A stretch of DNA of 64,000 nt, from the NCBI GenBank assembly GCA_913775095.1, contig CAJYIW010000002.1:372001-436000 (forward strand), written 5' to 3'. Positions 1 through 64,000 of the stretch are shown here, piece by piece. The translations under genes and the position numbers were made by a program. The notes under the pieces are model-generated. The model was not told where the DNA came from, did no database searches, and saw only the letters and a program-made list of their open reading frames with translations. The DNA comes from an uncultured Siphonobacter sp. Lineage in GTDB: Bacteria > Bacteroidota > Bacteroidia > Cytophagales > Spirosomataceae. Each line of letters starts with the position of its first letter. Positions within the stretch are counted from its first letter, which is position 1.

Positions 1-17
1 TTAATAATCTGTTTTGG

Positions 18-53
18 GCCTCTTCTCCATTCTTCTGGAGGGGAGGCTTTTTT
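18..53 (+). terminator. Rho-independent terminator of an upstream gene
   Basis: An inverted repeat with 11-base arms (18-28 and 37-47) and an 8-base loop is followed directly by a run of six T. It would end a + strand transcript that begins outside the window. Confidence 0.75.
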
Positions 54-181
54 ATGCAAGGAATAGATAAGATATGTTAACCTTCACTATTTAGTAATTG
101 ATCTTGAATAATAGTAGTTATAATTAGATAATATGCTAACATTTGCTAGTAAATTAAGCCTGAAATTTATTCTATGTTACT

Positions 182-915
182 ATGAAAAAAACAATTACTT
201 CTTTATTAGTATTATCGGTTGCTCTGTTACTAAATAGCAACAAATCTGTAGCCCAGGTCGGCATCGGCACTACCACTCCGCACAGTTCAGCTGCCCTGGA
301 GATTAACTCTGCCAACAAAGGTCTTTTAGTACCACGCATGAGCGAGGCTAATCGTCCTGCTTCACCAGCCCAGGGTTTACTGATTTACCAGACGGATAAC
401 AATCCTGGCTTTTATGTCTATACGGCTCGGCATGGACGGCAGTTAGCAGCTTGTCGGTCACTCCCAGCGTATATGTCACCCGGGCTAATTCTACCTATGC
501 CAATGGCAATCCAGCTCTGGGGCCTTATTTTTTCAACCCTATAGCTGCTCAGTCTTCAGAAGCTAATCTCATTGTCACTAATACTGCCGCTGCGTCTTCC
601 AGTGGTACCTCTGCAAAGACCGGCTTTATTGTACCTGCTAGCGGCACTTTTACCAAGTTAAAACTGGCCGCTCGTGTAATTTCCGGAGGTGGATCGACAG
701 GAAATTCCAATACCACGACCATTACGTTATTTAAGAATGGCCAGGCTACGAGCTTGTCTGTACAGGTAACGGTTCCGGTTGCCGTAGGATCTTCCGGAGG
801 GGCCGTTGCTACCGGTTCAATTGCAGTGAATGCAGGAGATGTAATTTCTTATCAATACACCCAAACGAATCAGGAGCCCAATACGATATTTACCGTTGTT
901 TTAGAAGGACAGTAA
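182..915 (+). pseudogene. Frameshifted secreted protein (fibre-like N-terminus)
   Basis: Two overlapping reading frames appear to be one gene broken by a single-base deletion. The first frame starts at 182 with a signal peptide (MKKTITSLLVLSVALLL to VAQ), then a VGIGTTTPHSSAALEI motif and a KGLLVPRM segment, common at the N-terminus of Bacteroidota surface or fibre-like proteins. It runs to about 420, where the family usually has a GFY-Y-GSAW-type motif. The rest of that motif (GSAWTAV) is in the next frame, from 421, which continues to a stop at 915 with a small beta-rich domain. Adding one A near 421 would restore a protein of about 244 residues. The exact function is unknown. A sequencing error is possible, so the broken state is likely but not certain. 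Confidence 0.65.
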
Positions 916-937
916 TTATTCTGTAAACCTCATAATG

Positions 938-969
938 AACAGACCCGCTCATTGCTGAGCGGGTCTGTT
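938..969. terminator. Perfect 14-bp hairpin, first copy
   Basis: The arms 938-951 and 956-969 are perfectly complementary around a TTGC loop. It lies 22 bases after the stop of the frameshifted gene and could end its transcript. An almost identical hairpin at 1082-1113 sits beside a tRNA-Pro fragment, so both may descend from a tRNA-Pro terminator. Confidence 0.6.
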
Positions 970-981
970 CGTGTTAAATCA

Positions 982-1044
982 AAATGGCGGGATTAGAATG
1001 CCGACGGCCAGTTGCGGACGGCCAGTTCCACGACCCCTTGCACC
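982..1044 (-). repeat. Degenerate tRNA-Pro 3' end relic
   Basis: The segment shares ATGGCGGGATT and CACGACCCCTTGCACCC with the 3' half of tRNA-Pro as seen at 1123-1168. The T-arm region between them is replaced by a roughly 15-base tandem duplication (GACGGCCAGTT occurs twice, 1003-1026). It is flanked by its own copy of the hairpin at 938-969, so hairpin plus tRNA fragment form a decayed duplicate of the unit at 1082-1168. It could be the scar of an earlier integration or a remnant of a tandem tRNA gene. Confidence 0.55.
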
Positions 1045-1081
1045 CTATATCAGCCATCTAACCAAACTACCCCCAAAAGCA

Positions 1082-1113
1082 AACAGACCCGCTCATTGCT
1101 GAGCAGGTCTGTT
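1082..1113 (-). terminator. Displaced chromosomal tRNA-Pro terminator
   Basis: This second copy of the 14-bp hairpin (arms 1082-1095 and 1100-1113) has one change relative to 938-969. The change leaves a G-U wobble in minus-strand RNA but an A-C mismatch in plus-strand RNA, which suggests selection as a minus-strand terminator. It lies directly downstream, on the minus strand, of the truncated tRNA-Pro 3' end. It therefore probably ended the tRNA transcript before the element inserted. Confidence 0.55.
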
Positions 1114-1117
1114 TTTG

Positions 1118-1168
1118 TCAAGTCGGGATGGCGGGATTCGAACCCACGACCCCTTGCACCCCATGCAA
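1118..1168. repeat. Left attachment site (truncated tRNA-Pro)
   Basis: These 51 bases are identical to 25231-25281. They cover the T-arm, variable region, anticodon stem 3' side and acceptor 3' strand of tRNA-Pro. The match stops at 1168/25281 in the anticodon stem, a usual limit for tRNA-directed tyrosine integrases. Confidence 0.9.
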
Positions 1169-1280
1169 TTGAAACTGTGATTTTTGATAAATATTTTACA
1201 TAGAATTATTTACAAGTATTTAAAATACAGGTATTTGTGTAATATTGCATAGAGTCCATTTAGGAAATTTAGTCGCAATA

Positions 1281-1300
1281 TGTTCGACTAATGTTCGACC
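1281..1300. repeat. Putative integrase arm-binding sites, left end
   Basis: Two TGTTCGAC-type nonamers start at 1281 and 1292, exactly 11 bases apart. The same pair with the same spacing occurs near the right end (25168 and 25179). Paired short direct repeats inside both attachment sites are the usual form of arm-type sites for tyrosine integrases. The first ATG in the integrase frame (1291) falls within the second repeat, which favours the downstream ATG at 1318 as the start. Confidence 0.5.
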
Positions 1301-1317
1301 TAAAACTATGTATAACT

Positions 1318-2556
1318 ATGTCATTATCAGCTAAGTTTATTGTCAAAGTTAAGAATTCTTCTTATGATTCTGAGCACCCCATACATCTTCAGATTATTAT
1401 TAATCGAAAGAATAAGCTCGTTAGTACTAAAAAGCACACTTCTCTTAAAGATTGGGATAGTAAGACTCAGAGAGTAAAAAAAGGGCATCCACAAGCTCAA
1501 GCAATCAATGCCTTATTAATAAGTATCCGATCAGAAATCGATTATTTCATACTTTCCGCAGGCAGGCAAAACCAAGCAATTTCGTTTGATGATCTTAAAG
1601 CAATTGTTCGAAGGCTAACGGGAGTACAGGAAAAGAAACCAGTTCAAAAGCTATTTGGGTATTTTCAACAACAAGTCGAAGGCTTGAAGGAGAAGGGACG
1701 GTTAGGATATGCCGAAACCTTCATACACACTCATAATAGTCTAAAAGCATTTTTGAATGGAAAAGATATCGATCTGGCTTCAATAAACTTAGAATTCATT
1801 AAACGATATGAGGAGTATTTAATTAAAAGAAATTGTGCTGTAACTACTAGAAGTGTTTATCTGCGAACGTTTAGAACTTTATGGAGAAATGCCATAAAAG
1901 ATGGGGTTTGCTTAGAAACCCATTATCCCTTTAAAGATTTTGAGTTTGGTAAGTATAATAATCCAAGAACCAAAAAGCGTGCGATATCAAAGGAGCAAAT
2001 AGATTTGTTAGCCTCCATAAATATTGATCCCGAGAAGGATACCTATATAAATTCACGTAACTATTTTCTTTTCAGTTTTTTCTGTCGAGGTATCAACTTT
2101 ACGGATTTAGCTAGTTTAAAATGGGAAAATGTTAAAAACAACGTGCTTCACTATACGAGGGCTAAGACTAAAGAAGAGTTTATATTTTCGCTTCACCCTA
2201 AAGCAGTTGAAATAATTGAGTATTATCGAAATATGGAAGGCAATAGCGATGCAGGGTATATCTTCCCAATTTTATATAAAAGACACAAAACACTTCAGTC
2301 CATTCGAGATCGCAAAAAGAAGGTACTGGCCAGGGTAAATAAAAACCTGAAAGAGCTAGCTCAACAAGTCGGTATAGAAAAAGACCTTACTACTTACGCA
2401 GCACGTCATTCATATGCTACTATACTAAGACGTAAAGGCTTTTCAAATGAGGATATCGGCAGATCACTTGGGCATGATAATATTAAGACTACCAAAATTT
2501 ATTTGGAGGATATAGGTGACGTATTATTTGATGAAAAAATAAACAATAATTTATGA
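1318..2556 (+). CDS. Tyrosine recombinase / integrase of the element
   Basis: This integrase catalyses site-specific insertion and excision at tRNA-Pro. It has the Bacteroidota layout: an N-terminal arm-binding region (SLSAKFIVKVK, then a KHTSLKDWDSKTQRVK segment), a SAM-like core-binding domain around residues 105-200, and a C-terminal catalytic domain. In the catalytic domain I see the first arginine in FFCRGINFTDLASLKW, the ARHSYAT box in place of HxxR, LGH, and the nucleophilic tyrosine in TTKIYL close to the C-terminus. A frame-continuous ATG exists at 1291, but it lies inside a putative arm-site repeat. The start at 1318 gives the normal N-terminus. The gene sits 150 bases inside the left attachment site and converges on the next gene, with only four bases between the stops. 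Confidence 0.92.
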   Translation: MSLSAKFIVKVKNSSYDSEHPIHLQIIINRKNKLVSTKKHTSLKDWDSKTQRVKKGHPQAQAINALLISIRSEIDYFILSAGRQNQAISFDDLKAIVRRLTGVQEKKPVQKLFGYFQQQVEGLKEKGRLGYAETFIHTHNSLKAFLNGKDIDLASINLEFIKRYEEYLIKRNCAVTTRSVYLRTFRTLWRNAIKDGVCLETHYPFKDFEFGKYNNPRTKKRAISKEQIDLLASINIDPEKDTYINSRNYFLFSFFCRGINFTDLASLKWENVKNNVLHYTRAKTKEEFIFSLHPKAVEIIEYYRNMEGNSDAGYIFPILYKRHKTLQSIRDRKKKVLARVNKNLKELAQQVGIEKDLTTYAARHSYATILRRKGFSNEDIGRSLGHDNIKTTKIYLEDIGDVLFDEKINNNL

Positions 2557-2560
2557 ATTG

Positions 2561-4270
2561 CTATAATATTAAAGGGATAATGGCTGGACCGTACTTAACT
2601 ACCCATTGGCCTACTTTCGACAAAGTAATCATAGCCTGCGACACCCCGCTTTCTTTATTTCCATTTTCTAAATTTGTTTTTAATTTACTTTTTGTTTCAT
2701 TGTCTGGTTTTGATATACCTGCTTTTGCTGCTATATCAAATAAGGTTTCTAATGTTTGATCAATATTTTTCTTTCTTTCCTCAATATCTTTCTTCTTTTT
2801 CTGTTTTTGACTAGTGAGTTGTGCTAATTCGATAAGTTTTTCGGAAATGAGTTTTTGATTTATATATTTTACTGTTGTTTGGTATAAAGTATCTTTTTTG
2901 TAAGTAACTGATATGGTACCTGTTATTAATGTATCTTGTTTATAATTTGTATAAAGAATAGGTACATTTTTTTGATCAATAGAGCATTGAAAAGATTTTA
3001 ATCCTTTAATTTTTTCTTTTTTTGTTATAGCGTCCCCATTAATATTGAAATTGCCAGGGTAAAAATTTAAGGATAACTCTGAAGGATCAACCCAATTTGG
3101 TAAATCGAATTCAATGATATTGTTTGATTGATTGCTAATGTCAAATAAAAAATTTGTTAAAATTGCCTTCTTATTAGTTATTTTATAGTATTGCTTATCA
3201 ATAGGGACGTTTTTTTCATCTCTAATTTGATAATATATAACTTCATCTTTTGGTAAATTATTTATATTATCTAGAGTAATGGTTAGATCTCCGTCATTAT
3301 TATTAATTTGACTTGCTGCTATATTGTATTGATTTAATATATAATCTGGGAAATATACGATTTGTATTTTTTCATTACTTACAGCTGTAGTAGGAATATT
3401 TAATTTTAATGACTTGCTTCCTCTTGCATCAATAGATAAATGGTCTTTATTTTTGATTTTTATCTCTTTTTCAGGAAGTAATCCTAATTGACTTTCGAAT
3501 GGTTGATTTTCAATTAATCTTAAATTATTTGTAAATTTAATGTTACCGCTTAACAGCCATCTCCCTTCAGTAAGCTGAATGCCTCCATCAAAATTAACTT
3601 CACATACTCCGTTAGAATTACTAGTAAGTGGGAGGTTAGAGTTATTATTAGGAATATTTAGATTGTCTTTTTTAAGATATAAATGTGTGATTTCAAATTT
3701 GGTAGCAGGTGATATCTTTACTTTAAAAGTTGATTTATTTCCCTTGAAATATGCATTAATATCATCTGTAGAAACATTGTAATGCAGTGGAGTATTCCGG
3801 TCTTGTATAGTAGGGTATATGTCTATAAGTGGAAGTTTCGAAGATTTGTCCTTGATTTGATAAGATATAGCTAAACTCTGTATACTTCTCCAATTATCTG
3901 ATTTTATTACTGTTGGATTTCCATTATTATCTATAGCCTGGAATATTCCTGTTAATTTATAAGGATTAATTTGGCTCGTAGAGCAATCAAAAGAAATGTA
4001 TTCTGGTTTCGATCTATTATCAGTCCATTCTATTTTTCCTATTACTTTATCAATTTTTAAAGATTTAGGGTTAATGACTGAATTAAGACTATCAACCTGT
4101 ATTTCATTAAGTAGAATTTCTAGCATTAGCGTTCTATCATTGCCTAAGTAATGATTCACTTGGCGAATTGGATTTTCAAAACTTAAACTACTGTATTTTA
4201 TATTTTGACCTGTTGATGCATTAATGATGCATACTAAAATAGTGTAAGTTATTATTTTTAATAGCTTCAT
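2561..4270 (-). CDS. Unknown AT-rich secreted cargo protein
   Basis: I do not recognise this 569-residue protein. It begins with a clear signal peptide (MKLLKIITYTILVCIINAST, cleavage near GQN). The body is rich in Asn, Ile, Lys and Asp with alternating hydrophobic pattern, suggesting beta-sandwich domains. Near residues 480-520 is a Lys/Glu-rich stretch (QKQKKKKDIEERKKN) likely to form a coiled coil, and the last 18 residues are hydrophobic (WVVKYGPAIIPLIL). It is likely periplasmic or outer-surface. The base composition is far more AT-rich than the replication and transfer genes, which marks it as acquired cargo. It is transcribed toward the integrase from a region holding a perfect 60-bp palindrome. 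Confidence 0.7.
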   Translation of the reverse strand: MKLLKIITYTILVCIINASTGQNIKYSSLSFENPIRQVNHYLGNDRTLMLEILLNEIQVDSLNSVINPKSLKIDKVIGKIEWTDNRSKPEYISFDCSTSQINPYKLTGIFQAIDNNGNPTVIKSDNWRSIQSLAISYQIKDKSSKLPLIDIYPTIQDRNTPLHYNVSTDDINAYFKGNKSTFKVKISPATKFEITHLYLKKDNLNIPNNNSNLPLTSNSNGVCEVNFDGGIQLTEGRWLLSGNIKFTNNLRLIENQPFESQLGLLPEKEIKIKNKDHLSIDARGSKSLKLNIPTTAVSNEKIQIVYFPDYILNQYNIAASQINNNDGDLTITLDNINNLPKDEVIYYQIRDEKNVPIDKQYYKITNKKAILTNFLFDISNQSNNIIEFDLPNWVDPSELSLNFYPGNFNINGDAITKKEKIKGLKSFQCSIDQKNVPILYTNYKQDTLITGTISVTYKKDTLYQTTVKYINQKLISEKLIELAQLTSQKQKKKKDIEERKKNIDQTLETLFDIAAKAGISKPDNETKSKLKTNLENGNKESGVSQAMITLSKVGQWVVKYGPAIIPLIL

Positions 4271-4308
4271 ATGAATTGATTATAAAGTGTATTTTTTTGT
4301 AAAATTAA

Positions 4309-4368
4309 TTTATTGATTTATTTAACCATATACCTATTAATAGGTATATGGTTAAATAAATCAATAAA
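4309..4368. repeat. Perfect 60-bp palindrome
   Basis: Thirty bases on each side of the centre (between 4338 and 4339, inside TTAA) are exactly complementary, with no unpaired loop. It lies between the divergent genes starting at 4270 (minus) and 4393 (plus), so it is not a simple terminator. It could be a cruciform-forming regulatory site, a repeated operator, or a replication or transfer signal. Confidence 0.85.
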
Positions 4369-4392
4369 GACACATACAAATTATTCTATTAT

Positions 4393-5523
4393 ATGAAATC
4401 CTTTGAGAGCGGAATTTTTTTTCTTGATCTGCCCGGATTTGACCCCGTGAAAGCTTTTCCAGGGTTAGGAGGGAATGATTTTAATAAGTATGCTTTTGTG
4501 TCTTATAGGGAGCATCGAATATTCGAAAAGGATTTTAAAACTGATTTAAATTACTTAATTAGATTTTGGGCTTTTTATCCCATTGATGTGCTGGGGAAGA
4601 AAGTATGGATTAATGAACCTAATCTTTACTTTGTACTCACCAGACCTCATGAGGTAAGGGTAGATCATCTGACTGACTTATCAAATGAACATCTTAAACA
4701 GATTGAAGAGCGTTTCTTAAAAGGATACGAAGAAGGGGAGGCGGGCTTTTCCAAAGAACTAGGTATTGCCTTTCTAGGGTTAAGTCTGGACGAGAAGCTT
4801 AAGCATTTAAAGAATCTAATTGAGGTCAGTGACTACTATTTATTCTTTGAAGGATTTTTGGCGCCCACTTATCTGTATTGCCTGGGCTACATTCAGGCGG
4901 TTTTGGTATTAGCCTGCAAAGAGTTTCGTAATTTATATATGATCAAAAAGCCGGGTATTCGAAACTTCTCCTTTGCCGAGATTGAGGTAGGCGAAACAAC
5001 CCCAGCGCCAGAGATTCAGGTAGACGCTCCTAAAGTAGCTGATAAAATCCCCTTATATCACCCCTTTGATGAGATCTCAATGCTTTGGATGTCGCTACTA
5101 GATTTTCATCACGCCCCTTACTTTCAAACGTCTGCTTTGTATCAGTCAAAGTCCCAAATCATTGACCTATTAGGCATGATGTTTCAAGAGGGGCAAAAAG
5201 GGAGTCAGGCCTTTTTACCCGATACTGTCCCAGCTCTGGTGCAAGTACCTCCTGGTAATTATAAGTTGATTTTGAATCTTCTCATGCACGCTACCTATAA
5301 ATTGAATCAGGCTTCAGGCCACGGGAAGGTAAAGCTGTCTAAATACGCTGAAGTGCTTAAACGTACTTTTTCATGCTATGCATCCATCGCCGAAGATAAT
5401 CTCACCAAAGACTTTACCCGCTACATTCAGGATACGTGTTCGGTTTTAAAAAAGATGCCTGAAGAAACCTATGCTTATAAGTCTCTGAGCATTCTAAAAA
5501 ATATCAAGGAATATAACATTTGA
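4393..5523 (+). CDS. Hypothetical protein, IME backbone
   Basis: I do not recognise this 376-residue protein. It has no signal peptide and no clear membrane segment. The N-terminal half is rich in aromatic residues (DLNYLIRFWAFYPIDVLG; FFEGFLAPTYLYCLGYIQAVL). A short linker rich in Pro, Ala and Glu around residues 200-220 separates it from a helical C-terminal half (DEISMLWMSLLDFHHAPYF, then a Lys-rich helix). It starts 24 bases after the 60-bp palindrome and lies upstream of the excisionase-like HTH gene, a position often held by regulatory or excision genes in Bacteroidota elements. That role is inference only. Confidence 0.7.
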   Translation: MKSFESGIFFLDLPGFDPVKAFPGLGGNDFNKYAFVSYREHRIFEKDFKTDLNYLIRFWAFYPIDVLGKKVWINEPNLYFVLTRPHEVRVDHLTDLSNEHLKQIEERFLKGYEEGEAGFSKELGIAFLGLSLDEKLKHLKNLIEVSDYYLFFEGFLAPTYLYCLGYIQAVLVLACKEFRNLYMIKKPGIRNFSFAEIEVGETTPAPEIQVDAPKVADKIPLYHPFDEISMLWMSLLDFHHAPYFQTSALYQSKSQIIDLLGMMFQEGQKGSQAFLPDTVPALVQVPPGNYKLILNLLMHATYKLNQASGHGKVKLSKYAEVLKRTFSCYASIAEDNLTKDFTRYIQDTCSVLKKMPEETYAYKSLSILKNIKEYNI

Positions 5524-5605
5524 GACCGGCGACGTTAACGACGTTTAGTTTCGGCACGTTTTTTCCCTTTTGCTTTGACCTGTCAACCAAAAAACAGGCC
5601 ATCCT

Positions 5606-5884
5606 ATGGGAACTACCTTTTTCACTTCACTCACCGAAGGCGAGCTCTCTTCGCTCATTGAAGCCAGCGTGCAGAAAGCGCTACACGCTAGTCCAGTAAG
5701 CAGCGCAGCCGACGAAACGGATACGCTTCTAGATACCAAAGAAGCCGCTCAGCTCATCAAGTACAAAGAAGCCTCGATTTACGGGCTGGTCAAACGCCGC
5801 AAGATTCCCTTCTGCAAAGTCGAAGGCAAGCTACTCTTTTCGAAGAAGAAACTACTCGACTGGATACTCACCAATCCCGAGTAA
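5606..5884 (+). CDS. Excisionase-like helix-turn-helix protein
   Basis: This 92-residue protein has a MerR/excisionase-type HTH_17 domain in its C-terminal half: LLDTKEAAQLIKYKEAS is followed by IYGLVKRRKIPFCKV and a FSKKKLLDWI tail. Such proteins bind attachment-site DNA and direct the integrase toward excision, or act as transcription regulators. The N-terminal 40 residues form a probable amphipathic helix (TEGELSSLIEASVQKALHA). It lies between the unknown gene at 4393 and the primase-helicase, in the same direction. The choice between excisionase and regulator cannot be made from sequence alone. Confidence 0.8.
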   Translation: MGTTFFTSLTEGELSSLIEASVQKALHASPVSSAADETDTLLDTKEAAQLIKYKEASIYGLVKRRKIPFCKVEGKLLFSKKKLLDWILTNPE

Positions 5885-5960
5885 TGCTTTTCTACGCTTT
5901 CTTTCCGCCGGGCGATCCCAGGCTTGAATTCATGTCTTCTGATCTTAAACTTTTCACGGG

Positions 5961-7163
5961 ATGGAGCTACAACCCGAATACCTTCGCATTGGCACTTCGT
6001 ATTTTAAGAAAGTGCACAAGCCCCTAGCTTCCGGGGATGTCGTCACCACGCTCTTACCCTGGTCTTCTGATTGTATTAAACTCGATCACGGGCGGCAGTA
6101 TCTAAAAGAGCAGGTAGAGTGCTACGATGGCTTTTGCTTTGTGCCGAGTCATCTTGCCTATCAGGGCCGTATTAAAAACTTTTATAACCGCTATCATCCC
6201 TTTCAGCATCAGGCTCAGTCAGGTTCTTATCGAAAAATCACGGCCTTTCTCACGCACGTGTTTGCTGAGCAGCTAGAGCTGGCCTATGACTACTTTAAAA
6301 TTCTATTAGAGCGTCCTACGCAGATTCTTCCCATTTTGTGCCTAGTCAGTCAGGAACGAAACACGGGTAAAACGACCTTTCTTCATTTCATGAAAGCCAT
6401 CTTCGGCGAGAACATGGTCATTAATACCAATGAAGACTTTCGCTCCAACTTTAACCTGGAATGGGCCCAGAAACTAATCATTGGCGTCGATGAAACCTTT
6501 CTGGATCGGAAAGAAGATTCCGAGCGGATTAAAAACCTCTCCACCGCCCGCTTTTACAAAGTAGAAGCCAAGGGCTTTGACCGGCACGAAGTAGAGTTCT
6601 TTGGCAAGTTTATTCTCTGCTCCAACAATGAAGATCATTTCATTGTGGCTGATCCCGGAGAGACCCGCTACTGGATTCGCAAAGTGCCACCGCTCAAAGC
6701 AGAAAATGAAAACCTGCTTTGCGAGCTAAAAGCGGAGATTCCGTGCTTCATTGATTTTTTAATCCGCAGGTCTTTTGCCAGCACACATAAAACCCGGATG
6801 TGGTTTACCCCGGCTCAGATTGCAACGCCGGCCCTAGGCCGCCTGCTTTCTCAGAATCGTAACCGATTGGAGCAGGAGATGGCTCATTTGCTTTTGAGCA
6901 TCATTGATGAAAAGGATCTCGATGAAATCCGCTTTTGTAGCGGGGATATGCAAAACTGGCTAGGCCGGAAACAGGTCCGATTAAAGGACATTACCCAGAT
7001 TCGACGGGTGCTACAAAACCTATGGAAGTTAGAGCCGGCGACAAATTCCCTTACCTACGTTCAGTACAAATTCTTATCGGACGGCACCATCACTGAGCAG
7101 CCCGGAAAGGGCCGGTTTTACAGCCTGGACAAGCAGAGCATATACCGGCTTAATAGCCTTTGA
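5961..7163 (+). CDS. Primase-helicase (superfamily 3 type) replication protein
   Basis: The 400-residue protein has the P-loop helicase core found in element-encoded primase-helicases. Walker A is SQERNTGKTTF (GKT at residues 136-138), followed by a Walker B-like IIGVDETFLDRKEDSE and a sensor region ending ILCSNNEDHF with ETRYW after it. It probably unwinds DNA at the element's origin and supports replication of the excised circle. The 200-base stretch after it carries nine copies of a TGATG motif, a plausible binding site, and then the primase gene. It has no signal peptide. The start at 5961 (ATG) fits the upstream spacing. Confidence 0.85.
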   Translation: MELQPEYLRIGTSYFKKVHKPLASGDVVTTLLPWSSDCIKLDHGRQYLKEQVECYDGFCFVPSHLAYQGRIKNFYNRYHPFQHQAQSGSYRKITAFLTHVFAEQLELAYDYFKILLERPTQILPILCLVSQERNTGKTTFLHFMKAIFGENMVINTNEDFRSNFNLEWAQKLIIGVDETFLDRKEDSERIKNLSTARFYKVEAKGFDRHEVEFFGKFILCSNNEDHFIVADPGETRYWIRKVPPLKAENENLLCELKAEIPCFIDFLIRRSFASTHKTRMWFTPAQIATPALGRLLSQNRNRLEQEMAHLLLSIIDEKDLDEIRFCSGDMQNWLGRKQVRLKDITQIRRVLQNLWKLEPATNSLTYVQYKFLSDGTITEQPGKGRFYSLDKQSIYRLNSL

Positions 7164-7166
7164 TAT

Positions 7167-7354
7167 TTTGATGAATTGATGAAATGTCTTGTAATGTATT
7201 GATAGATAGAAATTTACGCCGCATCTACTTGTCATCAAAATCATCAAATTGAAAATGCCTTGGCATCAAATCTAAATTTTGATGCGCTAGTGATGCACGG
7301 GTAATTGCTTGTAGTAGAGACAATTAACTCCGTTCTGCATCAAATCATCAATTT
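7167..7354. repeat. Iteron-like TGATG array, candidate replication origin
   Basis: Nine copies of a TTTGATGA/C-like motif occur on both strands between the helicase and primase genes. Forward copies start near 7167, 7175, 7278 and 7289. Reverse copies (CATCAAA) lie near 7232, 7241, 7263, 7338 and 7346. Two pairs are spaced 8 to 9 bases apart. The clustering next to replication genes suggests an origin or replication-protein binding region. Confidence 0.5.
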
Positions 7355-7378
7355 TTCACTTCTTTGACGGCCGACTTT

Positions 7379-8224
7379 ATGACTTTTCAAGAAGCCAAAG
7401 CCCTGTCCATTGCGGGGTTCTTAGAAAAATATCATCAGGAGCCCAGTAAAATACGCGGCCAGAACTTTTGGTATCACTCGCCCTTACACGCCGAGCGCAC
7501 GCCTTCCTTCAAGGTGGATATTCGTCTCAATCTCTGGTACGATCACGGCCTGGGCAAAGGGGGCACTTTGATTGATCTGGGCTGCGAGCTCTGGCAGTGC
7601 AGTCCTAAAGAAGTACTTGAAAAACTACAAGAGATGCCGGTCTGGAAGGCCCCTGTTTCGCTTCCTACCCAGGCTACTAACCCCCCGCCAGGCATACAGA
7701 TTATTTCGGCCGTACCGCTTTGGGATCCCCGACTCTTAGCCTACGCTGAGTCGAGAAGAATCGATCCAGCTATTCTAAAGATCTATTGCCAGCAGGTCGC
7801 CTACCAGATCAGAGACCAGCGGTATCGAGCCATCGGATTTAAAAATGAGGCCGGGGGCTACGAGCTGCGCAATGCCTACTTTAAAGGCTCTTCTTCGCCC
7901 AAAAGCTTTACGCATCTAAGGGCAGGTAAAGCGCAACTGATGGTGCTCGAAGGCTTCATGGATTTTCTTTCCCTAGTGAGTTATCTTCCCGTGCTACCCT
8001 TTGATATTCTGGTCTTGAATTCACTGGCCCTTCTGGAAAAAGCCCGGCCCGTTCTCGAGTCCTATCCTTCCTTGATTCTGCTGCTGGATCAGGATGCAGC
8101 GGGCGAGAAGGCCACCAGGCACCTGCTGGCAAGCTACCCATTTGCCCTAGATGCCCGATGCCTTTTAGGCAATGCCAAAGACGTCAATGAAGCCCTGATC
8201 AAATTCTCTCTTCTCCACATTTAA
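7379..8224 (+). CDS. DNA primase (CHC2-like and Toprim domains)
   Basis: This protein should make RNA primers for replication of the element. The N-terminal third matches the mobile-element primase pattern (YHSPLHAERTPSFKV, then LWYDHGLGKGGTLIDLG), which corresponds to the CHC2 zinc-finger domain but lacks most of the zinc-binding cysteines. A Toprim fold follows, with LMVLEGFMDFLSL and the metal-binding LLLDQDAAGEKATRHLL. A TTG at 7364 also opens the frame, but ATG at 7379 is the natural start (FMTFQEAKALS). The gene follows the iteron-like array and precedes the gene at 8237 by 12 bases, so the two are probably cotranscribed. Confidence 0.85.
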   Translation: MTFQEAKALSIAGFLEKYHQEPSKIRGQNFWYHSPLHAERTPSFKVDIRLNLWYDHGLGKGGTLIDLGCELWQCSPKEVLEKLQEMPVWKAPVSLPTQATNPPPGIQIISAVPLWDPRLLAYAESRRIDPAILKIYCQQVAYQIRDQRYRAIGFKNEAGGYELRNAYFKGSSSPKSFTHLRAGKAQLMVLEGFMDFLSLVSYLPVLPFDILVLNSLALLEKARPVLESYPSLILLLDQDAAGEKATRHLLASYPFALDARCLLGNAKDVNEALIKFSLLHI

Positions 8225-8236
8225 ACCCTGATTAGT

Positions 8237-8638
8237 ATGTCTGATGTAACACCTAAAACCCAGGAATACTTCGATCAAACCCTTCGGCTGATTTACTCCG
8301 AATTCGATGAGCTTTGGGAGCTATCCCGGCAGTACCAGGCTAATTATGTAACCCAGGCTCAGTTGCTGGCTGCTGACCCTAGCGTAGCCATTCAGCCCGG
8401 ATTATTTGCGGAGTTAGATCAGCGCAATCAGGAGATTTGCCAGCTCTATCAGCGCAAGATTCATCTCATGATTCTCGACCTTGCCGCCTACGATGCCTAC
8501 TGCGAGTACAACCGTCTTACCTGGTCCCAATCCTGGGAAAAACTGGCCCAGCAGATCAGACGCTACTCGAGTGGACCTGGTGCTATTCAGTACTATTATG
8601 CGTGTCAAAGCTACGGCTGGGGTTCTAGCCTTCGATGA
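8237..8638 (+). CDS. Hypothetical protein downstream of primase
   Basis: This 133-residue protein is not recognised. It is rich in Gln, Tyr and Leu and looks wholly helical and soluble (QTLRLIYSEFDELWELSRQY; LFAELDQRNQEICQLYQRK). It has no signal peptide. It starts 12 bases after the primase stop and ends just before the inverted-repeat-rich stretch upstream of the mobilization genes, so it belongs to the replication module. A helper role in replication is possible but not shown. Confidence 0.65.
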   Translation: MSDVTPKTQEYFDQTLRLIYSEFDELWELSRQYQANYVTQAQLLAADPSVAIQPGLFAELDQRNQEICQLYQRKIHLMILDLAAYDAYCEYNRLTWSQSWEKLAQQIRRYSSGPGAIQYYYACQSYGWGSSLR

Positions 8639-8681
8639 AAACAAAAACCCCTGAATGGCTAGTAAGTCTTTTTGAAAGAAA

Positions 8682-8827
8682 AGAGCAAGCCGTAATGCCG
8701 CTTGAGGCGTCATACAGCTTGCTCTGCGAGGCTTATTTATTGGAAATCAGTGGTTTAACTTTTATCAGTAGCTTATAAAAGTTAACCTGGAGTTAAAAAA
8801 GGTGCTTTAGGTCTGATTATCAGACCT
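8682..8827. other. Candidate oriT: three successive inverted repeats
   Basis: Three hairpins occur in 146 bases just upstream of the mobilization genes: 9-base arms at 8682-8690/8717-8725, 11-base arms at 8755-8765/8775-8785, and 8-base arms at 8809-8816/8820-8827. In related Bacteroidota elements the transfer origin lies next to the bfmA/btgA-type gene. The third repeat could also be an operator for that gene. The nick site cannot be placed from sequence alone. Confidence 0.45.
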
Positions 8828-8848
8828 ATTAAGTTAATAATTAAGCTC

Positions 8849-9229
8849 ATGACTAAAGAAAAAATCAAACACGTAACGGTGAGCCAGGCCCGCTTTGCGG
8901 ACTTTGAAAAGCTGGCTAGATCCTATGATCTTTCGAACAAAGAAATGCTAGAAACCATGATTCACTTTTTTAAAGTGACCCAGATGGACCCCAGGCACGT
9001 AACGCCCACGAGCGCGGCCGATGCCATTAAAGCCCTCGATCGGCGCCTGATTAGCTTCATTCGTCAGCAGGAAAAAGAGCAGCTGCGGCCCATGAAAGAT
9101 GAGCTGGCTTTGATCACCAGAAAGCTCTACGCTTTTGACGATGAAGACACCGGAATAGGCAAGGTAACTCACCTACGCAAAATGAACGAGCGCTTAAAGC
9201 AGATCGCCCAGAAGCTGGGTATCACCTAA
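8849..9229 (+). CDS. BfmA/BtgA-type mobilization accessory protein
   Basis: This is a 126-residue, charged, helical protein without signal peptide. The N-terminal pattern (KHVTVSQARFADFEKLARSYDLSNKEMLETMIHFF) resembles a ribbon-helix-helix-like DNA-binding module, as in BfmA/BtgA accessory proteins that bind oriT and assist the relaxase. A coiled-coil stretch follows (IRQQEKEQLRPMKDELALITRKL). The gene lies between the inverted-repeat cluster and the relaxase gene, 14 bases upstream of the latter, matching btgA-btgB order. The family call rests on these patterns and on context. Confidence 0.8.
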   Translation: MTKEKIKHVTVSQARFADFEKLARSYDLSNKEMLETMIHFFKVTQMDPRHVTPTSAADAIKALDRRLISFIRQQEKEQLRPMKDELALITRKLYAFDDEDTGIGKVTHLRKMNERLKQIAQKLGIT

Positions 9230-9243
9230 AACGTATAGCAAGG

Positions 9244-10098
9244 ATGGTTACTAACTTTTCTGTTCCCATCAAAGGGGCCAATGCGGGCAGTTGTCGCCGC
9301 CTGGTGAGCTACCTCGAGAAAGAAGACCAGGGCCTGCCGCTTGAGCAGCAACGGGGCTTTTTCTCGCATGATCAGGATCAGATCCGGGGTCTTGAAGTGG
9401 TAGCCAGCATTGATGCGAATGCCGAGCGGCAGGGTCTAAAAAAAGAGCAGGATCGCTTCTATACCTTCACGCTCGATCCGAGTCAGAAGGAACTTTCTCA
9501 CCTCGCATCGGATGAAGCAAAGCTCAAGGCTTTCACGCGCCAGGCCATGGAAAACTACGCGGCTAACTTTCAAAAGAATCTTCAGAGTAAGGACCTAGTC
9601 TGGTACGCGAAGATTGAGCACGTACGAACGTTCTCGCGCGAGGACGCCGCCGTCCAGGAAGGCTTAGCCCACAAGGGGGAAGCCAAGCCGGGAGAGCAGT
9701 GTCACGTGCACGTGGTGGTCAGCCGCTTTGAAAAGCGGAGTGCTGAGCAGCAGCTTTCAGCAGAGCGGACGAAGTCACTCTCTCCGCTAACGAATCACCG
9801 AGCAAGCAAGGGCGTGATTCAGGGTAGCTTTACTAGAACCGATCTTATTGCCGCCAATGAGAAAAGCTTTGATGAGCTGTTTGGCTATGAGCGAAAACTA
9901 GAAGAGCAGTTTGCCTACGTCAAGGCCTTCAAAAGTGAGAACCAGGCTGAGCGGCTCTGGGCCAAGGAGCAGGCTTTAAAGGAAAGCCTGGCCCGGCAAA
10001 AGCAGGAGAAGCTAGCCAAGCAATCTCAGGAAAATCAAGCGAATCGTAGGCTTACTTCAGGCCCTGTTCAGCAGGTAGATAGCGGACTAAGCCGCTAG
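9244..10098 (+). CDS. Relaxase (BtgB / DUF5712 type)
   Basis: This protein probably nicks oriT and leads the strand into a recipient cell. The N-terminus (MVTNFSVPIKGANAGSCRRLVSYLEKED) and the metal-binding motif CHVHVVVSR (His154 and His156) fit the DUF5712 mobilization family. A candidate nucleophilic Tyr cannot be fixed, though Tyr residues in FYTFTLDPSQ (near 76) and VSYLEKE (near 23) are possible. The C-terminal 60 residues are a Lys/Glu/Gln-rich coiled coil (KEQALKESLARQKQEKLAKQ). It is 284 residues long and cotranscribed with the upstream accessory gene and probably the downstream coupling protein gene, 32 bases away. Confidence 0.85.
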   Translation: MVTNFSVPIKGANAGSCRRLVSYLEKEDQGLPLEQQRGFFSHDQDQIRGLEVVASIDANAERQGLKKEQDRFYTFTLDPSQKELSHLASDEAKLKAFTRQAMENYAANFQKNLQSKDLVWYAKIEHVRTFSREDAAVQEGLAHKGEAKPGEQCHVHVVVSRFEKRSAEQQLSAERTKSLSPLTNHRASKGVIQGSFTRTDLIAANEKSFDELFGYERKLEEQFAYVKAFKSENQAERLWAKEQALKESLARQKQEKLAKQSQENQANRRLTSGPVQQVDSGLSR

Positions 10099-10130
10099 GA
10101 AAAGTACTATTTTCTTTCTTCACCTAAACT

Positions 10131-11867
10131 ATGTGTTCAATCATGGTAATACTCTTGTATCGGTTGCTTGGCTTTCTCTTTCAATGGATCGGTATTCCGG
10201 TTCTGCTCTACTACGGCACGGGCTGGGGCATTTACTTTATTCTCCAAATGCCGATCTTTGTGAAGATCCCTGCGCTAGCTAAAGTGTTATCCAGCCTATC
10301 GAATCTGGCCTGCCTGGCGGCAGCGGGCTATTACCTGTTTTCTAAAGTCTCTCCCTGGCTACAGGGCACGCCTAAAACTAAGGTGGGCGAAGCTTCCCCG
10401 ACTACGAAGACCAAGACCCGCGTGAAAAGTAGTGTATTTAGCTTTCCCACGTCTAGTCGGGAGCTGCCCCTGATGTATCTAACCAACCCCTTTCGGGGCG
10501 TGCTAATTTTAGGGGGAGCGGGAGCCGGTAAAAGCAAGAGTCTCATTGAGCCCATTATTACTCAGTCCATTGCCGCGGGCTTTACGGGACTACTCTATGA
10601 TTTTAAGTTTCCCACCCTAGCTCAAGTAGCGAAGGCTTCGCTAGATAAACAAGCAGGCACGAAAGGCTACTTTGTGAACTTTGAGGATTTAAGCCGCTCG
10701 CACCGCTTGAATCCCGTGCATCCTTTGATGATGAAAACCCAGGCCCACGCCGATGAATACGCTAAAGCTATTCTTTATAATCTCAATCCCGAGTCGATTA
10801 AGAAAGCGGACTTTTGGAGTGAGTCCGCCCAGAGCTATCTAACGGCGGTGCTGTGGTTTTTGCGTCAGGAAAATCCCGAGCTCTGCACGCTGCCCCACGC
10901 GATGGCTTTGTTGTTTGAGCCGGTAGGGGAGGTAGTAGCCTTATTGAGTGAAAACGAAGAAACGTATGCCATGATTGCCAGCTTAAGAGAAGCCGTGGAT
11001 CGTAAGGCCGAAGCTCAGGTAGCCGGCGTAGTATCCTCCCTTCAAACGTCGCTGCGCAAGATTTACACCCCAGAGCTCTGCTGGGTACTCTCGGGCAATG
11101 ATCTGGATTTGAACCTGAATAATCCAAAGGAGCCTAAGTTTGTAACGCTGGGCAATCATCCGGGGCTAGCTAGTGTGTACGCACCCGTATTGGCGCTACT
11201 CGTCACGGTAGCTATTAAGCAAATGAATCAGCCGGGCAAGCTGCCGTCTTCGGTGATCCTGGATGAAGCACCGACTTTGTACATCCCGGGCCTCGAGCAG
11301 CTACCCGCTACGGCGAGAAGTAACAAGGTAGCTACCGTGTTTGGAGCTCAGGATATCAGTCAAATTGAGGATCTCTACGGGGCGGCTAAAAAGAATGCGC
11401 TGCTTGCGAATCTAAACAATCAGTTTTTTGGCAGAGTGGCTAGTTACCCGACCGCTCAGTACGTAGTGAATCTCTGGGGGAAAGCTTACGTCAAATCAGA
11501 ATCGGTGAGCGAGAGTAAATCCAGACAGAAAGAATCGGTGTCTAAAACGCAGAGTCTGCACGAGCGGAGTAGAGTGAGCGTGCAGGACGTACTGAGTTTA
11601 GAGACGGGCGAGTTTTTAGGGCAACTGGTGGAGTCGAATGTGAGCAGTTTTAAGGCTAGAATCAGCGTGCAGAAAGAAAGCGAGGGCGTGCCGATTGAAG
11701 CTTTTAAGCAAGTGGACGCTACTTTAATGAAGGCCAACGTTAGCCGGATTCGAGCGGAAGTGAAAACGCTGCTGGGAAAGGAGGAGGCAATTAAACCAAA
11801 CACTTCTAAATCGCATCTAAAGGCCGATGAGCCTGATTCTCCCGCTACTAAAGCATTGGACTTCTAA
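10131..11867 (+). CDS. Type IV coupling protein (TraG/VirD4 type)
   Basis: This inner-membrane ATPase hands the relaxase-DNA complex to a secretion channel. Two N-terminal membrane segments (residues about 5-35 and 50-70) precede the cytoplasmic domain. Walker A is GGAGAGKS (128-135) and Walker B is SSVILDEAP (Asp378, Glu379). Between them is the characteristic LLYDFKFPTLAQVA region, and an ATVFGAQDISQIEDLYG segment follows. The 578 residues fit the short BfmC/MobC class. No channel genes occur in the window, so it must work with a helper's apparatus. The start may be the second ATG at 10143. Confidence 0.88.
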   Translation: MCSIMVILLYRLLGFLFQWIGIPVLLYYGTGWGIYFILQMPIFVKIPALAKVLSSLSNLACLAAAGYYLFSKVSPWLQGTPKTKVGEASPTTKTKTRVKSSVFSFPTSSRELPLMYLTNPFRGVLILGGAGAGKSKSLIEPIITQSIAAGFTGLLYDFKFPTLAQVAKASLDKQAGTKGYFVNFEDLSRSHRLNPVHPLMMKTQAHADEYAKAILYNLNPESIKKADFWSESAQSYLTAVLWFLRQENPELCTLPHAMALLFEPVGEVVALLSENEETYAMIASLREAVDRKAEAQVAGVVSSLQTSLRKIYTPELCWVLSGNDLDLNLNNPKEPKFVTLGNHPGLASVYAPVLALLVTVAIKQMNQPGKLPSSVILDEAPTLYIPGLEQLPATARSNKVATVFGAQDISQIEDLYGAAKKNALLANLNNQFFGRVASYPTAQYVVNLWGKAYVKSESVSESKSRQKESVSKTQSLHERSRVSVQDVLSLETGEFLGQLVESNVSSFKARISVQKESEGVPIEAFKQVDATLMKANVSRIRAEVKTLLGKEEAIKPNTSKSHLKADEPDSPATKALDF

Positions 11868-12244
11868 CGAATTTTCATAATAAATCGTAGAATATTATCA
11901 TATATATAAATTTTATAGCTCATTAATGAAAGATGCTTTTAGTGTAATATAACAATCTCTAATGAAAGTAAACCCGAGCGAAATAACCAATCAACTTATT
12001 CAATTAATACTAAAATTCCTTATAATTGGTAATGTTATACGCTATATTGATTATTTTACTCATGATACCCAGTATTATTATAAGAGTAATACCTAAAGCT
12101 TAGAGCGTAATATATGCTCAAGATCAATCGGATTTTGACTAGCTGAATGATTCTTCATCGATTAGCTATATTAAGCAAATAGAGTTAGGCATTCACAAGC
12201 TAAAAAGCGAATTGTCGAAATATTAATAAATTACTGTAATATTG
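11868..12244. other. AT-rich non-coding junction after the transfer module
   Basis: No open frame of useful length occurs here. Base composition drops abruptly at the end of the coupling protein gene. The last part (about 12120-12240) may include a decayed N-terminal half of the HigB-like relic that follows, but I could not align it with confidence. Confidence 0.4.
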
Positions 12245-12313
12245 AATTACCTAATTATTTTTATCTTGGTAGCAGAAGATACTCATAATGTGAATTGCGT
12301 CTATTATGACTAA
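12245..12313 (+). pseudogene. HigB-like toxin remnant (C-terminal end)
   Basis: The frame from 12245 reads NYLIIFILVAEDTHNVNCVYYD then stop. This resembles the C-terminal end of RelE/HigB toxins (ICFxWxEDxxxNVEIVDYH). No intact N-terminal part is present. It is followed 12 bases later by a broken HigA-like antitoxin, matching the toxin-first order of higBA loci. Confidence 0.5.
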
Positions 12314-12325
12314 AAGGGAATAGCT

Positions 12326-12519
12326 ATGAAAGTAAATTATACTACACTCCGATGAGATTATACGAAAGGAATATATTCAAGAATTCGGATTGAAGATTAC
12401 ATAATTAGCGAAAGGATTAGGTATTGTTCGGTCTACTTATCTGCTATTGTAAAGGTAGAATAGGCTTTAACCGCGAACTGATGGTGAAGCTATTATATGC
12501 TTTTGAAAACATTTCATAA
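12326..12519 (+). pseudogene. HigA-like antitoxin remnant
   Basis: The reading changes frame and contains stops, but the pieces line up with the XRE-type HigA antitoxin. From 12351 one frame reads DEIIRKEYIQEFGLKIT, stop, LAKGLGIVRST. From about 12450 another reads KGRIGFNRELMVKLLYAFENIS and ends at 12517-12519. These match the family's GEILREEFLxPLGLT, LAxxLGVSRxT and NGxRGIxxEMxxRLxxAF blocks. At least one frameshift and two in-frame stops make it non-functional. Confidence 0.6.
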
Positions 12520-12776
12520 TTTAGATTAAACATCCAAAAAGTATGAATCGTTACATACTTAAAAAAAACCACTCTAAAGCACATTATTTCTCCCATCACT
12601 ACGCAACAGCTAGTATAATAGTAATATATTCTGTCGTAATAAGATAGCCATCACCGATGGAAGATATTTGCCTATGGATGCTAATTTGATTAATTAGTTT
12701 AAAGTAAAAATTCTACAAGCACTCACAAAGGAAAATATATTTAAATAACTATAAATTCTTCTAAACCAAACGACTT

Positions 12777-14720
12777 ATGAAACTCACAAACGTACAGATC
12801 CATAAGTACAAAAGTATTGAGTCTGACCAATCTTTTAAAGTTGAGGACGGAATCACAGTTTTAGTGGGCATGAATGAAGCTGGTAAAACTAGCGTTTTAG
12901 AAGCTATTGCCAAAGTGAACTATTTCACAAACGATAAAGCCTTTAAGTTTGATACAACACACGATTATCCACGAAAAGAAAAGAAGAAGTTGGACAAATC
13001 TGGTGAAGATCCACGTGCTATTACTCTTAGTTTTAAGAATGATACATCCCTCTTAGCACAAATAGAAGATGACTTAGGGGAAGGGGTTTTCACTGTCGAA
13101 AACTTCACTTACGCAAAAAAGTATAGTGGTGGAGGGACTTTTGGTGGCGTGAAGGCCAATCTATCAAAGTTTGTAGATTATAAAATCTCTGAATTTGGCA
13201 TAGACGATGCAGACTTGACCACGAGACTAAAAAAATGTAATAACGCTGCTGAGTTTACCGAACTCTTGAAAACTATCGAAGATGATGAGCATGAAGGCAT
13301 AAAGGAGAATATAGAAACTCTTGAGGCTTATTTCGAGAATAGCTGGAATTGGGAAAGCGATCCACTTAGCGAATACGTTGCCCGGACTTACATAAGTCCA
13401 AATATGCCAAAGTTTCTTTATTATGACGAATATTACTCCTTACCGTCTGAAGTAGTTATTGAGGAACTATCTGCAAAGAAAACTGGAACTGAAAACGAAG
13501 AATACAAAACAGCGAAGGCTCTTTTCGAGCTGGCTGACATAAATGTAGATGATCTACTGAACGCTGATGATTTTGAGGATTACGTTGCCGAACTCGAAGC
13601 TACGCAAGCCCTTATTTCTAAAGAGTTGTTCAAGTATTGGTCGGCAAATAACAATTTAAAAATTCGATTTGCCATTGATAAAAAGATAGCCAAATCAACA
13701 AATTACAACAATAACAGAGAAGATAAAATTGTTGAGCATCGCTTAAATATTCGTGTTGAGAACACACGTAGCGATATGACTTTGCCGCTTAAGAATCGTA
13801 GCAAAGGTTTTAATTGGTTTTTCTCATTTTTAGTTTGGTTCAAAAAAATACAGGAGGACAAGCGATCAAATTATATTCTTCTTTTGGATGAACCTGGTCT
13901 CAATCTTCACGCTACTGCTCAAGGAGATTTACTGCGTTTCTTTGAGGATCTAGCTAATGAATATCAAATTATATACACTACACACTCGCCTTTCATGATT
14001 GATTCATTGAAGTTACCGAGTGTACGCACTGTCGTAGAGACAGAAACAGGGACAAAAATTTCTGATACAATTCAAGAAAAAGACCCACGAACCCTTTTCC
14101 CTCTTCAAGCAGCACTAGGATACAATGTAGCCCAGAACCTTTTCATATCTAAAAACAATCTTCTGGTTGAAGGAGTTTCGGATCTAATTTACTTGACCGT
14201 CATTTCCGATTTATTAAAAGGTGAAGGTCGAACGGGGTTAAAAGAAGATATAACCATCGTGCCTGTAGGCGGATTGGATAAAGTAACTACTTTCATTTCG
14301 TTGCTTGGAGCAAACAAGCTTAATATAGTTTGCTTACTAGATTCATTTGTAGATCAAAAAGGCAAAGCTAGGCTTGAAGATTTGATTCGCGGAAACATAA
14401 TCAAACAAAAGAACGTAAAGTTTTTTGATGAGTATGTCGCTGCTGACAAGGCAGATATTGAAGACTTGTTTGAGAAAAACGAGTACATTGCATTATTCAA
14501 TGAGTCATTTGCCGGAGAATACGCTGTCAAAGAATCTGATCTTGACTCGAAAGTATCTACAATTTTAGGGCAGATTAGTAAGGTAATCGGCAAGGCGCAT
14601 TTCAATCATTATCGCCCTGCTCGGTTACTTGCTGCAAAAGGAATAGATGCGAAATATTTTACTATTGCAACTCTGAATCGTTTTGAGCAAGTGTTTGCAG
14701 ATGTAAATAAGTTCTTTTGA
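12777..14720 (+). CDS. OLD-family ATP-dependent nuclease (AAA and Toprim)
   Basis: The 647-residue protein has an ABC-type ATPase domain (Walker A GMNEAGKT, residues 31-38; Walker B ILLLDEPG with Asp371-Glu372; switch histidine in YTTHSPFMID). A C-terminal OLD-type Toprim domain follows (NLLVEGVSDLIYL with Glu465; VPVGGLDKV; LLDSFVDQKG with Asp522 and Asp526). OLD proteins are nucleases, many of them anti-phage. No UvrD-like helicase gene follows, so this is not a Gabija pair but looks like a stand-alone class 1 OLD. The composition is intermediate between the backbone and the AT-rich cargo. It follows the decayed toxin-antitoxin relic, typical of a defence hotspot. Confidence 0.85.
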   Translation: MKLTNVQIHKYKSIESDQSFKVEDGITVLVGMNEAGKTSVLEAIAKVNYFTNDKAFKFDTTHDYPRKEKKKLDKSGEDPRAITLSFKNDTSLLAQIEDDLGEGVFTVENFTYAKKYSGGGTFGGVKANLSKFVDYKISEFGIDDADLTTRLKKCNNAAEFTELLKTIEDDEHEGIKENIETLEAYFENSWNWESDPLSEYVARTYISPNMPKFLYYDEYYSLPSEVVIEELSAKKTGTENEEYKTAKALFELADINVDDLLNADDFEDYVAELEATQALISKELFKYWSANNNLKIRFAIDKKIAKSTNYNNNREDKIVEHRLNIRVENTRSDMTLPLKNRSKGFNWFFSFLVWFKKIQEDKRSNYILLLDEPGLNLHATAQGDLLRFFEDLANEYQIIYTTHSPFMIDSLKLPSVRTVVETETGTKISDTIQEKDPRTLFPLQAALGYNVAQNLFISKNNLLVEGVSDLIYLTVISDLLKGEGRTGLKEDITIVPVGGLDKVTTFISLLGANKLNIVCLLDSFVDQKGKARLEDLIRGNIIKQKNVKFFDEYVAADKADIEDLFEKNEYIALFNESFAGEYAVKESDLDSKVSTILGQISKVIGKAHFNHYRPARLLAAKGIDAKYFTIATLNRFEQVFADVNKFF

Positions 14721-14752
14721 GAAAAGCTCCTATTGAGACTTTCTTTTTTGTC

Positions 14753-14792
14753 AATTGTTCACAAGCAGATGTCCGTTTGCTTGTGAACAATT
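14753..14792. terminator. 15-bp inverted repeat after the OLD gene
   Basis: Perfect 15-base arms (14753-14767 and 14778-14792) flank a 10-base spacer, 33 bases after the OLD stop. No long T run follows on the plus strand, so termination is probable but not certain. The remaining bases to 14996 hold no gene. Confidence 0.5.
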
Positions 14793-14996
14793 AAACCGAA
14801 AAACTTTGATATTACATCTTAAAAAAACACTTTGGAGATTAAGGAGAATTTTCGCTAACTGTATCTATAGCTAGTCGTCATTAGCACATTCTAAATCAGT
14901 TACCCAATAATCTGTTTCCTATATCGTCTGACTTCAGTATAGCTAATTCCTATTTAAAGCTCCTCATTACACATAAGTCTAATGAGTATTAAAGAT

Positions 14997-15635
14997 TTAG
15001 ACTTTATCTGGACTGTTTCCTTTCTCTATCCGGGAATGGACTCTACTGCCTTCTCTAATATCAATGAGGTGCGCAGCTTCAAAGAGCCTGATCAGGTGCC
15101 GGCAAAAGCTAACCCCGTCCCAGTGAATCTCCGTGGATAGGGTTTTACTCTGAGCATCGAGCAGCAGCTCGTGAAGCTCATCCTTCCACTCTTCCAGGGA
15201 TTGATAGGCTAGTACTTTACCAAAAACGCGGTAGGGGTTGAGACAGTCCTTGCGGCTGAGCATCCGGGGAAAGCAGTCAAAGTCGCTAGCACCCAGCTGC
15301 CCTTTTCCAAAGTAATGAGGGTTCATCAAATCTTCCTCCGTTACCAGAAAAGGAGCGTTTTGATCCTTTAACAGGTAGGCGACATTGAGCAGCGACTCGA
15401 TGGTTTCCACCAGACTTAGAAAGTAGCCCGGACTTACTTTGGTTTGCAACTGGGGCCGGCTGGCGGCTTTCCAAAAAGCATAGATGGCTTTTCGGTAGGT
15501 GCTCAGGTGATCCCTGCCAAAGATGCTCGTGATCACGGCGATGGGGTCAGTAATCTCATCGCGATACCAGCGGGAGCTGAGTGGATACGGTTCGATTTCG
15601 TTTTTCACCAGATTATAAATTGAGGTAGGATTCAA
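14997..15635 (-). CDS. Hypothetical protein coupled to NT-HEPN gene
   Basis: I do not recognise this 212-residue soluble protein. It is rich in aromatic and charged residues (SRWYRDEITDPIAVITSIFG; YRKAIYAFWKAASR; LVETIESLLNVAYLL) and looks mostly helical. Its start codon lies within the end of the upstream NT-HEPN gene, overlapping by 23 bases, which implies translational coupling and a shared function. Composition matches the element backbone rather than the AT-rich cargo. A partner or antidote for the HEPN protein is one possibility, but this is inference. Confidence 0.7.
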   Translation of the reverse strand: MNPTSIYNLVKNEIEPYPLSSRWYRDEITDPIAVITSIFGRDHLSTYRKAIYAFWKAASRPQLQTKVSPGYFLSLVETIESLLNVAYLLKDQNAPFLVTEEDLMNPHYFGKGQLGASDFDCFPRMLSRKDCLNPYRVFGKVLAYQSLEEWKDELHELLLDAQSKTLSTEIHWDGVSFCRHLIRLFEAAHLIDIREGSRVHSRIEKGNSPDKV

Positions 15636-16659
15636 AGACTTGAGCTAGGCGCAGCAGGAGTTCTTCTACCCTCAGCAGAAGAGCCCTGGTGTCCTCTTCC
15701 GATCCGCAAAAGGCAGGATCATAGCGAGCCCCCACGTAGGCTTTTTGCAGGGTCTTTAGTAGCCTCTTCTCCTGGGCAAAGACTTCAAAGAGCAAGGGCG
15801 AGAAGCGGCGCGAGAGCCGCAGCAGGTAGGGCAGGTTATGAGAAGACAGGCGTTTTCCCGTTAAACTTTCCAGTAAAGCCTGCAGGGCCTGCTCGCTGGC
15901 CTGGTGCAAAAGAAAGAGGCTTTGGGAAAATAAACCGGCCTGAAGTGAGAGGCGAGCGGCGCTAAGAAAAGCCTGCGCTCGGCCTTGATAGAGCTCAAAG
16001 GTCTTTTGAGCTTTCATGAACAGCGAGGGGCTCTCAGCAGGTACCGGGATGGGGGTACCTCCGTACCGGGTACCTCCGTACCGGGTACCCTTGTGGGACT
16101 CATAGATCGGAGCAGAGGAGCTCAGCAGCCGTTGAAAGAATAAACTCCCTGCTAGTAGCAGCTTTTTTATCTCCAGCGTAGTATCAAGCGAAAGGGTCAC
16201 CCCGCCGAATTTTTCACAGGCATTGGTGAGCTGGCTTTGTAGCGTAGGAAAGCAAGCCGGGGGCTGGGCAAGCAGCAGGAGCAGATCATAGTGGGGAGCC
16301 GTCTCATCGCTACCCAGCAGAAAGAGTTGATCGACCTCCACTAAAGAGATGATGGTTTGCAGAATAGATCGAAGAGGAGGGGATGAGTCAGGCGGCAGAA
16401 AAAAGCAGCCTGAAGCAGCAAGCGTCCTGGGGGCGTACAGCTCATGCGTAGCCGAAAGTAGTAGACTTAGCTGCTCAGAAATATACAGCAGATTAGCCGG
16501 GGAATGTTCTGAAGTGAGTGGGGGAGCCGAGAGGGCACTGGAAAGCAGGCCCCACAGCAACGCATCGCAGTCTTCTTTTTGGTGGGTGGCCCAGAAGTCA
16601 GAAAGCCAGTGCTCAGCCGAAGCGTGAGGGTTAAGACGAGAAAGCAGGCAGGAGTCCAT
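15613..16659 (-). CDS. Degenerate nucleotidyltransferase-HEPN fusion protein
   Basis: The protein has 348 residues. A middle segment (VDQLFLLGSDETAPHYDLLLLL) resembles the nucleotidyltransferase GS-x-D motif but keeps only one of the expected acidic residues, so activity is doubtful. The C-terminal 130 residues match the HEPN fold of Bacteroidota fusion proteins: AQAFLSAARLSLQAGLFSQ, then LLHQASEQALQALLESLTGKRLSSHNLPYLLRL, and KTLQKAYVGARYDPAF. HEPN domains often act as RNases or bind nucleotides in conflict systems. A GTRYG GTRYG tandem repeat lies between the two domains. The gene diverges from the XRE regulator, with a ten-G tract between them. Confidence 0.7.
   Translation of the reverse strand: MDSCLLSRLNPHASAEHWLSDFWATHQKEDCDALLWGLLSSALSAPPLTSEHSPANLLYISEQLSLLLSATHELYAPRTLAASGCFFLPPDSSPPLRSILQTIISLVEVDQLFLLGSDETAPHYDLLLLLAQPPACFPTLQSQLTNACEKFGGVTLSLDTTLEIKKLLLAGSLFFQRLLSSSAPIYESHKGTRYGGTRYGGTPIPVPAESPSLFMKAQKTFELYQGRAQAFLSAARLSLQAGLFSQSLFLLHQASEQALQALLESLTGKRLSSHNLPYLLRLSRRFSPLLFEVFAQEKRLLKTLQKAYVGARYDPAFCGSEEDTRALLLRVEELLLRLAQVFESYLNL
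16053..16090. repeat. 15-bp tandem repeat inside NT-HEPN gene
   Basis: A 15-base unit (GGGTACCTCCGTACC) occurs twice and is followed by GGGTACCC, encoding repeated GTRYG in the interdomain linker. The unit length is a multiple of three, so copy changes would preserve the frame. Confidence 0.8.
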
Positions 16660-16693
16660 AGCGATTAGAAAGGATGAGTGAAGGACTAAAATT

Positions 16694-16703
16694 GGGGGGG
16701 GGG
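16694..16703. repeat. Ten-G homopolymer in divergent promoter region
   Basis: A run of ten G lies between the divergent NT-HEPN (start 16659) and XRE (start 16816) genes, about 35 bases upstream of the former. Such tracts are prone to slippage and can change promoter spacing. Confidence 0.85.
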
Positions 16704-16815
16704 AAGGGTCTATGCCATACGGGAAAGGAATACTTTAGAAGGAAAGGCTTCTAAGCTAGCCGCTGAGGAAACCGTGATTTTTTATAGATTTGTGAGAAAC
16801 CAAAAGCAGCGCATT

Positions 16816-17223
16816 ATGAGCAAGGCCATCCATCAGGGCAGAAATGTAAAGCGATTCAGAGAAATGCTGGGCTTGAAGCAGGAGGGGCTAGCCTATGAGC
16901 TGGGGGAGGAGTGGAGTCAGAAGCGGGTGTCGTTACTGGAGCAGAAGGAAGTCATTGAGCAGGAGCTCTTAGAGCAGGTGGCTCAGGTACTCAAGGTGCC
17001 GGCTGAAGCCATCAAGAACTTTGATGAAGAAACAGCAATTTATAACATTCAAAATAATTATGATTCCTCTACTAATAATTGCAGTGGGAGTTTTAATGAA
17101 TTTAGTTTTAATCCAATAGATAAAATATTAGAATTGGTGGAGGAAAATAAGAAATTATATGAACGTTTACTTGAAGTAGAGAGAGAAAAAAACTCAATGT
17201 TAAATAAAATAAAATTTAAATAA
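16816..17223 (+). CDS. XRE-family helix-turn-helix regulator
   Basis: The N-terminal part carries a Cro/CI-type HTH (GRNVKRFREMLGLKQEGLAYELG, then SQKRVSLLEQKEVIEQELLEQVAQVLKV). An Asn/Ser-rich linker (YNIQNNYDSSTNNCSGSFNE) and a C-terminal coiled coil (ELVEENKKLYERLLEVEREKN) follow. This domain order is common in Bacteroidota mobile-element regulators. ATG at 16816 is preferred over 16774 because the protein begins MSKAIHQGRNVK as in the family. The first part has backbone-like composition and the second half is AT-rich, so the join between backbone and cargo falls near 17035 inside the gene. It is 83 bases upstream of rdrA and could regulate it. Confidence 0.85.
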   Translation: MSKAIHQGRNVKRFREMLGLKQEGLAYELGEEWSQKRVSLLEQKEVIEQELLEQVAQVLKVPAEAIKNFDEETAIYNIQNNYDSSTNNCSGSFNEFSFNPIDKILELVEENKKLYERLLEVEREKNSMLNKIKFK

Positions 17224-17306
17224 TTTTTACTTATAGTTGTACTTACATAAGAATGATTATTTTTCTGTGAAAAAAATCCCTTTTAAAGATTATAAATGAC
17301 ATTATA

Positions 17307-19991
17307 ATGAACGAAATATCAATTGTTTTAGAAAATAGTACACATGCTCAAAACTTTGGATATGTAAAATCAAAAAACAGTACTATTGTTCATGTGAAAG
17401 AATTTGAAAAAGTATTTGAAATATTAGATCATATAATTCCCTACGAGGCTTATGAAAGCCATAATAATAATTTACATAATACTATAACTGTTTTAGGTTC
17501 AAGAGGAAGTGGCAAAACATCTTTTTTACTAAGTATCAAGCATGAAATAGAAAGAGAAAGAAATAAAATAGGTGATAATGTTCAAGTTTTAAATATCATA
17601 GATCCTACACTGATAGAAGAAAAAGGGCATGTTTTTCTTAATGTAATATCTAGAATTTCGGATTTGATTAATAAGACAAGTATAAATACGAATACAAGTG
17701 CATACGGTATAGAATTAAATCAAATGCAAAGAAAAAGATGGGAAATGTCCTTGTATTCATTAGCTGCAGGCCTACCATCTATTGATGGAATTGGAGAGCC
17801 GCATAATGAAAGTTGGCAAGACCCAGAATTCGTAATGGATAGTGGATTAAGAGCAGTAGATGCATCATTAAAATTAGCCGATAATTTCAATGAATTCTTA
17901 AAATTATCTTTGGAAATTTTAAGGAAAAAGGCATTTATATTAATGTTTGATGATATTGACATTGATTCTAGAAAGGGGTGGGCAGTTTTAGAAACAATTA
18001 GAAAGTATTTTATAGGAGCTAGATTAATAACAATAGTTAGCGGTGATCTTAAATTATATTCAACCGTAGTTCGTCAGAAAAAATGGCAAAATTTTGGTCA
18101 TGAAATAATTGAATACGAAGGTAAGTTAATTGGTAATATTGCTACTTACAATAGCATGGTTACTGAATTAGAATCACAATATTTGCAAAAAGTACTTCAG
18201 CCTAAATTTAGAATTCATTTGCCTACAATTGGAGATTTGATTTTAGGAGAAAATAATATAAAGGTTTACAAAAAAAGTACTGATTTGACGAATGGTTATG
18301 GGGTTGAAATTAGTAAATTGTATATATCAATATTGAAACAAATAGGAATACAGAATAGTATTTCGATTCGTCCCTATTTGAATTTTCTATTAAATCTCCC
18401 TTTAAGAACTCAAGTTCAAATTCTTTCTACTTTTAATGGAGACCATATTTTTATAGATGGAGAAAAAGTGGCTTCTTTAATAGATGTCTTTATTAGCGAT
18501 TTGTACATCAAAGAACTAACCCCTAATGATTTATTGAAGAATTCTAATAATTTAAATAACTTAGTCATTAGTTTCTTACTAAAAGAAAAAAAAATAGAGG
18601 AATTATATCAACTTCAGCCGATAACAAATGATTCATCTATGAATTCGGCTTTATTTGTTATGAATTTTATTTTATCCTACAGAATTAGAAGTAACAGCTA
18701 CATAATTTTCGACTATCTGATCAAAGTAGGATATATAAGGAATTTGGTGCCAATAATTGGATATAGAAAACAAAATAAGGAAAATTTAGAAGCTTCAATC
18801 GAAGATCTTTGCCAGAATATTATAACCCTTAACGATATTGGATTAAAAGATGTAGTAGGTAGAATAACATCATATATGAGAGGTCATATTGATAAAGGAG
18901 CAAATAGTGAATCAATTTCGAAAGTTGGCACTATACCTTTATTCGGAATGGCAGATAAGGCGAAGAAAATGAAGCAAGCGTCTTCTGGCAGAATAGATGC
19001 AGTTTTAAATAGTTTTGAAGCAAGTAATCTAGATCGACTTTTAGTTTATTTACCTCTGAGTTCTAATCAATATGTTTATAAGCAAGCTTCTTTGTTAACA
19101 TATTCACCATATTTATTGCTCAGCATCATAGGTGAGTTAGGTAAAAAAACATCATTTGCAGATATAAGAAATGCTTTTTCAGAATTAGCCCAGCTTAGAG
19201 GTTATGTGATGCCAGATTTTAAAAGAGGGAATAGTGAAGATTATGAAATTCAAGATGATTATGATCAAGATATAGAAGATGAAGATATGAATTTTGAATT
19301 TCATAAATTTTTTATGAACTGGTTGGACAAGTATCCTAAGGATAGCGTATCCATTCAGTTAATAGGGAAAATATCTACGCGTTTTTTTTATGCATTAACT
19401 AATCTAGAAAATAAAATAGGTAATAAAAGATTAGGGACAGTTTTCCAAGCTCAAATTATTACCTTCATGAATGCAGTATTAATAGAAGATTGTAAAGAAA
19501 ATTCGAGTATATCGTATCTTTTAAATTTAAATAATACTAATTATAGTGACTTTGTTTTTGTTAGTAATTTAAATAAAATAACCAAAGCATCAGATGATAA
19601 TAGTACTATAAATTTATCTTTTTCAAAATGGATGTTGAGCTGTCCTTTATTATTAGTTTACCTCAAAAAAGATACTATTTTACAGGAAGTAATATCAAAA
19701 TACTGTGAAACATCGATGGTAAATAATATTTTAGAATTTAGTGTAGCAAGCATTTTGGAAGAAATACCTATAAGGAATATTGAAGACGAAAATATAGATT
19801 TATTACCTATATCTTTATCTAGAAAAAATTATGCTGAAATTATAAAACGGTTAAATACGTTAAATTTTCAATTTGATAATCTAACGCTAGATAATGTGGA
19901 TTATTTGAAGTCTTCTTTAAGGAAAATTCAAGTTAATAAAGTTACAGATATCACTTTGAGGAATTTTATTAATAATTTAAAACAAAGTTAA
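17307..19991 (+). CDS. rdrA: RADAR anti-phage system ATPase RdrA
   Basis: This 894-residue P-loop ATPase has Walker A GSRGSGKT (residues 64-71) and Walker B ILMFDDIDID (Asp215-Asp216), plus a long AT-rich, helical C-terminal portion without other recognised motifs. Its size, KAP/AAA-like core and position directly before an adenosine-deaminase-fold protein match RdrA of RADAR. In that system RdrA assembles with RdrB, and together they deaminate adenosine nucleotides or RNA during phage infection, causing growth arrest. The stop codon TAA is immediately followed by the ATG of rdrB, which indicates strict coexpression. Identification rests mainly on the gene pair, since the RdrA sequence alone is divergent. 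Confidence 0.88.
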   Translation: MNEISIVLENSTHAQNFGYVKSKNSTIVHVKEFEKVFEILDHIIPYEAYESHNNNLHNTITVLGSRGSGKTSFLLSIKHEIERERNKIGDNVQVLNIIDPTLIEEKGHVFLNVISRISDLINKTSINTNTSAYGIELNQMQRKRWEMSLYSLAAGLPSIDGIGEPHNESWQDPEFVMDSGLRAVDASLKLADNFNEFLKLSLEILRKKAFILMFDDIDIDSRKGWAVLETIRKYFIGARLITIVSGDLKLYSTVVRQKKWQNFGHEIIEYEGKLIGNIATYNSMVTELESQYLQKVLQPKFRIHLPTIGDLILGENNIKVYKKSTDLTNGYGVEISKLYISILKQIGIQNSISIRPYLNFLLNLPLRTQVQILSTFNGDHIFIDGEKVASLIDVFISDLYIKELTPNDLLKNSNNLNNLVISFLLKEKKIEELYQLQPITNDSSMNSALFVMNFILSYRIRSNSYIIFDYLIKVGYIRNLVPIIGYRKQNKENLEASIEDLCQNIITLNDIGLKDVVGRITSYMRGHIDKGANSESISKVGTIPLFGMADKAKKMKQASSGRIDAVLNSFEASNLDRLLVYLPLSSNQYVYKQASLLTYSPYLLLSIIGELGKKTSFADIRNAFSELAQLRGYVMPDFKRGNSEDYEIQDDYDQDIEDEDMNFEFHKFFMNWLDKYPKDSVSIQLIGKISTRFFYALTNLENKIGNKRLGTVFQAQIITFMNAVLIEDCKENSSISYLLNLNNTNYSDFVFVSNLNKITKASDDNSTINLSFSKWMLSCPLLLVYLKKDTILQEVISKYCETSMVNNILEFSVASILEEIPIRNIEDENIDLLPISLSRKNYAEIIKRLNTLNFQFDNLTLDNVDYLKSSLRKIQVNKVTDITLRNFINNLKQS

Positions 19992-22370
19992 ATGTTTCAA
20001 TATATTCTTTCAGATAATGAATCTCTTCAACAATATCTAGCTGGAGAATATGTTAGTTTTGAAGATTTGAAAAGAAGATTATTTCTTGAAAAACGATCAT
20101 ATAATAGAGAAATTCCTGATCATTTATATAGATTAGAACAATTAAAATTGTTTGAAGGTATAAGCTCGATAAGTGAGCTTATAGTTTTAGCCCTACCTAA
20201 ATGGATTTCTAACTATTTAGATTTAAATAGAAATTTAATTCATGTTAAACTTGATCAACAAAATAATTGGCAAGAAATTTTGACATTTTTGCCACCCCTT
20301 TTTTTACAAAGTTTATTTTTATTCAAAGAAACTGTAAATAGGATTAAGTATGATCAACAAAGTATACGCTATTACTTTAATGAATACATTTTGCCTAATA
20401 CTTTATATACATCAATACCAAGCCCTAGAATTACTCAGTTAGATTACTTTGTTGAAAAGAATGGGGGCCTTTATGATTTGCATATGCATCTTAATGGATG
20501 TTTAGAAATGGATCATGTATGGCAAGATTTTTTATCTAATCCTATTAATGTATACAAAAGTTTGAAAAAAGGGTATTCTAATAGTAAAGTTAAAGAACAG
20601 TTAGAGCAAGAGTCGTCTTTACTAAAACCAATGGTATTTTATAAGATTTTGAAAATTGCTCAAAAATTAAGAGAAATATTTTATAAAGTTATATTTGCCA
20701 ATTCAGATGAGTATGATACATATAATCTAACAATTATTGTTAATAACTATAATTATGTTCATGGTAATTATAAACACCCATTTAGTGATTTAATATATAA
20801 TAATTCACTTGAAGGTAAAAATTTAATGTCTATTGAAGCATTAATGAATATACTAATTTTAAATAAAATAGTCTATAATAAAAACGAAAAACTAGCAGGA
20901 CTATATCACTTTTATTTACTGATTTTAGGTTTGTCAAATAGGTTACTAGTTCAACAAGTACACCAAAATGGTTTTGAACAGTTTCAGAAAAATACACTTA
21001 ATGAATTAAGAGAATATAGTGAAAGGTCTTATTTGCGTAGATTCTATCAAGTATCAGGAAATACTTTATCAAATATTAAATTTTTAGAAGGTCGTTTTTC
21101 TCCTAAGAAAACACAAAATGATTTGATACAGCTAATTAATAAAATTTATACTGGGTGGGATAATTTTACTAAAGATTTCAAATTAAATCATGTTGAAAAG
21201 AAATTACCTGAGTTAAAGCTAATAGCTCATTTCATTAAAAGGCCAGAGAAAAAGATACATCCTTTAATTAGACACAAAGAACTTCGTACGGATATTAACG
21301 CCAGAGCCCAAGTTTTAGCTTTATTAATCAAAAATTATCCTAATTATCGTTATAAATTATGCGGGATAGATGCTGCCGCTAGTGAATTTGATGCTAGCCC
21401 AGAAGTGTTTGCACCTGTTTTTAAAAAATTAAGAATGGCTGGCATTAAGCACTTTACCTATCATGCTGGAGAGGATTTCTTCCATATAATCGACGGGCTT
21501 AGAGCTATCTATGAGGCTATTGTATTTTGCGATTTGAAAAGTTCAGATAGAATAGGTCATGCTACTGCTTCGGGCTTATCTGTTAAGGCTTGGGCCAATC
21601 AAATTGATAATAAACTGAGTATCAGAAAAGGAGATCATTTAGATAATTGTATATTTTGCTACCACTTTATCACTACTAATAATATTGAGTCTTTAAATAA
21701 AGTTTTATTTATCTTAATTAAAGAAATAAATAAGTTGTCTTTTGAAATTTACGGACAATATTTTCCTATAGAAGGTTTAGTGCAATCCTGGTTACTAAGG
21801 CAATTTTGTCCTATTCAGCTTTTTAAAGAGATTGAAGACGAGAAATTAGGTATTTTCAATAGTATGAAATCTTATAATGAGTATAAAGCTGCCCATTGTT
21901 TATTAAATATAGATATTTATAATCATTTATCTGACAATATAGCATTCAAAATATACAGTTTTTATCATGATAGTAATTATAGAAGTAATTTTGATGAAAT
22001 TATTCAGATTAATGCATTTAGTTTATTGAACGATGTGCAAATTGAAGAGCTACAAATTCATTTACTTAAATTTATGAGCATGAAAGAAATTATTATAGAA
22101 TCATTACCTACAAGTAATGTAAGAATAGGCTTTCATAGAGATTTTAGCACTTATCATTTAATTAATTGGTTAAAATGGAAAGATGAAGGTAAAATGATTC
22201 CCTCAATTGTTTTAGGAACTGATGATTCTGGCATATTTTCAACAAATATCTATAATGAATATGCAAACATTTATTGTGCTTTATTACATAATCATAATAT
22301 TTCGCATTCCAAAATTATGGGAGCAATTGCCGTATTAAATGAAGATAGTAAAATTTATAAATTTTCTTGA
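19992..22370 (+). CDS. rdrB: RADAR anti-phage system adenosine deaminase RdrB
   Basis: This 792-residue protein is a divergent adenosine deaminase. The metal ligands and catalytic residues are visible in order: DLHMHLNG (His164 and His166), FTYHAGEDF (His491, Glu494), RIGHA (His523) and LGTDDSG (Asp744-Asp745). A large N-terminal extension and long insertions separate them, making it far larger than housekeeping deaminases, as expected for RdrB, which forms large shells that bind RdrA. The reaction is adenosine to inosine deamination. It begins right after the rdrA stop and ends before a hairpin pair separating it from the convergent methyltransferase. All catalytic motifs are intact, so the enzyme is predicted to be active. 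Confidence 0.92.
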   Translation: MFQYILSDNESLQQYLAGEYVSFEDLKRRLFLEKRSYNREIPDHLYRLEQLKLFEGISSISELIVLALPKWISNYLDLNRNLIHVKLDQQNNWQEILTFLPPLFLQSLFLFKETVNRIKYDQQSIRYYFNEYILPNTLYTSIPSPRITQLDYFVEKNGGLYDLHMHLNGCLEMDHVWQDFLSNPINVYKSLKKGYSNSKVKEQLEQESSLLKPMVFYKILKIAQKLREIFYKVIFANSDEYDTYNLTIIVNNYNYVHGNYKHPFSDLIYNNSLEGKNLMSIEALMNILILNKIVYNKNEKLAGLYHFYLLILGLSNRLLVQQVHQNGFEQFQKNTLNELREYSERSYLRRFYQVSGNTLSNIKFLEGRFSPKKTQNDLIQLINKIYTGWDNFTKDFKLNHVEKKLPELKLIAHFIKRPEKKIHPLIRHKELRTDINARAQVLALLIKNYPNYRYKLCGIDAAASEFDASPEVFAPVFKKLRMAGIKHFTYHAGEDFFHIIDGLRAIYEAIVFCDLKSSDRIGHATASGLSVKAWANQIDNKLSIRKGDHLDNCIFCYHFITTNNIESLNKVLFILIKEINKLSFEIYGQYFPIEGLVQSWLLRQFCPIQLFKEIEDEKLGIFNSMKSYNEYKAAHCLLNIDIYNHLSDNIAFKIYSFYHDSNYRSNFDEIIQINAFSLLNDVQIEELQIHLLKFMSMKEIIIESLPTSNVRIGFHRDFSTYHLINWLKWKDEGKMIPSIVLGTDDSGIFSTNIYNEYANIYCALLHNHNISHSKIMGAIAVLNEDSKIYKFS

Positions 22371-22392
22371 GTATGTGACTCTATATTAACGA

Positions 22393-22434
22393 CCTATAAG
22401 TGGTTATAGGATACACTTCTAATGGTGTATCCTA
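22393..22434. terminator. Two overlapping hairpins between RADAR and methyltransferase
   Basis: One inverted repeat has 7-base arms (22393-22399/22404-22410). A second has 10-base arms (22407-22416/22425-22434). They share 22407-22410, so only one can fully form at a time. Lying between convergent genes, they probably act as a bidirectional terminator. Confidence 0.55.
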
Positions 22435-22448
22435 CAGGGGATTTTTCA

Positions 22449-23789
22449 CTACCACTCCAATTCTAGTTGCTTAGCTTTATTCTCAAATTCGATTGCTACT
22501 GTTTTTTCATCCCATTTTATATTTTTTACATAGTCTGTAATCAAATGGTTTATAATTTTAGCTAATCCTTTTCCAAGTAATGGAGGTACGGCGTTACCTA
22601 CTTGAGCACAGCGAGGAACATCTAAACCTCTTCTATCACCATTTAATGTATATCTCCCTAAAAAATTAAATTTATCTGGAAAGGACTGTATTCTAGCCAT
22701 TTCTCGAACTGTAATTATTCTTGGTAATTTATAATGTATAAATTCATCTGGGTGAGTTGTTATTGTCGTTGATGGCTTAGAGGGATCAAGTACAAATTTT
22801 TTTCTAGAACTAATGCCCAAATTTTTTAAGAATGGTTGAGGTAATCTTCCTTTTTTGTTTTGTGAATGAGCTTCATTGAACAAATGAATTAACTTTTCTG
22901 AATGAATAGGAAATCTATGCGAGTCAGGGATTTGAGAATCAACACCAATTCTCATGAATTTTGAGTATTTTGATTTTGGCTTTAAATACTTACTTGTTTG
23001 GAACTTTGGAGCATCTATGCTTTGTATAAATTCCTCACCAGATAAGTCATTAATTGCATCTTCTATTGATACTTTACCACTTGTAGTGAAATTTAATTCT
23101 TCTTTTTGATCCTGTATTATTTTATTAATAATATGATTTAACCTTTTTTTAATAGATTCTTCTTTTACAAGGCTTTTTGAAATTCCAAACGTAATAATTC
23201 TTTTTCTAGCTTGCGGTACACCAAAATCAGAGGCATCTAGCAGAAAATACTCTGCTTCGTAACCAATATCATTTAACAAACTTACAACCACTGAAGCTGT
23301 ACTATCAGTATTATCGTTGGGCTTTGACTTAAATGCCTTAGCAAATCCACTAACATTTTCAATAATCACGAACGGTGGATTAATGATTTCAATGATTTCA
23401 AGCATATCAAAAACTAATTTGTTTCTTGGATCATTGCCATTTCTTTTACCCCCTACAGAAAATCCTTGGCATGGAGGACCTCCCATTATAAGTGTTACCT
23501 TATTACGAAGCCTTTTCAATACATTTCTATAAGTTTGATTTTCTAATAGTTCTTCAACATTCAATGGAGCTTTTGGAATTTCAATAGGCCAATCTTTAAA
23601 TTCTGAAAATGGTGCTTCTTCTTTTATGAAGTTATGATGAAAAGTATCGAAAGCCATTTTATCTTTTTCAACTGCAAACACACCATTCCAACCTTCCCAA
23701 AAAAAACCTAAAGAAGTTCCTCCTGCTCCTGCAAATAAATCAATGTATGTTTTCTGATTTATTAAGTTTTCTAAGCTTTTACGATCCAT
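22449..23789 (-). CDS. DNA (cytosine-5) methyltransferase, type II
   Basis: This enzyme transfers a methyl group from S-adenosylmethionine to C5 of cytosine. The motifs are in order: IDLFAGAGG (residues 16-24, cofactor binding), GGPPCQGFS with catalytic Cys107, VIIENVSG (ENV 144-146), QARKRI (193-198), and the C-terminal motifs TVREMARIQSFP and QVGNAVPPLLGKGLAK. The 446-residue length and the variable region between about 210 and 330 fit a type II methyltransferase. The HNH endonuclease gene lies upstream on the same strand, 130 bases away, making a restriction-modification pair. The sequence is strongly AT-rich, indicating recent acquisition. The target site cannot be read from the sequence. 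Confidence 0.95.
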   Translation of the reverse strand: MDRKSLENLINQKTYIDLFAGAGGTSLGFFWEGWNGVFAVEKDKMAFDTFHHNFIKEEAPFSEFKDWPIEIPKAPLNVEELLENQTYRNVLKRLRNKVTLIMGGPPCQGFSVGGKRNGNDPRNKLVFDMLEIIEIINPPFVIIENVSGFAKAFKSKPNDNTDSTASVVVSLLNDIGYEAEYFLLDASDFGVPQARKRIITFGISKSLVKEESIKKRLNHIINKIIQDQKEELNFTTSGKVSIEDAINDLSGEEFIQSIDAPKFQTSKYLKPKSKYSKFMRIGVDSQIPDSHRFPIHSEKLIHLFNEAHSQNKKGRLPQPFLKNLGISSRKKFVLDPSKPSTTITTHPDEFIHYKLPRIITVREMARIQSFPDKFNFLGRYTLNGDRRGLDVPRCAQVGNAVPPLLGKGLAKIINHLITDYVKNIKWDEKTVAIEFENKAKQLELEW

Positions 23790-23919
23790 GAGTGTGTTTT
23801 TTATCTAAACCAATGAATTTAGACGTTTTGTTTTACATATCAAACTATATGTTACCAGTTTTAGTTATATATTTCACTTTTTGTTTATAAATCCAACATT
23901 ATTGTTTTAATGAAATTAT

Positions 23920-24678
23920 CTAGATAGTGGTTTTATTATATTTTTCAATTATTTCGTTCAATAAGTCACTTGGATTTTTTCTCATTTCATTAGCTTTTTC
24001 GCGAAGAAATTTAATGTTACTCTGACTCATTTTTATTTGTGAATATTTTTCGGGGTAGGCCCAAGAGCATGTCTGGCAATCCAAATTGCATCCTCTACAA
24101 GAAGTACTTTTAAAATTATTACATTCATGGCAAAGAGGCTGCCAATTTTCTATTGAATTAGATCCACCCCTTACTCTAGGAATTTTGTGATCTTGATCGA
24201 AACGTATTTCAGGTTCTTTACGTCCACAAACTGGGCATGCAAATCCATATTTTACTAATACAGATTTCCATTCTATATTATTTAAACTAACTCTTGGGAT
24301 ACGTTTTGGAGCAGTAGTTAAATTTACAAGTTGAATAGAATTACCTTGCCTTGTAATACCTATAATGCCTTCTTCTCCTTGTAATTCTCTTACACGCCTA
24401 AAAGGATCTAAATAGGGGGGTTGTCCTAATTGTTCGCGTACTTTATTAATTGCATCTCTTATTTTACTCTGATGAACTATGGGACCCGGTATACCATGGC
24501 CAGAAGGCCATAGCTCTTCCAATACAGCACGATAGTATAATTTGTTTGCGGTACTTTTACTAACAAACTCTTTACAAGTTTCTTCTATCCATATATCTCT
24601 ATCAATTTCTGAATTCGAGGATGACAAATTAGGTGTTTCTAAAAAAAGAAAAGTTTGTCTGGCTTTACTACGTGTCAT
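23920..24678 (-). CDS. HNH restriction endonuclease
   Basis: The C-terminal half carries an HNH nuclease fold: ACPVCGRKEPEIRFDQDHKIPRVRG, then SIENWQPLCHECNNFKS. DH supplies the general base, and two CxxC pairs bind structural zinc. A further Cys cluster (CRGCNLDCQTC) suggests a second zinc site. The N-terminal half (residues 25-120) probably recognises DNA (YYRAVLEELWPSGHGIPGPI). The 252-residue protein should cut the sequence protected by the neighbouring methyltransferase. Its ATG overlaps the stop of the upstream XRE gene as ATGA, so nuclease translation is likely coupled to the regulator. The same region is AT-rich throughout. Confidence 0.85.
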   Translation of the reverse strand: MTRSKARQTFLFLETPNLSSSNSEIDRDIWIEETCKEFVSKSTANKLYYRAVLEELWPSGHGIPGPIVHQSKIRDAINKVREQLGQPPYLDPFRRVRELQGEEGIIGITRQGNSIQLVNLTTAPKRIPRVSLNNIEWKSVLVKYGFACPVCGRKEPEIRFDQDHKIPRVRGGSNSIENWQPLCHECNNFKSTSCRGCNLDCQTCSWAYPEKYSQIKMSQSNIKFLREKANEMRKNPSDLLNEIIEKYNKTTI

Positions 24679-24932
24679 AGTTGCTTGTCCAAAAGAGTAT
24701 TGAAAAACTTACTGGAGTCATCAACTAGCCATTCAACAGAAACATTTAAAATTTTAGCAAAGGCAAATAATTCAAAATCTTTTACGCCTCTAACTTTTCT
24801 TTCTATCTCTGATATATCAGATTGAGTGATTTTAATTGGATATGTTTCACTAATTGCAATTGCAAGATCTAATTGGTCCCAGCCAATTTTAAGTCGTGCT
24901 TCCTTTATTTTATGGCCAGTTGAGTTGATGAT
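24675..24932 (-). CDS. Small XRE regulator (C-protein-like) without visible AUG
   Basis: An open frame of about 85 residues encodes an HTH protein: HKIKEARLKIGWDQLDLA, then ITQSDISEIERKVRGVKDF and ELFAFAKILNVSVEWLVDD. This is the XRE type used as controller proteins in type II systems. Its TGA overlaps the endonuclease ATG by four bases (ATGA). No ATG, GTG or TTG occurs between the HTH and the in-frame TAA at 24957-24959. Upstream of that stop the same frame has an ATG (24975-24977) with only six codons. The start may thus be a rare codon (two ATC codons at 24927-24932), or the start was lost, or the TAA is a point mutation. The 5' limit given is approximate. Confidence 0.6.
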   Translation of the reverse strand: MINSTGHKIKEARLKIGWDQLDLAIAISETYPIKITQSDISEIERKVRGVKDFELFAFAKILNVSVEWLVDDSSKFFNTLLDKQL

Positions 24933-25017
24933 AGTAAGTTTTTTGTTTTTAGAAAATTACAATCAACTATCAACATGATGTAGACGATTATCGTATATTG
25001 ATCATAAACTATTGATT

Positions 25018-25050
25018 AATAGATATTATTTCTTTGAAATAATATCTATT
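25018..25050. repeat. 14-bp perfect hairpin upstream of restriction operon
   Basis: The two 14-base A/T-rich arms flank a five-base loop (25032-25036). It lies about 90 bases upstream of the restriction operon. It may be an operator for the controller protein or a structural site of the element end. Confidence 0.55.
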
Positions 25051-25167
25051 TGTGATTGGATGAAGTCATATAAATAATATATGTTGTACTAGTGTAAACA
25101 TACTATAATCTGTTTTCTTCTATAAAAAAATTAGATTATAACTATGATAGATATAATTCTGTTTTAT

Positions 25168-25187
25168 TGTTCGACCTATGTTCGAGC
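25168..25187. repeat. Putative integrase arm-binding sites, right end
   Basis: TGTTCGACC (25168-25176) and TGTTCGAGC (25179-25187) repeat the pair seen at 1281-1300, with the same 11-base spacing and orientation, 44 bases inside the right attachment site. Confidence 0.5.
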
Positions 25188-25223
25188 AAAATAAAAAGCA
25201 GTTAGATTTTTACATCTAACTGC
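25188..25223 (-). terminator. Terminator of tRNA-Pro, carried by the element
   Basis: A hairpin with 10-base arms (25198-25207/25214-25223) is followed on the minus strand by a T-rich tail (complement of 25188-25197). It sits just past the tRNA 3' end, so the element brought a replacement terminator when it displaced the original one. Confidence 0.75.
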
Positions 25224-25230
25224 TTGATTT

Positions 25231-25281
25231 TCAAGTCGGGATGGCGGGATTCGAACCCACGACCCCTTGCACCCCATGCAA
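25231..25281. repeat. Right attachment site (within intact tRNA-Pro)
   Basis: The copy is identical to 1118-1168. Here it is joined to the 5' half of tRNA-Pro (25282-25309), so the tRNA remains functional after insertion. Confidence 0.9.
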
Positions 25282-25309
25282 GTACGCTACCGGACTGCGC
25301 CACATCCCG
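25236..25309 (-). tRNA. tRNA-Pro (GGG anticodon)
   Basis: The 74-base gene folds into a standard cloverleaf. The acceptor arms are CGGGATG and CATCCCG. The anticodon stem CTTGC/GCAAG encloses loop ATGGGGT with anticodon GGG. The T-arm is standard with TTCGAAT, and the discriminator base is A. CCA is not encoded. It is the insertion target of the element, and its 3' half is duplicated at 1118-1168. Confidence 0.95.
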
Positions 25310-25380
25310 AAAATGTGGGTGCAAATATACGAGCAAAAAAGCCCCTTCCGCAACTTGAGCCCAATAAATTTCTAAAAAAA

Positions 25381-25407
25381 AGTCTCCCGAATAAAGTTCG
25401 GGAGACT
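25381..25407 (-). terminator. Terminator of M1 peptidase gene
   Basis: The 11-base arms (25381-25391/25397-25407) are perfectly complementary. On the minus strand a T-rich stretch follows. It lies 34 bases after the peptidase stop. Confidence 0.8.
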
Positions 25408-25440
25408 AAAGGGTTGATTACTAAAGGTAATTACCAGAAA

Positions 25441-27801
25441 TTAATTGCGACCTCCCACGGCTCCGCTGCCTCCCTGACGCTGCTGTTGCATCGGGTTTTG
25501 TTGCTGAAAGCCTCCCTGACGTTGCTTGTACATCTGGAAACGGGTGGGTTGAGCCGCCTGACGAGGGTAAGTATTATTGTCGGTATCAATGTCAGCGATC
25601 TCCTGGAAGGGGTCGAGCGTCCATTGAGTTACTTTTTTATCCGTTGGAATGACCTTCTTGATGCTGACGTCATTCATCCGCCAGATTTCAGCCGGGAAAC
25701 GGAATACTTCCGTGGTACCGTCTTCGTATTTGGCCTGAAGAATCACCGGCATCGGAACGCCGCCTTTATTTTTCAGATTCAGGGTATAGAAATTCTTACC
25801 CGACTCTAATAATTTGCGTTCGTCGTCTGACAAGGTTGCTAAATAATCCGCGTATTTCTTCTTGTCGGCTTCTGTAACGGCATAACGGTCGTAGTTGTTA
25901 TAGAAATCATTCATCGCCGGATTGGTTTCAACCACGGTCTGTTTGATGTCTTTTTTATTCCGTTGTACGGCCATCGTCTGGCGTTTCTTTTCATCCGCTG
26001 TTTTCTGAGCGGCTTTCGTAATGGCGGGATCCATGGCGTCAATCGCAAACCACTCTACTTCGGCCAAATCCTGATCCACGGGTTCAACTCCGTAGAACCA
26101 GCCTTTCCAGAACCAGTCCAGATCGACACCGGAAGCATCTTCCATGGTGCGGAAGAAGTCCGCAGGCGTCGGATGCTTGAAGGCCCAGCGACGAGCGTAT
26201 TCCTGGAAGGCATAGTCGAACAGTTCACGACCCATCACCGTCTCGCGTAAAATATTCAGAGCGGTGGCTGGCTTGGCGTAAGCGTTCGGGCCAAACTGCA
26301 TGATGTTATCGGAAGAAGCCATGATGGGCACCTGCGTATTGGGGGCCGACTTCATGTAATCGACAATGTACTGAGGCTCGCCGCGGCGGCTGGGGTAGTT
26401 ACGGTCCCATTCCTGTTCGGCCAGGTACTGGCAGAAGGTATTCAGACCTTCATCCATCCAGGACCACTGACGTTCATCCGAGTTGACAATCATGGGGAAG
26501 AAATTGTGACCTACTTCGTGAATGATCACGCCAATCATACCGTATTTCACGGATTCAGAATAGGTACCATCGGGTTCCGGGCGACCGCCGTTGAAAGAGA
26601 TCATGGGGTATTCCATTCCTCCGCCGGGCGTAGCGTGGCAGGAAATAGCCACGGGGTAGGGGTAAGGAATCGTGCGGGCGGAGTAACTCTTCAGCGTATG
26701 AGCCACCACCTGCGTCGAGTATTTTTCCCAGAGGGGGTTGCCTTCTTTGGAGAAGTAACTCATGCAAAGAATGTCTTTACCCTGCACATTCGTCATCATG
26801 GCATCCCAGATGAACTTGCGGCTGCTGGTAAAGGCAAAATCACGCACGTTGTCGGCTTTGAATACCCAGGTTTTTTTACCCGTGGCCTTATTCTTCTCAG
26901 CAGCGACGGCTTCGTCCTGCGTCACGATCAGCGTAGGCTCCTTGAAGTTTTTCTTCGCTTTATTCAGGCGGTCCATCTGGGTTTTAGACAGTACCTGCGA
27001 GTAGTTCTGACATTCGCCCGTAGCTCCAACGACGTGGTCGCTGGGAGCGGTGATGGCTACTTTATAGTTTCCGAAAGGCACGGTAAACTCACCCTGACCC
27101 AGGAATTGCTTGTGTTGCCAGCCGTTCACGTCGTCGTAGACGGCCATCCGGGGAAACCAGTGAGCTACGAAATAATTGTAGTTACCGTCTTTGAACAGTT
27201 CGTAACCTGAGCGGCCGTAGTATTCGGTGATGTTATAATTCCATTCGACCGAAAAGCTGACCGACTGACCGGGCTTCAGCGGTGCAGGTAAGTCCACCCG
27301 CATCATGGTGTGGTTCGTTACCGTATGCAGGGGATTACCCTTTGCATCTTTAATCGACGTGATGTTATAGCCGTATTCTTTCGTCGAAACGCCCGCCAGC
27401 TTCGTCAGCTGAGCCGCTGACATGCCCTGGGGATTTACGCCGCCGAGCTGCGTGGTAGCTCCGATGGCGTCTTTCTTGAACAGGTTCTGGTCGAGCTGAA
27501 TCCAGAGGTAAGGAAGCTCGTCGGGAGAGTTATTAAAGTACGTAACCAGTTCCGTCCCGATGATGCGTTGGTTGGCATCGTCCAGTTCCACTTTAATGTC
27601 GTAATCAGCCCGTTGCTGCCAGTACGCTTTCCCTGGTGCTCCGGAAGCGGAACGGGTTGAATTGGGCGTAGGCAGGGCCGTGCCGAGTTGTTCAAATCGC
27701 GTGTTCGCATTGAACTCCGCTGAGGGAAGATTACCCCGCTGGGCATACACTGAAGACCATCCTGCACAAAAAATGCCAATGGCCAGAGTTAATCGTCTCA
27801 T
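25441..27801 (-). CDS. M1 family zinc metallopeptidase, secreted
   Basis: This probable aminopeptidase-like enzyme has a signal peptide (MRRLTLAIGIFCAGWSSVYAQ), a beta-sandwich N-terminal domain and the catalytic domain with GGGMEYPM and the zinc motif HEVGHNFFP, with the third ligand Glu in WMDEGLNTF. The C-terminal end is a Gln/Gly-rich tail (FQQQNPMQQQRQGG) after about residue 755. I chose ATG at 27801, because the frame upstream to 27888 lacks signal-peptide character. The protein of 786 residues fits M1-type Bacteroidota enzymes and is exported to the periplasm or cell surface. It is chromosomal and lies just outside the integrated element. No partner gene is evident. Confidence 0.88.
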   Translation of the reverse strand: MRRLTLAIGIFCAGWSSVYAQRGNLPSAEFNANTRFEQLGTALPTPNSTRSASGAPGKAYWQQRADYDIKVELDDANQRIIGTELVTYFNNSPDELPYLWIQLDQNLFKKDAIGATTQLGGVNPQGMSAAQLTKLAGVSTKEYGYNITSIKDAKGNPLHTVTNHTMMRVDLPAPLKPGQSVSFSVEWNYNITEYYGRSGYELFKDGNYNYFVAHWFPRMAVYDDVNGWQHKQFLGQGEFTVPFGNYKVAITAPSDHVVGATGECQNYSQVLSKTQMDRLNKAKKNFKEPTLIVTQDEAVAAEKNKATGKKTWVFKADNVRDFAFTSSRKFIWDAMMTNVQGKDILCMSYFSKEGNPLWEKYSTQVVAHTLKSYSARTIPYPYPVAISCHATPGGGMEYPMISFNGGRPEPDGTYSESVKYGMIGVIIHEVGHNFFPMIVNSDERQWSWMDEGLNTFCQYLAEQEWDRNYPSRRGEPQYIVDYMKSAPNTQVPIMASSDNIMQFGPNAYAKPATALNILRETVMGRELFDYAFQEYARRWAFKHPTPADFFRTMEDASGVDLDWFWKGWFYGVEPVDQDLAEVEWFAIDAMDPAITKAAQKTADEKKRQTMAVQRNKKDIKQTVVETNPAMNDFYNNYDRYAVTEADKKKYADYLATLSDDERKLLESGKNFYTLNLKNKGGVPMPVILQAKYEDGTTEVFRFPAEIWRMNDVSIKKVIPTDKKVTQWTLDPFQEIADIDTDNNTYPRQAAQPTRFQMYKQRQGGFQQQNPMQQQRQGGSGAVGGRN

Positions 27802-28100
27802 CCGTGATGAAGCTAAAATTAGGTGAACAGTGCTCGAAGATACAGAAAATTTGGTGAAAGGTGACAGGAGGCAATGAGGCTTCGGCAACTCGGGATTTTT
27901 CGGCGACGAGCGGATAAAAATAAGGTTAGAATTTACCCGTCTGCGGTTAAACGGCTCTGAGCCAATGAGCTACTGTATTATCAAATTGTTAACCCCATCC
28001 TGCCGAAACTTCACTTTCTGTTAAAACTGACGAAAAACTCAGGTAATACGCTCTTGCGACTTTTGTACCAGCAAATACCAATATCGAAAAACTAAAATTT

Positions 28101-30959
28101 ATGAACCCCTCAAAGACGACTATGCAACGTCTATTTTTTACCTGTTTTCTTACCCTGACCGGACTGGTCGCCATGGCCCAGACGGGTATAATCCGAGGTA
28201 AAATCAACGATGCCAAAAGCAAGGAAGGCATCATCGGTGCTACGATTCGAATCGACGGCACCAACCTGGGAACGCAAACGGACGTCAACGGTTCTTTCGT
28301 TCTGAATAATGTTCCTACGGGTACGCACAAAGTGTTCGTGACGTACATTTCTTACCAAACCCGCGAAGTGCCCAATGTTCGCGTAGAATCCGGAAACACG
28401 ACCGTTTTAGAAACGGAATTAGTGGAAGAAGGCAAAAATCTTTCCGACGTAGTCGTTCGGGCCAGTCGTGCTACCAATACGGAAGTAGCCGTAATCTCAG
28501 AAATCAAGCAATTCAAACCCATTGCCGTAGGAATCTCATCCATGCAGATTCAGAAGTCACAGGATCGTGACGCGGCAGCGGCCATTCGTCGGGTTCCCGG
28601 CGTGTCTATCGTCGATAACCGTTTCGTAATGGTACGGGGGTTGAGTTCCCGTTATAATACAGTAATGGTCAATGACATGATCACGCCTTCGTCAGAAGTA
28701 GACGTGCGTGCCTTCTCCTTTGACCTGATTCCCAGTAATATTCTGGACCGCATGATTATCTTCAAATCTGGTGCGGCTGAGTTACCCGGTGATTTTGCCG
28801 GTGGGGTGATCAAGATTTACACCAAGAAGAAACCCGATAACAACTTTACTGATGCTGGTTTTACCGTGGGTTACCGGGCCAACACCACATTCCAGAGTGC
28901 TCAGACCCATAACCGCGGTGGTTTAGCCTGGTTAGGTTTATGGGATAAGACTCAGCAGATTCCAACCAGTTTTCCTGCGACAGCCAATGCCTTTAACGGC
29001 ATGAATGCTGCTTCACGAGCTTCTTACGGACAATTATTCCCCAATAGCTGGGGTCTGAACAACATCACCGTATCTCCTGACATCCGTTTTGCCTTTAATA
29101 TGGGTCGCCGGGTAGATATTGGAGACAAACGCCTGAGTAGCTTAACGAGTGTCAACTACTCGATGACGAATCAGGTAGCCGATATTCAGCTGAATACGTT
29201 CAACAACGGTGCTTCTGTGAATGATTTTGCTGAAGCGAACATGGATCATAGCTACCAGCGTAATACGCGTCTGGGTATTCTGCAAAACTGGGCCTTACGT
29301 TTCAACCCCAACTTCACGCTGGAGTGGAAAACCTTATTTAATCAGTTAGGAAACACAGAAACGATTGTTCGGGAAGGCAAGAACTTCTCCATCGAGCAGG
29401 ACCGCCTGAGTTATTCAGAACGTTTTGAAAATCGGAGTATTTTGACGAGCCAGCTTTCGGGCGAACACCAGATCGACGAACAAACGAAACTGGACTGGAT
29501 GGGTGGTTTTGGCTTCACTGGCCGCTGGGAGCCTGACTGGAAACGCGTTCGTTACATTCGTCCGTCCAACTCTAACCAGCCTTTCGCAGTATCCACACCT
29601 AACGATCCCTCTCCGCAGGAGTCCGGCCGGTTCTGGTCTACGCTGCATGAATACGTATACACAGGTTCGGTTAACTTCCAGAAAAAATTAGGTAACCCCG
29701 CTGATCGTGAGCCCGCTGTCATTCGGGCAGGTGCTTATGTAGAGCAAAAGAATCGTGATTTCAATGCTCGTTTCTACGGATATCAGCGGTTAGGAAATGT
29801 TCAGAACATCGCTTCTCAGGGCATTGGCGAAGTGTTCAGTCAACAAAACATTGGTGGAGTTGAGGGAACGTACTCTATGCTGGACGGTACGAAACCTACG
29901 GATGCTTACAATGCTGCCAATACCTACGCGGCAGGATATGTTGGAGGCGACATTAACTTTTCACCCAGAGCCAGTCTGACTTTAGGTTTCCGTGGTGAAT
30001 ATAACATTCGGAAGTTAAGTAATGTACTTCAGGCGAACCTGGTAAATCAGACCGTATTTAGCCCACTTCCTTCGGCAAACTTTACCTATAAACTGAACGA
30101 GAAGCAGAATATTCGTCTGGCTTACTCATATACCGTGAACCGTCCGGAATTCCGCGAGCAGGCTCCTTTCAACTACTTCGACTTTGCTCTGAATGCGGAC
30201 ATTCGCGGAAACGAAACCCTGGTTAACTCGCAGATTCAAAACCTGGATGCGAAATGGGAATTTTATCCCAGCGATGGTGAAGTAATTTCGGTAACGGGTT
30301 TCTATAAAGACTTCAAAAATCCCATTGAAAGCTTCCTGATTCCTCAGGTAAATGGCCTGGCTTATACATTCATTAACTCCAAAAGTGCCATGAGTTATGG
30401 CGTAGAGCTGGAAGCCCGGAAGTCACTGGCTAACTCAGGAAGCGAATTCCTGAAAAACCTGACCCTGGTTGCCAACGTATCGCTGATTCAGAGTAAAATC
30501 AAATTAGGAGATTTCGTAACGGCTCCTGGCCTGAGTGGAGTAGTTCAAACCATCGACATCCGTGGCCTGACTGATACTGAGCGTCCAATGATGAACCAGT
30601 CGCCTTATCTGATTAACGCGGGTGTGTATTACGCCGACAAAAAAGGATGGCAGGCTAACATTCTCTACAACGTATTCGGTCCCCGGATCTTCGCGGTAGG
30701 TAACGTAGATAACCCTACGATTTATGAAATGCCCCGCAGCGTGATTGACCTGAACGTGAGCAAGACCTTCAGCAAGAAATGGGAATTACGTCTGGGCGTT
30801 CAGGATTTGTTAAACCAGGCTGTTCGTCTGGAGCAGGATTTCAATCGGAACGCAAAAATTGACGGAGGTTCCGAACAAACCATTCGCAGTTTCAAAAGAG
30901 GCAGTTACAGTACCCTTAGCGTGGTCTATTCCTTCGGTAGAAGAACCGTTATTCCTTAA
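28101..30959 (+). CDS. TonB-dependent outer-membrane receptor
   Basis: This 952-residue receptor probably imports a large substrate across the outer membrane using TonB energy. After the signal peptide (ending AMAQ) comes a carboxypeptidase-regulatory-like domain (GIIRGKINDAKSKEGIIGAT, residues about 28-110). The plug domain contains AAAAIRRVPGVSIVDNRFVMVRGLSSRYNTVMVND. Then comes a 22-strand-type beta barrel ending VVYSFGRR. Such receptors without SusD partners take up siderophores or peptides, but the ligand cannot be read here. Translation may start at ATG 28122 instead. The TIG lipoprotein gene follows 39 bases downstream and is probably coexpressed. Confidence 0.9.
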   Translation: MNPSKTTMQRLFFTCFLTLTGLVAMAQTGIIRGKINDAKSKEGIIGATIRIDGTNLGTQTDVNGSFVLNNVPTGTHKVFVTYISYQTREVPNVRVESGNTTVLETELVEEGKNLSDVVVRASRATNTEVAVISEIKQFKPIAVGISSMQIQKSQDRDAAAAIRRVPGVSIVDNRFVMVRGLSSRYNTVMVNDMITPSSEVDVRAFSFDLIPSNILDRMIIFKSGAAELPGDFAGGVIKIYTKKKPDNNFTDAGFTVGYRANTTFQSAQTHNRGGLAWLGLWDKTQQIPTSFPATANAFNGMNAASRASYGQLFPNSWGLNNITVSPDIRFAFNMGRRVDIGDKRLSSLTSVNYSMTNQVADIQLNTFNNGASVNDFAEANMDHSYQRNTRLGILQNWALRFNPNFTLEWKTLFNQLGNTETIVREGKNFSIEQDRLSYSERFENRSILTSQLSGEHQIDEQTKLDWMGGFGFTGRWEPDWKRVRYIRPSNSNQPFAVSTPNDPSPQESGRFWSTLHEYVYTGSVNFQKKLGNPADREPAVIRAGAYVEQKNRDFNARFYGYQRLGNVQNIASQGIGEVFSQQNIGGVEGTYSMLDGTKPTDAYNAANTYAAGYVGGDINFSPRASLTLGFRGEYNIRKLSNVLQANLVNQTVFSPLPSANFTYKLNEKQNIRLAYSYTVNRPEFREQAPFNYFDFALNADIRGNETLVNSQIQNLDAKWEFYPSDGEVISVTGFYKDFKNPIESFLIPQVNGLAYTFINSKSAMSYGVELEARKSLANSGSEFLKNLTLVANVSLIQSKIKLGDFVTAPGLSGVVQTIDIRGLTDTERPMMNQSPYLINAGVYYADKKGWQANILYNVFGPRIFAVGNVDNPTIYEMPRSVIDLNVSKTFSKKWELRLGVQDLLNQAVRLEQDFNRNAKIDGGSEQTIRSFKRGSYSTLSVVYSFGRRTVIP

Positions 30960-30998
30960 TAAACAAGTAAGACCAATTAATTCAAACCTTTATTAGTT

Positions 30999-32669
30999 AT
31001 GCAATTGTTCAAGCGAGTAAACATTGCCATCCTGGCCCTGTTCTCCACAGGTGTTATGTTGACAAGTTGTAACAACAATGAGTCGCCAGCTCCAGCATTA
31101 AGCATTACAGGAATCAATCCAGCGTCGGCTCCCGTTGGTACAGATATTACAATTTCCGGTTCTGAATTTGGTACCAGCACCTCCGCCGTTACGGTAACCT
31201 TCACCGGAAACGTGAGTGCAACTCCTAAGGCCGTTACCGCCACCAGCATCACGGCCACGGTTCCCGCCGGTGCTCAGGATGGTCCTATCACCGTTAAAGT
31301 AGGCGATAAATCAGTAACCAGCTCTACGAACTTTACCTTAACCGCGAAAGCAGTACAGGAGGTTTCAGGACGCATCACGGCTGATCAGACCTGGTCTGCT
31401 GATAAAGTGTACCTGCTTAAAGGTTACGTGTATGTAAACAGCGGTGTAACGTTAACGATCAAGCCTGGTACAATCATCAAAGGTGGTGGAAAAGAGCTGG
31501 ATGCGAACGGTCGTGCGGCTACGCTGATCATTAACAAAGGTGCCAAAATCATGGCTGAAGGTACCGAAACACAGCCGATCGTATTTACCTCTTCTAAAGC
31601 CGCTGGTTCTCGTGGCTACGGTGACTGGGGCGGTGTGGTTATTGCTGGAAACGGTACGCACAACCAGATCACTCAGAAAGATTTTGAAGGTGGTATCGAA
31701 GGTTCACTGACTCCCGGTAACCTGGTGGCTACTGATAACTCAGGTATCCTGAAGTACGTTCGTATTGAATTTGCGGGTGTGGCTCTTTCTTCCGCTGCTA
31801 ACTCTGAAATTAACGGGTTGACTTTGTACGGTGTAGGTTCAGGAACGACGATTGATTACGTTCAGGTTTCGTACAGCGGTGACGATTCATTCGAGTGGTT
31901 TGGTGGTTCAGTAAACGCGAAGCACTTGGTAGCGTACCGTACCTGGGATGATGATTTTGATACGGATTTCGGTTACAACGGTAAAGTGCAGTACGCTTTA
32001 GCTCTTCGTGATCCTGAAGTAGCCGATCAGTCCGGTTCTAACGGCTTTGAGTCTGATAACCAATCCGGTGATGGTACGAACTCTGGTGTAGCTCCAGAAC
32101 CTAGGACTTCACCTGTATTCGCTAACGTGAGTATCTTCGGAACCAGCGGAACGCCATCTACGGCAACGATCAAAGGTAACGGTGGCTTCCAGTCCGCTAT
32201 GCACTTACGTCGTGCCACGTCGCTGAGCGTATTTAACTCAGTATTCGCTGGTTTCCCCGAAGGTCTGCGTTTAGATAACACAACGACGCTGCCAAGCACA
32301 GTAGGTAGCCCTTCCAGCATGCAGATTCGTAAAGTAATGATTGCTAACGTAAACACGGACGTACGTGGTGGTAATGGGCTGACGGACGATCAGGCAAAAA
32401 CGTTTTTCAATACGACGGCTTTCGCTAACCAGATCATTGCTGCCGCTAACATTTCTACGCTGGGTCTGAACGATAGTAACTGGAAACTGGATGGAACGGC
32501 TAGCTTCCTGCCCAAAACGGGCTCACCTTTATTATCAGGTGCGGTTTGGGCGGATAAAGCTTCTGATTCTTTCTTCACAAAAGAAAACTTCATCGGTGCG
32601 TTCGGTACCACGAACTGGACTGCTAACTGGACGAACTTCAATCCTCAGCAGACAAACTACGACAAATAG
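30999..32669 (+). CDS. TIG-domain surface lipoprotein with beta-helix-like region
   Basis: The N-terminal signal ends at a lipobox (VMLTSCNNN), so it is a lipoprotein. An IPT/TIG immunoglobulin-like domain follows (SITGINPASAPVGTDITISGSEFG, residues about 35-115). The rest resembles a right-handed beta-helix with repeated short strands (VTLTIKPGTIIKGGGKE; PIVFTSSKAAGSRGYGDWGGVVIAGN). Similar proteins are commonly paired with TonB-dependent receptors in this phylum and may bind the ligand at the surface. The specific role is unknown. The stop is followed by a strong terminator. Confidence 0.8.
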   Translation: MQLFKRVNIAILALFSTGVMLTSCNNNESPAPALSITGINPASAPVGTDITISGSEFGTSTSAVTVTFTGNVSATPKAVTATSITATVPAGAQDGPITVKVGDKSVTSSTNFTLTAKAVQEVSGRITADQTWSADKVYLLKGYVYVNSGVTLTIKPGTIIKGGGKELDANGRAATLIINKGAKIMAEGTETQPIVFTSSKAAGSRGYGDWGGVVIAGNGTHNQITQKDFEGGIEGSLTPGNLVATDNSGILKYVRIEFAGVALSSAANSEINGLTLYGVGSGTTIDYVQVSYSGDDSFEWFGGSVNAKHLVAYRTWDDDFDTDFGYNGKVQYALALRDPEVADQSGSNGFESDNQSGDGTNSGVAPEPRTSPVFANVSIFGTSGTPSTATIKGNGGFQSAMHLRRATSLSVFNSVFAGFPEGLRLDNTTTLPSTVGSPSSMQIRKVMIANVNTDVRGGNGLTDDQAKTFFNTTAFANQIIAAANISTLGLNDSNWKLDGTASFLPKTGSPLLSGAVWADKASDSFFTKENFIGAFGTTNWTANWTNFNPQQTNYDK

Positions 32670-32701
32670 TATTACGGATTTTTCATATTGGTGTTGCTCG
32701 A

Positions 32702-32736
32702 AAAGCCGGGGGTTCTGTCCCCGGTTTTTCTTTTTT
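32702..32736 (+). terminator. Terminator of receptor-lipoprotein operon
   Basis: A GC-rich stem (AAGCCGGGG with CCCCGGTTT) is followed by a T-rich run, 33 bases after the stop of the lipoprotein. Bases 32737-32970 hold no gene. Confidence 0.75.
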
Positions 32737-32970
32737 ATGGCGGTTGAAATGACCTGGCCGTCGTGAACGAGGGGAGGCTTTTAAAGGGGGCTATTCGTAG
32801 GTAAAATCGTTGGGGTTTTAAAATTCATTCCCGTCATTCAGAGCGTACGGAAGAACCTTATATAGAGACTTCCTTATCTGTAAAAGTGCTTATACAAGAG
32901 ATAGTAATAGTTGATTGAAACAAAATAAGGAAACTCGAACCCAGGCTAATCATAGCGATATTAAAAAATA

Positions 32971-32999
32971 AAGCTCCGGCAGAAAACCTGCCGGAGCTT
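32971..32999 (-). terminator. Terminator of SusCD operon
   Basis: Perfect 12-base arms (32971-32982/32988-32999) around a five-base loop lie 22 bases after the SusD stop, with a T-rich minus-strand tail. Confidence 0.8.
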
Positions 33000-33021
33000 T
33001 TACTTGCCACTTAATTCCTGT

Positions 33022-34518
33022 TTAATACCCCGCATTCTGCGTATACAGTCCGGGCTGAGCATCCAGCTCGGCTTGGGGAATGGGGTAGATGATGTATTCT
33101 TTCACGAATGCCTGCATTTGCTTCTGCACGTCTTCTTTGGTAATCCAGGCCGGAATGATCGAGGTGATCTGACCGCTCCGAACCAGGTCATGCCAGCGGG
33201 ATCCTTCAGCGGCAAATTCCAGACGACGCTCTTCGTACAGTTGAGGTAAGGTTACGTTCGAAATCGTCTCCAGTCCGGCCCGCGTACGTACCTGATTGAC
33301 AATGGCATCCACATCGGCCTGAGAACCCGTTGCTCCTTTGAGGATACACTCGGCTTTGAGCATCAGAATGTCCGTGTAGCGACTGACGATGAAATTGATG
33401 GGCCAGTCCAGACGGTTCACGGGCGTTTTGGTTACGTCTACGTATTTTTTGAAGAACGAACGGTTTTCGGTAACGCCGTTATAAGTATATCCCGTCAGGA
33501 TGTTAAAGTTTTTCCGAACGTCTTTGGCCGTGTAGCGGGTGATGAGATCAGTGGCCACGGGACGAATCGTTAAGCCACCCTGCGTGGGTTTGCCATTAGA
33601 CTGAAACCAGGTATCGGGTACCAGTAACCAGGGAAACGTACCGCCTACGACGGGAACAATGCCGGTGGTATACTGGATGTCAAAAACGACTTCTGAATTA
33701 TTCTCATTCGTGTATGAGAAGATATTCGCGTAGCTCGATACCAGTGAAAATTTGCCGCTGTTGATGATATCGTTGAGCTGAGCCAGGGCCAGATTCCATT
33801 CGTTGAGCCCCAGACCGGGACCTTCGATGTCGTACGTCGGAGCCGAACGCGTCATGTAAACTAACGCCAGGGTTGATTTGGCCGCGTACTTCGTTGCCCG
33901 ACCCCGGTCGGCCGTCGCACTGGTTTCGGGCAGATTGGTGACCGCGAATTGTAAATCCGACAGAATCAGGTTATATACATCGCTTACTGAACTCCGGGAA
34001 ATGCTTTTGGCTTCCTCCGCCGTTACGGGACGATCCACCAGGGGCACTTTTCCGAAAATGCGAACCAGATCAAAATACATAAACGCCCGCAGAAACCGGG
34101 CTTCGGCCTCCAGACGTGTCCGCAGGGTCGCATCCGTAACCAGCGATCCTTTCTGGGAGAGCTGGTCCAGCACGACGTTTGCCCGGTAGATGCCGTTAAA
34201 GTTCGTATTCCAGGCTTCGCTGATGTAAGGGTTACTGGCGATGGTTTTATGAAAGCTGTTGATGCCTTCCCAGTCCCGAACACCGCCGTCGGAAACGGCG
34301 TATAAATTATCAGAACGTGTTTCAGAAAGGTTTAGCAAACGGTCAGGATAGGTCTTTAAACTGGCATAAACCGCATTAATACCCTGAATAAAATCGGTTT
34401 GCTGAGTATAAAACGTTTCCGTAGTGGCGGCGGAAATGGGAGTTTGCACTAAATCATCCGTACAGGACGTAACCAGAGCCGTTAGTAAAGCGGCTACTAC
34501 CAGATATGTTTTTTTCAT
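33022..34518 (-). CDS. SusD/RagB-family nutrient-binding lipoprotein
   Basis: This 498-residue lipoprotein (signal peptide with lipobox LVTSCTDD) has the SusD helical core. The N-terminal tetratricopeptide-like pattern is FIQGINAVYASLKTYPD, LRTRLEAEARFLRAFMYFDLVRIFGKVPLVD, and the C-terminal RRLEFAAEGSRWHDLVRSG. SusD proteins form a lid on the outer-membrane SusC transporter and bind glycans or peptides. It is transcribed together with the SusC gene immediately upstream (8 bases apart). No polysaccharide-degrading enzyme lies in the same operon, so the substrate cannot be guessed. Confidence 0.95.
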   Translation of the reverse strand: MKKTYLVVAALLTALVTSCTDDLVQTPISAATTETFYTQQTDFIQGINAVYASLKTYPDRLLNLSETRSDNLYAVSDGGVRDWEGINSFHKTIASNPYISEAWNTNFNGIYRANVVLDQLSQKGSLVTDATLRTRLEAEARFLRAFMYFDLVRIFGKVPLVDRPVTAEEAKSISRSSVSDVYNLILSDLQFAVTNLPETSATADRGRATKYAAKSTLALVYMTRSAPTYDIEGPGLGLNEWNLALAQLNDIINSGKFSLVSSYANIFSYTNENNSEVVFDIQYTTGIVPVVGGTFPWLLVPDTWFQSNGKPTQGGLTIRPVATDLITRYTAKDVRKNFNILTGYTYNGVTENRSFFKKYVDVTKTPVNRLDWPINFIVSRYTDILMLKAECILKGATGSQADVDAIVNQVRTRAGLETISNVTLPQLYEERRLEFAAEGSRWHDLVRSGQITSIIPAWITKEDVQKQMQAFVKEYIIYPIPQAELDAQPGLYTQNAGY

Positions 34519-34526
34519 GGCTACGA

Positions 34527-37500
34527 TTAGAAAGTTAAGTTAACACCAAAAATCAGGGAACGGGCGATGGGTAATCCGCCGTAATCACCGGCTTCGGGGT
34601 AGGAGGAATCACCACTCAGGTTGGTGTTGGTGGCTTCGGGGTTCAGACCGCCTTTGTATTTATCCCAGCCAAAAAAGTTTTCAGCGGTGACGAAAATCCG
34701 GGCTCCCTGAATCTGCGGTACTTTCACGATGGATTTCAGGTTATACCCCAGCGTGATGTTTCGAACGCGAACGTAGTTGGACGAATACAGCCAGTCGGTG
34801 TTTTTGATCCGGCCAAACGTAGAGTAGGCCTTACCCACCACGCCCGCACCGGGGTTTTCAGCCGAACGCCAGCGGTCGCGGTAGTAACCCAGAGCGTTAT
34901 CCACGACACCCTGTCCGGTACGGTTGAGAGCCCGGCCCAGCAGCGAGTAAATCGAACCACCGTTCTGACCCTGCACCAGTACGCTCAGGTCGAAGTTTTT
35001 ATACCGGAAGTTGTTGGTAATCCCCCAGGTATATTTCGGGTTAGGCTGGCCCACAATGACCCGGTCATTGGCATCAATCACGCCGTCGCCATTGGCATCC
35101 AGATACCGGGGATCGCCCGCAACCTGTGAGCCAAACAGGGCCACTTTGTTATTGATATCTTCCTGCGAAAGAATGCCAATCTGACGAACGACGTAGATGC
35201 TGTACAAAGGATCACCCACGCGAAGAATGGAGTGCGAAATATCAAACGAAGAGGGAATCAGCGTTTGACTCTGACCACCCGCCAGCGTAAGCACTTTGTT
35301 GGCGTTGTGGCTGAAGTTCAGGGAGGTCGTCCACTTGAAAGCTCCCGTCGTATTGGTGGTGTTCAGCTGCAATTCCCAACCCTGGTTACGCACGCTACCC
35401 GCATTGCCTAAGGCTGAGTTAAAACCAGTGACGGCCAGAATGGGTACGTTGAGTAATAAAGCCGTATTGGTTTTGCTGTAGACATCGAACGAGGCACTGA
35501 GGCGATTGCGAAGAATGGTAAAGTCCAGACCGACATCAAACGTTTGTGATTTTTCCCAGGAGAGGTTGGAGTTAATAACCCCGGCCGGAGCCTGTCCAAT
35601 GGCATTCACTCCGTTGAACGAGTAGTTGTACGTTCCCAGCGTTGGTAAGGTACTATAATCACCAATGTTGTAGTTACCGGAAGTACCCCAGCTGGCCCGG
35701 AGTTTCAGATCGTTGATTGCCGTGATGGACTGCATGAATTCTTCCTGAGAAATCCGCCAGCCGACCGATGCCGAGGGGAATACGCCCCAGCGGGTATTGG
35801 ACCCAAAACGGGAAGAACCGTCCTGACGAACACTGGCCGTAAATAAGTATTTGCTATCGTAGTTATACTGGGCCCGACCGAAGAATGAAATCAGCACGTT
35901 CCTGGCTTCGGAGGTACTGCCTGTGATTCCGTTGGCGGCGTTGAGCGTGGTGATGGCGTTATTACTGAAACCTCCATTGGAACGCATGTCTGAAGCTTCA
36001 AACTTGTCGGAAGTATAAGAAATACCCCCTAACAAAGACAGATCATGCTTTTCCGCAAAAACGCGGGAGAACGACAGGGTGTTTTCGTTCACAAAGGTCC
36101 GTTTCCGGTAGGTGCTGAACGAGCCGGAAGTCAGGATGGTTTGCTGGGCATTACGGGCCTCCAGAGAGCTGGCTACCGAGTAAGGGGTATAGCCTTTCGC
36201 CGTATTATCGGTATTGTCCAGGTTCAGGGTTGTTTTCCAGAAAAGTCCTTTCGCTAACTGATATTCACCGTAGAGTGAACCCAGCGTCCGAACGCGTTTG
36301 GTTTCGCCAATGGTGCGTTCGAGCTTCGCAATAGGGCTGTTGGCGGAAGTGCTCCAGCGATACTGACCAATGTTGTCACTGTTGGGATAAGAGCCTGCAC
36401 TTTCCTCCTGAACGGGGGAGTAGCTTAATAACTGGTGAAGAATATTATCCTTGCCTTCGACGCCCGGATCGTGGTTGATGGAATACGTAGGAGCCAGGTT
36501 AACGCCGAATTTCAGATTTTTGGAAGCTTTTACTTCCACGTTGGCACGGGCCGAATAAGCCGTGTAATCGGTATTGATGACCATGCCCTGCTGCTGGACG
36601 TAGTTCCCCGACACGTAATAGTTCACGTTATCGGTTCCTCCACTTGCCGACAACTGATAGTTCTGCACGGCCCCTTTGCGGAAGGCTTCATCCTGCCAGT
36701 CGTGAAAACGTAAGCCGGGGTAACCCGCCTGCGTCCATCGATCATCCGTCATGTAAGTCGTGTTGACCTGACTTTCCGATAAGCCCAGGATGGCCCGACG
36801 TTCCGCATTCGTTTGCGTAGCCGTGCGACCCGCTCCGGAAGCAACCCACTGACCATTGATGATCTCCGTAGCACGTTCAATCCATTCGGGACCGTTGAGC
36901 ATGTCCAGCTTGCGGCTGCGTTCCATGTATCCCGCATAGGCGTTCATGGTAATGGTGCTTTTGCCGGTCTGACCCCGCTTGGTTGTAATCAGAACTACGC
37001 CGTTAGCCGCCCGCGAACCGTAAATGGCGGCAGCGGCGGCATCTTTCAGTACCTGCACCGACTCAATGTCGTTGGGGTTCATGTTATCGAGCGGGTTACC
37101 CGTTCCGAAGTTACCTGAGCCGTTCGGAGTCGCCGTGGCCAGCGGAAAACCGTCAATGACGTACAAAGGCTCATTCCCGGCCGTGATCGAACCCGAGCCG
37201 CGTACCTGAACGCTCATGCCTTTTCCTAAGGCACCACTGGTCTGTTTGACCTGAACCCCGGCCAACTGACCCACCAGAGCCTGATCCACCCGAAGTACGG
37301 GACGCTCATCGAGGTTCTTGGCGGTTAACGAAGTAACCGCTCCGGTGATATCCGTTTTTCGGGCTGTACCGTACCCGATGACTACCACTTCATTTAGAGC
37401 TTTGGTATCGGGCTCTAACGTGACATTGATCGTGGTTTGTCCGCTAATGGGTAATTCTTTCGTGAGGTATCCGACGGAAGAAACAACCAGCGTACCGCTC

Positions 37501-37715
37501 TTGCCATCAAACCGAAGGGTGTACTGCCCGTCGGCGTTGGTCACGGTTCCATTGGTGGTTCCTTTAATCGTAACGCTGGCTCCTGGGATCCCGTTTTTGG
37601 CATCCGTTGAAGTGACGGTTCCGGTAATGCCCTGGGCAAAGGCCGAACTTCCCATGAAGAAGGAAACCACCACAAGCCATAGGAAAACGGGTGGTCTGGT
37701 AAACAATTTTCTCAT
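34527..37715 (-). CDS. SusC/RagA-family TonB-dependent transporter
   Basis: This 1062-residue outer-membrane transporter has a signal peptide (ending AFAQ), a carboxypeptidase-like domain (GITGTVTSTDAKNGIPGASV), a TonB box-like segment and the SusC-type plug (LNEVVVIGYGTARKTDITGAV; AAAAIYGSRAANGVVLITTK). The rest is a large beta barrel ending RSLIFGVNLTF. It forms the channel of a nutrient uptake complex with the SusD lipoprotein encoded just downstream. The order SusC before SusD is standard. No regulator such as an anti-sigma or hybrid two-component gene is adjacent. Confidence 0.95.
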   Translation of the reverse strand: MRKLFTRPPVFLWLVVVSFFMGSSAFAQGITGTVTSTDAKNGIPGASVTIKGTTNGTVTNADGQYTLRFDGKSGTLVVSSVGYLTKELPISGQTTINVTLEPDTKALNEVVVIGYGTARKTDITGAVTSLTAKNLDERPVLRVDQALVGQLAGVQVKQTSGALGKGMSVQVRGSGSITAGNEPLYVIDGFPLATATPNGSGNFGTGNPLDNMNPNDIESVQVLKDAAAAAIYGSRAANGVVLITTKRGQTGKSTITMNAYAGYMERSRKLDMLNGPEWIERATEIINGQWVASGAGRTATQTNAERRAILGLSESQVNTTYMTDDRWTQAGYPGLRFHDWQDEAFRKGAVQNYQLSASGGTDNVNYYVSGNYVQQQGMVINTDYTAYSARANVEVKASKNLKFGVNLAPTYSINHDPGVEGKDNILHQLLSYSPVQEESAGSYPNSDNIGQYRWSTSANSPIAKLERTIGETKRVRTLGSLYGEYQLAKGLFWKTTLNLDNTDNTAKGYTPYSVASSLEARNAQQTILTSGSFSTYRKRTFVNENTLSFSRVFAEKHDLSLLGGISYTSDKFEASDMRSNGGFSNNAITTLNAANGITGSTSEARNVLISFFGRAQYNYDSKYLFTASVRQDGSSRFGSNTRWGVFPSASVGWRISQEEFMQSITAINDLKLRASWGTSGNYNIGDYSTLPTLGTYNYSFNGVNAIGQAPAGVINSNLSWEKSQTFDVGLDFTILRNRLSASFDVYSKTNTALLLNVPILAVTGFNSALGNAGSVRNQGWELQLNTTNTTGAFKWTTSLNFSHNANKVLTLAGGQSQTLIPSSFDISHSILRVGDPLYSIYVVRQIGILSQEDINNKVALFGSQVAGDPRYLDANGDGVIDANDRVIVGQPNPKYTWGITNNFRYKNFDLSVLVQGQNGGSIYSLLGRALNRTGQGVVDNALGYYRDRWRSAENPGAGVVGKAYSTFGRIKNTDWLYSSNYVRVRNITLGYNLKSIVKVPQIQGARIFVTAENFFGWDKYKGGLNPEATNTNLSGDSSYPEAGDYGGLPIARSLIFGVNLTF

Positions 37716-38058
37716 GATAAAATGAAGAGGAAGTAATGTGTTAGGAGAATGGTATGGTATTTTAGTAATTACAAATATTATTTATTGAAGTATAAGGCCT
37801 GTCATGTACTTACCTGCTGGGAAAGTTTGATATGACGTATAGGAACAGACGTTGATTTAATCAATAAGTATGAGGGGAGGGTGGCGGTCCAAATGGAAAG
37901 TCAACGCAAAAAAGCCTCACTTTTTTAGGTGATTACTAGCTCAGTATCAGGAAAAAGGGTTACCTTTGCATTCCGTTTTGAAAAAGACGGATTCACTAAA
38001 GTTCAGCAGGCTCTTCGCCCGGCAGGCTGATGTATTCAGGGCGAGCCAAATTCTTATT
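37716..38058. other. Divergent intergenic region, SusC and rpsA
   Basis: This 343-base stretch holds the promoters of SusC (minus) and rpsA (plus). TACCTTTG at 37961-37968 fits the Bacteroidota -7 consensus for rpsA. No further gene is seen. Confidence 0.5.
37961..37968 (+). promoter_or_regulatory. -7 element of the rpsA promoter
   Basis: TACCTTTG matches the TAnnTTTG consensus for the Bacteroidota primary sigma factor and lies 90 bases before the rpsA start. The -33 TTG is not clear. Confidence 0.5.
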
Positions 38059-39837
38059 ATGGCAAAACCACAAGTAACTGATTTTGATTGGGATCACGCG
38101 GACAATCGCGGCTTTGGTAGTGGTTACTCTAAAGCTGAGCGTGATGAATTAGCTGCTCTGTACGAAGGTACGCTGAGTCAGGTAGCTGAGAAAGAAGTTG
38201 TTAAAGGTACCGTTGTTGGAGTTACGGATCGTGAAGTAATCTTAAACATTGGTTTCAAATCAGACGGGATGGTTCCCCGTGCTGAATTCCGCGATATGCC
38301 CGAGCTGAAAGCTGGGGATGAAGTGGAAGTGTATATCGAAAATCAGGAAGATCCTAACGGTCAGCTGATCCTTTCTCGTAAGAAAGCGAAGGTTATCACG
38401 GCCTGGGATAATATTCAGAAAGCTCTGGATCAAGACCTCGTGATCGATGGTTTTGTGAAGCGTCGGACGAAAGGTGGTCTGATCGTAGATATCTACGGTG
38501 TAGAAGCCTTCTTACCCGGTTCTCAAATTGACGTTAAACCCATCCGTGACTTCGATATTTTCGTTGGCAAGCGTATGGAAGTGAAAGTGGTGAAAATCAA
38601 CTACGCGAATGATAACGTAGTCGTTTCTCACAAAGTCCTTATCGAGAAAGACCTCGAGCAGCAACGTCAGCAAATCCTGACGAACCTGGAAAAAGGTCAG
38701 GTACTCGAAGGCGTGATCAAAAACATGACCAACTTCGGTGTATTCATCGATCTGGGTGGTGTCGATGGTCTGCTGCACATTACCGATATCTCATGGGGTC
38801 GTATCAACCACCCAAGCGAAGTCCTCAAACTGGACCAACGCATTCAGGTGGTTGTTCTGGACTTCGACGAAGACAAGAAGCGTATTTCTCTCGGCATGAA
38901 GCAATTGACGGCTCATCCCTGGGAAGCACTTCCTGCCGAAGTAGAGCCAGGTGCCCGCGTGAAAGGCAAAATCGTGAACGTAGCCGATTACGGTGCGTTC
39001 TTAGAAGTTCAGCCAGGGGTAGAAGGTCTGATTCACGTGTCAGAAATGTCATGGTCTCAGCACCTGCGTAACCCACAGGACTTCCTGAAAGTAGGTGACG
39101 AAATCGAAGCAGTTGTACTGACGATCGATCGTTCTGAACGCAAGATGTCTTTAGGTATCAAACAACTGACGGCTGATCCCTGGACTCGTGCTGAGCTATT
39201 GTCTAAATACGCTCCTGGTACGAAACATTCAGGAACGGTACGTAACCTGACGAACTTCGGTCTGTTCCTGGAAATGGAAGAAGGAATCGATGGTCTGGTT
39301 CACGTGTCTGACCTGTCCTGGACCCGCAAAATCAAGCATCCTTCTGAGTACACGAAAGTAGGTGACAAAATGGACGTGGTAGTTCTGGAACTCGACGCTG
39401 AAAACCGTCGTCTTTCCTTAGGCCACAAACAACTTGAAGAAAACCCATGGGATACCTTCGAGAACATCTTCACCATCGGTTCTGTACACAAAGGAACGAT
39501 CATTGCCAAGTCTGACAAGTTAGCTCAGATCGAACTTCCTTACGGTATCGAAGGACAGGCTCCGATCAAGCAATTAGCGAAAGAAGACGGTTCAAACGCT
39601 GAAGTTGGCGAGTCAGTTGACTTCAAAGTGATTGAATTCCACAAGGAAGAACGTCGTATCGTTGTTTCTCATTCTAAAATCTGGGGTGATGTGAAGGAAG
39701 AAGTGAAAGCTGAAGAGAAGAAGAAAACGCAGAAAGCGGTTGAGAAAACCAACACAACGGCTTCTGCTGAAAAATCTACTCTGGGCGATCTGGACGCTCT
39801 GGCTGCTCTGAAAGAGCAAATGGAACGCGGAAACTAA
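38059..39837 (+). CDS. rpsA: 30S ribosomal protein S1
   Basis: Ribosomal protein S1 binds mRNA and helps translation start on the 30S subunit. Six S1 (OB-fold) repeats are visible, for example VVKGTVVGVTDREVILNIG, GQVLEGVIKNMTNFGVFIDLGG and GTKHSGTVRNLTNFGLFLEME, followed by a Lys/Glu-rich tail (KEEVKAEEKKKTQ). The length of 592 residues is typical. The frame is open back to 37966, but ATG at 38059 (MAKPQVTDFDWDHADNRG) gives the normal N-terminus. A strong hairpin follows the stop. Confidence 0.97.
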   Translation: MAKPQVTDFDWDHADNRGFGSGYSKAERDELAALYEGTLSQVAEKEVVKGTVVGVTDREVILNIGFKSDGMVPRAEFRDMPELKAGDEVEVYIENQEDPNGQLILSRKKAKVITAWDNIQKALDQDLVIDGFVKRRTKGGLIVDIYGVEAFLPGSQIDVKPIRDFDIFVGKRMEVKVVKINYANDNVVVSHKVLIEKDLEQQRQQILTNLEKGQVLEGVIKNMTNFGVFIDLGGVDGLLHITDISWGRINHPSEVLKLDQRIQVVVLDFDEDKKRISLGMKQLTAHPWEALPAEVEPGARVKGKIVNVADYGAFLEVQPGVEGLIHVSEMSWSQHLRNPQDFLKVGDEIEAVVLTIDRSERKMSLGIKQLTADPWTRAELLSKYAPGTKHSGTVRNLTNFGLFLEMEEGIDGLVHVSDLSWTRKIKHPSEYTKVGDKMDVVVLELDAENRRLSLGHKQLEENPWDTFENIFTIGSVHKGTIIAKSDKLAQIELPYGIEGQAPIKQLAKEDGSNAEVGESVDFKVIEFHKEERRIVVSHSKIWGDVKEEVKAEEKKKTQKAVEKTNTTASAEKSTLGDLDALAALKEQMERGN

Positions 39838-39870
39838 TTCCCGGCGAGCGATTTGATAAACGCTGAAGAC

Positions 39871-39894
39871 AGGGCGGGCCGAAAGGCCCGCCCT
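39871..39894 (+). terminator. Terminator of rpsA
   Basis: The 10-base GC-rich arms surround a GAAA loop (39871-39880/39885-39894), and the T-rich TCTTTA follows. Confidence 0.85.
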
Positions 39895-39932
39895 TCTTTA
39901 TGACCAGTCATTTGTAGTATCCCGGACGCTGC

Positions 39933-39974
39933 CCCCCTGCCTTGGCTGGTGTCTTCACCAGCCAAGGCAGGGGG
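39933..39974. repeat. 19-bp perfect palindromic hairpin, REP-like
   Basis: Perfect 19-base arms (39933-39951/39956-39974) flank a TCTT loop and have no T run after them. It lies between rpsA and tRNA-Cys. It resembles interspersed palindromic repeats more than a terminator. Confidence 0.7.
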
Positions 39975-39984
39975 ATTTCCCCAA

Positions 39985-40086
39985 ACGTAGAGACGTCCCT
40001 TTATGGCGTCTCCGCTGAGGATGGAAAAGATTAGAAGCTAACCGAAATCCGCCTTTTACCCCAGACGCGATGAATCGACGTCTCGA
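39985..40086. repeat. REP-like GAGACG inverted repeats
   Basis: GAGACG (39990-39995) pairs with CGTCTC (40007-40012), and a second related pair lies around 40063-40083. The GTAGAGACG...CGTCTC form resembles short palindromic repeats found scattered in some bacterial genomes. The family assignment is tentative. The rest of 39895-40195 has no gene. Confidence 0.4.
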
Positions 40087-40195
40087 CAAAAGGAAGACTA
40101 TATTTTAACTATCTATTAATCAGAGTTTTATAGAAAAATGAATAATAAATAACAAAAAAAAAGCGTCGAATTAAAGAAAAGCCCAATTTTCGACC

Positions 40196-40203
40196 TATTT
40201 TTG
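40196..40203 (+). promoter_or_regulatory. -7 element of the tRNA-Cys promoter
   Basis: TATTTTTG matches TAnnTTTG and lies 38 bases upstream of the tRNA 5' end. Confidence 0.5.
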
Positions 40204-40241
40204 CAGCCTCAAGAGCGGAAGAGCTTTTGAGAAAACAACAA

Positions 40242-40312
40242 GGTACCATGGCCGAGAGGCTAGGCTGAGGTCTGCAAAACCTCCTACAGCGGTTCGAATC
40301 CGCTTGGTACCT
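40242..40312 (+). tRNA. tRNA-Cys (GCA anticodon)
   Basis: The cloverleaf has acceptor arms GGTACCA and TGGTACC, anticodon stem GAGGT/ACCTC with loop CTGCAAA (anticodon GCA), a T-arm with TTCGAAT and discriminator T, as expected for cysteine. It is 71 bases long and CCA is not encoded. Confidence 0.96.
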
Positions 40313-40323
40313 CCCTGAAAAAT

Positions 40324-40350
40324 CCCTGAGCTTATACTCGGGGTTTTTTT
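40324..40350 (+). terminator. Terminator of tRNA-Cys
   Basis: CCCTGAG pairs with CTCGGGG (one G-U pair), and seven T follow directly. Confidence 0.8.
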
Positions 40351-40460
40351 ATTCACCTACAATTCTTTTGGGAAGTAATAGCCATTGGCAAGGAGTTTAA
40401 GGATGAAGCCAAAGCACCTGTAAACTCGAAACTGCAAACTGAGTTTTAATCGACGAATCC

Positions 40461-41996
40461 ATGTCGCACAAGAAAATCACTTCTGCTCTTCTGTCTGTAT
40501 TCCATAAGGAAGGCTTAGCTCCGATTGTTGAATCTCTGCACGCTCAGGGGGTTAAATTGTACTCAACGGGTGGTACCCAGTCATTCATCGAGGAAATGGG
40601 CATTCCCGTCACTCCTGTAGAAGAACTGACGAGTTATCCCTCGATCTTTGGTGGCCGCGTAAAAACCTTGCACCCCAAGATTTTCGGTGGGATTCTGTAC
40701 CGTCGGGAGAATGAAGACGACGTTAAAACTGCTGAGCAATACGAAATTTCTCCGATTGATCTGGTTGTAGTGGATTTATATCCTTTCGAGGAAACGGTAG
40801 CCGCTGGTGGATCAACGGACGAGATCATTGAAAAAATCGACATTGGCGGCATCTCTCTGATTCGGGGAGCGGCCAAAAACTTCGAAGACGTTCTGATTGT
40901 ATCCAGCCGTACGCAATACGCTGAATTACTTCGCATCCTGTCCGAGCATCAGGCCACAACCAGCCTGGAGCTGCGTCGTTACTTTGCTACGCTCGCGTTC
41001 GGAGTTACTTCCCAATACGATTCGGCCATCTATCAGTGGTTTGCAGGTCAGACCTATACGGGTCGGGCGGCTGATATCTTTAACTTCAAGCAGTTACCGG
41101 CCAATTCGTTACGTTACGGCGAAAATCCTCACCAGTCGGCAACCTTCTACGGCGATCTGAAGGGAATGTTCGAGCAACTGAACGGTAAAGAACTGTCTTA
41201 TAATAACCTCGTAGACGTAGATGCTTCGGTACAATTGATTGACGAATTTACGGATACTACGTTCGTCATCATCAAGCATACCAATGCCTGCGGTATTGCC
41301 ACGGCTCCCACGGCGAAAGAAGCGTATCTGAACGCCCTTTCCTGTGATCCCGTTTCGGCGTTTGGTGGGGTAGTGGCTACCAATACCAAGGTTGATCTGG
41401 CCGTAGCGGAAGAACTGAACAAACTGTTCATGGAGATTCTGATTGCTCCTGAATTTGATCAGGATGCAATTGATCTGCTGAAATCGAAGAAAAACCGGAT
41501 TCTGCTCAAGCGTAACACGGTTCAGCCCACCAAGCAGATGTTCAAGACTATTCTGAACGGCGTACTGGTTCAGGATAAAGATAACGTAGCGGAAACGGCA
41601 GCAGAAATGTCTCCCAAGACGGAAAAAGCTCCGACCGAAAGCGAATACAAAGCTCTGGAGTTTGCTCTGAAAGTTTGTAAGCACACGAAATCCAACACCA
41701 TCGTTCTGGCGAAAGAGAACCAGTTACTGGCCAGCGGCGTCGGTCAAACCTCTCGCGTGGATGCCCTGAAACAGGCTATTGCGAAGGCGGCTGAATTCGG
41801 CTTTGATCTGAACGGTGCCGTTATGGCTTCTGATGCCTTCTTCCCCTTTGCGGATTGCGTGGAGATTGCTCACAAAGCAGGCATTACGGCAGTGGTTCAG
41901 CCCGGCGGTTCGGTTCGTGACCAGGATTCTATTACCTATTGCAATGACAATGGACTGGCGATGGTCTTCACGGGCGTGCGTCACTTCAAACATTAA
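40461..41996 (+). CDS. purH: Bifunctional AICAR transformylase / IMP cyclohydrolase
   Basis: PurH catalyses the last two steps of purine (IMP) synthesis. The N-terminal cyclohydrolase domain (MGS-like) holds SALLSVFHKEGLAPIVESL, YSTGGTQSFIEEMGIPV and GGRVKTLHPKIFGGILYRR. The formyltransferase domain holds LRYGENPHQSATFYG, FVIIKHTNACGIA and the C-terminal SDAFFPFADCVEIAHKAGI with QPGGSVRDQDSI. The 511 residues are a normal length. It stands alone and ends in a strong hairpin. Confidence 0.97.
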   Translation: MSHKKITSALLSVFHKEGLAPIVESLHAQGVKLYSTGGTQSFIEEMGIPVTPVEELTSYPSIFGGRVKTLHPKIFGGILYRRENEDDVKTAEQYEISPIDLVVVDLYPFEETVAAGGSTDEIIEKIDIGGISLIRGAAKNFEDVLIVSSRTQYAELLRILSEHQATTSLELRRYFATLAFGVTSQYDSAIYQWFAGQTYTGRAADIFNFKQLPANSLRYGENPHQSATFYGDLKGMFEQLNGKELSYNNLVDVDASVQLIDEFTDTTFVIIKHTNACGIATAPTAKEAYLNALSCDPVSAFGGVVATNTKVDLAVAEELNKLFMEILIAPEFDQDAIDLLKSKKNRILLKRNTVQPTKQMFKTILNGVLVQDKDNVAETAAEMSPKTEKAPTESEYKALEFALKVCKHTKSNTIVLAKENQLLASGVGQTSRVDALKQAIAKAAEFGFDLNGAVMASDAFFPFADCVEIAHKAGITAVVQPGGSVRDQDSITYCNDNGLAMVFTGVRHFKH

Positions 41997-42020
41997 TAGA
42001 TATTATCCACATAGGTGGGA

Positions 42021-42053
42021 AGCGTCCTTTTCTTCGGAGAAGGACGCTTTTTT
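42021..42053 (+). terminator. Terminator of purH
   Basis: AGCGTCCTT pairs with AAGGACGCT around a TTCGG-containing loop and is followed by six T. Confidence 0.85.
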
Positions 42054-42269
42054 ATTGGTCAATGGCTGGGAAGGCGTTTTCCGAGCAGACACGGAGGTCT
42101 ACCATTGATAGTTATCCACAGAATTTTGAAGTTATTCACATGGTTTTTGGAATGGCGGCAATACAGATTTATAGATTACTGTAATTCAGATTATTAGGAA
42201 TTTAAATTAAGTAGAAACGTCCTGAAAAGTCCTCTTTTATCCAAAAGGAATCTCTAAATCTCTGAAGGT

Positions 42270-44027
42270 ATGAAACCGCTTTTTCTAGGCCTATTCGCTA
42301 TCCTGCTGATTCATAAAAGCTGGGCTCAGGAAAAATTACCGCCCCTCCCAGCCTCGGAAATGCAGACGCTAGGCTTTATCCCCAATCCTGAAGTATTTCC
42401 AGAAGTGCAGATGGATTTTCCCATGGCAGCCGGGCCTTTTGCTCCGACGTGGGCATCGATCGATAAAAATTACCCCGGTCAACCGGATTGGTGGCGGGAG
42501 GGAAAATTCGGCATCTTCATTCACTGGGGACCCCAGGCGGCGGGGGAAAGCGGCGACTGGTACGCCCGGCGGCTGTACGAAGAAGGGACGGAACCTTACC
42601 TCAACCATCTGAAGCGTTTTGGCCACCCTTCCGAGTTTGGCTACAAAGACGTCCTGCATCAGTGGAATCCCAGGACCTGGAATCCGGAAATACTGGTGAA
42701 GGCTTATAAAGAAGCAGGATTTCGGTATGCTCTGGTCGTGGGCGTTCACCACGATAACTACGACCTGTGGAATTCAAAATACCATCCCTGGAATTCCGTT
42801 CGGGTAGGGCCAAAAAAGGATTTTCTGGCCTTATGGAAAAAGGAATTACAAAAGCAGGGCATGCGTTTCGGCGTGGCTTTTCATCATGAATATACCTGGT
42901 GGTGGTGGCAGGATGCCTTTGGAGCGGATAAAACCGGCCCGAAAGCCGGAATTCCCTACGATGCGAACCTGACGCTGGCCGACGGAAAAGGGAAATGGTG
43001 GGATGGCCTCGACCCCCGTTTGTTATACGGAATTCCTATCCACTATGATCGTCTTGTTCATGACGGGAAACCGTTTACGATCCCAACCATTGCTTTCGGG
43101 AATCAGGGGATTTTTGGAAATCACCTGACGTACGCCAACTGGTACGCTACCCAGTGGGCCTTGCGGATTCAGGACGTCGTCGATCAGTATGACCCTGATT
43201 TCATTTATACCGACGGTAACAGCACGCAGCCTTTCAGCGGATATAAAAGTGGATCGGGTTATAAAAGCAACGCCGGAGCCCGGGTCGTGGCGGATTTTTA
43301 TAACAAAGGCAGTAAAGGTAAGAAGCTGGAAAAGCTGAGTATCGTCAAATTTTTACCGGCCAATCGCGGAGCCGGGCGAACCTTTGAAGGAAGTTATCCC
43401 CAGGAAATCAAAACGGATCAGCCCTGGATGGCCGATATGGCGGTGGGGGACTGGTTTTACCAGCCTGACTTCTATTACAATGCCGGAATGGTGGTGAAAG
43501 CCTTGCTGGAATACGTTTCCCGCGATGGGAACCTTACGCTTTGTGTTTCCCTGACCCCCGATGGAGGAATGGACAAAGGCAGTGCCCAAATGTTGAAAGA
43601 AATAGGAGCCTGGATGAAGATAAACGGGGAAGGAATTTACGGGAGCCACGCCTGGAAAGAATACGGCGAAGGAGAGCGGGTACCGGATCCTAAAAACCCC
43701 GATAAGCCTGCCCGGCTTCGCAATCTGCCCGGAGGAAAACTCGGGAAACGGCACGCCGAATTTCAGTTTAGCACCAAAGATTTTCGTTTTACCGAAGGAA
43801 AAGACGGCAGTATTTATGCGTATGGAATGACGGTCCCTCAGGCAGGCGAAGTGATTACGATTCAATCGTTTAAAGCCAAAGGGTTACTGGAAAAACCAAT
43901 CCGTTCAGTGCAGTTACTGGGATTCCGGCAAAAACTAAACTGGAAGCAGACCGACGAAGGGTTACTGATTACGTATCCCAAAGGTCTTACGTTGATACAT
44001 GCCGTCGGTTTTAAAATCCAATACTGA
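42270..44027 (+). CDS. GH29 alpha-L-fucosidase, secreted
   Basis: The enzyme should release terminal alpha-L-fucose. It has a signal peptide (MKPLFLGLFAILLIHKSWAQ) and the GH29 core: WWREGKFGIFIHWGPQAAGESGDWY, then VVGVHHDNYDLW, and the nucleophile Asp probably in PDFIYTDGN. A C-terminal beta-sandwich (KDGSIYAYGMTVPQAGEV) completes the 585 residues. A non-standard YTD replaces the usual WFD/WWD at the nucleophile, so activity or specificity may differ. It ends at a hairpin shared with the convergent GH63 gene. Confidence 0.88.
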   Translation: MKPLFLGLFAILLIHKSWAQEKLPPLPASEMQTLGFIPNPEVFPEVQMDFPMAAGPFAPTWASIDKNYPGQPDWWREGKFGIFIHWGPQAAGESGDWYARRLYEEGTEPYLNHLKRFGHPSEFGYKDVLHQWNPRTWNPEILVKAYKEAGFRYALVVGVHHDNYDLWNSKYHPWNSVRVGPKKDFLALWKKELQKQGMRFGVAFHHEYTWWWWQDAFGADKTGPKAGIPYDANLTLADGKGKWWDGLDPRLLYGIPIHYDRLVHDGKPFTIPTIAFGNQGIFGNHLTYANWYATQWALRIQDVVDQYDPDFIYTDGNSTQPFSGYKSGSGYKSNAGARVVADFYNKGSKGKKLEKLSIVKFLPANRGAGRTFEGSYPQEIKTDQPWMADMAVGDWFYQPDFYYNAGMVVKALLEYVSRDGNLTLCVSLTPDGGMDKGSAQMLKEIGAWMKINGEGIYGSHAWKEYGEGERVPDPKNPDKPARLRNLPGGKLGKRHAEFQFSTKDFRFTEGKDGSIYAYGMTVPQAGEVITIQSFKAKGLLEKPIRSVQLLGFRQKLNWKQTDEGLLITYPKGLTLIHAVGFKIQY

Positions 44028-44029
44028 AA

Positions 44030-44065
44030 AAAAGGCCTTTCCTAAATCAGGAAAGGCCTTTTTAA
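44030..44065. terminator. Bidirectional terminator between GH29 and GH63 genes
   Basis: AAAAAGGCCTTTCCT and its complement AGGAAAGGCCTTTTT flank a five-base loop, with T runs on both strands. Confidence 0.85.
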
Positions 44066-44066
44066 T

Positions 44067-46736
44067 TTATGATTTCGTAGTCTGTGCTTCGACGGTTTGT
44101 TGAAGCGTATGTACGTACTCGATTAATTCAGCTACCAGACCCGTCCAGCCCGTCTGGTGAGCCGCTCCCAGACCCGAACCGTCATTTCCGTTGAAGTATT
44201 CAAAGAATTGCAGACAGTCTTTGAAATGCGGATCGGTATTAAACTTATCGTATTGACGTTGATAGGGACGTAAACCCGTTTCAGGGTCGGGCGTAAAGAT
44301 CTTGATCAGACGACCGGCTACACCCAGAGCGGCTTCCTTGATACTCACCAATTGTCCGGAGTTGGTGGGGTACTCAATCTCAAAATCATCCCCGTAATAC
44401 TGGTGGAATTTAAGTAAGGAATCGACAATGAGGAAGTTCATCGGGAACCACACGGGGCCCCGCCAGTTGGAGTTGCCACCAAACATCGCTCCCGTGCTTT
44501 CGGCGGGTGTATAGGCCACCCGTAAGACCTCATTCCCTACCCGAAACTCGTAAGGATTGGTGGCGTAATACTTGGAAAGCGAACGCACCCCGTGGTCGGA
44601 AAGGAATTCGGCTTCGTCAAATACCCGTTTCAGAATCATCTTCATCCGGTGCCCCCGAATGATGGACAGCAGACGCGTTTCGCCCTTACCGGGTTCGTAC
44701 CAGCGGGAAATCAGCGAAGCCAGATCCGGCCGGTTGGCTAATACCCATTCCACCCGACGTTTGAAATCAGGAAGGCGTTCCAGCAGATCCGGGTCAAGCA
44801 CCTCAACGGCGAACAGTGGAATCAGGCCTACCATGGACCGGAGTTTCAGTAACATGCTCGGTCCGTTCGGAATGTGCAACAAGTCATAATAAAACTGGTC
44901 GTCCTCATCCCAGAGACTAATTTCTTCCCGGCCCAGCGATTTCATGGCTCCGGCAATGTGCAGGAAGTGTTCGAAAAACTTCGAAGCCATGTCCTGATAC
45001 GTTGAACGTTCCAGAGCAATTTCACAGGCAATGCGAAGCATGTTCAGCGTGTACATGGCCATCCAGCCCGTACCATCGGCCTGTTCCAGATGCCCGCCCA
45101 GGGGTAACTGAGCGGAGCGGTCAAACACCCCGATATTATCCATACCGAGGAAACCACCGCCGAAGATGTTGTTCCCCTGCTCATCCTTGATATTCACCCA
45201 CCAGGTAAAGTTGAGCAGTAATTTGTGAAAGACCCGTTCGAGGAAGCCAATGTCTCCCTTTCCGTTCATTTGTTTGTCAATCTCGTAGACTTTCCAGGTT
45301 GCCCAGGCGTGTACGGGCGGATTGACGTCCGAAAAGGTCCATTCGTAAGCCGGAATCTGACCGTTCGGGTGCATGTAATACTCCCGAAGAACCACGGCTA
45401 ACTGACGCTTGGCAAAATCCGGATCCAGGCGGGCCAGAGGAACGCAGTGGAAGGCCAGATCCCAGGCCGCAAACCAGGGGTATTCCCACTTGTCGGGCAT
45501 GGAAAGAATATTCGCCGTGTACATGTGACGCCAGGTACGATTCCGGCCAAACTTCCGTTCGGGAGCGGGCTTGGGCATGGCCGGGTCACCATTGAGCCAT
45601 TCGTTGACGTTGTAGTAATAGAATTGCTTCGACCAGAGCATACCCGCATAAGCCTGACGCTGAATTTTCTTCAGTTCGGCATCTTTGACATTCTGCTGGA
45701 GGTCGTCGTAATATTCGTCGGCTTCCTGGATTCGCTGGTTGAAAACCGTGTCAAAATCCTCGAAAGGTTCGTGATTGGAGTAATTGGAGAAGCGTAAACG
45801 AACGGTAAAACTTTCACCGGCGGGAACTTTACGGGTAAATTTCGCCGAAGCTTTGGTGCCGATGTGGTTGGGGTTAACCGTTTTTTTCTTCCCATTGGAA
45901 ACGACATAATCATTGATGCCGTCTTTCGGGTAAGGGGAGAAATTGGGACTGTTAAAGACGCGTTCGAAGTTGGTTTCGTTTTCACAGAATAGCAGTGAAT
46001 CCGCGTCTTCAATGTAGAGTTTATATTTTCCGAGAATTTTATGATTCACGTCAATCAGCGACTTGGAATACCCCGTCAGCATGGGACGAACGCTGTAATT
46101 TTCATACCCCCAGATCCAGGTATTTCTGAACCAGAGTGTAGGGAGCACCGTGATGGGGGCGGCTTTGGGACCCCGGTTATGGACCGTTAGTCGAATCAGA
46201 ATATCGTTTTCGTCAGCTTTCGCGTATTCCATTTCCATGTCGAAATACTCGTTGTTGTCGAAAACGCCCGTATCCATCAGTTCGAACTCGGGCTGTTCAC
46301 GGTTGCGATTCCGGTTCTCCCTCAAAATCTGCTCGTAAGGAAAGGCCTGCTGCGGATACTTATACAGCATCTTCATGTACGAGTGCGTCGGCGTGGAGTC
46401 GAGGTAGTAGTATAATTCCTTGACATCCTCTCCGTGATTGGACTCCGGGTTCGTTAAACCAAAAAGACGTTCTTTGATAATTCCATCTTTATGATTCCAG
46501 AAAGCGAAGGAAAAACAGATGTGACCTTTATTGTCGGAAATGCCACCGATGCCGTCTTCTCCCCAGCGGTAGGCTCGGCTGCGGGCGGTATCATGCGAGA
46601 AAAAATTCCAGGCATCACCATTGGCGGAGTAATCTTCTCGTACGGTACCCCACTGACGTTCAGCGAGGTAAGGCCCCCATTTTTTCCAGCCTTTGTTATC
46701 GGCACGTTGCGAAAGTCTTACTTTTTCAACAATCAT
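44067..46736 (-). CDS. GH63-like glycoside hydrolase (glucosidase/MGH family)
   Basis: This 889-residue protein has no signal peptide and probably hydrolyses glucosyl linkages in the cytoplasm. The N-terminal part (RLSQRADNKGWKKWGPYLAERQW, then ARSRAYRWGEDGIGGISD) and the C-terminal (alpha/alpha)6 barrel with PAYEWTFSDVNPPVHAW, FLGMDNIGVFDRSAQLP, ADGTGWMAMY and NWRGPVWFPMNF match GH63-like enzymes (mannosylglycerate hydrolase and glucosidase relatives). The substrate cannot be set from sequence. It is convergent with the fucosidase gene and is not coexpressed with it. Confidence 0.75.
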   Translation of the reverse strand: MIVEKVRLSQRADNKGWKKWGPYLAERQWGTVREDYSANGDAWNFFSHDTARSRAYRWGEDGIGGISDNKGHICFSFAFWNHKDGIIKERLFGLTNPESNHGEDVKELYYYLDSTPTHSYMKMLYKYPQQAFPYEQILRENRNRNREQPEFELMDTGVFDNNEYFDMEMEYAKADENDILIRLTVHNRGPKAAPITVLPTLWFRNTWIWGYENYSVRPMLTGYSKSLIDVNHKILGKYKLYIEDADSLLFCENETNFERVFNSPNFSPYPKDGINDYVVSNGKKKTVNPNHIGTKASAKFTRKVPAGESFTVRLRFSNYSNHEPFEDFDTVFNQRIQEADEYYDDLQQNVKDAELKKIQRQAYAGMLWSKQFYYYNVNEWLNGDPAMPKPAPERKFGRNRTWRHMYTANILSMPDKWEYPWFAAWDLAFHCVPLARLDPDFAKRQLAVVLREYYMHPNGQIPAYEWTFSDVNPPVHAWATWKVYEIDKQMNGKGDIGFLERVFHKLLLNFTWWVNIKDEQGNNIFGGGFLGMDNIGVFDRSAQLPLGGHLEQADGTGWMAMYTLNMLRIACEIALERSTYQDMASKFFEHFLHIAGAMKSLGREEISLWDEDDQFYYDLLHIPNGPSMLLKLRSMVGLIPLFAVEVLDPDLLERLPDFKRRVEWVLANRPDLASLISRWYEPGKGETRLLSIIRGHRMKMILKRVFDEAEFLSDHGVRSLSKYYATNPYEFRVGNEVLRVAYTPAESTGAMFGGNSNWRGPVWFPMNFLIVDSLLKFHQYYGDDFEIEYPTNSGQLVSIKEAALGVAGRLIKIFTPDPETGLRPYQRQYDKFNTDPHFKDCLQFFEYFNGNDGSGLGAAHQTGWTGLVAELIEYVHTLQQTVEAQTTKS

Positions 46737-46927
46737 AAGCTATGAATCAAGATAGTCTCTGAATGGGAATATGAACAAAGAACGGCATAAGAATAAAAAC
46801 TTACGCCTTTGAACGTCATTATTAAGAGAAATGTAACAATCGTACCCGAAATTTGCACCCCTGGAAGCAGGTACCTAAGGGTTCATCTAAATAGCTTAAA
46901 TTTTTTTATTAAAACGTATATTTTTCT

Positions 46928-47308
46928 ATGACCGCAAAATTTGCCCTGCTGGCAGGTTCATTATTGGGGGCGTTAGGGGTGGGACTGGGAGCTTTCGGAG
47001 CCCATGCCCTCAAGCCTATGCTCGTAGCAACGGGTCGTTTTGATACTTTCGAAACCGCAGTTCGATACCAGTTTTATCACGCCCTGGCCCTGCTGGCCAT
47101 TGGATTATTAATCAATCAGCTACCGACCCTGGAAAAAGGACTGGGCTGGGCGGGCTGGGCGTTTCTGATCGGCGTTATCATTTTTAGCGGTTCGCTGTAT
47201 ACCATCTGTTTTGCCGGTATTAAAGCATTTGGTGCCGTGGCTCCCATTGGCGGAACGGCCCTGATTGTGGGCTGGCTGATTCTGGCGTATCAGGTGGCGA
47301 AGCTGTAG
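46928..47308 (+). CDS. DUF423 inner-membrane protein
   Basis: This 126-residue protein has four hydrophobic segments (AGSLLGALGVGLGAFGAHAL; YQFYHALALLAIGLLI; GWAGWAFLIGVIIFSGSLY; IGGTALIVGWLILAYQVA) and the conserved RFDTFETAVRYQFYHALALL signature of DUF423 (YgdD-like). The function of the family is unclear. It is a stand-alone gene. Confidence 0.9.
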   Translation: MTAKFALLAGSLLGALGVGLGAFGAHALKPMLVATGRFDTFETAVRYQFYHALALLAIGLLINQLPTLEKGLGWAGWAFLIGVIIFSGSLYTICFAGIKAFGAVAPIGGTALIVGWLILAYQVAKL

Positions 47309-47340
47309 TTCGTTTGGATCGATTGGTCTTACCCCGCGGA

Positions 47341-47375
47341 TCACTTCCCGAAAGTTTTAAACTTTCGGGAAGTGA
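47341..47375. terminator. Long palindromic hairpin after DUF423
   Basis: Perfect 17-base arms (TCACTTCCCGAAAGTTT and complement) flank one base. A related stem (ACTTCCCGAAAGC) terminates the old yellow enzyme gene at 63119-63149, so it may belong to a repeated family. A T run follows on the plus strand. Confidence 0.75.
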
Positions 47376-47444
47376 TTTTTCTGACGTAACCTGTGAGCCG
47401 GCGAACGGTTGAACTGGAAATAACAGTAGAATGGATCAAGCCCC

Positions 47445-48719
47445 TTAATACCCGTATTTTTCTTTCCACAAGGCTTTCATTCGTTCCCGAATCTTTTCTT
47501 CGGCTGCATTCGCCTGGGGGTCGAACAGTCGGGTTCCTTTCAGCGACTCCGGTAAAAACTCCTGCTCGACAAAATTGCCTTTATACTGGTGAGCATACCG
47601 GTAATCTTTTCCGTAATCCAGCTCTTTCATCAGCTTGGTGGGAGCATTTCGTAAATGCAGGGGAATGGGCTGAGCTCCGGTTTTCTGTACCAGAGCCAGA
47701 GCTTCATTAATGGCTGAATAGGCCGAGTTACTTTTGGGAGAAGTAGCCAGATAAATCGTGGCTTCCGCTAATGGAATGCGGGCTTCGGGTAAGCCCAGCA
47801 TCTTGACGGCCTGGAAGCAGCTTTCCGCCAGTAATAAGGCGTTGGGGTTGGCCAGGCCGACGTCTTCGGCGGCTGAAATCAGAATCCGGCGGGCAATGAA
47901 CTCAATATCTTCACCGCCGTCCAGCATTCGGGCCAGGTAATAAATGGCGGCGTTCGGATCGGAACCCCGAATGGACTTAATGAACGCCGAAGCAATATCA
48001 TAGTGAGCTTCGCCGCCTTTATCGTATAAGGCAATGTTTTGCTGGACCTTGTCGAAAACCAGCTCATTGTTAATGACCAGGGGTTCGCCCGCTCGCTGGA
48101 AGTTCGTAATCAGCTCCAGTACATTATATAACTTTCGGCCATCACCGCCGGATAACTGCAACAGGGCCTCGTATTCGTCTATCTGAATGGTACGGTCTTT
48201 CAGAAATTCATCCTGTTGCAGGGCCCGATTAATCATTTCAATCAGGTCTTCTTTTTCGATGGATTTCAAGACGTATACCTGACAACGGGACAACAGAGCC
48301 GGTATAACTTCGAAGGAGGGGTTTTCGGTCGTCGCTCCAATCAGGGTAACAATCCCGCGTTCCACAGCTCCGAGTAGGGAGTCCTGCTGTGATTTGGAAA
48401 ACCGATGAATTTCGTCAATAAACAGAATCGGACTGGCGGAACTGAAAAAGCGTTGTTTAGAAGCGGCATCAATGGTTTCGCGAATGTCTTTGACGCCCGA
48501 ATTAATGGCCGAAAGACTAAAAAACGGAACCTTGAGGGATTGGGAAATAAGCGTAGCCAGCGTCGTTTTCCCTACCCCGGGTGGTCCCCAGAGGATCATG
48601 GAAGGGATGCGTTGAGCTTCAATCGCCTGCCGTAATACGGATTTGGGACCTAACAAATGTTGTTGACCAATATAATCATCGAGCGTCCGGGGACGCATCC
48701 GTTCCGCAAGTGGTTGCAT
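47445..48719 (-). CDS. rarA: Replication-associated recombination ATPase RarA
   Basis: RarA (MgsA) is an AAA ATPase acting at stalled replication forks. It has Walker [10 protein letters not shown], Walker [20 protein letters not shown], a sensor [12 protein letters not shown] and the C-terminal region [30 protein letters not shown] typical of the family. ATG at 48719 ([19 protein letters not shown]) is preferred over 48758 because it begins at the conserved N-terminus. The 424-residue length fits. The gene stands alone, with no gene in 48720-48961. Confidence 0.95.
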
Positions 48720-48961
48720 GTATTCAGGCTTTTTCGGGTAACAGAAACAGGTAGACAAAGTACAAACAAACGGGCCAGCCTGTTAAGAATAAAAGGAAAA
48801 ACCATACGGTTTCCAGTCGTATGGTCCGAAGGATAGACCAAATCAGCAAGAATTCGGGGCAGGCATTGGCGGTGAAGATTCTTCAGAAACCCGCCCTTGA
48901 AAGTATTACCTGTAATCAATGCGGAGGGAACAACAGGCTGTTTGGATTAAAAAAGAATAGA

Positions 48962-49354
48962 TTACCGGTTCATGAAATCGCCGCTGCTAATTTGGGGAAG
49001 CCCTATGATCGGTAAATTATAGACATAAACCCAGGTTGAAAGAGACGAGCCATTGCGTAGCTGAACGGTTTCGCGTTGACGCAGGTAATCCGAATGAGCC
49101 TCGTCGGCAGGGTAGTAGCCTTCGTAGGAATCAAGCTCTGCAAAAGTTTTCTCCGGATTGGGTAACCAGTAGACCTCTCCCTGAACCCAGTCCGTAGCGT
49201 CATCGCCGGGCACGAGTGCGGGATACCAGTCCACCAGGTATAACTTTCCCGGAACGGCCCCGTCAGCAACCCATTCCGCCTGATTTCTTAGAACCTGGTG
49301 CATGACGTGTTCAGCCGTGCGGCGTAAAGTGCCGTAGACAAACAAATGATTCAT
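48962..49354 (-). CDS. Gamma-glutamylcyclotransferase-like protein
   Basis: The 130-residue protein has the GGCT/AIG2 fold pattern MNHLFVYGTLRRTAEH, the WVADGAVPGKLYLVDWYPALV segment and the conserved acidic residue in FAELDSYEGY. Members cleave gamma-glutamyl amide bonds or have related roles. The ATG at 49354 gives the canonical N-terminus, whereas a frame extension to 49399 does not match the family. Confidence 0.85.
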   Translation of the reverse strand: MNHLFVYGTLRRTAEHVMHQVLRNQAEWVADGAVPGKLYLVDWYPALVPGDDATDWVQGEVYWLPNPEKTFAELDSYEGYYPADEAHSDYLRQRETVQLRNGSSLSTWVYVYNLPIIGLPQISSGDFMNR

Positions 49355-49396
49355 AAATGAAAGGAGCTTGATTACATCAAAAGGTAGTTGTAAAGG

Positions 49397-49422
49397 CAAA
49401 GCCGCTCAAGTGAGCGGCTTTG
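49397..49422 (-). terminator. Terminator between two minus-strand genes
   Basis: The 12-base arms CAAAGCCGCTCA/TGAGCGGCTTTG enclose a two-base AG loop, 36 bases after the stop of the gene at 49458. Confidence 0.75.
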
Positions 49423-49457
49423 TCCAACTAACCCTTAACCAAAACTAAAAAAAATCG

Positions 49458-49808
49458 TTAGGCCCGGCGGTATACCGTGTCGGTAAGAGGCTTGCTCTTC
49501 AGGCCGGGAGATGTATGGATTGTGACGTCTTCCTGTGACATAAACAGCTGAATAGCCCAGTCCAGTACTACATTCATAAGGGAGCGGGCTACCTTAGGAT
49601 AAGAGCTGAGATTCGTGGCCTTGCCTGAAAGATCGTTTTGTGGGGTCTGATGCACGAACGTACTGGTTTTTTTGGCCAGCTGGTTCACAATGCTCTTGCC
49701 GTTATATAAGCGGTGGGGCATGCCCATACCGAAACCCTGAACATTAAACAGGCCCAGAAGGACCATCAGGAAAGAAATTTTTCGGAAAGCTAAACCAAAG
49801 AACTTCAT
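49458..49808 (-). CDS. Small hypothetical membrane-anchored or secreted protein
   Basis: I do not recognise this 116-residue protein. The N-terminus (MKFFGLAFRKISFLMVLLGLFNVQGFG) is hydrophobic and could be a signal peptide or an anchor. The rest is basic, including YNGKSIVNQLAKKTS and VLDWAIQLFMSQED. It is flanked by a terminator, so it probably forms its own transcript. The function is unknown. Confidence 0.6.
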   Translation of the reverse strand: MKFFGLAFRKISFLMVLLGLFNVQGFGMGMPHRLYNGKSIVNQLAKKTSTFVHQTPQNDLSGKATNLSSYPKVARSLMNVVLDWAIQLFMSQEDVTIHTSPGLKSKPLTDTVYRRA

Positions 49809-50058
49809 AGCTGAAAGAAGGTTAAAGTCAGACGGTGATTCTAAATAACAAATTCAGGTTGAGCTTTGCCAGCAATTCTGGATGAACGGATCATAGCTCG
49901 TTACCAATAGCTTAACCTGATGATACAAAGATAGGTTTTGTTAGGTACTTTGCAATACATGGTACCTGTTTTTTTTCTTTTCTTTCCCATCTTTTACGCT
50001 TGCACAAGAGAAGGATGCATTTTTTAAGACAAACGTTGCAACTATCAACAAAAAAAAT

Positions 50059-50082
50059 CCCCGACTTTCGAAAAAGCCGGGG
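50059..50082 (-). terminator. Terminator of CBM48-like gene
   Basis: CCCCGA-CTTT and AAAG-CCGGGG pair around CGAA with one mismatch, and a T-rich minus-strand tail follows. Confidence 0.65.
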
Positions 50083-50106
50083 AGGTATAAGGGAAGATCG
50101 AAAATA

Positions 50107-50415
50107 TTACAGTACTACGACTGAATTTTCTTCTGAGGAGATACCGCTGGATACGTACTTATCAGCTTCTGAATCGTTGACCCAGTTGGTGCCATCAATC
50201 AAATAACGAAACTGATATTCCTGGCCCGTGCTTAACTCAACTGTGGCTTTAAAAGAACCATCCTTTTGTTTTTTCAAAGGAGTAGCCTCTGCATCCCAGC
50301 TATTAAACTCACCGACTACTGCTACTTTTTCTGCTCCAGTGCCAAGTTCAGCTGGAACTAAAAAGGTTACCTTGGTGATTGGCTTGCTCTTCAGAGATTG
50401 TTTAGACAGACTCAT
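50107..50415 (-). CDS. CBM48/AMPK-type glycan-binding domain protein
   Basis: The 102-residue protein consists of a single early-set/CBM48 beta-sandwich. The markers are VAVVGEFNSWDAEATPLKK, DGSFKATVELSTGQEYQFRYLIDG and the NDSEADKY turn. These domains bind alpha-glucans such as glycogen. The protein has no signal peptide, so it should be cytoplasmic. It is preceded by a roughly 220-base gap to the TonB gene and is not part of that cluster. Confidence 0.88.
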   Translation of the reverse strand: MSLSKQSLKSKPITKVTFLVPAELGTGAEKVAVVGEFNSWDAEATPLKKQKDGSFKATVELSTGQEYQFRYLIDGTNWVNDSEADKYVSSGISSEENSVVVL

Positions 50416-50638
50416 GGTTGGGATTAGTCAATTTGATTTCCGAAACAAATATGCAATCAAGGGCACAATAAAACAACTGACTATCAGAATTTTAAATAAA
50501 GTCAAGCCCGGTAATGTTCTATTTTAAATTTTTTATTGGTAAAATTCTATTTTGAATGAACTAAACTTAAAATTTCGAAACAGCACATTACCGGGAAGCT
50601 GAAACGCCGGAGAACCATGGCCAGCTTTACTAACCGAT

Positions 50639-51454
50639 TTACTGCAGGCTAAAGGCAATGGGTAAGTTGAACCGGCAACGAACCGCCCGCCCCTGCTGAC
50701 GGCCGGGTTTCCAGCGGGGCATTTCCCGCAGCACCCGCCGGGCTTCTTCGTCACAGCCAAAGCCAATTCCCTTCTGAACTTCGATTTGTGAGATACTGCC
50801 GTCCCGATCCACGACGAAAGACAGGTACACTTTCCCGGAAACGTTAGCCTGTTGAGCCTGAAGCGGATAATGAAGATTTTTCTGCAAAAAGCGGGTCAGG
50901 GCGTCCATACCGCCGGGATATTCAGGTTGCATTTCAACCTGTAGCAGTGGAGCCTCGTCGTCGGCAGAGGGCTTGATCTCAACGATGGCATTTTTTATTG
51001 CTCCGGCATTCTCCGGAATATCGACGATGGTAGACAGATCGCTGCCATCCAGGACCGTCTGCGTACCCGCCTGATGATCTCCCAGCATCTTCTGCGTAAC
51101 ATCCATTTCCTCTTTTACGAGAATGTCGGGCGTAATTTCCGGTTTTAAAAATTTGTAAGAATTAACGGAAGGCATTTCAACAGTGGCCGGAGGCGTAACT
51201 ACCGGAGGCTCTGGTAATGGATCAGGTTCTTCCGTGATAACTTCTGTCGATAGTAACTTGGCCGTAACGATTTTGTCCTGTGCCGTAATGGTAGTGAACA
51301 ATAGGGGCGAGAAGGCGGCGATCAGAAAAACACTGATGCCGAGAAACACTGCTGTTTTAATAGTTTGGCCGTACGCCCGACGAAGTTCATAAGCCCCATA
51401 CTGCTGATTGCGGTTGAAGAAGACATAGTCCTCTAAGGTCTGCATCGTTTCCAT
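50639..51454 (-). CDS. Energy transducer TonB
   Basis: This 271-residue TonB homologue has an N-terminal cytoplasmic stretch, one membrane helix (TIKTAVFLGISVFLIAAFSP, near residues 31-50), a Pro/Glu-rich linker (EEPDPLPEPPVVTPP) and the C-terminal TonB domain (FLQKNLHYPLQAQQANVSGK, then IEVQKGIGFGCDEEARRVLREMPRWKPG). It transmits proton-motive energy to outer-membrane receptors. It is the last gene of a minus-strand cluster with TPR, short TonB-domain, M56-TonB and BlaI genes. Confidence 0.9.
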   Translation of the reverse strand: METMQTLEDYVFFNRNQQYGAYELRRAYGQTIKTAVFLGISVFLIAAFSPLLFTTITAQDKIVTAKLLSTEVITEEPDPLPEPPVVTPPATVEMPSVNSYKFLKPEITPDILVKEEMDVTQKMLGDHQAGTQTVLDGSDLSTIVDIPENAGAIKNAIVEIKPSADDEAPLLQVEMQPEYPGGMDALTRFLQKNLHYPLQAQQANVSGKVYLSFVVDRDGSISQIEVQKGIGFGCDEEARRVLREMPRWKPGRQQGRAVRCRFNLPIAFSLQ

Positions 51455-51560
51455 TATTTTAACTAAGTTTTTAGTTGATAAGGTTTTAAGAAAAGCCCAA
51501 CGAGTGGGCTACTATTCAGGGAATTATCAAAGGTTGAAGGAACGGATGATGTTAGGGATG

Positions 51561-52856
51561 TTACTCTTTTTTGAGTGTGTCGGGAAGAATATGACTGGTA
51601 TCCTGAGCGACTACCGTAACGGGAGCAGGAAGAATAGTTACTTTTTCCGGCTTCAGCTCGGCCAGCCGCCGGGCTGCTGCGTTATCAACCGTCATGCAAT
51701 CCAGTCGATCCTGGGGGCGGGCGTTCTTCTGTGAATACACGCTTTTGCAAAGTCTCAGGGTCTCCTCGTAATACACCAGAGCCAGTTCAGAACTAACGTG
51801 GTGGACATCGTGCAGTTGAGCCAGCCGGAACACGGACTTTGGACGTCTGAACGTATTAAAGATGGTCTGGTACTGTTTAATGGCGAGTTTAATAGACGAA
51901 GGCTGTTTTTCCAGTTCGTAGAGGTCCGCCATGCCCATCTGATAATCCGGTACGCGGGTTTGAGCCACCCGAACGGCCTGATCGAAGCTTCTGAAAGAAT
52001 TGATGTTAAACAGGGTGGAAGAATCTTTCCGGGCTTTCAGCAGATAAGCCGTGCCAAGCCCGCCGTAGTTATGTTCGGTTTCTTCTCCCAGGTCAATCAA
52101 ACGATTAAAGGTGAAAATCGATTGATCAAATCGGCCCGTTTCATAATACGCCCGCCCCAGCATTCGCTGAAAATAGGCCGTCGAATCGCCCAGGGCCATC
52201 GTTTTTTCCAGCGATTTAACCACCGCTTCGAACCGGGCCAGACGAAAATCAACGCGACTGTTCAGTAACAGAAAACGGACAGAGGCAGAATCTTTCGCCA
52301 GTCCGCGTTCAATATATTGTCCGGCAACGGTCAGGTACTTATTGGGATTCAGGTCCAGGTATAAACGAGCCAGCTCCGCCAGAGACTCCCGATCTTCGGG
52401 ATTAATCCTCAGTGCCTTTTCGTAATGAACGATGGCCTGCTCATCTTCTTCCAGCCGGTCATGCTGCAAAGCGACCTGCCGCTGAAAGTACCCATTCGTC
52501 GAGTCCAGTTGAATAAGCCCTTTATACTGGATCAATGCTTTGCGGTACTGAGCGTCTTTTTCGAAAAGTATCCCTAACTGATTCAACGCGTCCCGCTGGC
52601 TGGTATCCCGCTTCAGAATGGTTTCGTAGGCTTTTCGGGCCGCGAGTGAATTACCCGTTCGCTGATGAGCCGTAGCCAGATCCAGCGAAATTTCAGGCGT
52701 AAGCGTATCGGATTCACTCAGCTTTTGCAGCATAGGAATGGCCTGGGCGTAATTACCCGCCCGCATCAGCCGCTGAGCTTCCGGATACGATTCCGTTTGG
52801 GCAAAAATCGGGTGGCATCCCAGCAGGAATGCGAGGACAGGTAAAAGACGTTTCAT
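51561..52856 (-). CDS. Tetratricopeptide repeat protein, secreted
   Basis: The 431-residue protein starts with a signal peptide (MKRLLPVLAFLLGCHPIFAQ) and then has about eight TPR-like units (ALIQYKGLIQLDSTNGYFQRQ; AIVHYEKALRINPEDRESLAELA; FDQSIFTFNRLIDLGEETEHN). The repeats probably form a protein-binding scaffold. It lies between two TonB-domain genes and is likely part of the same signalling or transport system, but its partners are not known. Confidence 0.85.
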   Translation of the reverse strand: MKRLLPVLAFLLGCHPIFAQTESYPEAQRLMRAGNYAQAIPMLQKLSESDTLTPEISLDLATAHQRTGNSLAARKAYETILKRDTSQRDALNQLGILFEKDAQYRKALIQYKGLIQLDSTNGYFQRQVALQHDRLEEDEQAIVHYEKALRINPEDRESLAELARLYLDLNPNKYLTVAGQYIERGLAKDSASVRFLLLNSRVDFRLARFEAVVKSLEKTMALGDSTAYFQRMLGRAYYETGRFDQSIFTFNRLIDLGEETEHNYGGLGTAYLLKARKDSSTLFNINSFRSFDQAVRVAQTRVPDYQMGMADLYELEKQPSSIKLAIKQYQTIFNTFRRPKSVFRLAQLHDVHHVSSELALVYYEETLRLCKSVYSQKNARPQDRLDCMTVDNAAARRLAELKPEKVTILPAPVTVVAQDTSHILPDTLKKE

Positions 52857-52906
52857 ACGTAAGAAGAGGTTAATAAGGTTTTTCCAGTGCTCAGGTGGAT
52901 ATTACT

Positions 52907-53332
52907 TTAATCCCGATAGGCCGTTACCACCACGTCAGCCTTTTCTGCTCCCGGAATTTTAGCAACGGCCGAACTCTTGCTCTCAATCACAAAGGCAAAA
53001 ACCAGTTCATGCGTACTAAGGATGGACTTACCGCTTTTGTCTTTGGCCGCCTGCCACATCGGCATGGTTTGCACGACGCGTAATACTTCTTCTGAGAGAC
53101 TGGCGTCCTCTCCATTGGCTTTCGCTTCCTGGATCACTCCATCGGTACCGACCGTAAACAAAGCCCGGATAATACCCTGAGCGTTCGCCTCCTGCGAAGC
53201 CGTGGGATAACGGGTGTTTTTCGCCAGAAACTTCAGCATTTCCGGTCGGCCCCCTGCGTACTGAGCGGGGCTCTGAGCCCAGGTAAGCCCACTGACGAAA
53301 CAGAATATGAGAACGAATAAGGTTGAACGCAT
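52907..53332 (-). CDS. Short secreted TonB C-terminal-domain protein
   Basis: The 141-residue protein has a signal peptide (ending LTWAQ) and then only a TonB-type C-terminal domain (EMLKFLAKNTRYPTASQEAN, GIIRALFTVGTDGVIQEAK). It lacks the membrane helix and linker of true TonB. Its role is unclear, and it may be a decoy or adaptor. It belongs to the same minus-strand cluster. Confidence 0.8.
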   Translation of the reverse strand: MRSTLFVLIFCFVSGLTWAQSPAQYAGGRPEMLKFLAKNTRYPTASQEANAQGIIRALFTVGTDGVIQEAKANGEDASLSEEVLRVVQTMPMWQAAKDKSGKSILSTHELVFAFVIESKSSAVAKIPGAEKADVVVTAYRD

Positions 53333-53418
53333 AGTAATAAACGTTTAATAAGTGAAGCGGATCACTCTGACCAGCATTAGTCATCATTTATTACCTAAAA
53401 ATTCGTACTTGAAATGAA

Positions 53419-54675
53419 TCAGGAAGGATCTTCCATCGTAAAAGCAATAGGCAAGTTAAAGCGGCTTCGAACGGGATTGCCTGCCTGAGTACCAGGGATC
53501 CACTTCGGCATCTCTTTCATGATCCGTAATACTTCTTCGTCGCAGCCAAAGCCAATGCCTTTCACGATTTTTACGTTGGTAATGGAGCCGTCTTTTTCCA
53601 CTATAAATGCTGCAAAGACTTTACCCTCAACATTTGCCCGCTGAGCAGCCGCTGGATACTTGACGTTCTTGGCAAGGTAACGATACATTTCAGCATTGCC
53701 CCCCGGAAACTTGGCTTGCTTTTCAACAACCGTAAACACTTCATCTTCTACGGTAGCCGCAGGTTTCACGGGAGATTCAGCGGGGGTGGCAGGAGCACTA
53801 ACCATTTCCTCCTGTTTTTCTTTCTGGGCACAGGCCGTGGCCAGAAAAATCATGGATCCAAAAACGGGAACAATCAGAGCGTATTTCATCAGAGCAGAGG
53901 TTTGAGAAGGTTTTTGTTTTAACATAGCAATACGGGATTTAAGTAAAGACTTACTAAAGAACGTATGAGCCAGTTCCATCTGCTGAACGCCAAACTGTTG
54001 CGAGAACAGTAACATGGCGTAATCCGCCCGGCTGGTTTCGTATTTGCTGGCTACTTCATCGGCCAGGTATTCGTGAATAAGGCAGATGTCCTGTTTTAGA
54101 AAATAAACGATGGGATTGAACCAGTTGAAAATGGCAATGAGTTCGAAGAAAATGACATCGGCCGAGTGCAGCTGACGAACGTGTACGCGTTCGTGCATTT
54201 CAATCGTACGGCGATTGGAAAGATTTTTACCAACAAAGAAGTGATTGAAAAAGGCAAATGCCATGTTCTGGTCTACTTTCCGATTGGTCCGGTAGCGAAT
54301 AATATCACCCAGCCGCATGAGCCGGAAAGCAAATTGCCCTAACAAAATCAGAATTCCACACAAGTACGTAAAGGCCAGCACGTGTCCCCAGGCCATGGGA
54401 TGGGCCGAGCTGGAGTTGTCCAGGTAATCAGGCGTAATGAATACGACGCCGGGATTATAGTACGAATAAATGGAATCGTTCACCTGCCGGGTAAAGAGCC
54501 AGGTACGAATCCAGTCGGACTGCATGGCCGGAATAAAAAAAGCCAGGGCCGTTCCCGCCAGCAGAAAACTCCGGTTTAACTGATGAAACGTTTCTTTGCG
54601 GAGCAGGAGGCGATAGAATCCATAAAATCCAGCCAGATACAGATTTACTTGCAGGAGATAGTGCAACCAATTCAT
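53419..54675 (-). CDS. M56 (BlaR1-like) metallopeptidase fused to a TonB domain
   Basis: This 418-residue membrane protein has several membrane segments in its N-terminal half and the M56 zinc motif HERVHVRQLHSADVIFF, with FNWFNPIVYFL and HEYLADEVASKY following. These belong to the BlaR1/MecR1 sensor-protease family, which cleaves the BlaI repressor. A C-terminal TonB domain (KFPGGNAEMYRYLAKNVKYP) is fused after a linker. The start at 54675 (MNWLHYLLQVN) is preferred over the open frame to 54750. A BlaI-type repressor lies directly upstream, as expected. Confidence 0.9.
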   Translation of the reverse strand: MNWLHYLLQVNLYLAGFYGFYRLLLRKETFHQLNRSFLLAGTALAFFIPAMQSDWIRTWLFTRQVNDSIYSYYNPGVVFITPDYLDNSSSAHPMAWGHVLAFTYLCGILILLGQFAFRLMRLGDIIRYRTNRKVDQNMAFAFFNHFFVGKNLSNRRTIEMHERVHVRQLHSADVIFFELIAIFNWFNPIVYFLKQDICLIHEYLADEVASKYETSRADYAMLLFSQQFGVQQMELAHTFFSKSLLKSRIAMLKQKPSQTSALMKYALIVPVFGSMIFLATACAQKEKQEEMVSAPATPAESPVKPAATVEDEVFTVVEKQAKFPGGNAEMYRYLAKNVKYPAAAQRANVEGKVFAAFIVEKDGSITNVKIVKGIGFGCDEEVLRIMKEMPKWIPGTQAGNPVRSRFNLPIAFTMEDPS

Positions 54676-54777
54676 AGCAGTACGATGGCCCAGGGGTCGT
54701 TTAAAGGTGAGAGGGTTGGATGGACAGTAAAAAACTGGTTTTGAGTTCAAACTGGGTTCAAACTCAAAACCAGTTTT

Positions 54778-55149
54778 CTATTGTTGTTTCATCTGTTCGA
54801 TCATCTTGAGGATGTCGTCGGCTTCGTTGAGTTCTACTTTCTTTTTCTTCACGAAAAATGAGAACAAACTGCCGATGGAGTTACCAAAGTAGCTTTCCAT
54901 CAATTTCTCGGTCGCAAAGGTGCGGTACTGTTCCTTGGTAATCAAAGGATGGTATTGATGTGATTTACCGTAAGCCTTGTGCCCCACAAAACCTTTCTGT
55001 TCCAGAATGCGGACGATGGTGGAAACCGTATTATACGCTGGCTTAGGCTCTGGCAACTGGTCGAGAACGTCTTTTACAAAACCTTTCTCAAGCGACCAGA
55101 GTACGTGCATAATCTGTTCTTCGGCCCGGGTAAGCTCTTTTTCAACCAT
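54778..55149 (-). CDS. BlaI/MecI-family transcriptional repressor
   Basis: This 123-residue winged-helix repressor has the BlaI core: TRAEEQIMHVLWSLEKGFVKDVLDQL, then YNTVSTIVRILEQKGFVGHKAYGKSHQYHP. It probably represses its own operon until the M56 protease cleaves it. I chose the start at 55149 (MVEKELTRAEEQ), not 55173. An inverted repeat at 55226-55247 upstream is a candidate operator. It is the first gene of the cluster 55149-50639. Confidence 0.92.
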   Translation of the reverse strand: MVEKELTRAEEQIMHVLWSLEKGFVKDVLDQLPEPKPAYNTVSTIVRILEQKGFVGHKAYGKSHQYHPLITKEQYRTFATEKLMESYFGNSIGSLFSFFVKKKKVELNEADDILKMIEQMKQQ

Positions 55150-55225
55150 AATCGTGTTTTCGTTTGGATACAAACCAGAACGTTCACCCTGTTTTGTATC
55201 AGAGAATACTAACTTGATTCAAAGA

Positions 55226-55247
55226 TTAAACTAATATTTTAGTTTAA
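55226..55247 (-). promoter_or_regulatory. Candidate BlaI operator (inverted repeat)
   Basis: TTAAACTA (55226-55233) and TAGTTTAA (55240-55247) form an 8-base inverted repeat 77 bases upstream of the repressor start. The sequence differs from the TACA-type BlaI box of staphylococci. Confidence 0.5.
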
Positions 55248-55491
55248 CAACTATTTTTTTCGTTTTTGTGAAAAAATTCAAGGAGGTGGGGACTGATCCT
55301 GATTTTTCAATAGGATGCTGCAAGACTAACCTGTTTTTCAGGCGAATAATTCGCTGAAAGAACGGCTTTTATGAAGTAAGCTCAGGGGACAAACCCTTTT
55401 ATAAAGAACAGGATTCACTGATTTGTTTCTAACGAAAAACCACCGTAAATCTTACATCGGGTCTTGTTTTAAAAGGGATAGAAAAGAAAAA

Positions 55492-55515
55492 CCCCGGACG
55501 AATGCACGTCCGGGG
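55492..55515 (-). terminator. Terminator of the YitT-family gene
   Basis: CCCCGGACG pairs with CGTCCGGGG around AATGCA, with a T run on the minus strand, 19 bases after the gene end. Confidence 0.85.
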
Positions 55516-55533
55516 ATGGGTTGTCGAGGTTAA

Positions 55534-56496
55534 TTAATGAAAGGCCCGCTTTTTAATCATGCCGCCCTTGGTATCCTGAATACTGTGCTGCACAATAAAC
55601 GCCTGGTTATCTATTTTGTCGACGGCGTTTTTCAGCCGGGTAATTTCTAAGCGAGTAATAACGGTATAAACAATATCAATATCTCCTTCACGATCACCCC
55701 GTTTACCGAAGCCCCGCTGGCCTTTATACATGGTAACGCCCCGACCCATTTCATTCACAATCATGCGGCGGATGGCGTCACTTTTTTCTGATACAATGGT
55801 AATGGCCGTGTATTCTTCAAGGCCGGTAATAATAAACTCAATGGTACGAGAGGCTGAGAAGTAAGTCAGCATGGCGTACAGAGCCGTTTCTACATTAATT
55901 AACAGGGCAGATACACTAAAAATAAGAACGTTGATGGCCATAATGATGTCACCAACGGTAAACCCGGTTTTACGGCTCAGGTATAAGGCCAGAATTTCAG
56001 TACCATCCAACACGCAGCCCCCGCGAATGGAAAGTCCAATTCCGGCTCCGAGGAAGAAACCACCGAAGACGGCAATCAATAACTTATCGTGGGTGAAAAC
56101 GGGTAACTCCAGAAAAGCCAGGCATAGAGCCAGAGCTATAATGGCAAAGAGGGTACGAATGGCAAAAGCCAGGGAAATCTGCCGGAAACCAAGAAAAATA
56201 AAGGGAATGTTAAAGATAACCAGCAGGATGGAAAGGTTCCAGTTGGTCAGAGCCTGAATCAGCAGGGAGATGCCCGTAACTCCACCATCGAGAAAGTGAC
56301 TCGGAAGTAAAAAGCTGCGAAGTCCTACCGAAGCCGTGAGGATCCCAAAGACGATGAGAAGAGTATCTTTGGTAACCTGAGTGGGATTCAGACTGCGAAA
56401 ATTCCGGATCTGATGATAGAACAACCGGCGAAAGGGCGATCGATGCGTAACGGTGACGCCGGGAAACCGCTTTGGCGGTGAAGTATTGTGTAGCAT
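55534..56496 (-). CDS. YitT family membrane protein
   Basis: This 320-residue membrane protein has about six hydrophobic segments and a C-terminal cytoplasmic DUF2179 domain (VYTVITRLEITRLKNAVDKIDNQAF). The YitT pattern includes HFLDGGVTGISLLI and GCVLDGTEILALYLSRKTGFTVGDIIMAINV. The family's function is not established. It is likely a stand-alone transcript. Confidence 0.9.
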   Translation of the reverse strand: MLHNTSPPKRFPGVTVTHRSPFRRLFYHQIRNFRSLNPTQVTKDTLLIVFGILTASVGLRSFLLPSHFLDGGVTGISLLIQALTNWNLSILLVIFNIPFIFLGFRQISLAFAIRTLFAIIALALCLAFLELPVFTHDKLLIAVFGGFFLGAGIGLSIRGGCVLDGTEILALYLSRKTGFTVGDIIMAINVLIFSVSALLINVETALYAMLTYFSASRTIEFIITGLEEYTAITIVSEKSDAIRRMIVNEMGRGVTMYKGQRGFGKRGDREGDIDIVYTVITRLEITRLKNAVDKIDNQAFIVQHSIQDTKGGMIKKRAFH

Positions 56497-56741
56497 AGAG
56501 CGAATTGAGAAGGTGATGAATACAAAACAATCACTATTTCAATACTAATAGTATAGTAAATATATCGATTTTATCCTACTCTTTCCCGCAAAAACGCAGT
56601 TATCCACATCAGATTAGAGAATTCTAATCTGATGGATCGTGTAATTTGTCTGAAGTTTCTCCGTATTAATCGAAAAAAAATGTAGTACTTCTGTGGGTCT
56701 GACTGCTGTTAAGTTACTGAAAATACGTCAGATAAGGCGTT

Positions 56742-57431
56742 TTATGAAGCAGTAGACTCGCGTGTTAGTAAAGCTTCGGCAAAAGCCAGATCCTCGGGCG
56801 TAGTGATTTTTATGTTTTCGTAAGAGCCTTCGAGCAGATGAATGGCATATCCCGCTGCTTCCGCTACACTCGCATCGTCTGTAAACAGGGGGCTTTCGGG
56901 TTGTTCAAAGGCTTTTTTCAGCAGAGCAACCTGAAAAGTCTGGGGAGTCTGGATGAGTCGTAACCGGGAGCGATCTAAAGCCGTATTAGTCAGGTCATTA
57001 TTAAGCAGACGAACAGAGTCTTTAGCGGCGACGGCTGCAATGGCAGTGCCTTGTTCTGCCGCCAGTTCAAAGCTCCGGGCAATGACTGAAACGGGAACGA
57101 AGGGCCGAACGCCATCGTGTACCGCCACCAGACCATCGCCGGTTACGTGTTGTAAGCCATTCCGAACGGATTGAAAACGCGAAGCCCCGCCCGGCGTTTC
57201 GAGGATGGGGTAGGTGAAGGGTAAGGAATAGGAGGTCCGGATTTGTTGCCAGTACGCCAACTGATCCTGGGGCAGGCAAAGAATAATCTGCACATCCGGA
57301 GAGTATTCCAGAAATCGTTCCAGGGTATGAATCAGGACGGGTTTTCCGGACAGGGGTAAGAACTGTTTGGGCAGTGAAACGCCCATGCGACTGCCGCTGC
57401 CGCCCGCTACGAGTATGACGTATTGTTTCAT
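56742..57431 (-). CDS. ispD: 2-C-methyl-D-erythritol 4-phosphate cytidylyltransferase
   Basis: IspD makes CDP-methylerythritol in isoprenoid synthesis. The N-terminal nucleotide-binding motif is VILVAGGSGSRMGVSLPKQFLPL, with VAVHDGVRPFV and TPQTFQ further on and a C-terminal ENIKITTPEDL. The 229-residue length is typical. It lies 51 bases from queA in the same direction, separated by a double inverted repeat. Confidence 0.95.
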   Translation of the reverse strand: MKQYVILVAGGSGSRMGVSLPKQFLPLSGKPVLIHTLERFLEYSPDVQIILCLPQDQLAYWQQIRTSYSLPFTYPILETPGGASRFQSVRNGLQHVTGDGLVAVHDGVRPFVPVSVIARSFELAAEQGTAIAAVAAKDSVRLLNNDLTNTALDRSRLRLIQTPQTFQVALLKKAFEQPESPLFTDDASVAEAAGYAIHLLEGSYENIKITTPEDLAFAEALLTRESTAS

Positions 57432-57433
57432 AA

Positions 57434-57477
57434 CTATGGGCTGTTAGCTATCAGCCAGCAGCCCATAGCTAACAGCC
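57434..57477. repeat. Overlapping inverted repeats between queA and ispD
   Basis: GGCTGTTAGCTAT (57439-57451) pairs with 57465-57477, and CTATGGGCTG (57434-57443) pairs with 57459-57468. The two stems overlap, so two hairpins compete. It could be a REP-like element or an attenuation device. Confidence 0.65.
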
Positions 57478-57481
57478 GAGT

Positions 57482-58537
57482 TTACAGAATCAGCATTAAA
57501 TCGCCGTAACTGAAGAATTTGTATTTTTCTTTCAATGCCACCTCATAGGCTTCCATCATCAAATCGTATCCGCCGAAGGCACAAACGCCCATGAGCAGGA
57601 CGGATTCAGGCAGGTGGAAGTTCGTTAGCAGGGCATTACTGATTTTGAAATCGTAGGGAGGGAAAATAAAACGATCCGTCCAGCCTTCGCTTGGTTTCAG
57701 GCGTGAGTTGGCAGAAACGGAAGATTCCAGCGTTTTCAGAACCGTATTACCCACGGAACAGACGCGTTTGCCCGCATCCAGTGAAGTATTGACTACATCC
57801 GCTGTCTGAGCAGGAATGAAGTATGGCTCGGAATCAGTTTTATGCTTGGTGAGGTCTTCCACATCAACCTGACGGAACGTACCCAATCCCACATGAAGCG
57901 TAATGGGCGTAAAGTGCGTACCATTAATCTCCATCCGTTTGGTAATGTTCTTCGTAAAGTGCAGACCTGCCGTCGGGGCTGCTACCGCACCTACTTTAGA
58001 ATCATCCGCAAAGATGGTTTGATAACGTTCACGATCTTCGTCCGTGGCCTTCCGACGATTTTTGATTTCTTCGGGCAGGGGTGTCTCACCTAACTCGTGA
58101 ATAGCTTTCATCAGGGCCGCGTGATCACCATCGTATAAGAAACGAATGGTACGTCCACGGGAAGTGGTATTGTCGATGACCTCTGCTACCAGATCGCTAT
58201 CGCCAAAATATAATTTATTACCTACCCGAATTTTGCGGGCCGGATCAACCAGAACATCCCAAAGGCGATGTTCGCGGTTAAGCTCACGTAATAAAAAGAC
58301 TTCAATTTGTGCTCCGGTTTTTTCCTTGCTTCCGTACAAACGGGCCGGGAATACCTTCGTGTCATTGACCACCATCGTGTCGCCCTCGCCAAAATAGTTC
58401 ACGATATCACCGAATTTTCGATGTTCGAATTGCCGGGTTTGACGATTAACCACCATCAGTCGGGCCTCGCCGCGTTCGACTGGGTGGAGAGCAATAAGAT
58501 TTTGCGGCAAATCAAATTTAAATTCAGATAACTTCAT
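57482..58537 (-). CDS. queA: S-adenosylmethionine:tRNA ribosyltransferase-isomerase
   Basis: QueA transfers and rearranges the ribosyl group of S-adenosylmethionine on tRNA during queuosine synthesis. The motifs are [57 protein letters not shown] and [12 protein letters not shown]. It has 351 residues, the normal length. It is upstream of ispD in the same orientation. Confidence 0.97.
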
Positions 58538-58674
58538 GGAATTCAGCTAGATACCAGATAGTGTCGGCTAAATATGCACTTTGTTAGGGCCGAATGTCAA
58601 GCTTTTTTGGAAATTTTGTAAAAAATATTTAAAAAGCGGCATTCCGTTTAACCCTTAAAAAGTATAGTTAAACC

Positions 58675-58682
58675 TACTTTTG
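58675..58682 (+). promoter_or_regulatory. -7 element for the ABC permease gene
   Basis: TACTTTTG matches TAnnTTTG and lies 63 bases upstream of the start. Confidence 0.5.
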
Positions 58683-58744
58683 CTTGTAACTTGTTTGGAA
58701 TGAACTCTACTTTGAAACTTGCACCTTAGAACTACTCCTAACGC

Positions 58745-59989
58745 ATGAAATTTCTCCGGCAGGTTTTCGAAAGTCTTCGTTTTGCCTGGCAGGCTTTACG
58801 ATCGAATGTTTTACGGACTGTCCTGTCTTTGCTGGGAGTAAGCGTTGGTATTTTTTCGATCATTGCCGTTTTTACCATGGTCGACTCGCTCGAAAGCAGC
58901 ATCCGGGAAAGCCTGAGCTTTACGGGAAGCAATACCATCTTCGTTTCCAAGTGGTCCTGGGACTATAGCAGTCCGGATTACGCCTGGTGGAAGTTTTTCC
59001 GCCGCCCTGCTCCGAGTTATTCAGACTATCAGTTCCTGGAACGTAAACTTGAAAACGCCCAATATGTTGCCATTTCGGACGGCAGAGGGGGACAAACTCT
59101 TAAAAATGCCAATAATTCCATGTCGGCAGGGGTGCGGGGGATCAGTTACCAGTATAACCAGATATCCGATCTGCCGATTGAATTCGGCCGTTATTTCAGT
59201 CCGATGGAAGAGGAGGCCGCCCGGCACGTCGTGGTGATCGGGGCTGATATTGCCGCGAATCTTTTTCCTTTTCAGGACGCTGTCGGTAAGTTTATTCAAA
59301 TCAAAGGATTACGTTTTCAGGTCATCGGCGTCATCGAACGCATCGGAACCGGGATGTTTGAAATCGGCGGTAAGCCGGATATTCGTTGTTACATCCCTTA
59401 CAAGGCTTTTTCCAAACTTTTTCATACGAAGTACTCCGAACCCACCATTTCCATCAAGGGTTTTGACCGCGATGTGAAACTACAGGAACTGGAAGGAGAA
59501 CTGACGGGACTGATGCGTAGCAAACGTGGGTTGAAGCCTTATCAGGAAGATAACTTTTCGTTGAATCGGCCCGAAGCTATTCAGAACCTGGTCGAAACGG
59601 TTTTTAGTGCTCTTCGCGGAGCCGGAATCATCATTGCCCTGTTCTCGCTGTTAATCGGCGGCTTCGGCATTGCCAATATCATGTTCGTATCAGTGAAAGA
59701 ACGGACGAACCTGATCGGCATTCAGAAATCGCTGGGAGCCAAGACCTATTTCATCCTGTTTCAATTTCTTTTTGAAGCCATCTTTTTAAGTTTGATTGGG
59801 GGGCTGGTAGGGATTGTGCTGGTGTGGCTTATCACCTTTTATCCACAGGATGTACTGACCATTCAACTAACACTGCCAAACATTAGTATTGGGGTAATGG
59901 TCTCCAGTGGCATTGGTTTATTAGCGGGAATTATCCCGGCCTGGATTGCAGCCCGAATGGATCCGGTGCTGGCCATCCGTTCCAAGTAA
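58745..59989 (+). CDS. MacB-like ABC transporter permease
   Basis: This 414-residue permease has an N-terminal membrane helix (TVLSLLGVSVGIFSIIAVFTMVDSL), a large MacB-type periplasmic domain (residues about 60-270) and three C-terminal helices (IIIALFSLLIGGFGIANIMFVSVKERTNLIGIQKSLGA). The last motif is the FtsX/MacB signature. The cognate ATPase is not adjacent, so it must be encoded elsewhere. The gene is followed by a small membrane protein of unknown function. Confidence 0.9.
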   Translation: MKFLRQVFESLRFAWQALRSNVLRTVLSLLGVSVGIFSIIAVFTMVDSLESSIRESLSFTGSNTIFVSKWSWDYSSPDYAWWKFFRRPAPSYSDYQFLERKLENAQYVAISDGRGGQTLKNANNSMSAGVRGISYQYNQISDLPIEFGRYFSPMEEEAARHVVVIGADIAANLFPFQDAVGKFIQIKGLRFQVIGVIERIGTGMFEIGGKPDIRCYIPYKAFSKLFHTKYSEPTISIKGFDRDVKLQELEGELTGLMRSKRGLKPYQEDNFSLNRPEAIQNLVETVFSALRGAGIIIALFSLLIGGFGIANIMFVSVKERTNLIGIQKSLGAKTYFILFQFLFEAIFLSLIGGLVGIVLVWLITFYPQDVLTIQLTLPNISIGVMVSSGIGLLAGIIPAWIAARMDPVLAIRSK

Positions 59990-60120
59990 GAAGGGGAATG
60001 GCCATTTTTTTGAGGCAATCAAATGGGTATTTTTCACAGGAATACTCAAAAATTCAGCAAACCTACTTTTATTTGAAACACACATCCGGCCTGCATAAGG
60101 CTCATTAGATTCAACCTGAC

Positions 60121-60501
60121 ATGAAAACCTTTGGTAAAGTTTTATTGATTCTGGGGATTGTGACCCTCCTCGTTTTCTGGATCCTGACAAAAATTAATTA
60201 TTCAGAAGGAGAAAGAGCCGGTACCATTACCCGTTTCAGCAAAAGAGGATACGTCTTCAAAACCTGGGAAGGGGAGCTGCTGCTAGGCGGTTTTTCCGAA
60301 GGAACGGGACAGATGAATGCCGAAAAATGGCAGTTCAGCGTGGATAATGGTCTGGACTCTACCGTTAACACCGTCAATGAAGCCCTGCGGACGGGAAGAA
60401 GGGTAACGCTCTACTACGAAGAGAAACTTTTCCAGTTTGACTTCGACGGCGAAACTAAATTCTTTGTCACCCGGGCCGAATTTGCCGACGGTCGTCACTA
60501 A
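60121..60501 (+). CDS. Small membrane-anchored hypothetical protein
   Basis: The 126-residue protein begins with a membrane helix (FGKVLLILGIVTLLVFWIL). The remaining soluble part is beta-rich (GERAGTITRFSKRGYVFKTW; VTLYYEEKLFQFDFDGETKF). I know no function for it. The TACTTTTA at 60064-60071 may be part of its promoter. Confidence 0.75.
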   Translation: MKTFGKVLLILGIVTLLVFWILTKINYSEGERAGTITRFSKRGYVFKTWEGELLLGGFSEGTGQMNAEKWQFSVDNGLDSTVNTVNEALRTGRRVTLYYEEKLFQFDFDGETKFFVTRAEFADGRH

Positions 60502-60632
60502 CAATTCCGGAAACAAAGCGGGGGAATATTCGAAGATCAGCCGGGCCATCAACGGTTGTTTGGTGATTTGTTGATAGTTTTGATAACTGATCGCTGAGAT
60601 CAACGAACCATTCGTCACTAATTCATCCGCGT

Positions 60633-61472
60633 ATGACCCCCGCTTTTCAATTTCGGCAGGAGGTATTCTCACTAACGTCCGTTAGTTCCTATATTCTTAC
60701 GTTCGCTCTTAGTCCTAAGGATTTCCAGATCAGCATCATTGATCCGGCCAGTAGTCGCTGTCTGTGGCTGGAAGAGTTTGGCCTGACGGAGACCTCTTCG
60801 GAGGAAGAATATGTAGTGCAGATTCAGAATATTATCAGTCAGCATCCACTGTCCGGAAAAACGTTCTGGAAATCGGTCCGGCTGATCATCAGTAACCAGT
60901 CTTTCACCCTGGTGCCGACCCCCTTGTTTCAAAAAGAATACACGGCCCGGGTCCTCTCCCTGGCTCGGGGGCAGGCTATCACTCAGGAAAGCGTTCAGCA
61001 TACCACCCATCCCCGTTGGGAGGCCGTTAACGTCTTTTCCCTGCCTACGCAGCTTTCCGAATGGATTCTGGAAGTATACCCCCTGGAAAAAATTCAGATT
61101 TTTCATCAGGCAGATATTTTACTGGAACTGGCATCTCAGCTGGGCGATCATTCGCTGATGATTTATTTTGAAAAACAGGCCGCTACGCTGGTTTACGTAC
61201 GGGAGAATCGGTTGCACTATTGCAATCGTTTCGTGTATCGTGTGCCGGCGGATGTAGTGTATTACGTGCTGTTTGTCATGAATGAATTACAAATCAATGC
61301 GGAAGAAGTGCCCGCCTGGGCATTCGGTGTTATTGATGAATCGGAAGAGGCTTATCAGCTGTTATATAACCACATTCAACATCTTTCAGCAGGCCTGCCC
61401 GAGACCATTCATCTCCCTAAAATTTCTGAAGAACAGTCTACTTCCTATCGCGTAGCCACTTTGCTGAACTAA
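60633..61472 (+). CDS. DUF3822 family protein
   Basis: The 279-residue protein matches the DUF3822 pattern seen next to coaD in many Bacteroidota. Its features include LTSVSSYILTFALSPKDFQISI and a C-terminal IYFEKQAATLVYVRENRLHYCNRF, consistent with an actin-like ATPase-type fold. The function is unknown. It lies 46 bases upstream of the coaD start and is probably cotranscribed with it. Confidence 0.8.
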   Translation: MTPAFQFRQEVFSLTSVSSYILTFALSPKDFQISIIDPASSRCLWLEEFGLTETSSEEEYVVQIQNIISQHPLSGKTFWKSVRLIISNQSFTLVPTPLFQKEYTARVLSLARGQAITQESVQHTTHPRWEAVNVFSLPTQLSEWILEVYPLEKIQIFHQADILLELASQLGDHSLMIYFEKQAATLVYVRENRLHYCNRFVYRVPADVVYYVLFVMNELQINAEEVPAWAFGVIDESEEAYQLLYNHIQHLSAGLPETIHLPKISEEQSTSYRVATLLN

Positions 61473-61518
61473 GCCCTTCGATACCTATTCAGGATTTTAA
61501 CCCTCTATGCCTTTAATT

Positions 61519-61977
61519 ATGTCAAGAATTGCTTTTTTCCCCGGATCATTTGACCCTTTCACCAAAGGCCACGAAGACATTGTTCGGCGGGGGCTCAAGC
61601 TCTTCGACGAAATCATTATTGGTATTGGTCATAACTCCAGTAAGAAACGGTATTTCCCCCTGGAGGTAATGACCGAAGCGATTCAGCGGACCTTCCGGAA
61701 TGAGCCCGTGCGGGTGCTGCCCTACCAGGGTTTAACCGCCCGAGTGGCGGAAGAGCATCAGGCTTCTTTTTTGCTGAGGGGATTGAGAAATACGACGGAC
61801 TTTGAATACGAGAACAGCATCGCTCAGGTAAACCGGGATTTATACGAAGGACTGGAAACCGTATTCCTGATCTGTTCACCAGAGCTGGCCCCTATTTCCA
61901 GTACGATTATTCGGGATTTACACCGCCACGGAGCCAGCGTAGATCAGTATTTGCCGTATTCCGTGAATGATTTGTAG
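61519..61977 (+). CDS. coaD: Pantetheine-phosphate adenylyltransferase
   Basis: CoaD makes dephospho-CoA in coenzyme A synthesis. The protein (152 residues) starts MSRIAFFPGSFDPFTKGHEDIVRRG (the TxGH nucleotide motif) and ends with the ISSTIIRDL signature. ATG at 61519 is chosen over 61507 because it starts at the family N-terminus. Confidence 0.97.
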   Translation: MSRIAFFPGSFDPFTKGHEDIVRRGLKLFDEIIIGIGHNSSKKRYFPLEVMTEAIQRTFRNEPVRVLPYQGLTARVAEEHQASFLLRGLRNTTDFEYENSIAQVNRDLYEGLETVFLICSPELAPISSTIIRDLHRHGASVDQYLPYSVNDL

Positions 61978-62041
61978 AGCCGGGAACGGAAGTTTAGCCT
62001 AATTCATTTGAAACATAGGTCTTAACTGCTTTCCAAAGTAT

Positions 62042-63106
62042 ATGTCTCTATTATTCTCTCCTTTAACTCTGAAGAAAATTACGTTTCGGAACCGAATCGT
62101 GATTTCTCCCATGTGTCAGTATTCGTCGGTGGATGGCTTTGCCAGTGACTGGCATCTGGTGCATTTAGGTTCCCGGGCCGTAGGAGGTGCGGGACTGATT
62201 ATTCAGGAAGCTACGGCGATTTCTCCCGAAGCTCGTATTTCTCGTGAAGATTTGGGCATCTGGAAAGATGAGCACATCGAAAAGTTACAGCAGATTACTT
62301 CGTTTATTCGCCAGCAGGGAGCCGTAGCCGGTATTCAGCTGGGGCATGCCGGTCGGAAAGCCAGCGTCTACCGTCCCTGGGATGGAGGCGGTCAGGTAGC
62401 CGAATCGGAGGGAGGCTGGAAGCCCGTAGCTCCCAGTGCCATTGCCTTCAGCGAAAAAGATGACAGTCCTGTGGCTCTGGATAAAGCTGGCATCCAGAAA
62501 GTAATCGCTGATTTTAAAGAAGCTGCGGGGCGGTCCTTCCGGGCGGGATACGAAGTGCTGGAAATTCACGCCGCTCACGGGTATCTGATTCACCAGTTTT
62601 TCTCTCCCCTCAGTAACAACCGTACCGACGAATACGGCGGCAGTTTCGAAAACAGAACCCGGATTTTACTGGAAGTGCTGGAAGCAGTGCAGGAAGTATG
62701 GCCGAGCGAGTTACCCATTTTCGTACGGATTTCCGCTACCGACTGGGTAGAGAACGGTTGGGATGTCGAGCAATCCGTCGAATTGGCGAAACTACTGAAA
62801 ACGAAAGGCGTCGATATCATTGATACTTCGTCGGGGGGACTGGCTTCTTACGCTAAAATTCAGGCAGGGCCAAATTACCAGGTCCCTTTCGCCGACCAGA
62901 TTAAAAATGCAGCTGACGTGCAGACGGGAGCTGTAGGCATTATTACGGAAGCCCATCAGGCTGAAGAGATACTCCAGAAAGGACAGGCCGATCTGATTTT
63001 CATCGCTCGTGAATCGCTGCGGGATCCGTATTTTCCCATTCACGCCGCGAAGGTCCTTGGCGACGAAATTACATGGCCTGTACAATACGAACGGGCCAGG
63101 CGTTAG
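62042..63106 (+). CDS. Old yellow enzyme family NADH:flavin oxidoreductase
   Basis: This 354-residue FMN enzyme has the OYE barrel: NRIVISPMCQYSSVDGFASDWHL, LGHAGRKASV, EIHAAHGYLIHQFFSPLSNNRTDEYGGSFENR and GAVGIITEAHQA. It is closest to the YqjM-like class that reduces C=C bonds in alpha,beta-unsaturated carbonyls. The natural substrate is not known. It ends at a hairpin. Confidence 0.93.
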   Translation: MSLLFSPLTLKKITFRNRIVISPMCQYSSVDGFASDWHLVHLGSRAVGGAGLIIQEATAISPEARISREDLGIWKDEHIEKLQQITSFIRQQGAVAGIQLGHAGRKASVYRPWDGGGQVAESEGGWKPVAPSAIAFSEKDDSPVALDKAGIQKVIADFKEAAGRSFRAGYEVLEIHAAHGYLIHQFFSPLSNNRTDEYGGSFENRTRILLEVLEAVQEVWPSELPIFVRISATDWVENGWDVEQSVELAKLLKTKGVDIIDTSSGGLASYAKIQAGPNYQVPFADQIKNAADVQTGAVGIITEAHQAEEILQKGQADLIFIARESLRDPYFPIHAAKVLGDEITWPVQYERARR

Positions 63107-63118
63107 GCTTAAAAAAGA

Positions 63119-63149
63119 ACTTCCCGAAAGCGATAAGCTTTCGGGAAGT
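63119..63149 (+). terminator. Terminator between the OYE and Nudix genes
   Basis: Perfect 13-base arms (ACTTCCCGAAAGC and complement) flank GATAA, between two convergent genes. The stem sequence is almost the same as that at 47341-47375. Confidence 0.8.
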
Positions 63150-63160
63150 GAATAAGTATT

Positions 63161-63850
63161 CTAGTTTCTTGCCGGAACCGTGCTCCAGAGCCGATCAAAG
63201 ACGTAGCGAATGGAGCTGTACGAATCGACCATAGCGTTCTGGACTTCTTTCTTGGTCATCCAGCTGATTTTTTCAATATCTTCTTCCCACTGCGGAGTCA
63301 TCTCTTCGTCGTTCAGGCAATTCATCTGATACCATTTCGTCCGCTTCAGAATGCGATTACCATTGTGCGTGTATGTATGCCAGGTAGTGCAGATTTTATC
63401 CGTAAGTTCGACGTCTACGCCTGTTTCCTCCTTCACTTCCCGGATGGAGGCCTCTCGCGATTTTTCACCTGAATCAAGTTTTCCTTTCGGTAAATCCCAG
63501 CGTTTCAGACGATAAATCAGTAACATTTTATTGTCCTTAAACACGACTCCGCCTGCGGCTTTAACCACTTTAAAGTAGCTTTTTAGACGAGCTTCGGCCG
63601 CTTTCTGATCTGCCACCTGTACCATAATACTCTGTAGGGCAGCCGGGTGTTCATCGTGCAAAATATTCATCAGGCGTTCCAGCGAAGCCAGTGAAGCATT
63701 CAGGATTAAAACATGACCGTGAAGCAGCTCCGTTTTAATGCCTTCCAGACGGGTATCCAGGACCACATCAAAATCACTCTTCTCCCGTAATAAATTAGCT
63801 CGCTGAGCATCAGTAATTTTTACGGGACGGTCATTGATAAACAGGACCAT
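63161..63850 (-). CDS. Nudix hydrolase
   Basis: The 229-residue protein carries the Nudix box GKLDSGEKSREASIREVKEETGV, which binds metal and cleaves a nucleoside diphosphate linkage. The N-terminal half (residues 1-90) is an extra domain of unknown role. The C-terminal region ends in a helix (EVQNAMVDSYSSIRYVFDRL). The substrate cannot be set from sequence. Confidence 0.9.
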   Translation of the reverse strand: MVLFINDRPVKITDAQRANLLREKSDFDVVLDTRLEGIKTELLHGHVLILNASLASLERLMNILHDEHPAALQSIMVQVADQKAAEARLKSYFKVVKAAGGVVFKDNKMLLIYRLKRWDLPKGKLDSGEKSREASIREVKEETGVDVELTDKICTTWHTYTHNGNRILKRTKWYQMNCLNDEEMTPQWEEDIEKISWMTKKEVQNAMVDSYSSIRYVFDRLWSTVPARN

Positions 63851-64000
63851 GAATCTTTCTCTTAATAGTTAGTGATACAAAGATAAAAGCAAGTGACGTA
63901 AAGTCCAGAAGTAAGAACTGTTAAAGACTCTAAGCTGCCAAAAGGTTCATTAACTTAGAGAAAGTTGAAGCGGATTAGTTAAAGAAATCTCCTCAAAAAG

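Follow-up and report, generated by a model that had tools for sequence, protein, structure and literature searches.

The window, that is, the whole 64,000-nucleotide stretch of DNA analyzed here, carries two adjacent genes on the forward strand, whose products are an AAA+ ATPase of 894 amino acids, RdrA (rdrA, 17307-19991; assigned by profile, phmmer, Foldseek and residues), and an adenosine deaminase of 792 amino acids, RdrB (rdrB, 19992-22370; profile, phmmer and Foldseek). Both reading frames are intact and full length. The order of ATPase and then deaminase, with touching codons, had been claimed in the original prediction and is what the locus displays, the rdrA stop codon TAA (19989-19991) directly abutting the rdrB ATG at 19992. 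Upstream, 83 bases before the rdrA start, ends an XRE-type HTH gene of the same strand (16816-17223, read from the ATG at 16816 inside a longer GTG frame, 16774-17223). Downstream, 78 bases separate the end of rdrB from a C5-cytosine methyltransferase gene on the opposite strand (22449-23789), and no open reading frame of at least 20 amino acids occurs between the two except a 24-codon frame overlapping the methyltransferase gene.

The subtypes of RADAR described in PMC7699616 include rdrAB, rdrABC with Csx27 and rdrABCD with SLATT. No SLATT or Csx27-like match was listed for the eight neighboring genes scanned (among the best 25 matches for two of them), in agreement with the earlier claim that an accessory third gene is absent. 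The window pair is accordingly classed by its gene content as a standalone rdrAB subtype, without rdrC or rdrD, a class assignment from searches that a very divergent accessory would escape.

Family assignment and catalytic residues

The HMM profile search that the original prediction had proposed as a check ranks the RADAR families first for both proteins: RdrA with NCBIfam (5.1e-39, 134 bits) and PADLOC (1.9e-31, 107 bits), and RdrB likewise (5.4e-43, 148 bits and 3.6e-28, 96 bits, respectively). Against PDB sequences, phmmer matched residues 58-377 of RdrA, the ATPase part, to E. coli RdrA (8fnt, 8hr7 and others; 4e-34) and residues 159-791 of RdrB to E. coli RdrB (8fnv, 8fnw; 1.2e-75), and these E. 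coli proteins were the only significant matches of the pair in that search. AlphaFold models built on 72-row alignments reached a pLDDT of 93.7 for RdrB and 88.4 for RdrA. In Foldseek comparisons, the RdrB model superposes over nearly its whole length on 8hr7/8fnv (TMq 0.80-0.83), and the RdrA model, also over nearly its whole length, on 8hr8 (TMq 0.73; 916 alignment columns, gaps included), with the Streptococcus suis RdrA 8fnu at a TMq of 0.43. The C-terminal helical domain fold of RADAR RdrA is thereby predicted to be present in window RdrA, and window RdrB, judged by its 792 amino acids and its overall TMq, is modeled as a RADAR-type deaminase with large core insertions. Since profile, sequence and fold searches all place RdrA and RdrB first, with housekeeping adenosine deaminases far behind, the RADAR identity originally proposed holds: the pair is a complete, divergent RADAR, a known kind of anti-phage defence that was correctly read from the sequence.

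The Walker motifs and metal ligands on which that proposal had relied could be located by alignment. In RdrA, Walker A (66-71) contains G69-K70-T71 and Walker B consists of D215-D216; G69, K70, D215 and D216 are unchanged in all 72 aligned sequences, and position 71 is occupied by T in 63 and by S in nine. In the same 72-row alignment, the sensor-1 position, D247 in the window, carries D in 68 sequences and N in four, and the sensor-2 arginine, R367 in the window and R377 in E. coli (an assignment made from alignments read by eye), is unchanged. The RdrB zinc ligands H164, H166, H491 and H523 and the catalytic E494 align with E. coli H152, H154, H498, H530 and E501, so that all five positions of the active site are kept, and they are unchanged in 90 of 90 aligned RdrBs. 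Two further acidic residues are similarly constant, D744 in all 90 and D745 as D in 88 and N in two.

The positions involved in assembly present a different picture. In E. coli, charge swaps at the RdrA crown residues K150, E151 and R162, which are called conserved and on which docking depends, weaken or abolish defence, as described in PMC9994260. In the window, R142 (a conservative change), K143 (a charge reversal) and A154 take their places, and the E. coli RdrB triad E595-597, required for the shell, aligns with G588-Q589-Y590, a loop alignment that is less sure. Crown and shell positions vary across the aligned group. As these interface positions mostly differ, the details of the E. coli assembly should not be taken for granted here, and the exact RdrA-RdrB complex of the window pair may differ from that of E. 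coli; the altered positions offer a natural test of how far RdrA-RdrB assembly is conserved.

The system thus compared, E. coli P0304799.3 RADAR (8fnt, 8fnv, 8fnw), shares with the window its gene order, protein sizes, ATPase motifs, zinc histidine tetrad, glutamate and overall predicted folds; the differences lie in the crown and shell-interface positions, mostly replaced in the window, and in the host, which here is a member of the Bacteroidota. In a Pantoea pair (L023), RdrB is almost the same protein as the solved one of E. coli (end-to-end match, 1675 bits, 799 residues); identity of this pair to the window is about 28% in RdrB and about 20% in RdrA.

The curated cut-offs of NCBIfam, 600 bits for RdrA and 800 bits for RdrB (equivalog models NF041743 and NF041744), are missed by the window pair by a wide margin, at 134 and 148 bits. 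The Pantoea pair also scores below them (RdrA 128 of 600 bits, RdrB 115 of 800), and eight of the nine RdrBs scored fail the RdrB cut-off, the sole exception being an Aliivibrio protein at 970 bits. Because a pair with an E. coli-type RdrB fails as well, missed cut-offs neither define nor exclude RADAR. A pair of this type in E. coli W284, 94.9% identical in DNA to rdrB of Pantoea, is annotated as "archaeal ATPase" and "hypothetical protein". Annotation that relies on these cut-offs, which reject the group containing the structurally solved E. coli system, probably under-counts RADAR.

Relatives, co-inheritance and phylogeny

At 1e-10 RdrB was matched in ten of 395 genomes sampled evenly across the phylum, the window genome included, and at 1e-3 the window genome was the only one matched among 59 near relatives (itself included). 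A set of 84,980 genomes, one per species, yielded 517 stretches that fit the patterns, of which 441 encode a relative; the best 80 of these 441 gave 79 genome loci, which were picked by likeness to the window, so that counts among them say little on more distant RADAR groups.

A profile search recovered RdrA at 75 of the 79 genome loci, and in 73 of these 75 it lies no more than 100 bp from RdrB. The other two are L057, with a gap of 217, and L096, which has a split RdrB whose first frame begins beside RdrA and whose remainder forms a second frame. Four loci have no full pair: L053, L080 and L086 run into a contig end, and the remaining one, L047 from the Bacteroidales, differs in that it holds a truncated RdrB without RdrA despite some 10 kb of upstream sequence. 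The original prediction had named loss of the partner ATPase in close homologous loci as evidence against itself; what was found is RdrA beside RdrB wherever the contig allows, the L047 fragment excepted. Over 72 pairs, the distance between two RdrA proteins tracks that between their RdrB partners (r 0.93, as against 0.10 for the best among 1000 permutations), a correlation to which relatedness alone contributes, and the comparison of sequences indicates that the two are co-inherited.

A quick tree was computed from a 90-row alignment. Five loci in which RdrB is shorter than 700 amino acids, split or absent (L047, L052, L080, L086 and L096) were left out, and L001-L016 and L111 also lie outside it; L012, L013, L014 and L016 repeat L028, L034, L047 and L070. 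Sets A3 and A4 were made without ten of the 79 loci (L042, L047, L052, L053, L057, L068, L080, L083, L086 and L096). The window pairs with Emticicia (SH-aLRT 98) inside a seven-row group (99) of the window, Emticicia, Flavobacterium, Pinibacter, two Chryseobacterium and Pedobacter. At a deeper level, 82 rows that include the E. coli type split (100) from eight distant rows, among them the Vibrio/Salmonella type. Rows from the Bacteroidota are clustered, requiring seven changes versus 21.5 for shuffled labels, and do not form one clade, a pattern compatible with some transfer between phyla and no proof of it.

The closest relatives, Flavobacterium sp. LC2016-23 (L028; RdrB 53% and RdrA 52% identical to the window) and Emticicia sp. 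21SJ11W-3 (L029; 53% and 49%), have the same two-gene order, whereas their neighboring genes are unlike those of the window; L028 has an XRE relative downstream of RADAR on the other strand. RADAR of the Vibrio/Salmonella type (L024, L027) likewise comprises two genes with the catalytic residues kept, yet it falls into the separate tree group, and L024 is annotated as RADAR and lies over the RdrB cut-off (970 versus 800 bits), unlike the window. The SLATT-associated RADAR of Aureibacter (L025) has a similar rdrA-rdrB core, followed by a SLATT gene after rdrB of which no counterpart was found at the window.

Among 79 loci (the window and 78 genome loci, L080 being dropped, many of them on short contigs), no flanking family recurs in more than five. 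Membrane proteins encoded beside RADAR in L038, L063 and L065 matched no Pfam family above cut-off, and that of L038 gave one weak PADLOC SLATT match (0.0014). In viral contigs, five relatives were recovered by an alignment scan and none by a protein-only scan; a protein-only scan of phage records gave no match.

The tRNA-Pro element and its cargo

The pair lies within a 24.1-kb segment bounded by a 54-nt direct repeat with one mismatch between its copies, the left attachment repeat at 1115-1168 and the right at 25228-25281, in the 3' part of a tRNA-Pro(GGG) gene (25235-25309, reverse strand). The backbone of the element comprises a tyrosine integrase (1291-2556), helicase/primase-like genes (5961-8224), a relaxase-like DUF5712 protein (9244-10098) and a coupling protein, T4CP (10131-11867). 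The DUF5712 protein carries the stretch CHVHVVVSR, whose HxH we take to be a relaxase-like motif. No transfer apparatus was recognized by Pfam within the element, where four backbone open reading frames of at least 100 amino acids had no Pfam match and may include hidden transfer genes. The cargo includes, besides RADAR, an OLD/AriA-like ATPase-TOPRIM protein (12777-14720, forward strand) and, on the reverse strand, a protein of no assigned function (14997-15635), a HEPN protein (15613-16659), the C5-cytosine methyltransferase and an HNH endonuclease (23920-24678), the last two likely forming a type II restriction-modification pair. With OLD/AriA-like, HEPN and methyltransferase-HNH genes beside RADAR, the element is likely a multi-defence island.

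The GC content of rdrA (0.28) and rdrB (0.27) compares with 0.48 in the backbone (4393-11867) and the host flank. Elsewhere in the element, the integrase has 0.34, the OLD-like gene 0.37 and the HEPN pair 0.53, and because the integrase itself stands at 0.34, low GC alone is no proof of recent transfer. A sister species of the same genus (G005) has pieces of the backbone, at 95% identity over window 1115-2532 and 92% over 4391-9047, with other pieces at 78-98%; it has no RdrB match, and its assembly breaks at the tRNA-Pro repeat. In 38 other genomes (seven candidates per genome, E up to 1e-10), window 17193-25220 found no match, the matches there ending at or before 17192. Backbone-like genes also occur near RADAR in Dysgonomonas (L048; integrase and DUF5712), Mucilaginibacter (L034; integrase), Pinibacter (L031; T4CP) and the truncated locus L047 (primase). 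The attachment repeats, the integrase, the T4CP, the GC contrast and the backbone pieces of the sister species, which has no RdrB match, sustain the original claim that RADAR is cargo of a mobile element in tRNA-Pro, the evidence being comparative, and the pair is low-GC cargo of a likely mobilizable tRNA-Pro element. The locus is a clean example of RADAR carried by a mobile island in the Bacteroidota, and the partial backbone of the sister species, without an RdrB match, fits RADAR as swappable cargo.

In the XRE gene, GC content is 0.51 before position 17050 and 0.22 after it, and the RADAR cargo may have its left border in the middle of this gene. A role as a dedicated third RADAR gene was rejected: the gene is multi-copy in the genus, as many as five relatives occur in one genome, G001, that has no RdrB match, and relatives lie beside only two other compared RADAR loci, L028 (the same as L012) and L018 (BLAST 1e-5). 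A more speculative reading, which we regard as rather doubtful, is that entire defence cassettes are exchanged on the tRNA-Pro element at one constant site within this gene, its 5' half serving as a shared recombination anchor, its 3' half traveling with the cargo (RADAR and restriction-modification), and the regulator perhaps controlling what it fronts. The two XRE copies of the sister species match the window at 92-100% identity in their first 180 nt and at 82-88% in the following 60, dropping to 67-74% and in the end to 42-44%; the fall in GC content in the window lies at this place. One XRE relative precedes a CBASS cyclase and TIR-STING pair at a distance of 27 bases (L140), and another lies 13 bases ahead of an ATPase that has weak AbiLi/mad3 matches (L138). 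Against cassette swapping, the 3' half has a lower GC content in all 14 copies compared and is more divergent in most, so that the pattern belongs in part to the gene family as such, and the majority of the remaining XRE copies front no recognized defence gene.

Proposed mode of action and alternative readings

E. coli RADAR, as described in PMC9994260, consists of RdrA heptamers and RdrB dodecamers, and upon infection ATP and dATP are converted to ITP and dITP. It is very probable that the window pair is a standalone rdrAB RADAR of the broad E. coli-type group that would carry out the same conversion on infection and that arrived as low-GC cargo of the tRNA-Pro mobilizable element, with substrate, oligomers, activation and protection drawn by analogy with E. 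coli and Citrobacter. RdrA would be an AAA+ ATPase that assembles into rings and probably senses infection through its C-terminal helical part, and RdrB a zinc adenosine deaminase with RADAR-specific insertions. Phage infection would lead RdrA to switch on RdrB, and the resulting conversion of ATP and dATP would poison the nucleotide pool and abort phage growth. The pair would have reached the genome through the likely integrative mobilizable element inserted at tRNA-Pro. With every tested catalytic residue kept, the chemistry of E. coli RADAR, i.e. ATP/dATP deamination, is by analogy the best inference for window RdrB.

Two alternatives concern the identity of the second protein. It might be a housekeeping adenosine deaminase that salvages nucleosides and is encoded only by chance behind an unrelated ATPase; Pfam A_deaminase indeed exceeds its cut-off (32.2 versus 27 bits), and the adenosine deaminase model TIGR01430 gives a weak match. 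This match amounts, however, to only 32 of 216 bits, so that the placement in housekeeping families which the original prediction had held against itself did not occur; the protein is 792 amino acids long, its fold reaches a TMq of 0.83 to RdrB versus at most 0.30 to the housekeeping adenosine deaminases listed, and RdrA is co-inherited with it. On the profile scores and fold ranking this reading was rejected as highly improbable. A type III CRISPR-linked CARF-adenosine deaminase, similar to Cad1, would account for the match to the PADLOC CARF_ADA profile (3.5e-09), and Cad1 also deaminates ATP. The best matched stretch nevertheless begins at position 262 of 605 in that profile, leaving the CARF part unmatched there, and the poor fold match to Cad1 (TMq at most 0.27) and the RdrA-type partner gene make such an identity so extremely improbable that it, too, was rejected.

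The two other alternatives accept the pair as RADAR and question its activity or its substrate. Decay does occur, as the truncated RdrB without RdrA in another Bacteroidales genome (L047) indicates, and the assembly-interface positions of the window are unlike those of E. coli, so that a decayed or silent copy might be carried on the element; both frames are nevertheless full length, the tested catalytic residues are all kept and both models are confident, which leaves a defunct copy quite unlikely. A pair that is RADAR in sequence and acts mainly on RNA, by A-to-I editing, would agree with the original proposal for the Citrobacter system, as summarized in PMC7699616, and with the titles of 8hra and 8hrb, which describe RdrA "in RNA-loading state". 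In the account of PMC9994260, however, E. coli RADAR deaminates ATP and dATP and strong RNA editing was not seen, and we consider RNA improbable as the main substrate of the window pair. The same source reports for Citrobacter RADAR a weak A-to-G signal at select sites.

Proteins adjoining RADAR in other loci

A family of hydrophobic proteins of 206-224 aa immediately adjoins RADAR in five of the 79 loci considered (the window and 78 genome loci with RADAR, drawn from the best 80 of 441 relatives), namely at L038:12542-13162, L039:6633-7289, L063:6465-7139, L065:6384-7040 and L071:423-1055, and its position is either 5' of rdrA or 3' of rdrB. A Pfam scan of three members gave none above the family cut-off, and the family has a single SLATT match, which is weak. 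These proteins may be RADAR accessories of the Csx27- or SLATT-like kind found in other RADAR subtypes.

Two distant Bacteroidota RADAR loci have in common a gene of 723-729 aa 5' of rdrA (L017:13501-15672 and L019:13707-15896, 54% identical between the loci); in L019, two frames of 317 and 486 aa make up a split RdrA region. On pRLN3 of Rhizobium leguminosarum, a gene resembling those for adenylosuccinate synthetase (L021:11408-13009) is located 0.9 kb 3' of RADAR, which is of note since RADAR is an inosine-making system; a BLAST search detected this gene at none of the other loci compared.

Annotation models and viral-classed contigs

NCBIfam models RADAR with NF041743 (RdrA) and NF041744 (RdrB). 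The RdrB model passes one of nine tested RdrBs, a Vibrio-type protein, and turns away the solved E. coli type. Pairs of the latter type are labelled "hypothetical" or "archaeal ATPase" in the records examined. RADAR is also present on contigs that IMG/VR classes as viral (L107-L110), and three of these copies are a near-exact match to the E. coli type.

The XRE-type regulator family

The XRE-type regulator beside rdrA (window 16816-17223) has relatives at L130, L133, L138 and L140, and the genus carries this family in multiple copies. At L140 the relative lies 27 bases upstream of a CBASS cyclase and TIR-STING pair, and at L138 it lies 13 bases upstream of an ATPase, whose AbiLi/mad3 matches are weak. 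Copies in the same-genus sister genome G005 are near-identical to the window's in their 5' half and divergent in their 3' half. An XRE copy on contig C17 of G005 (L133) precedes a Y-family polymerase gene and a DnaE-like one, and adjoins a piece of related element backbone.

Small features at the island ends

An HTH-like frame of 85 codons, listed from ATC (24675-24932, minus strand), lies 5' of the HNH gene and, judged by eye, looks like a restriction-modification controller gene. At attL, the left attachment repeat, a pair of 61-nt repeats is 85% identical (938-998 and 1082-1142); the outer copy includes part of the attachment region in degenerate form and is perhaps a scar left by an earlier insertion.
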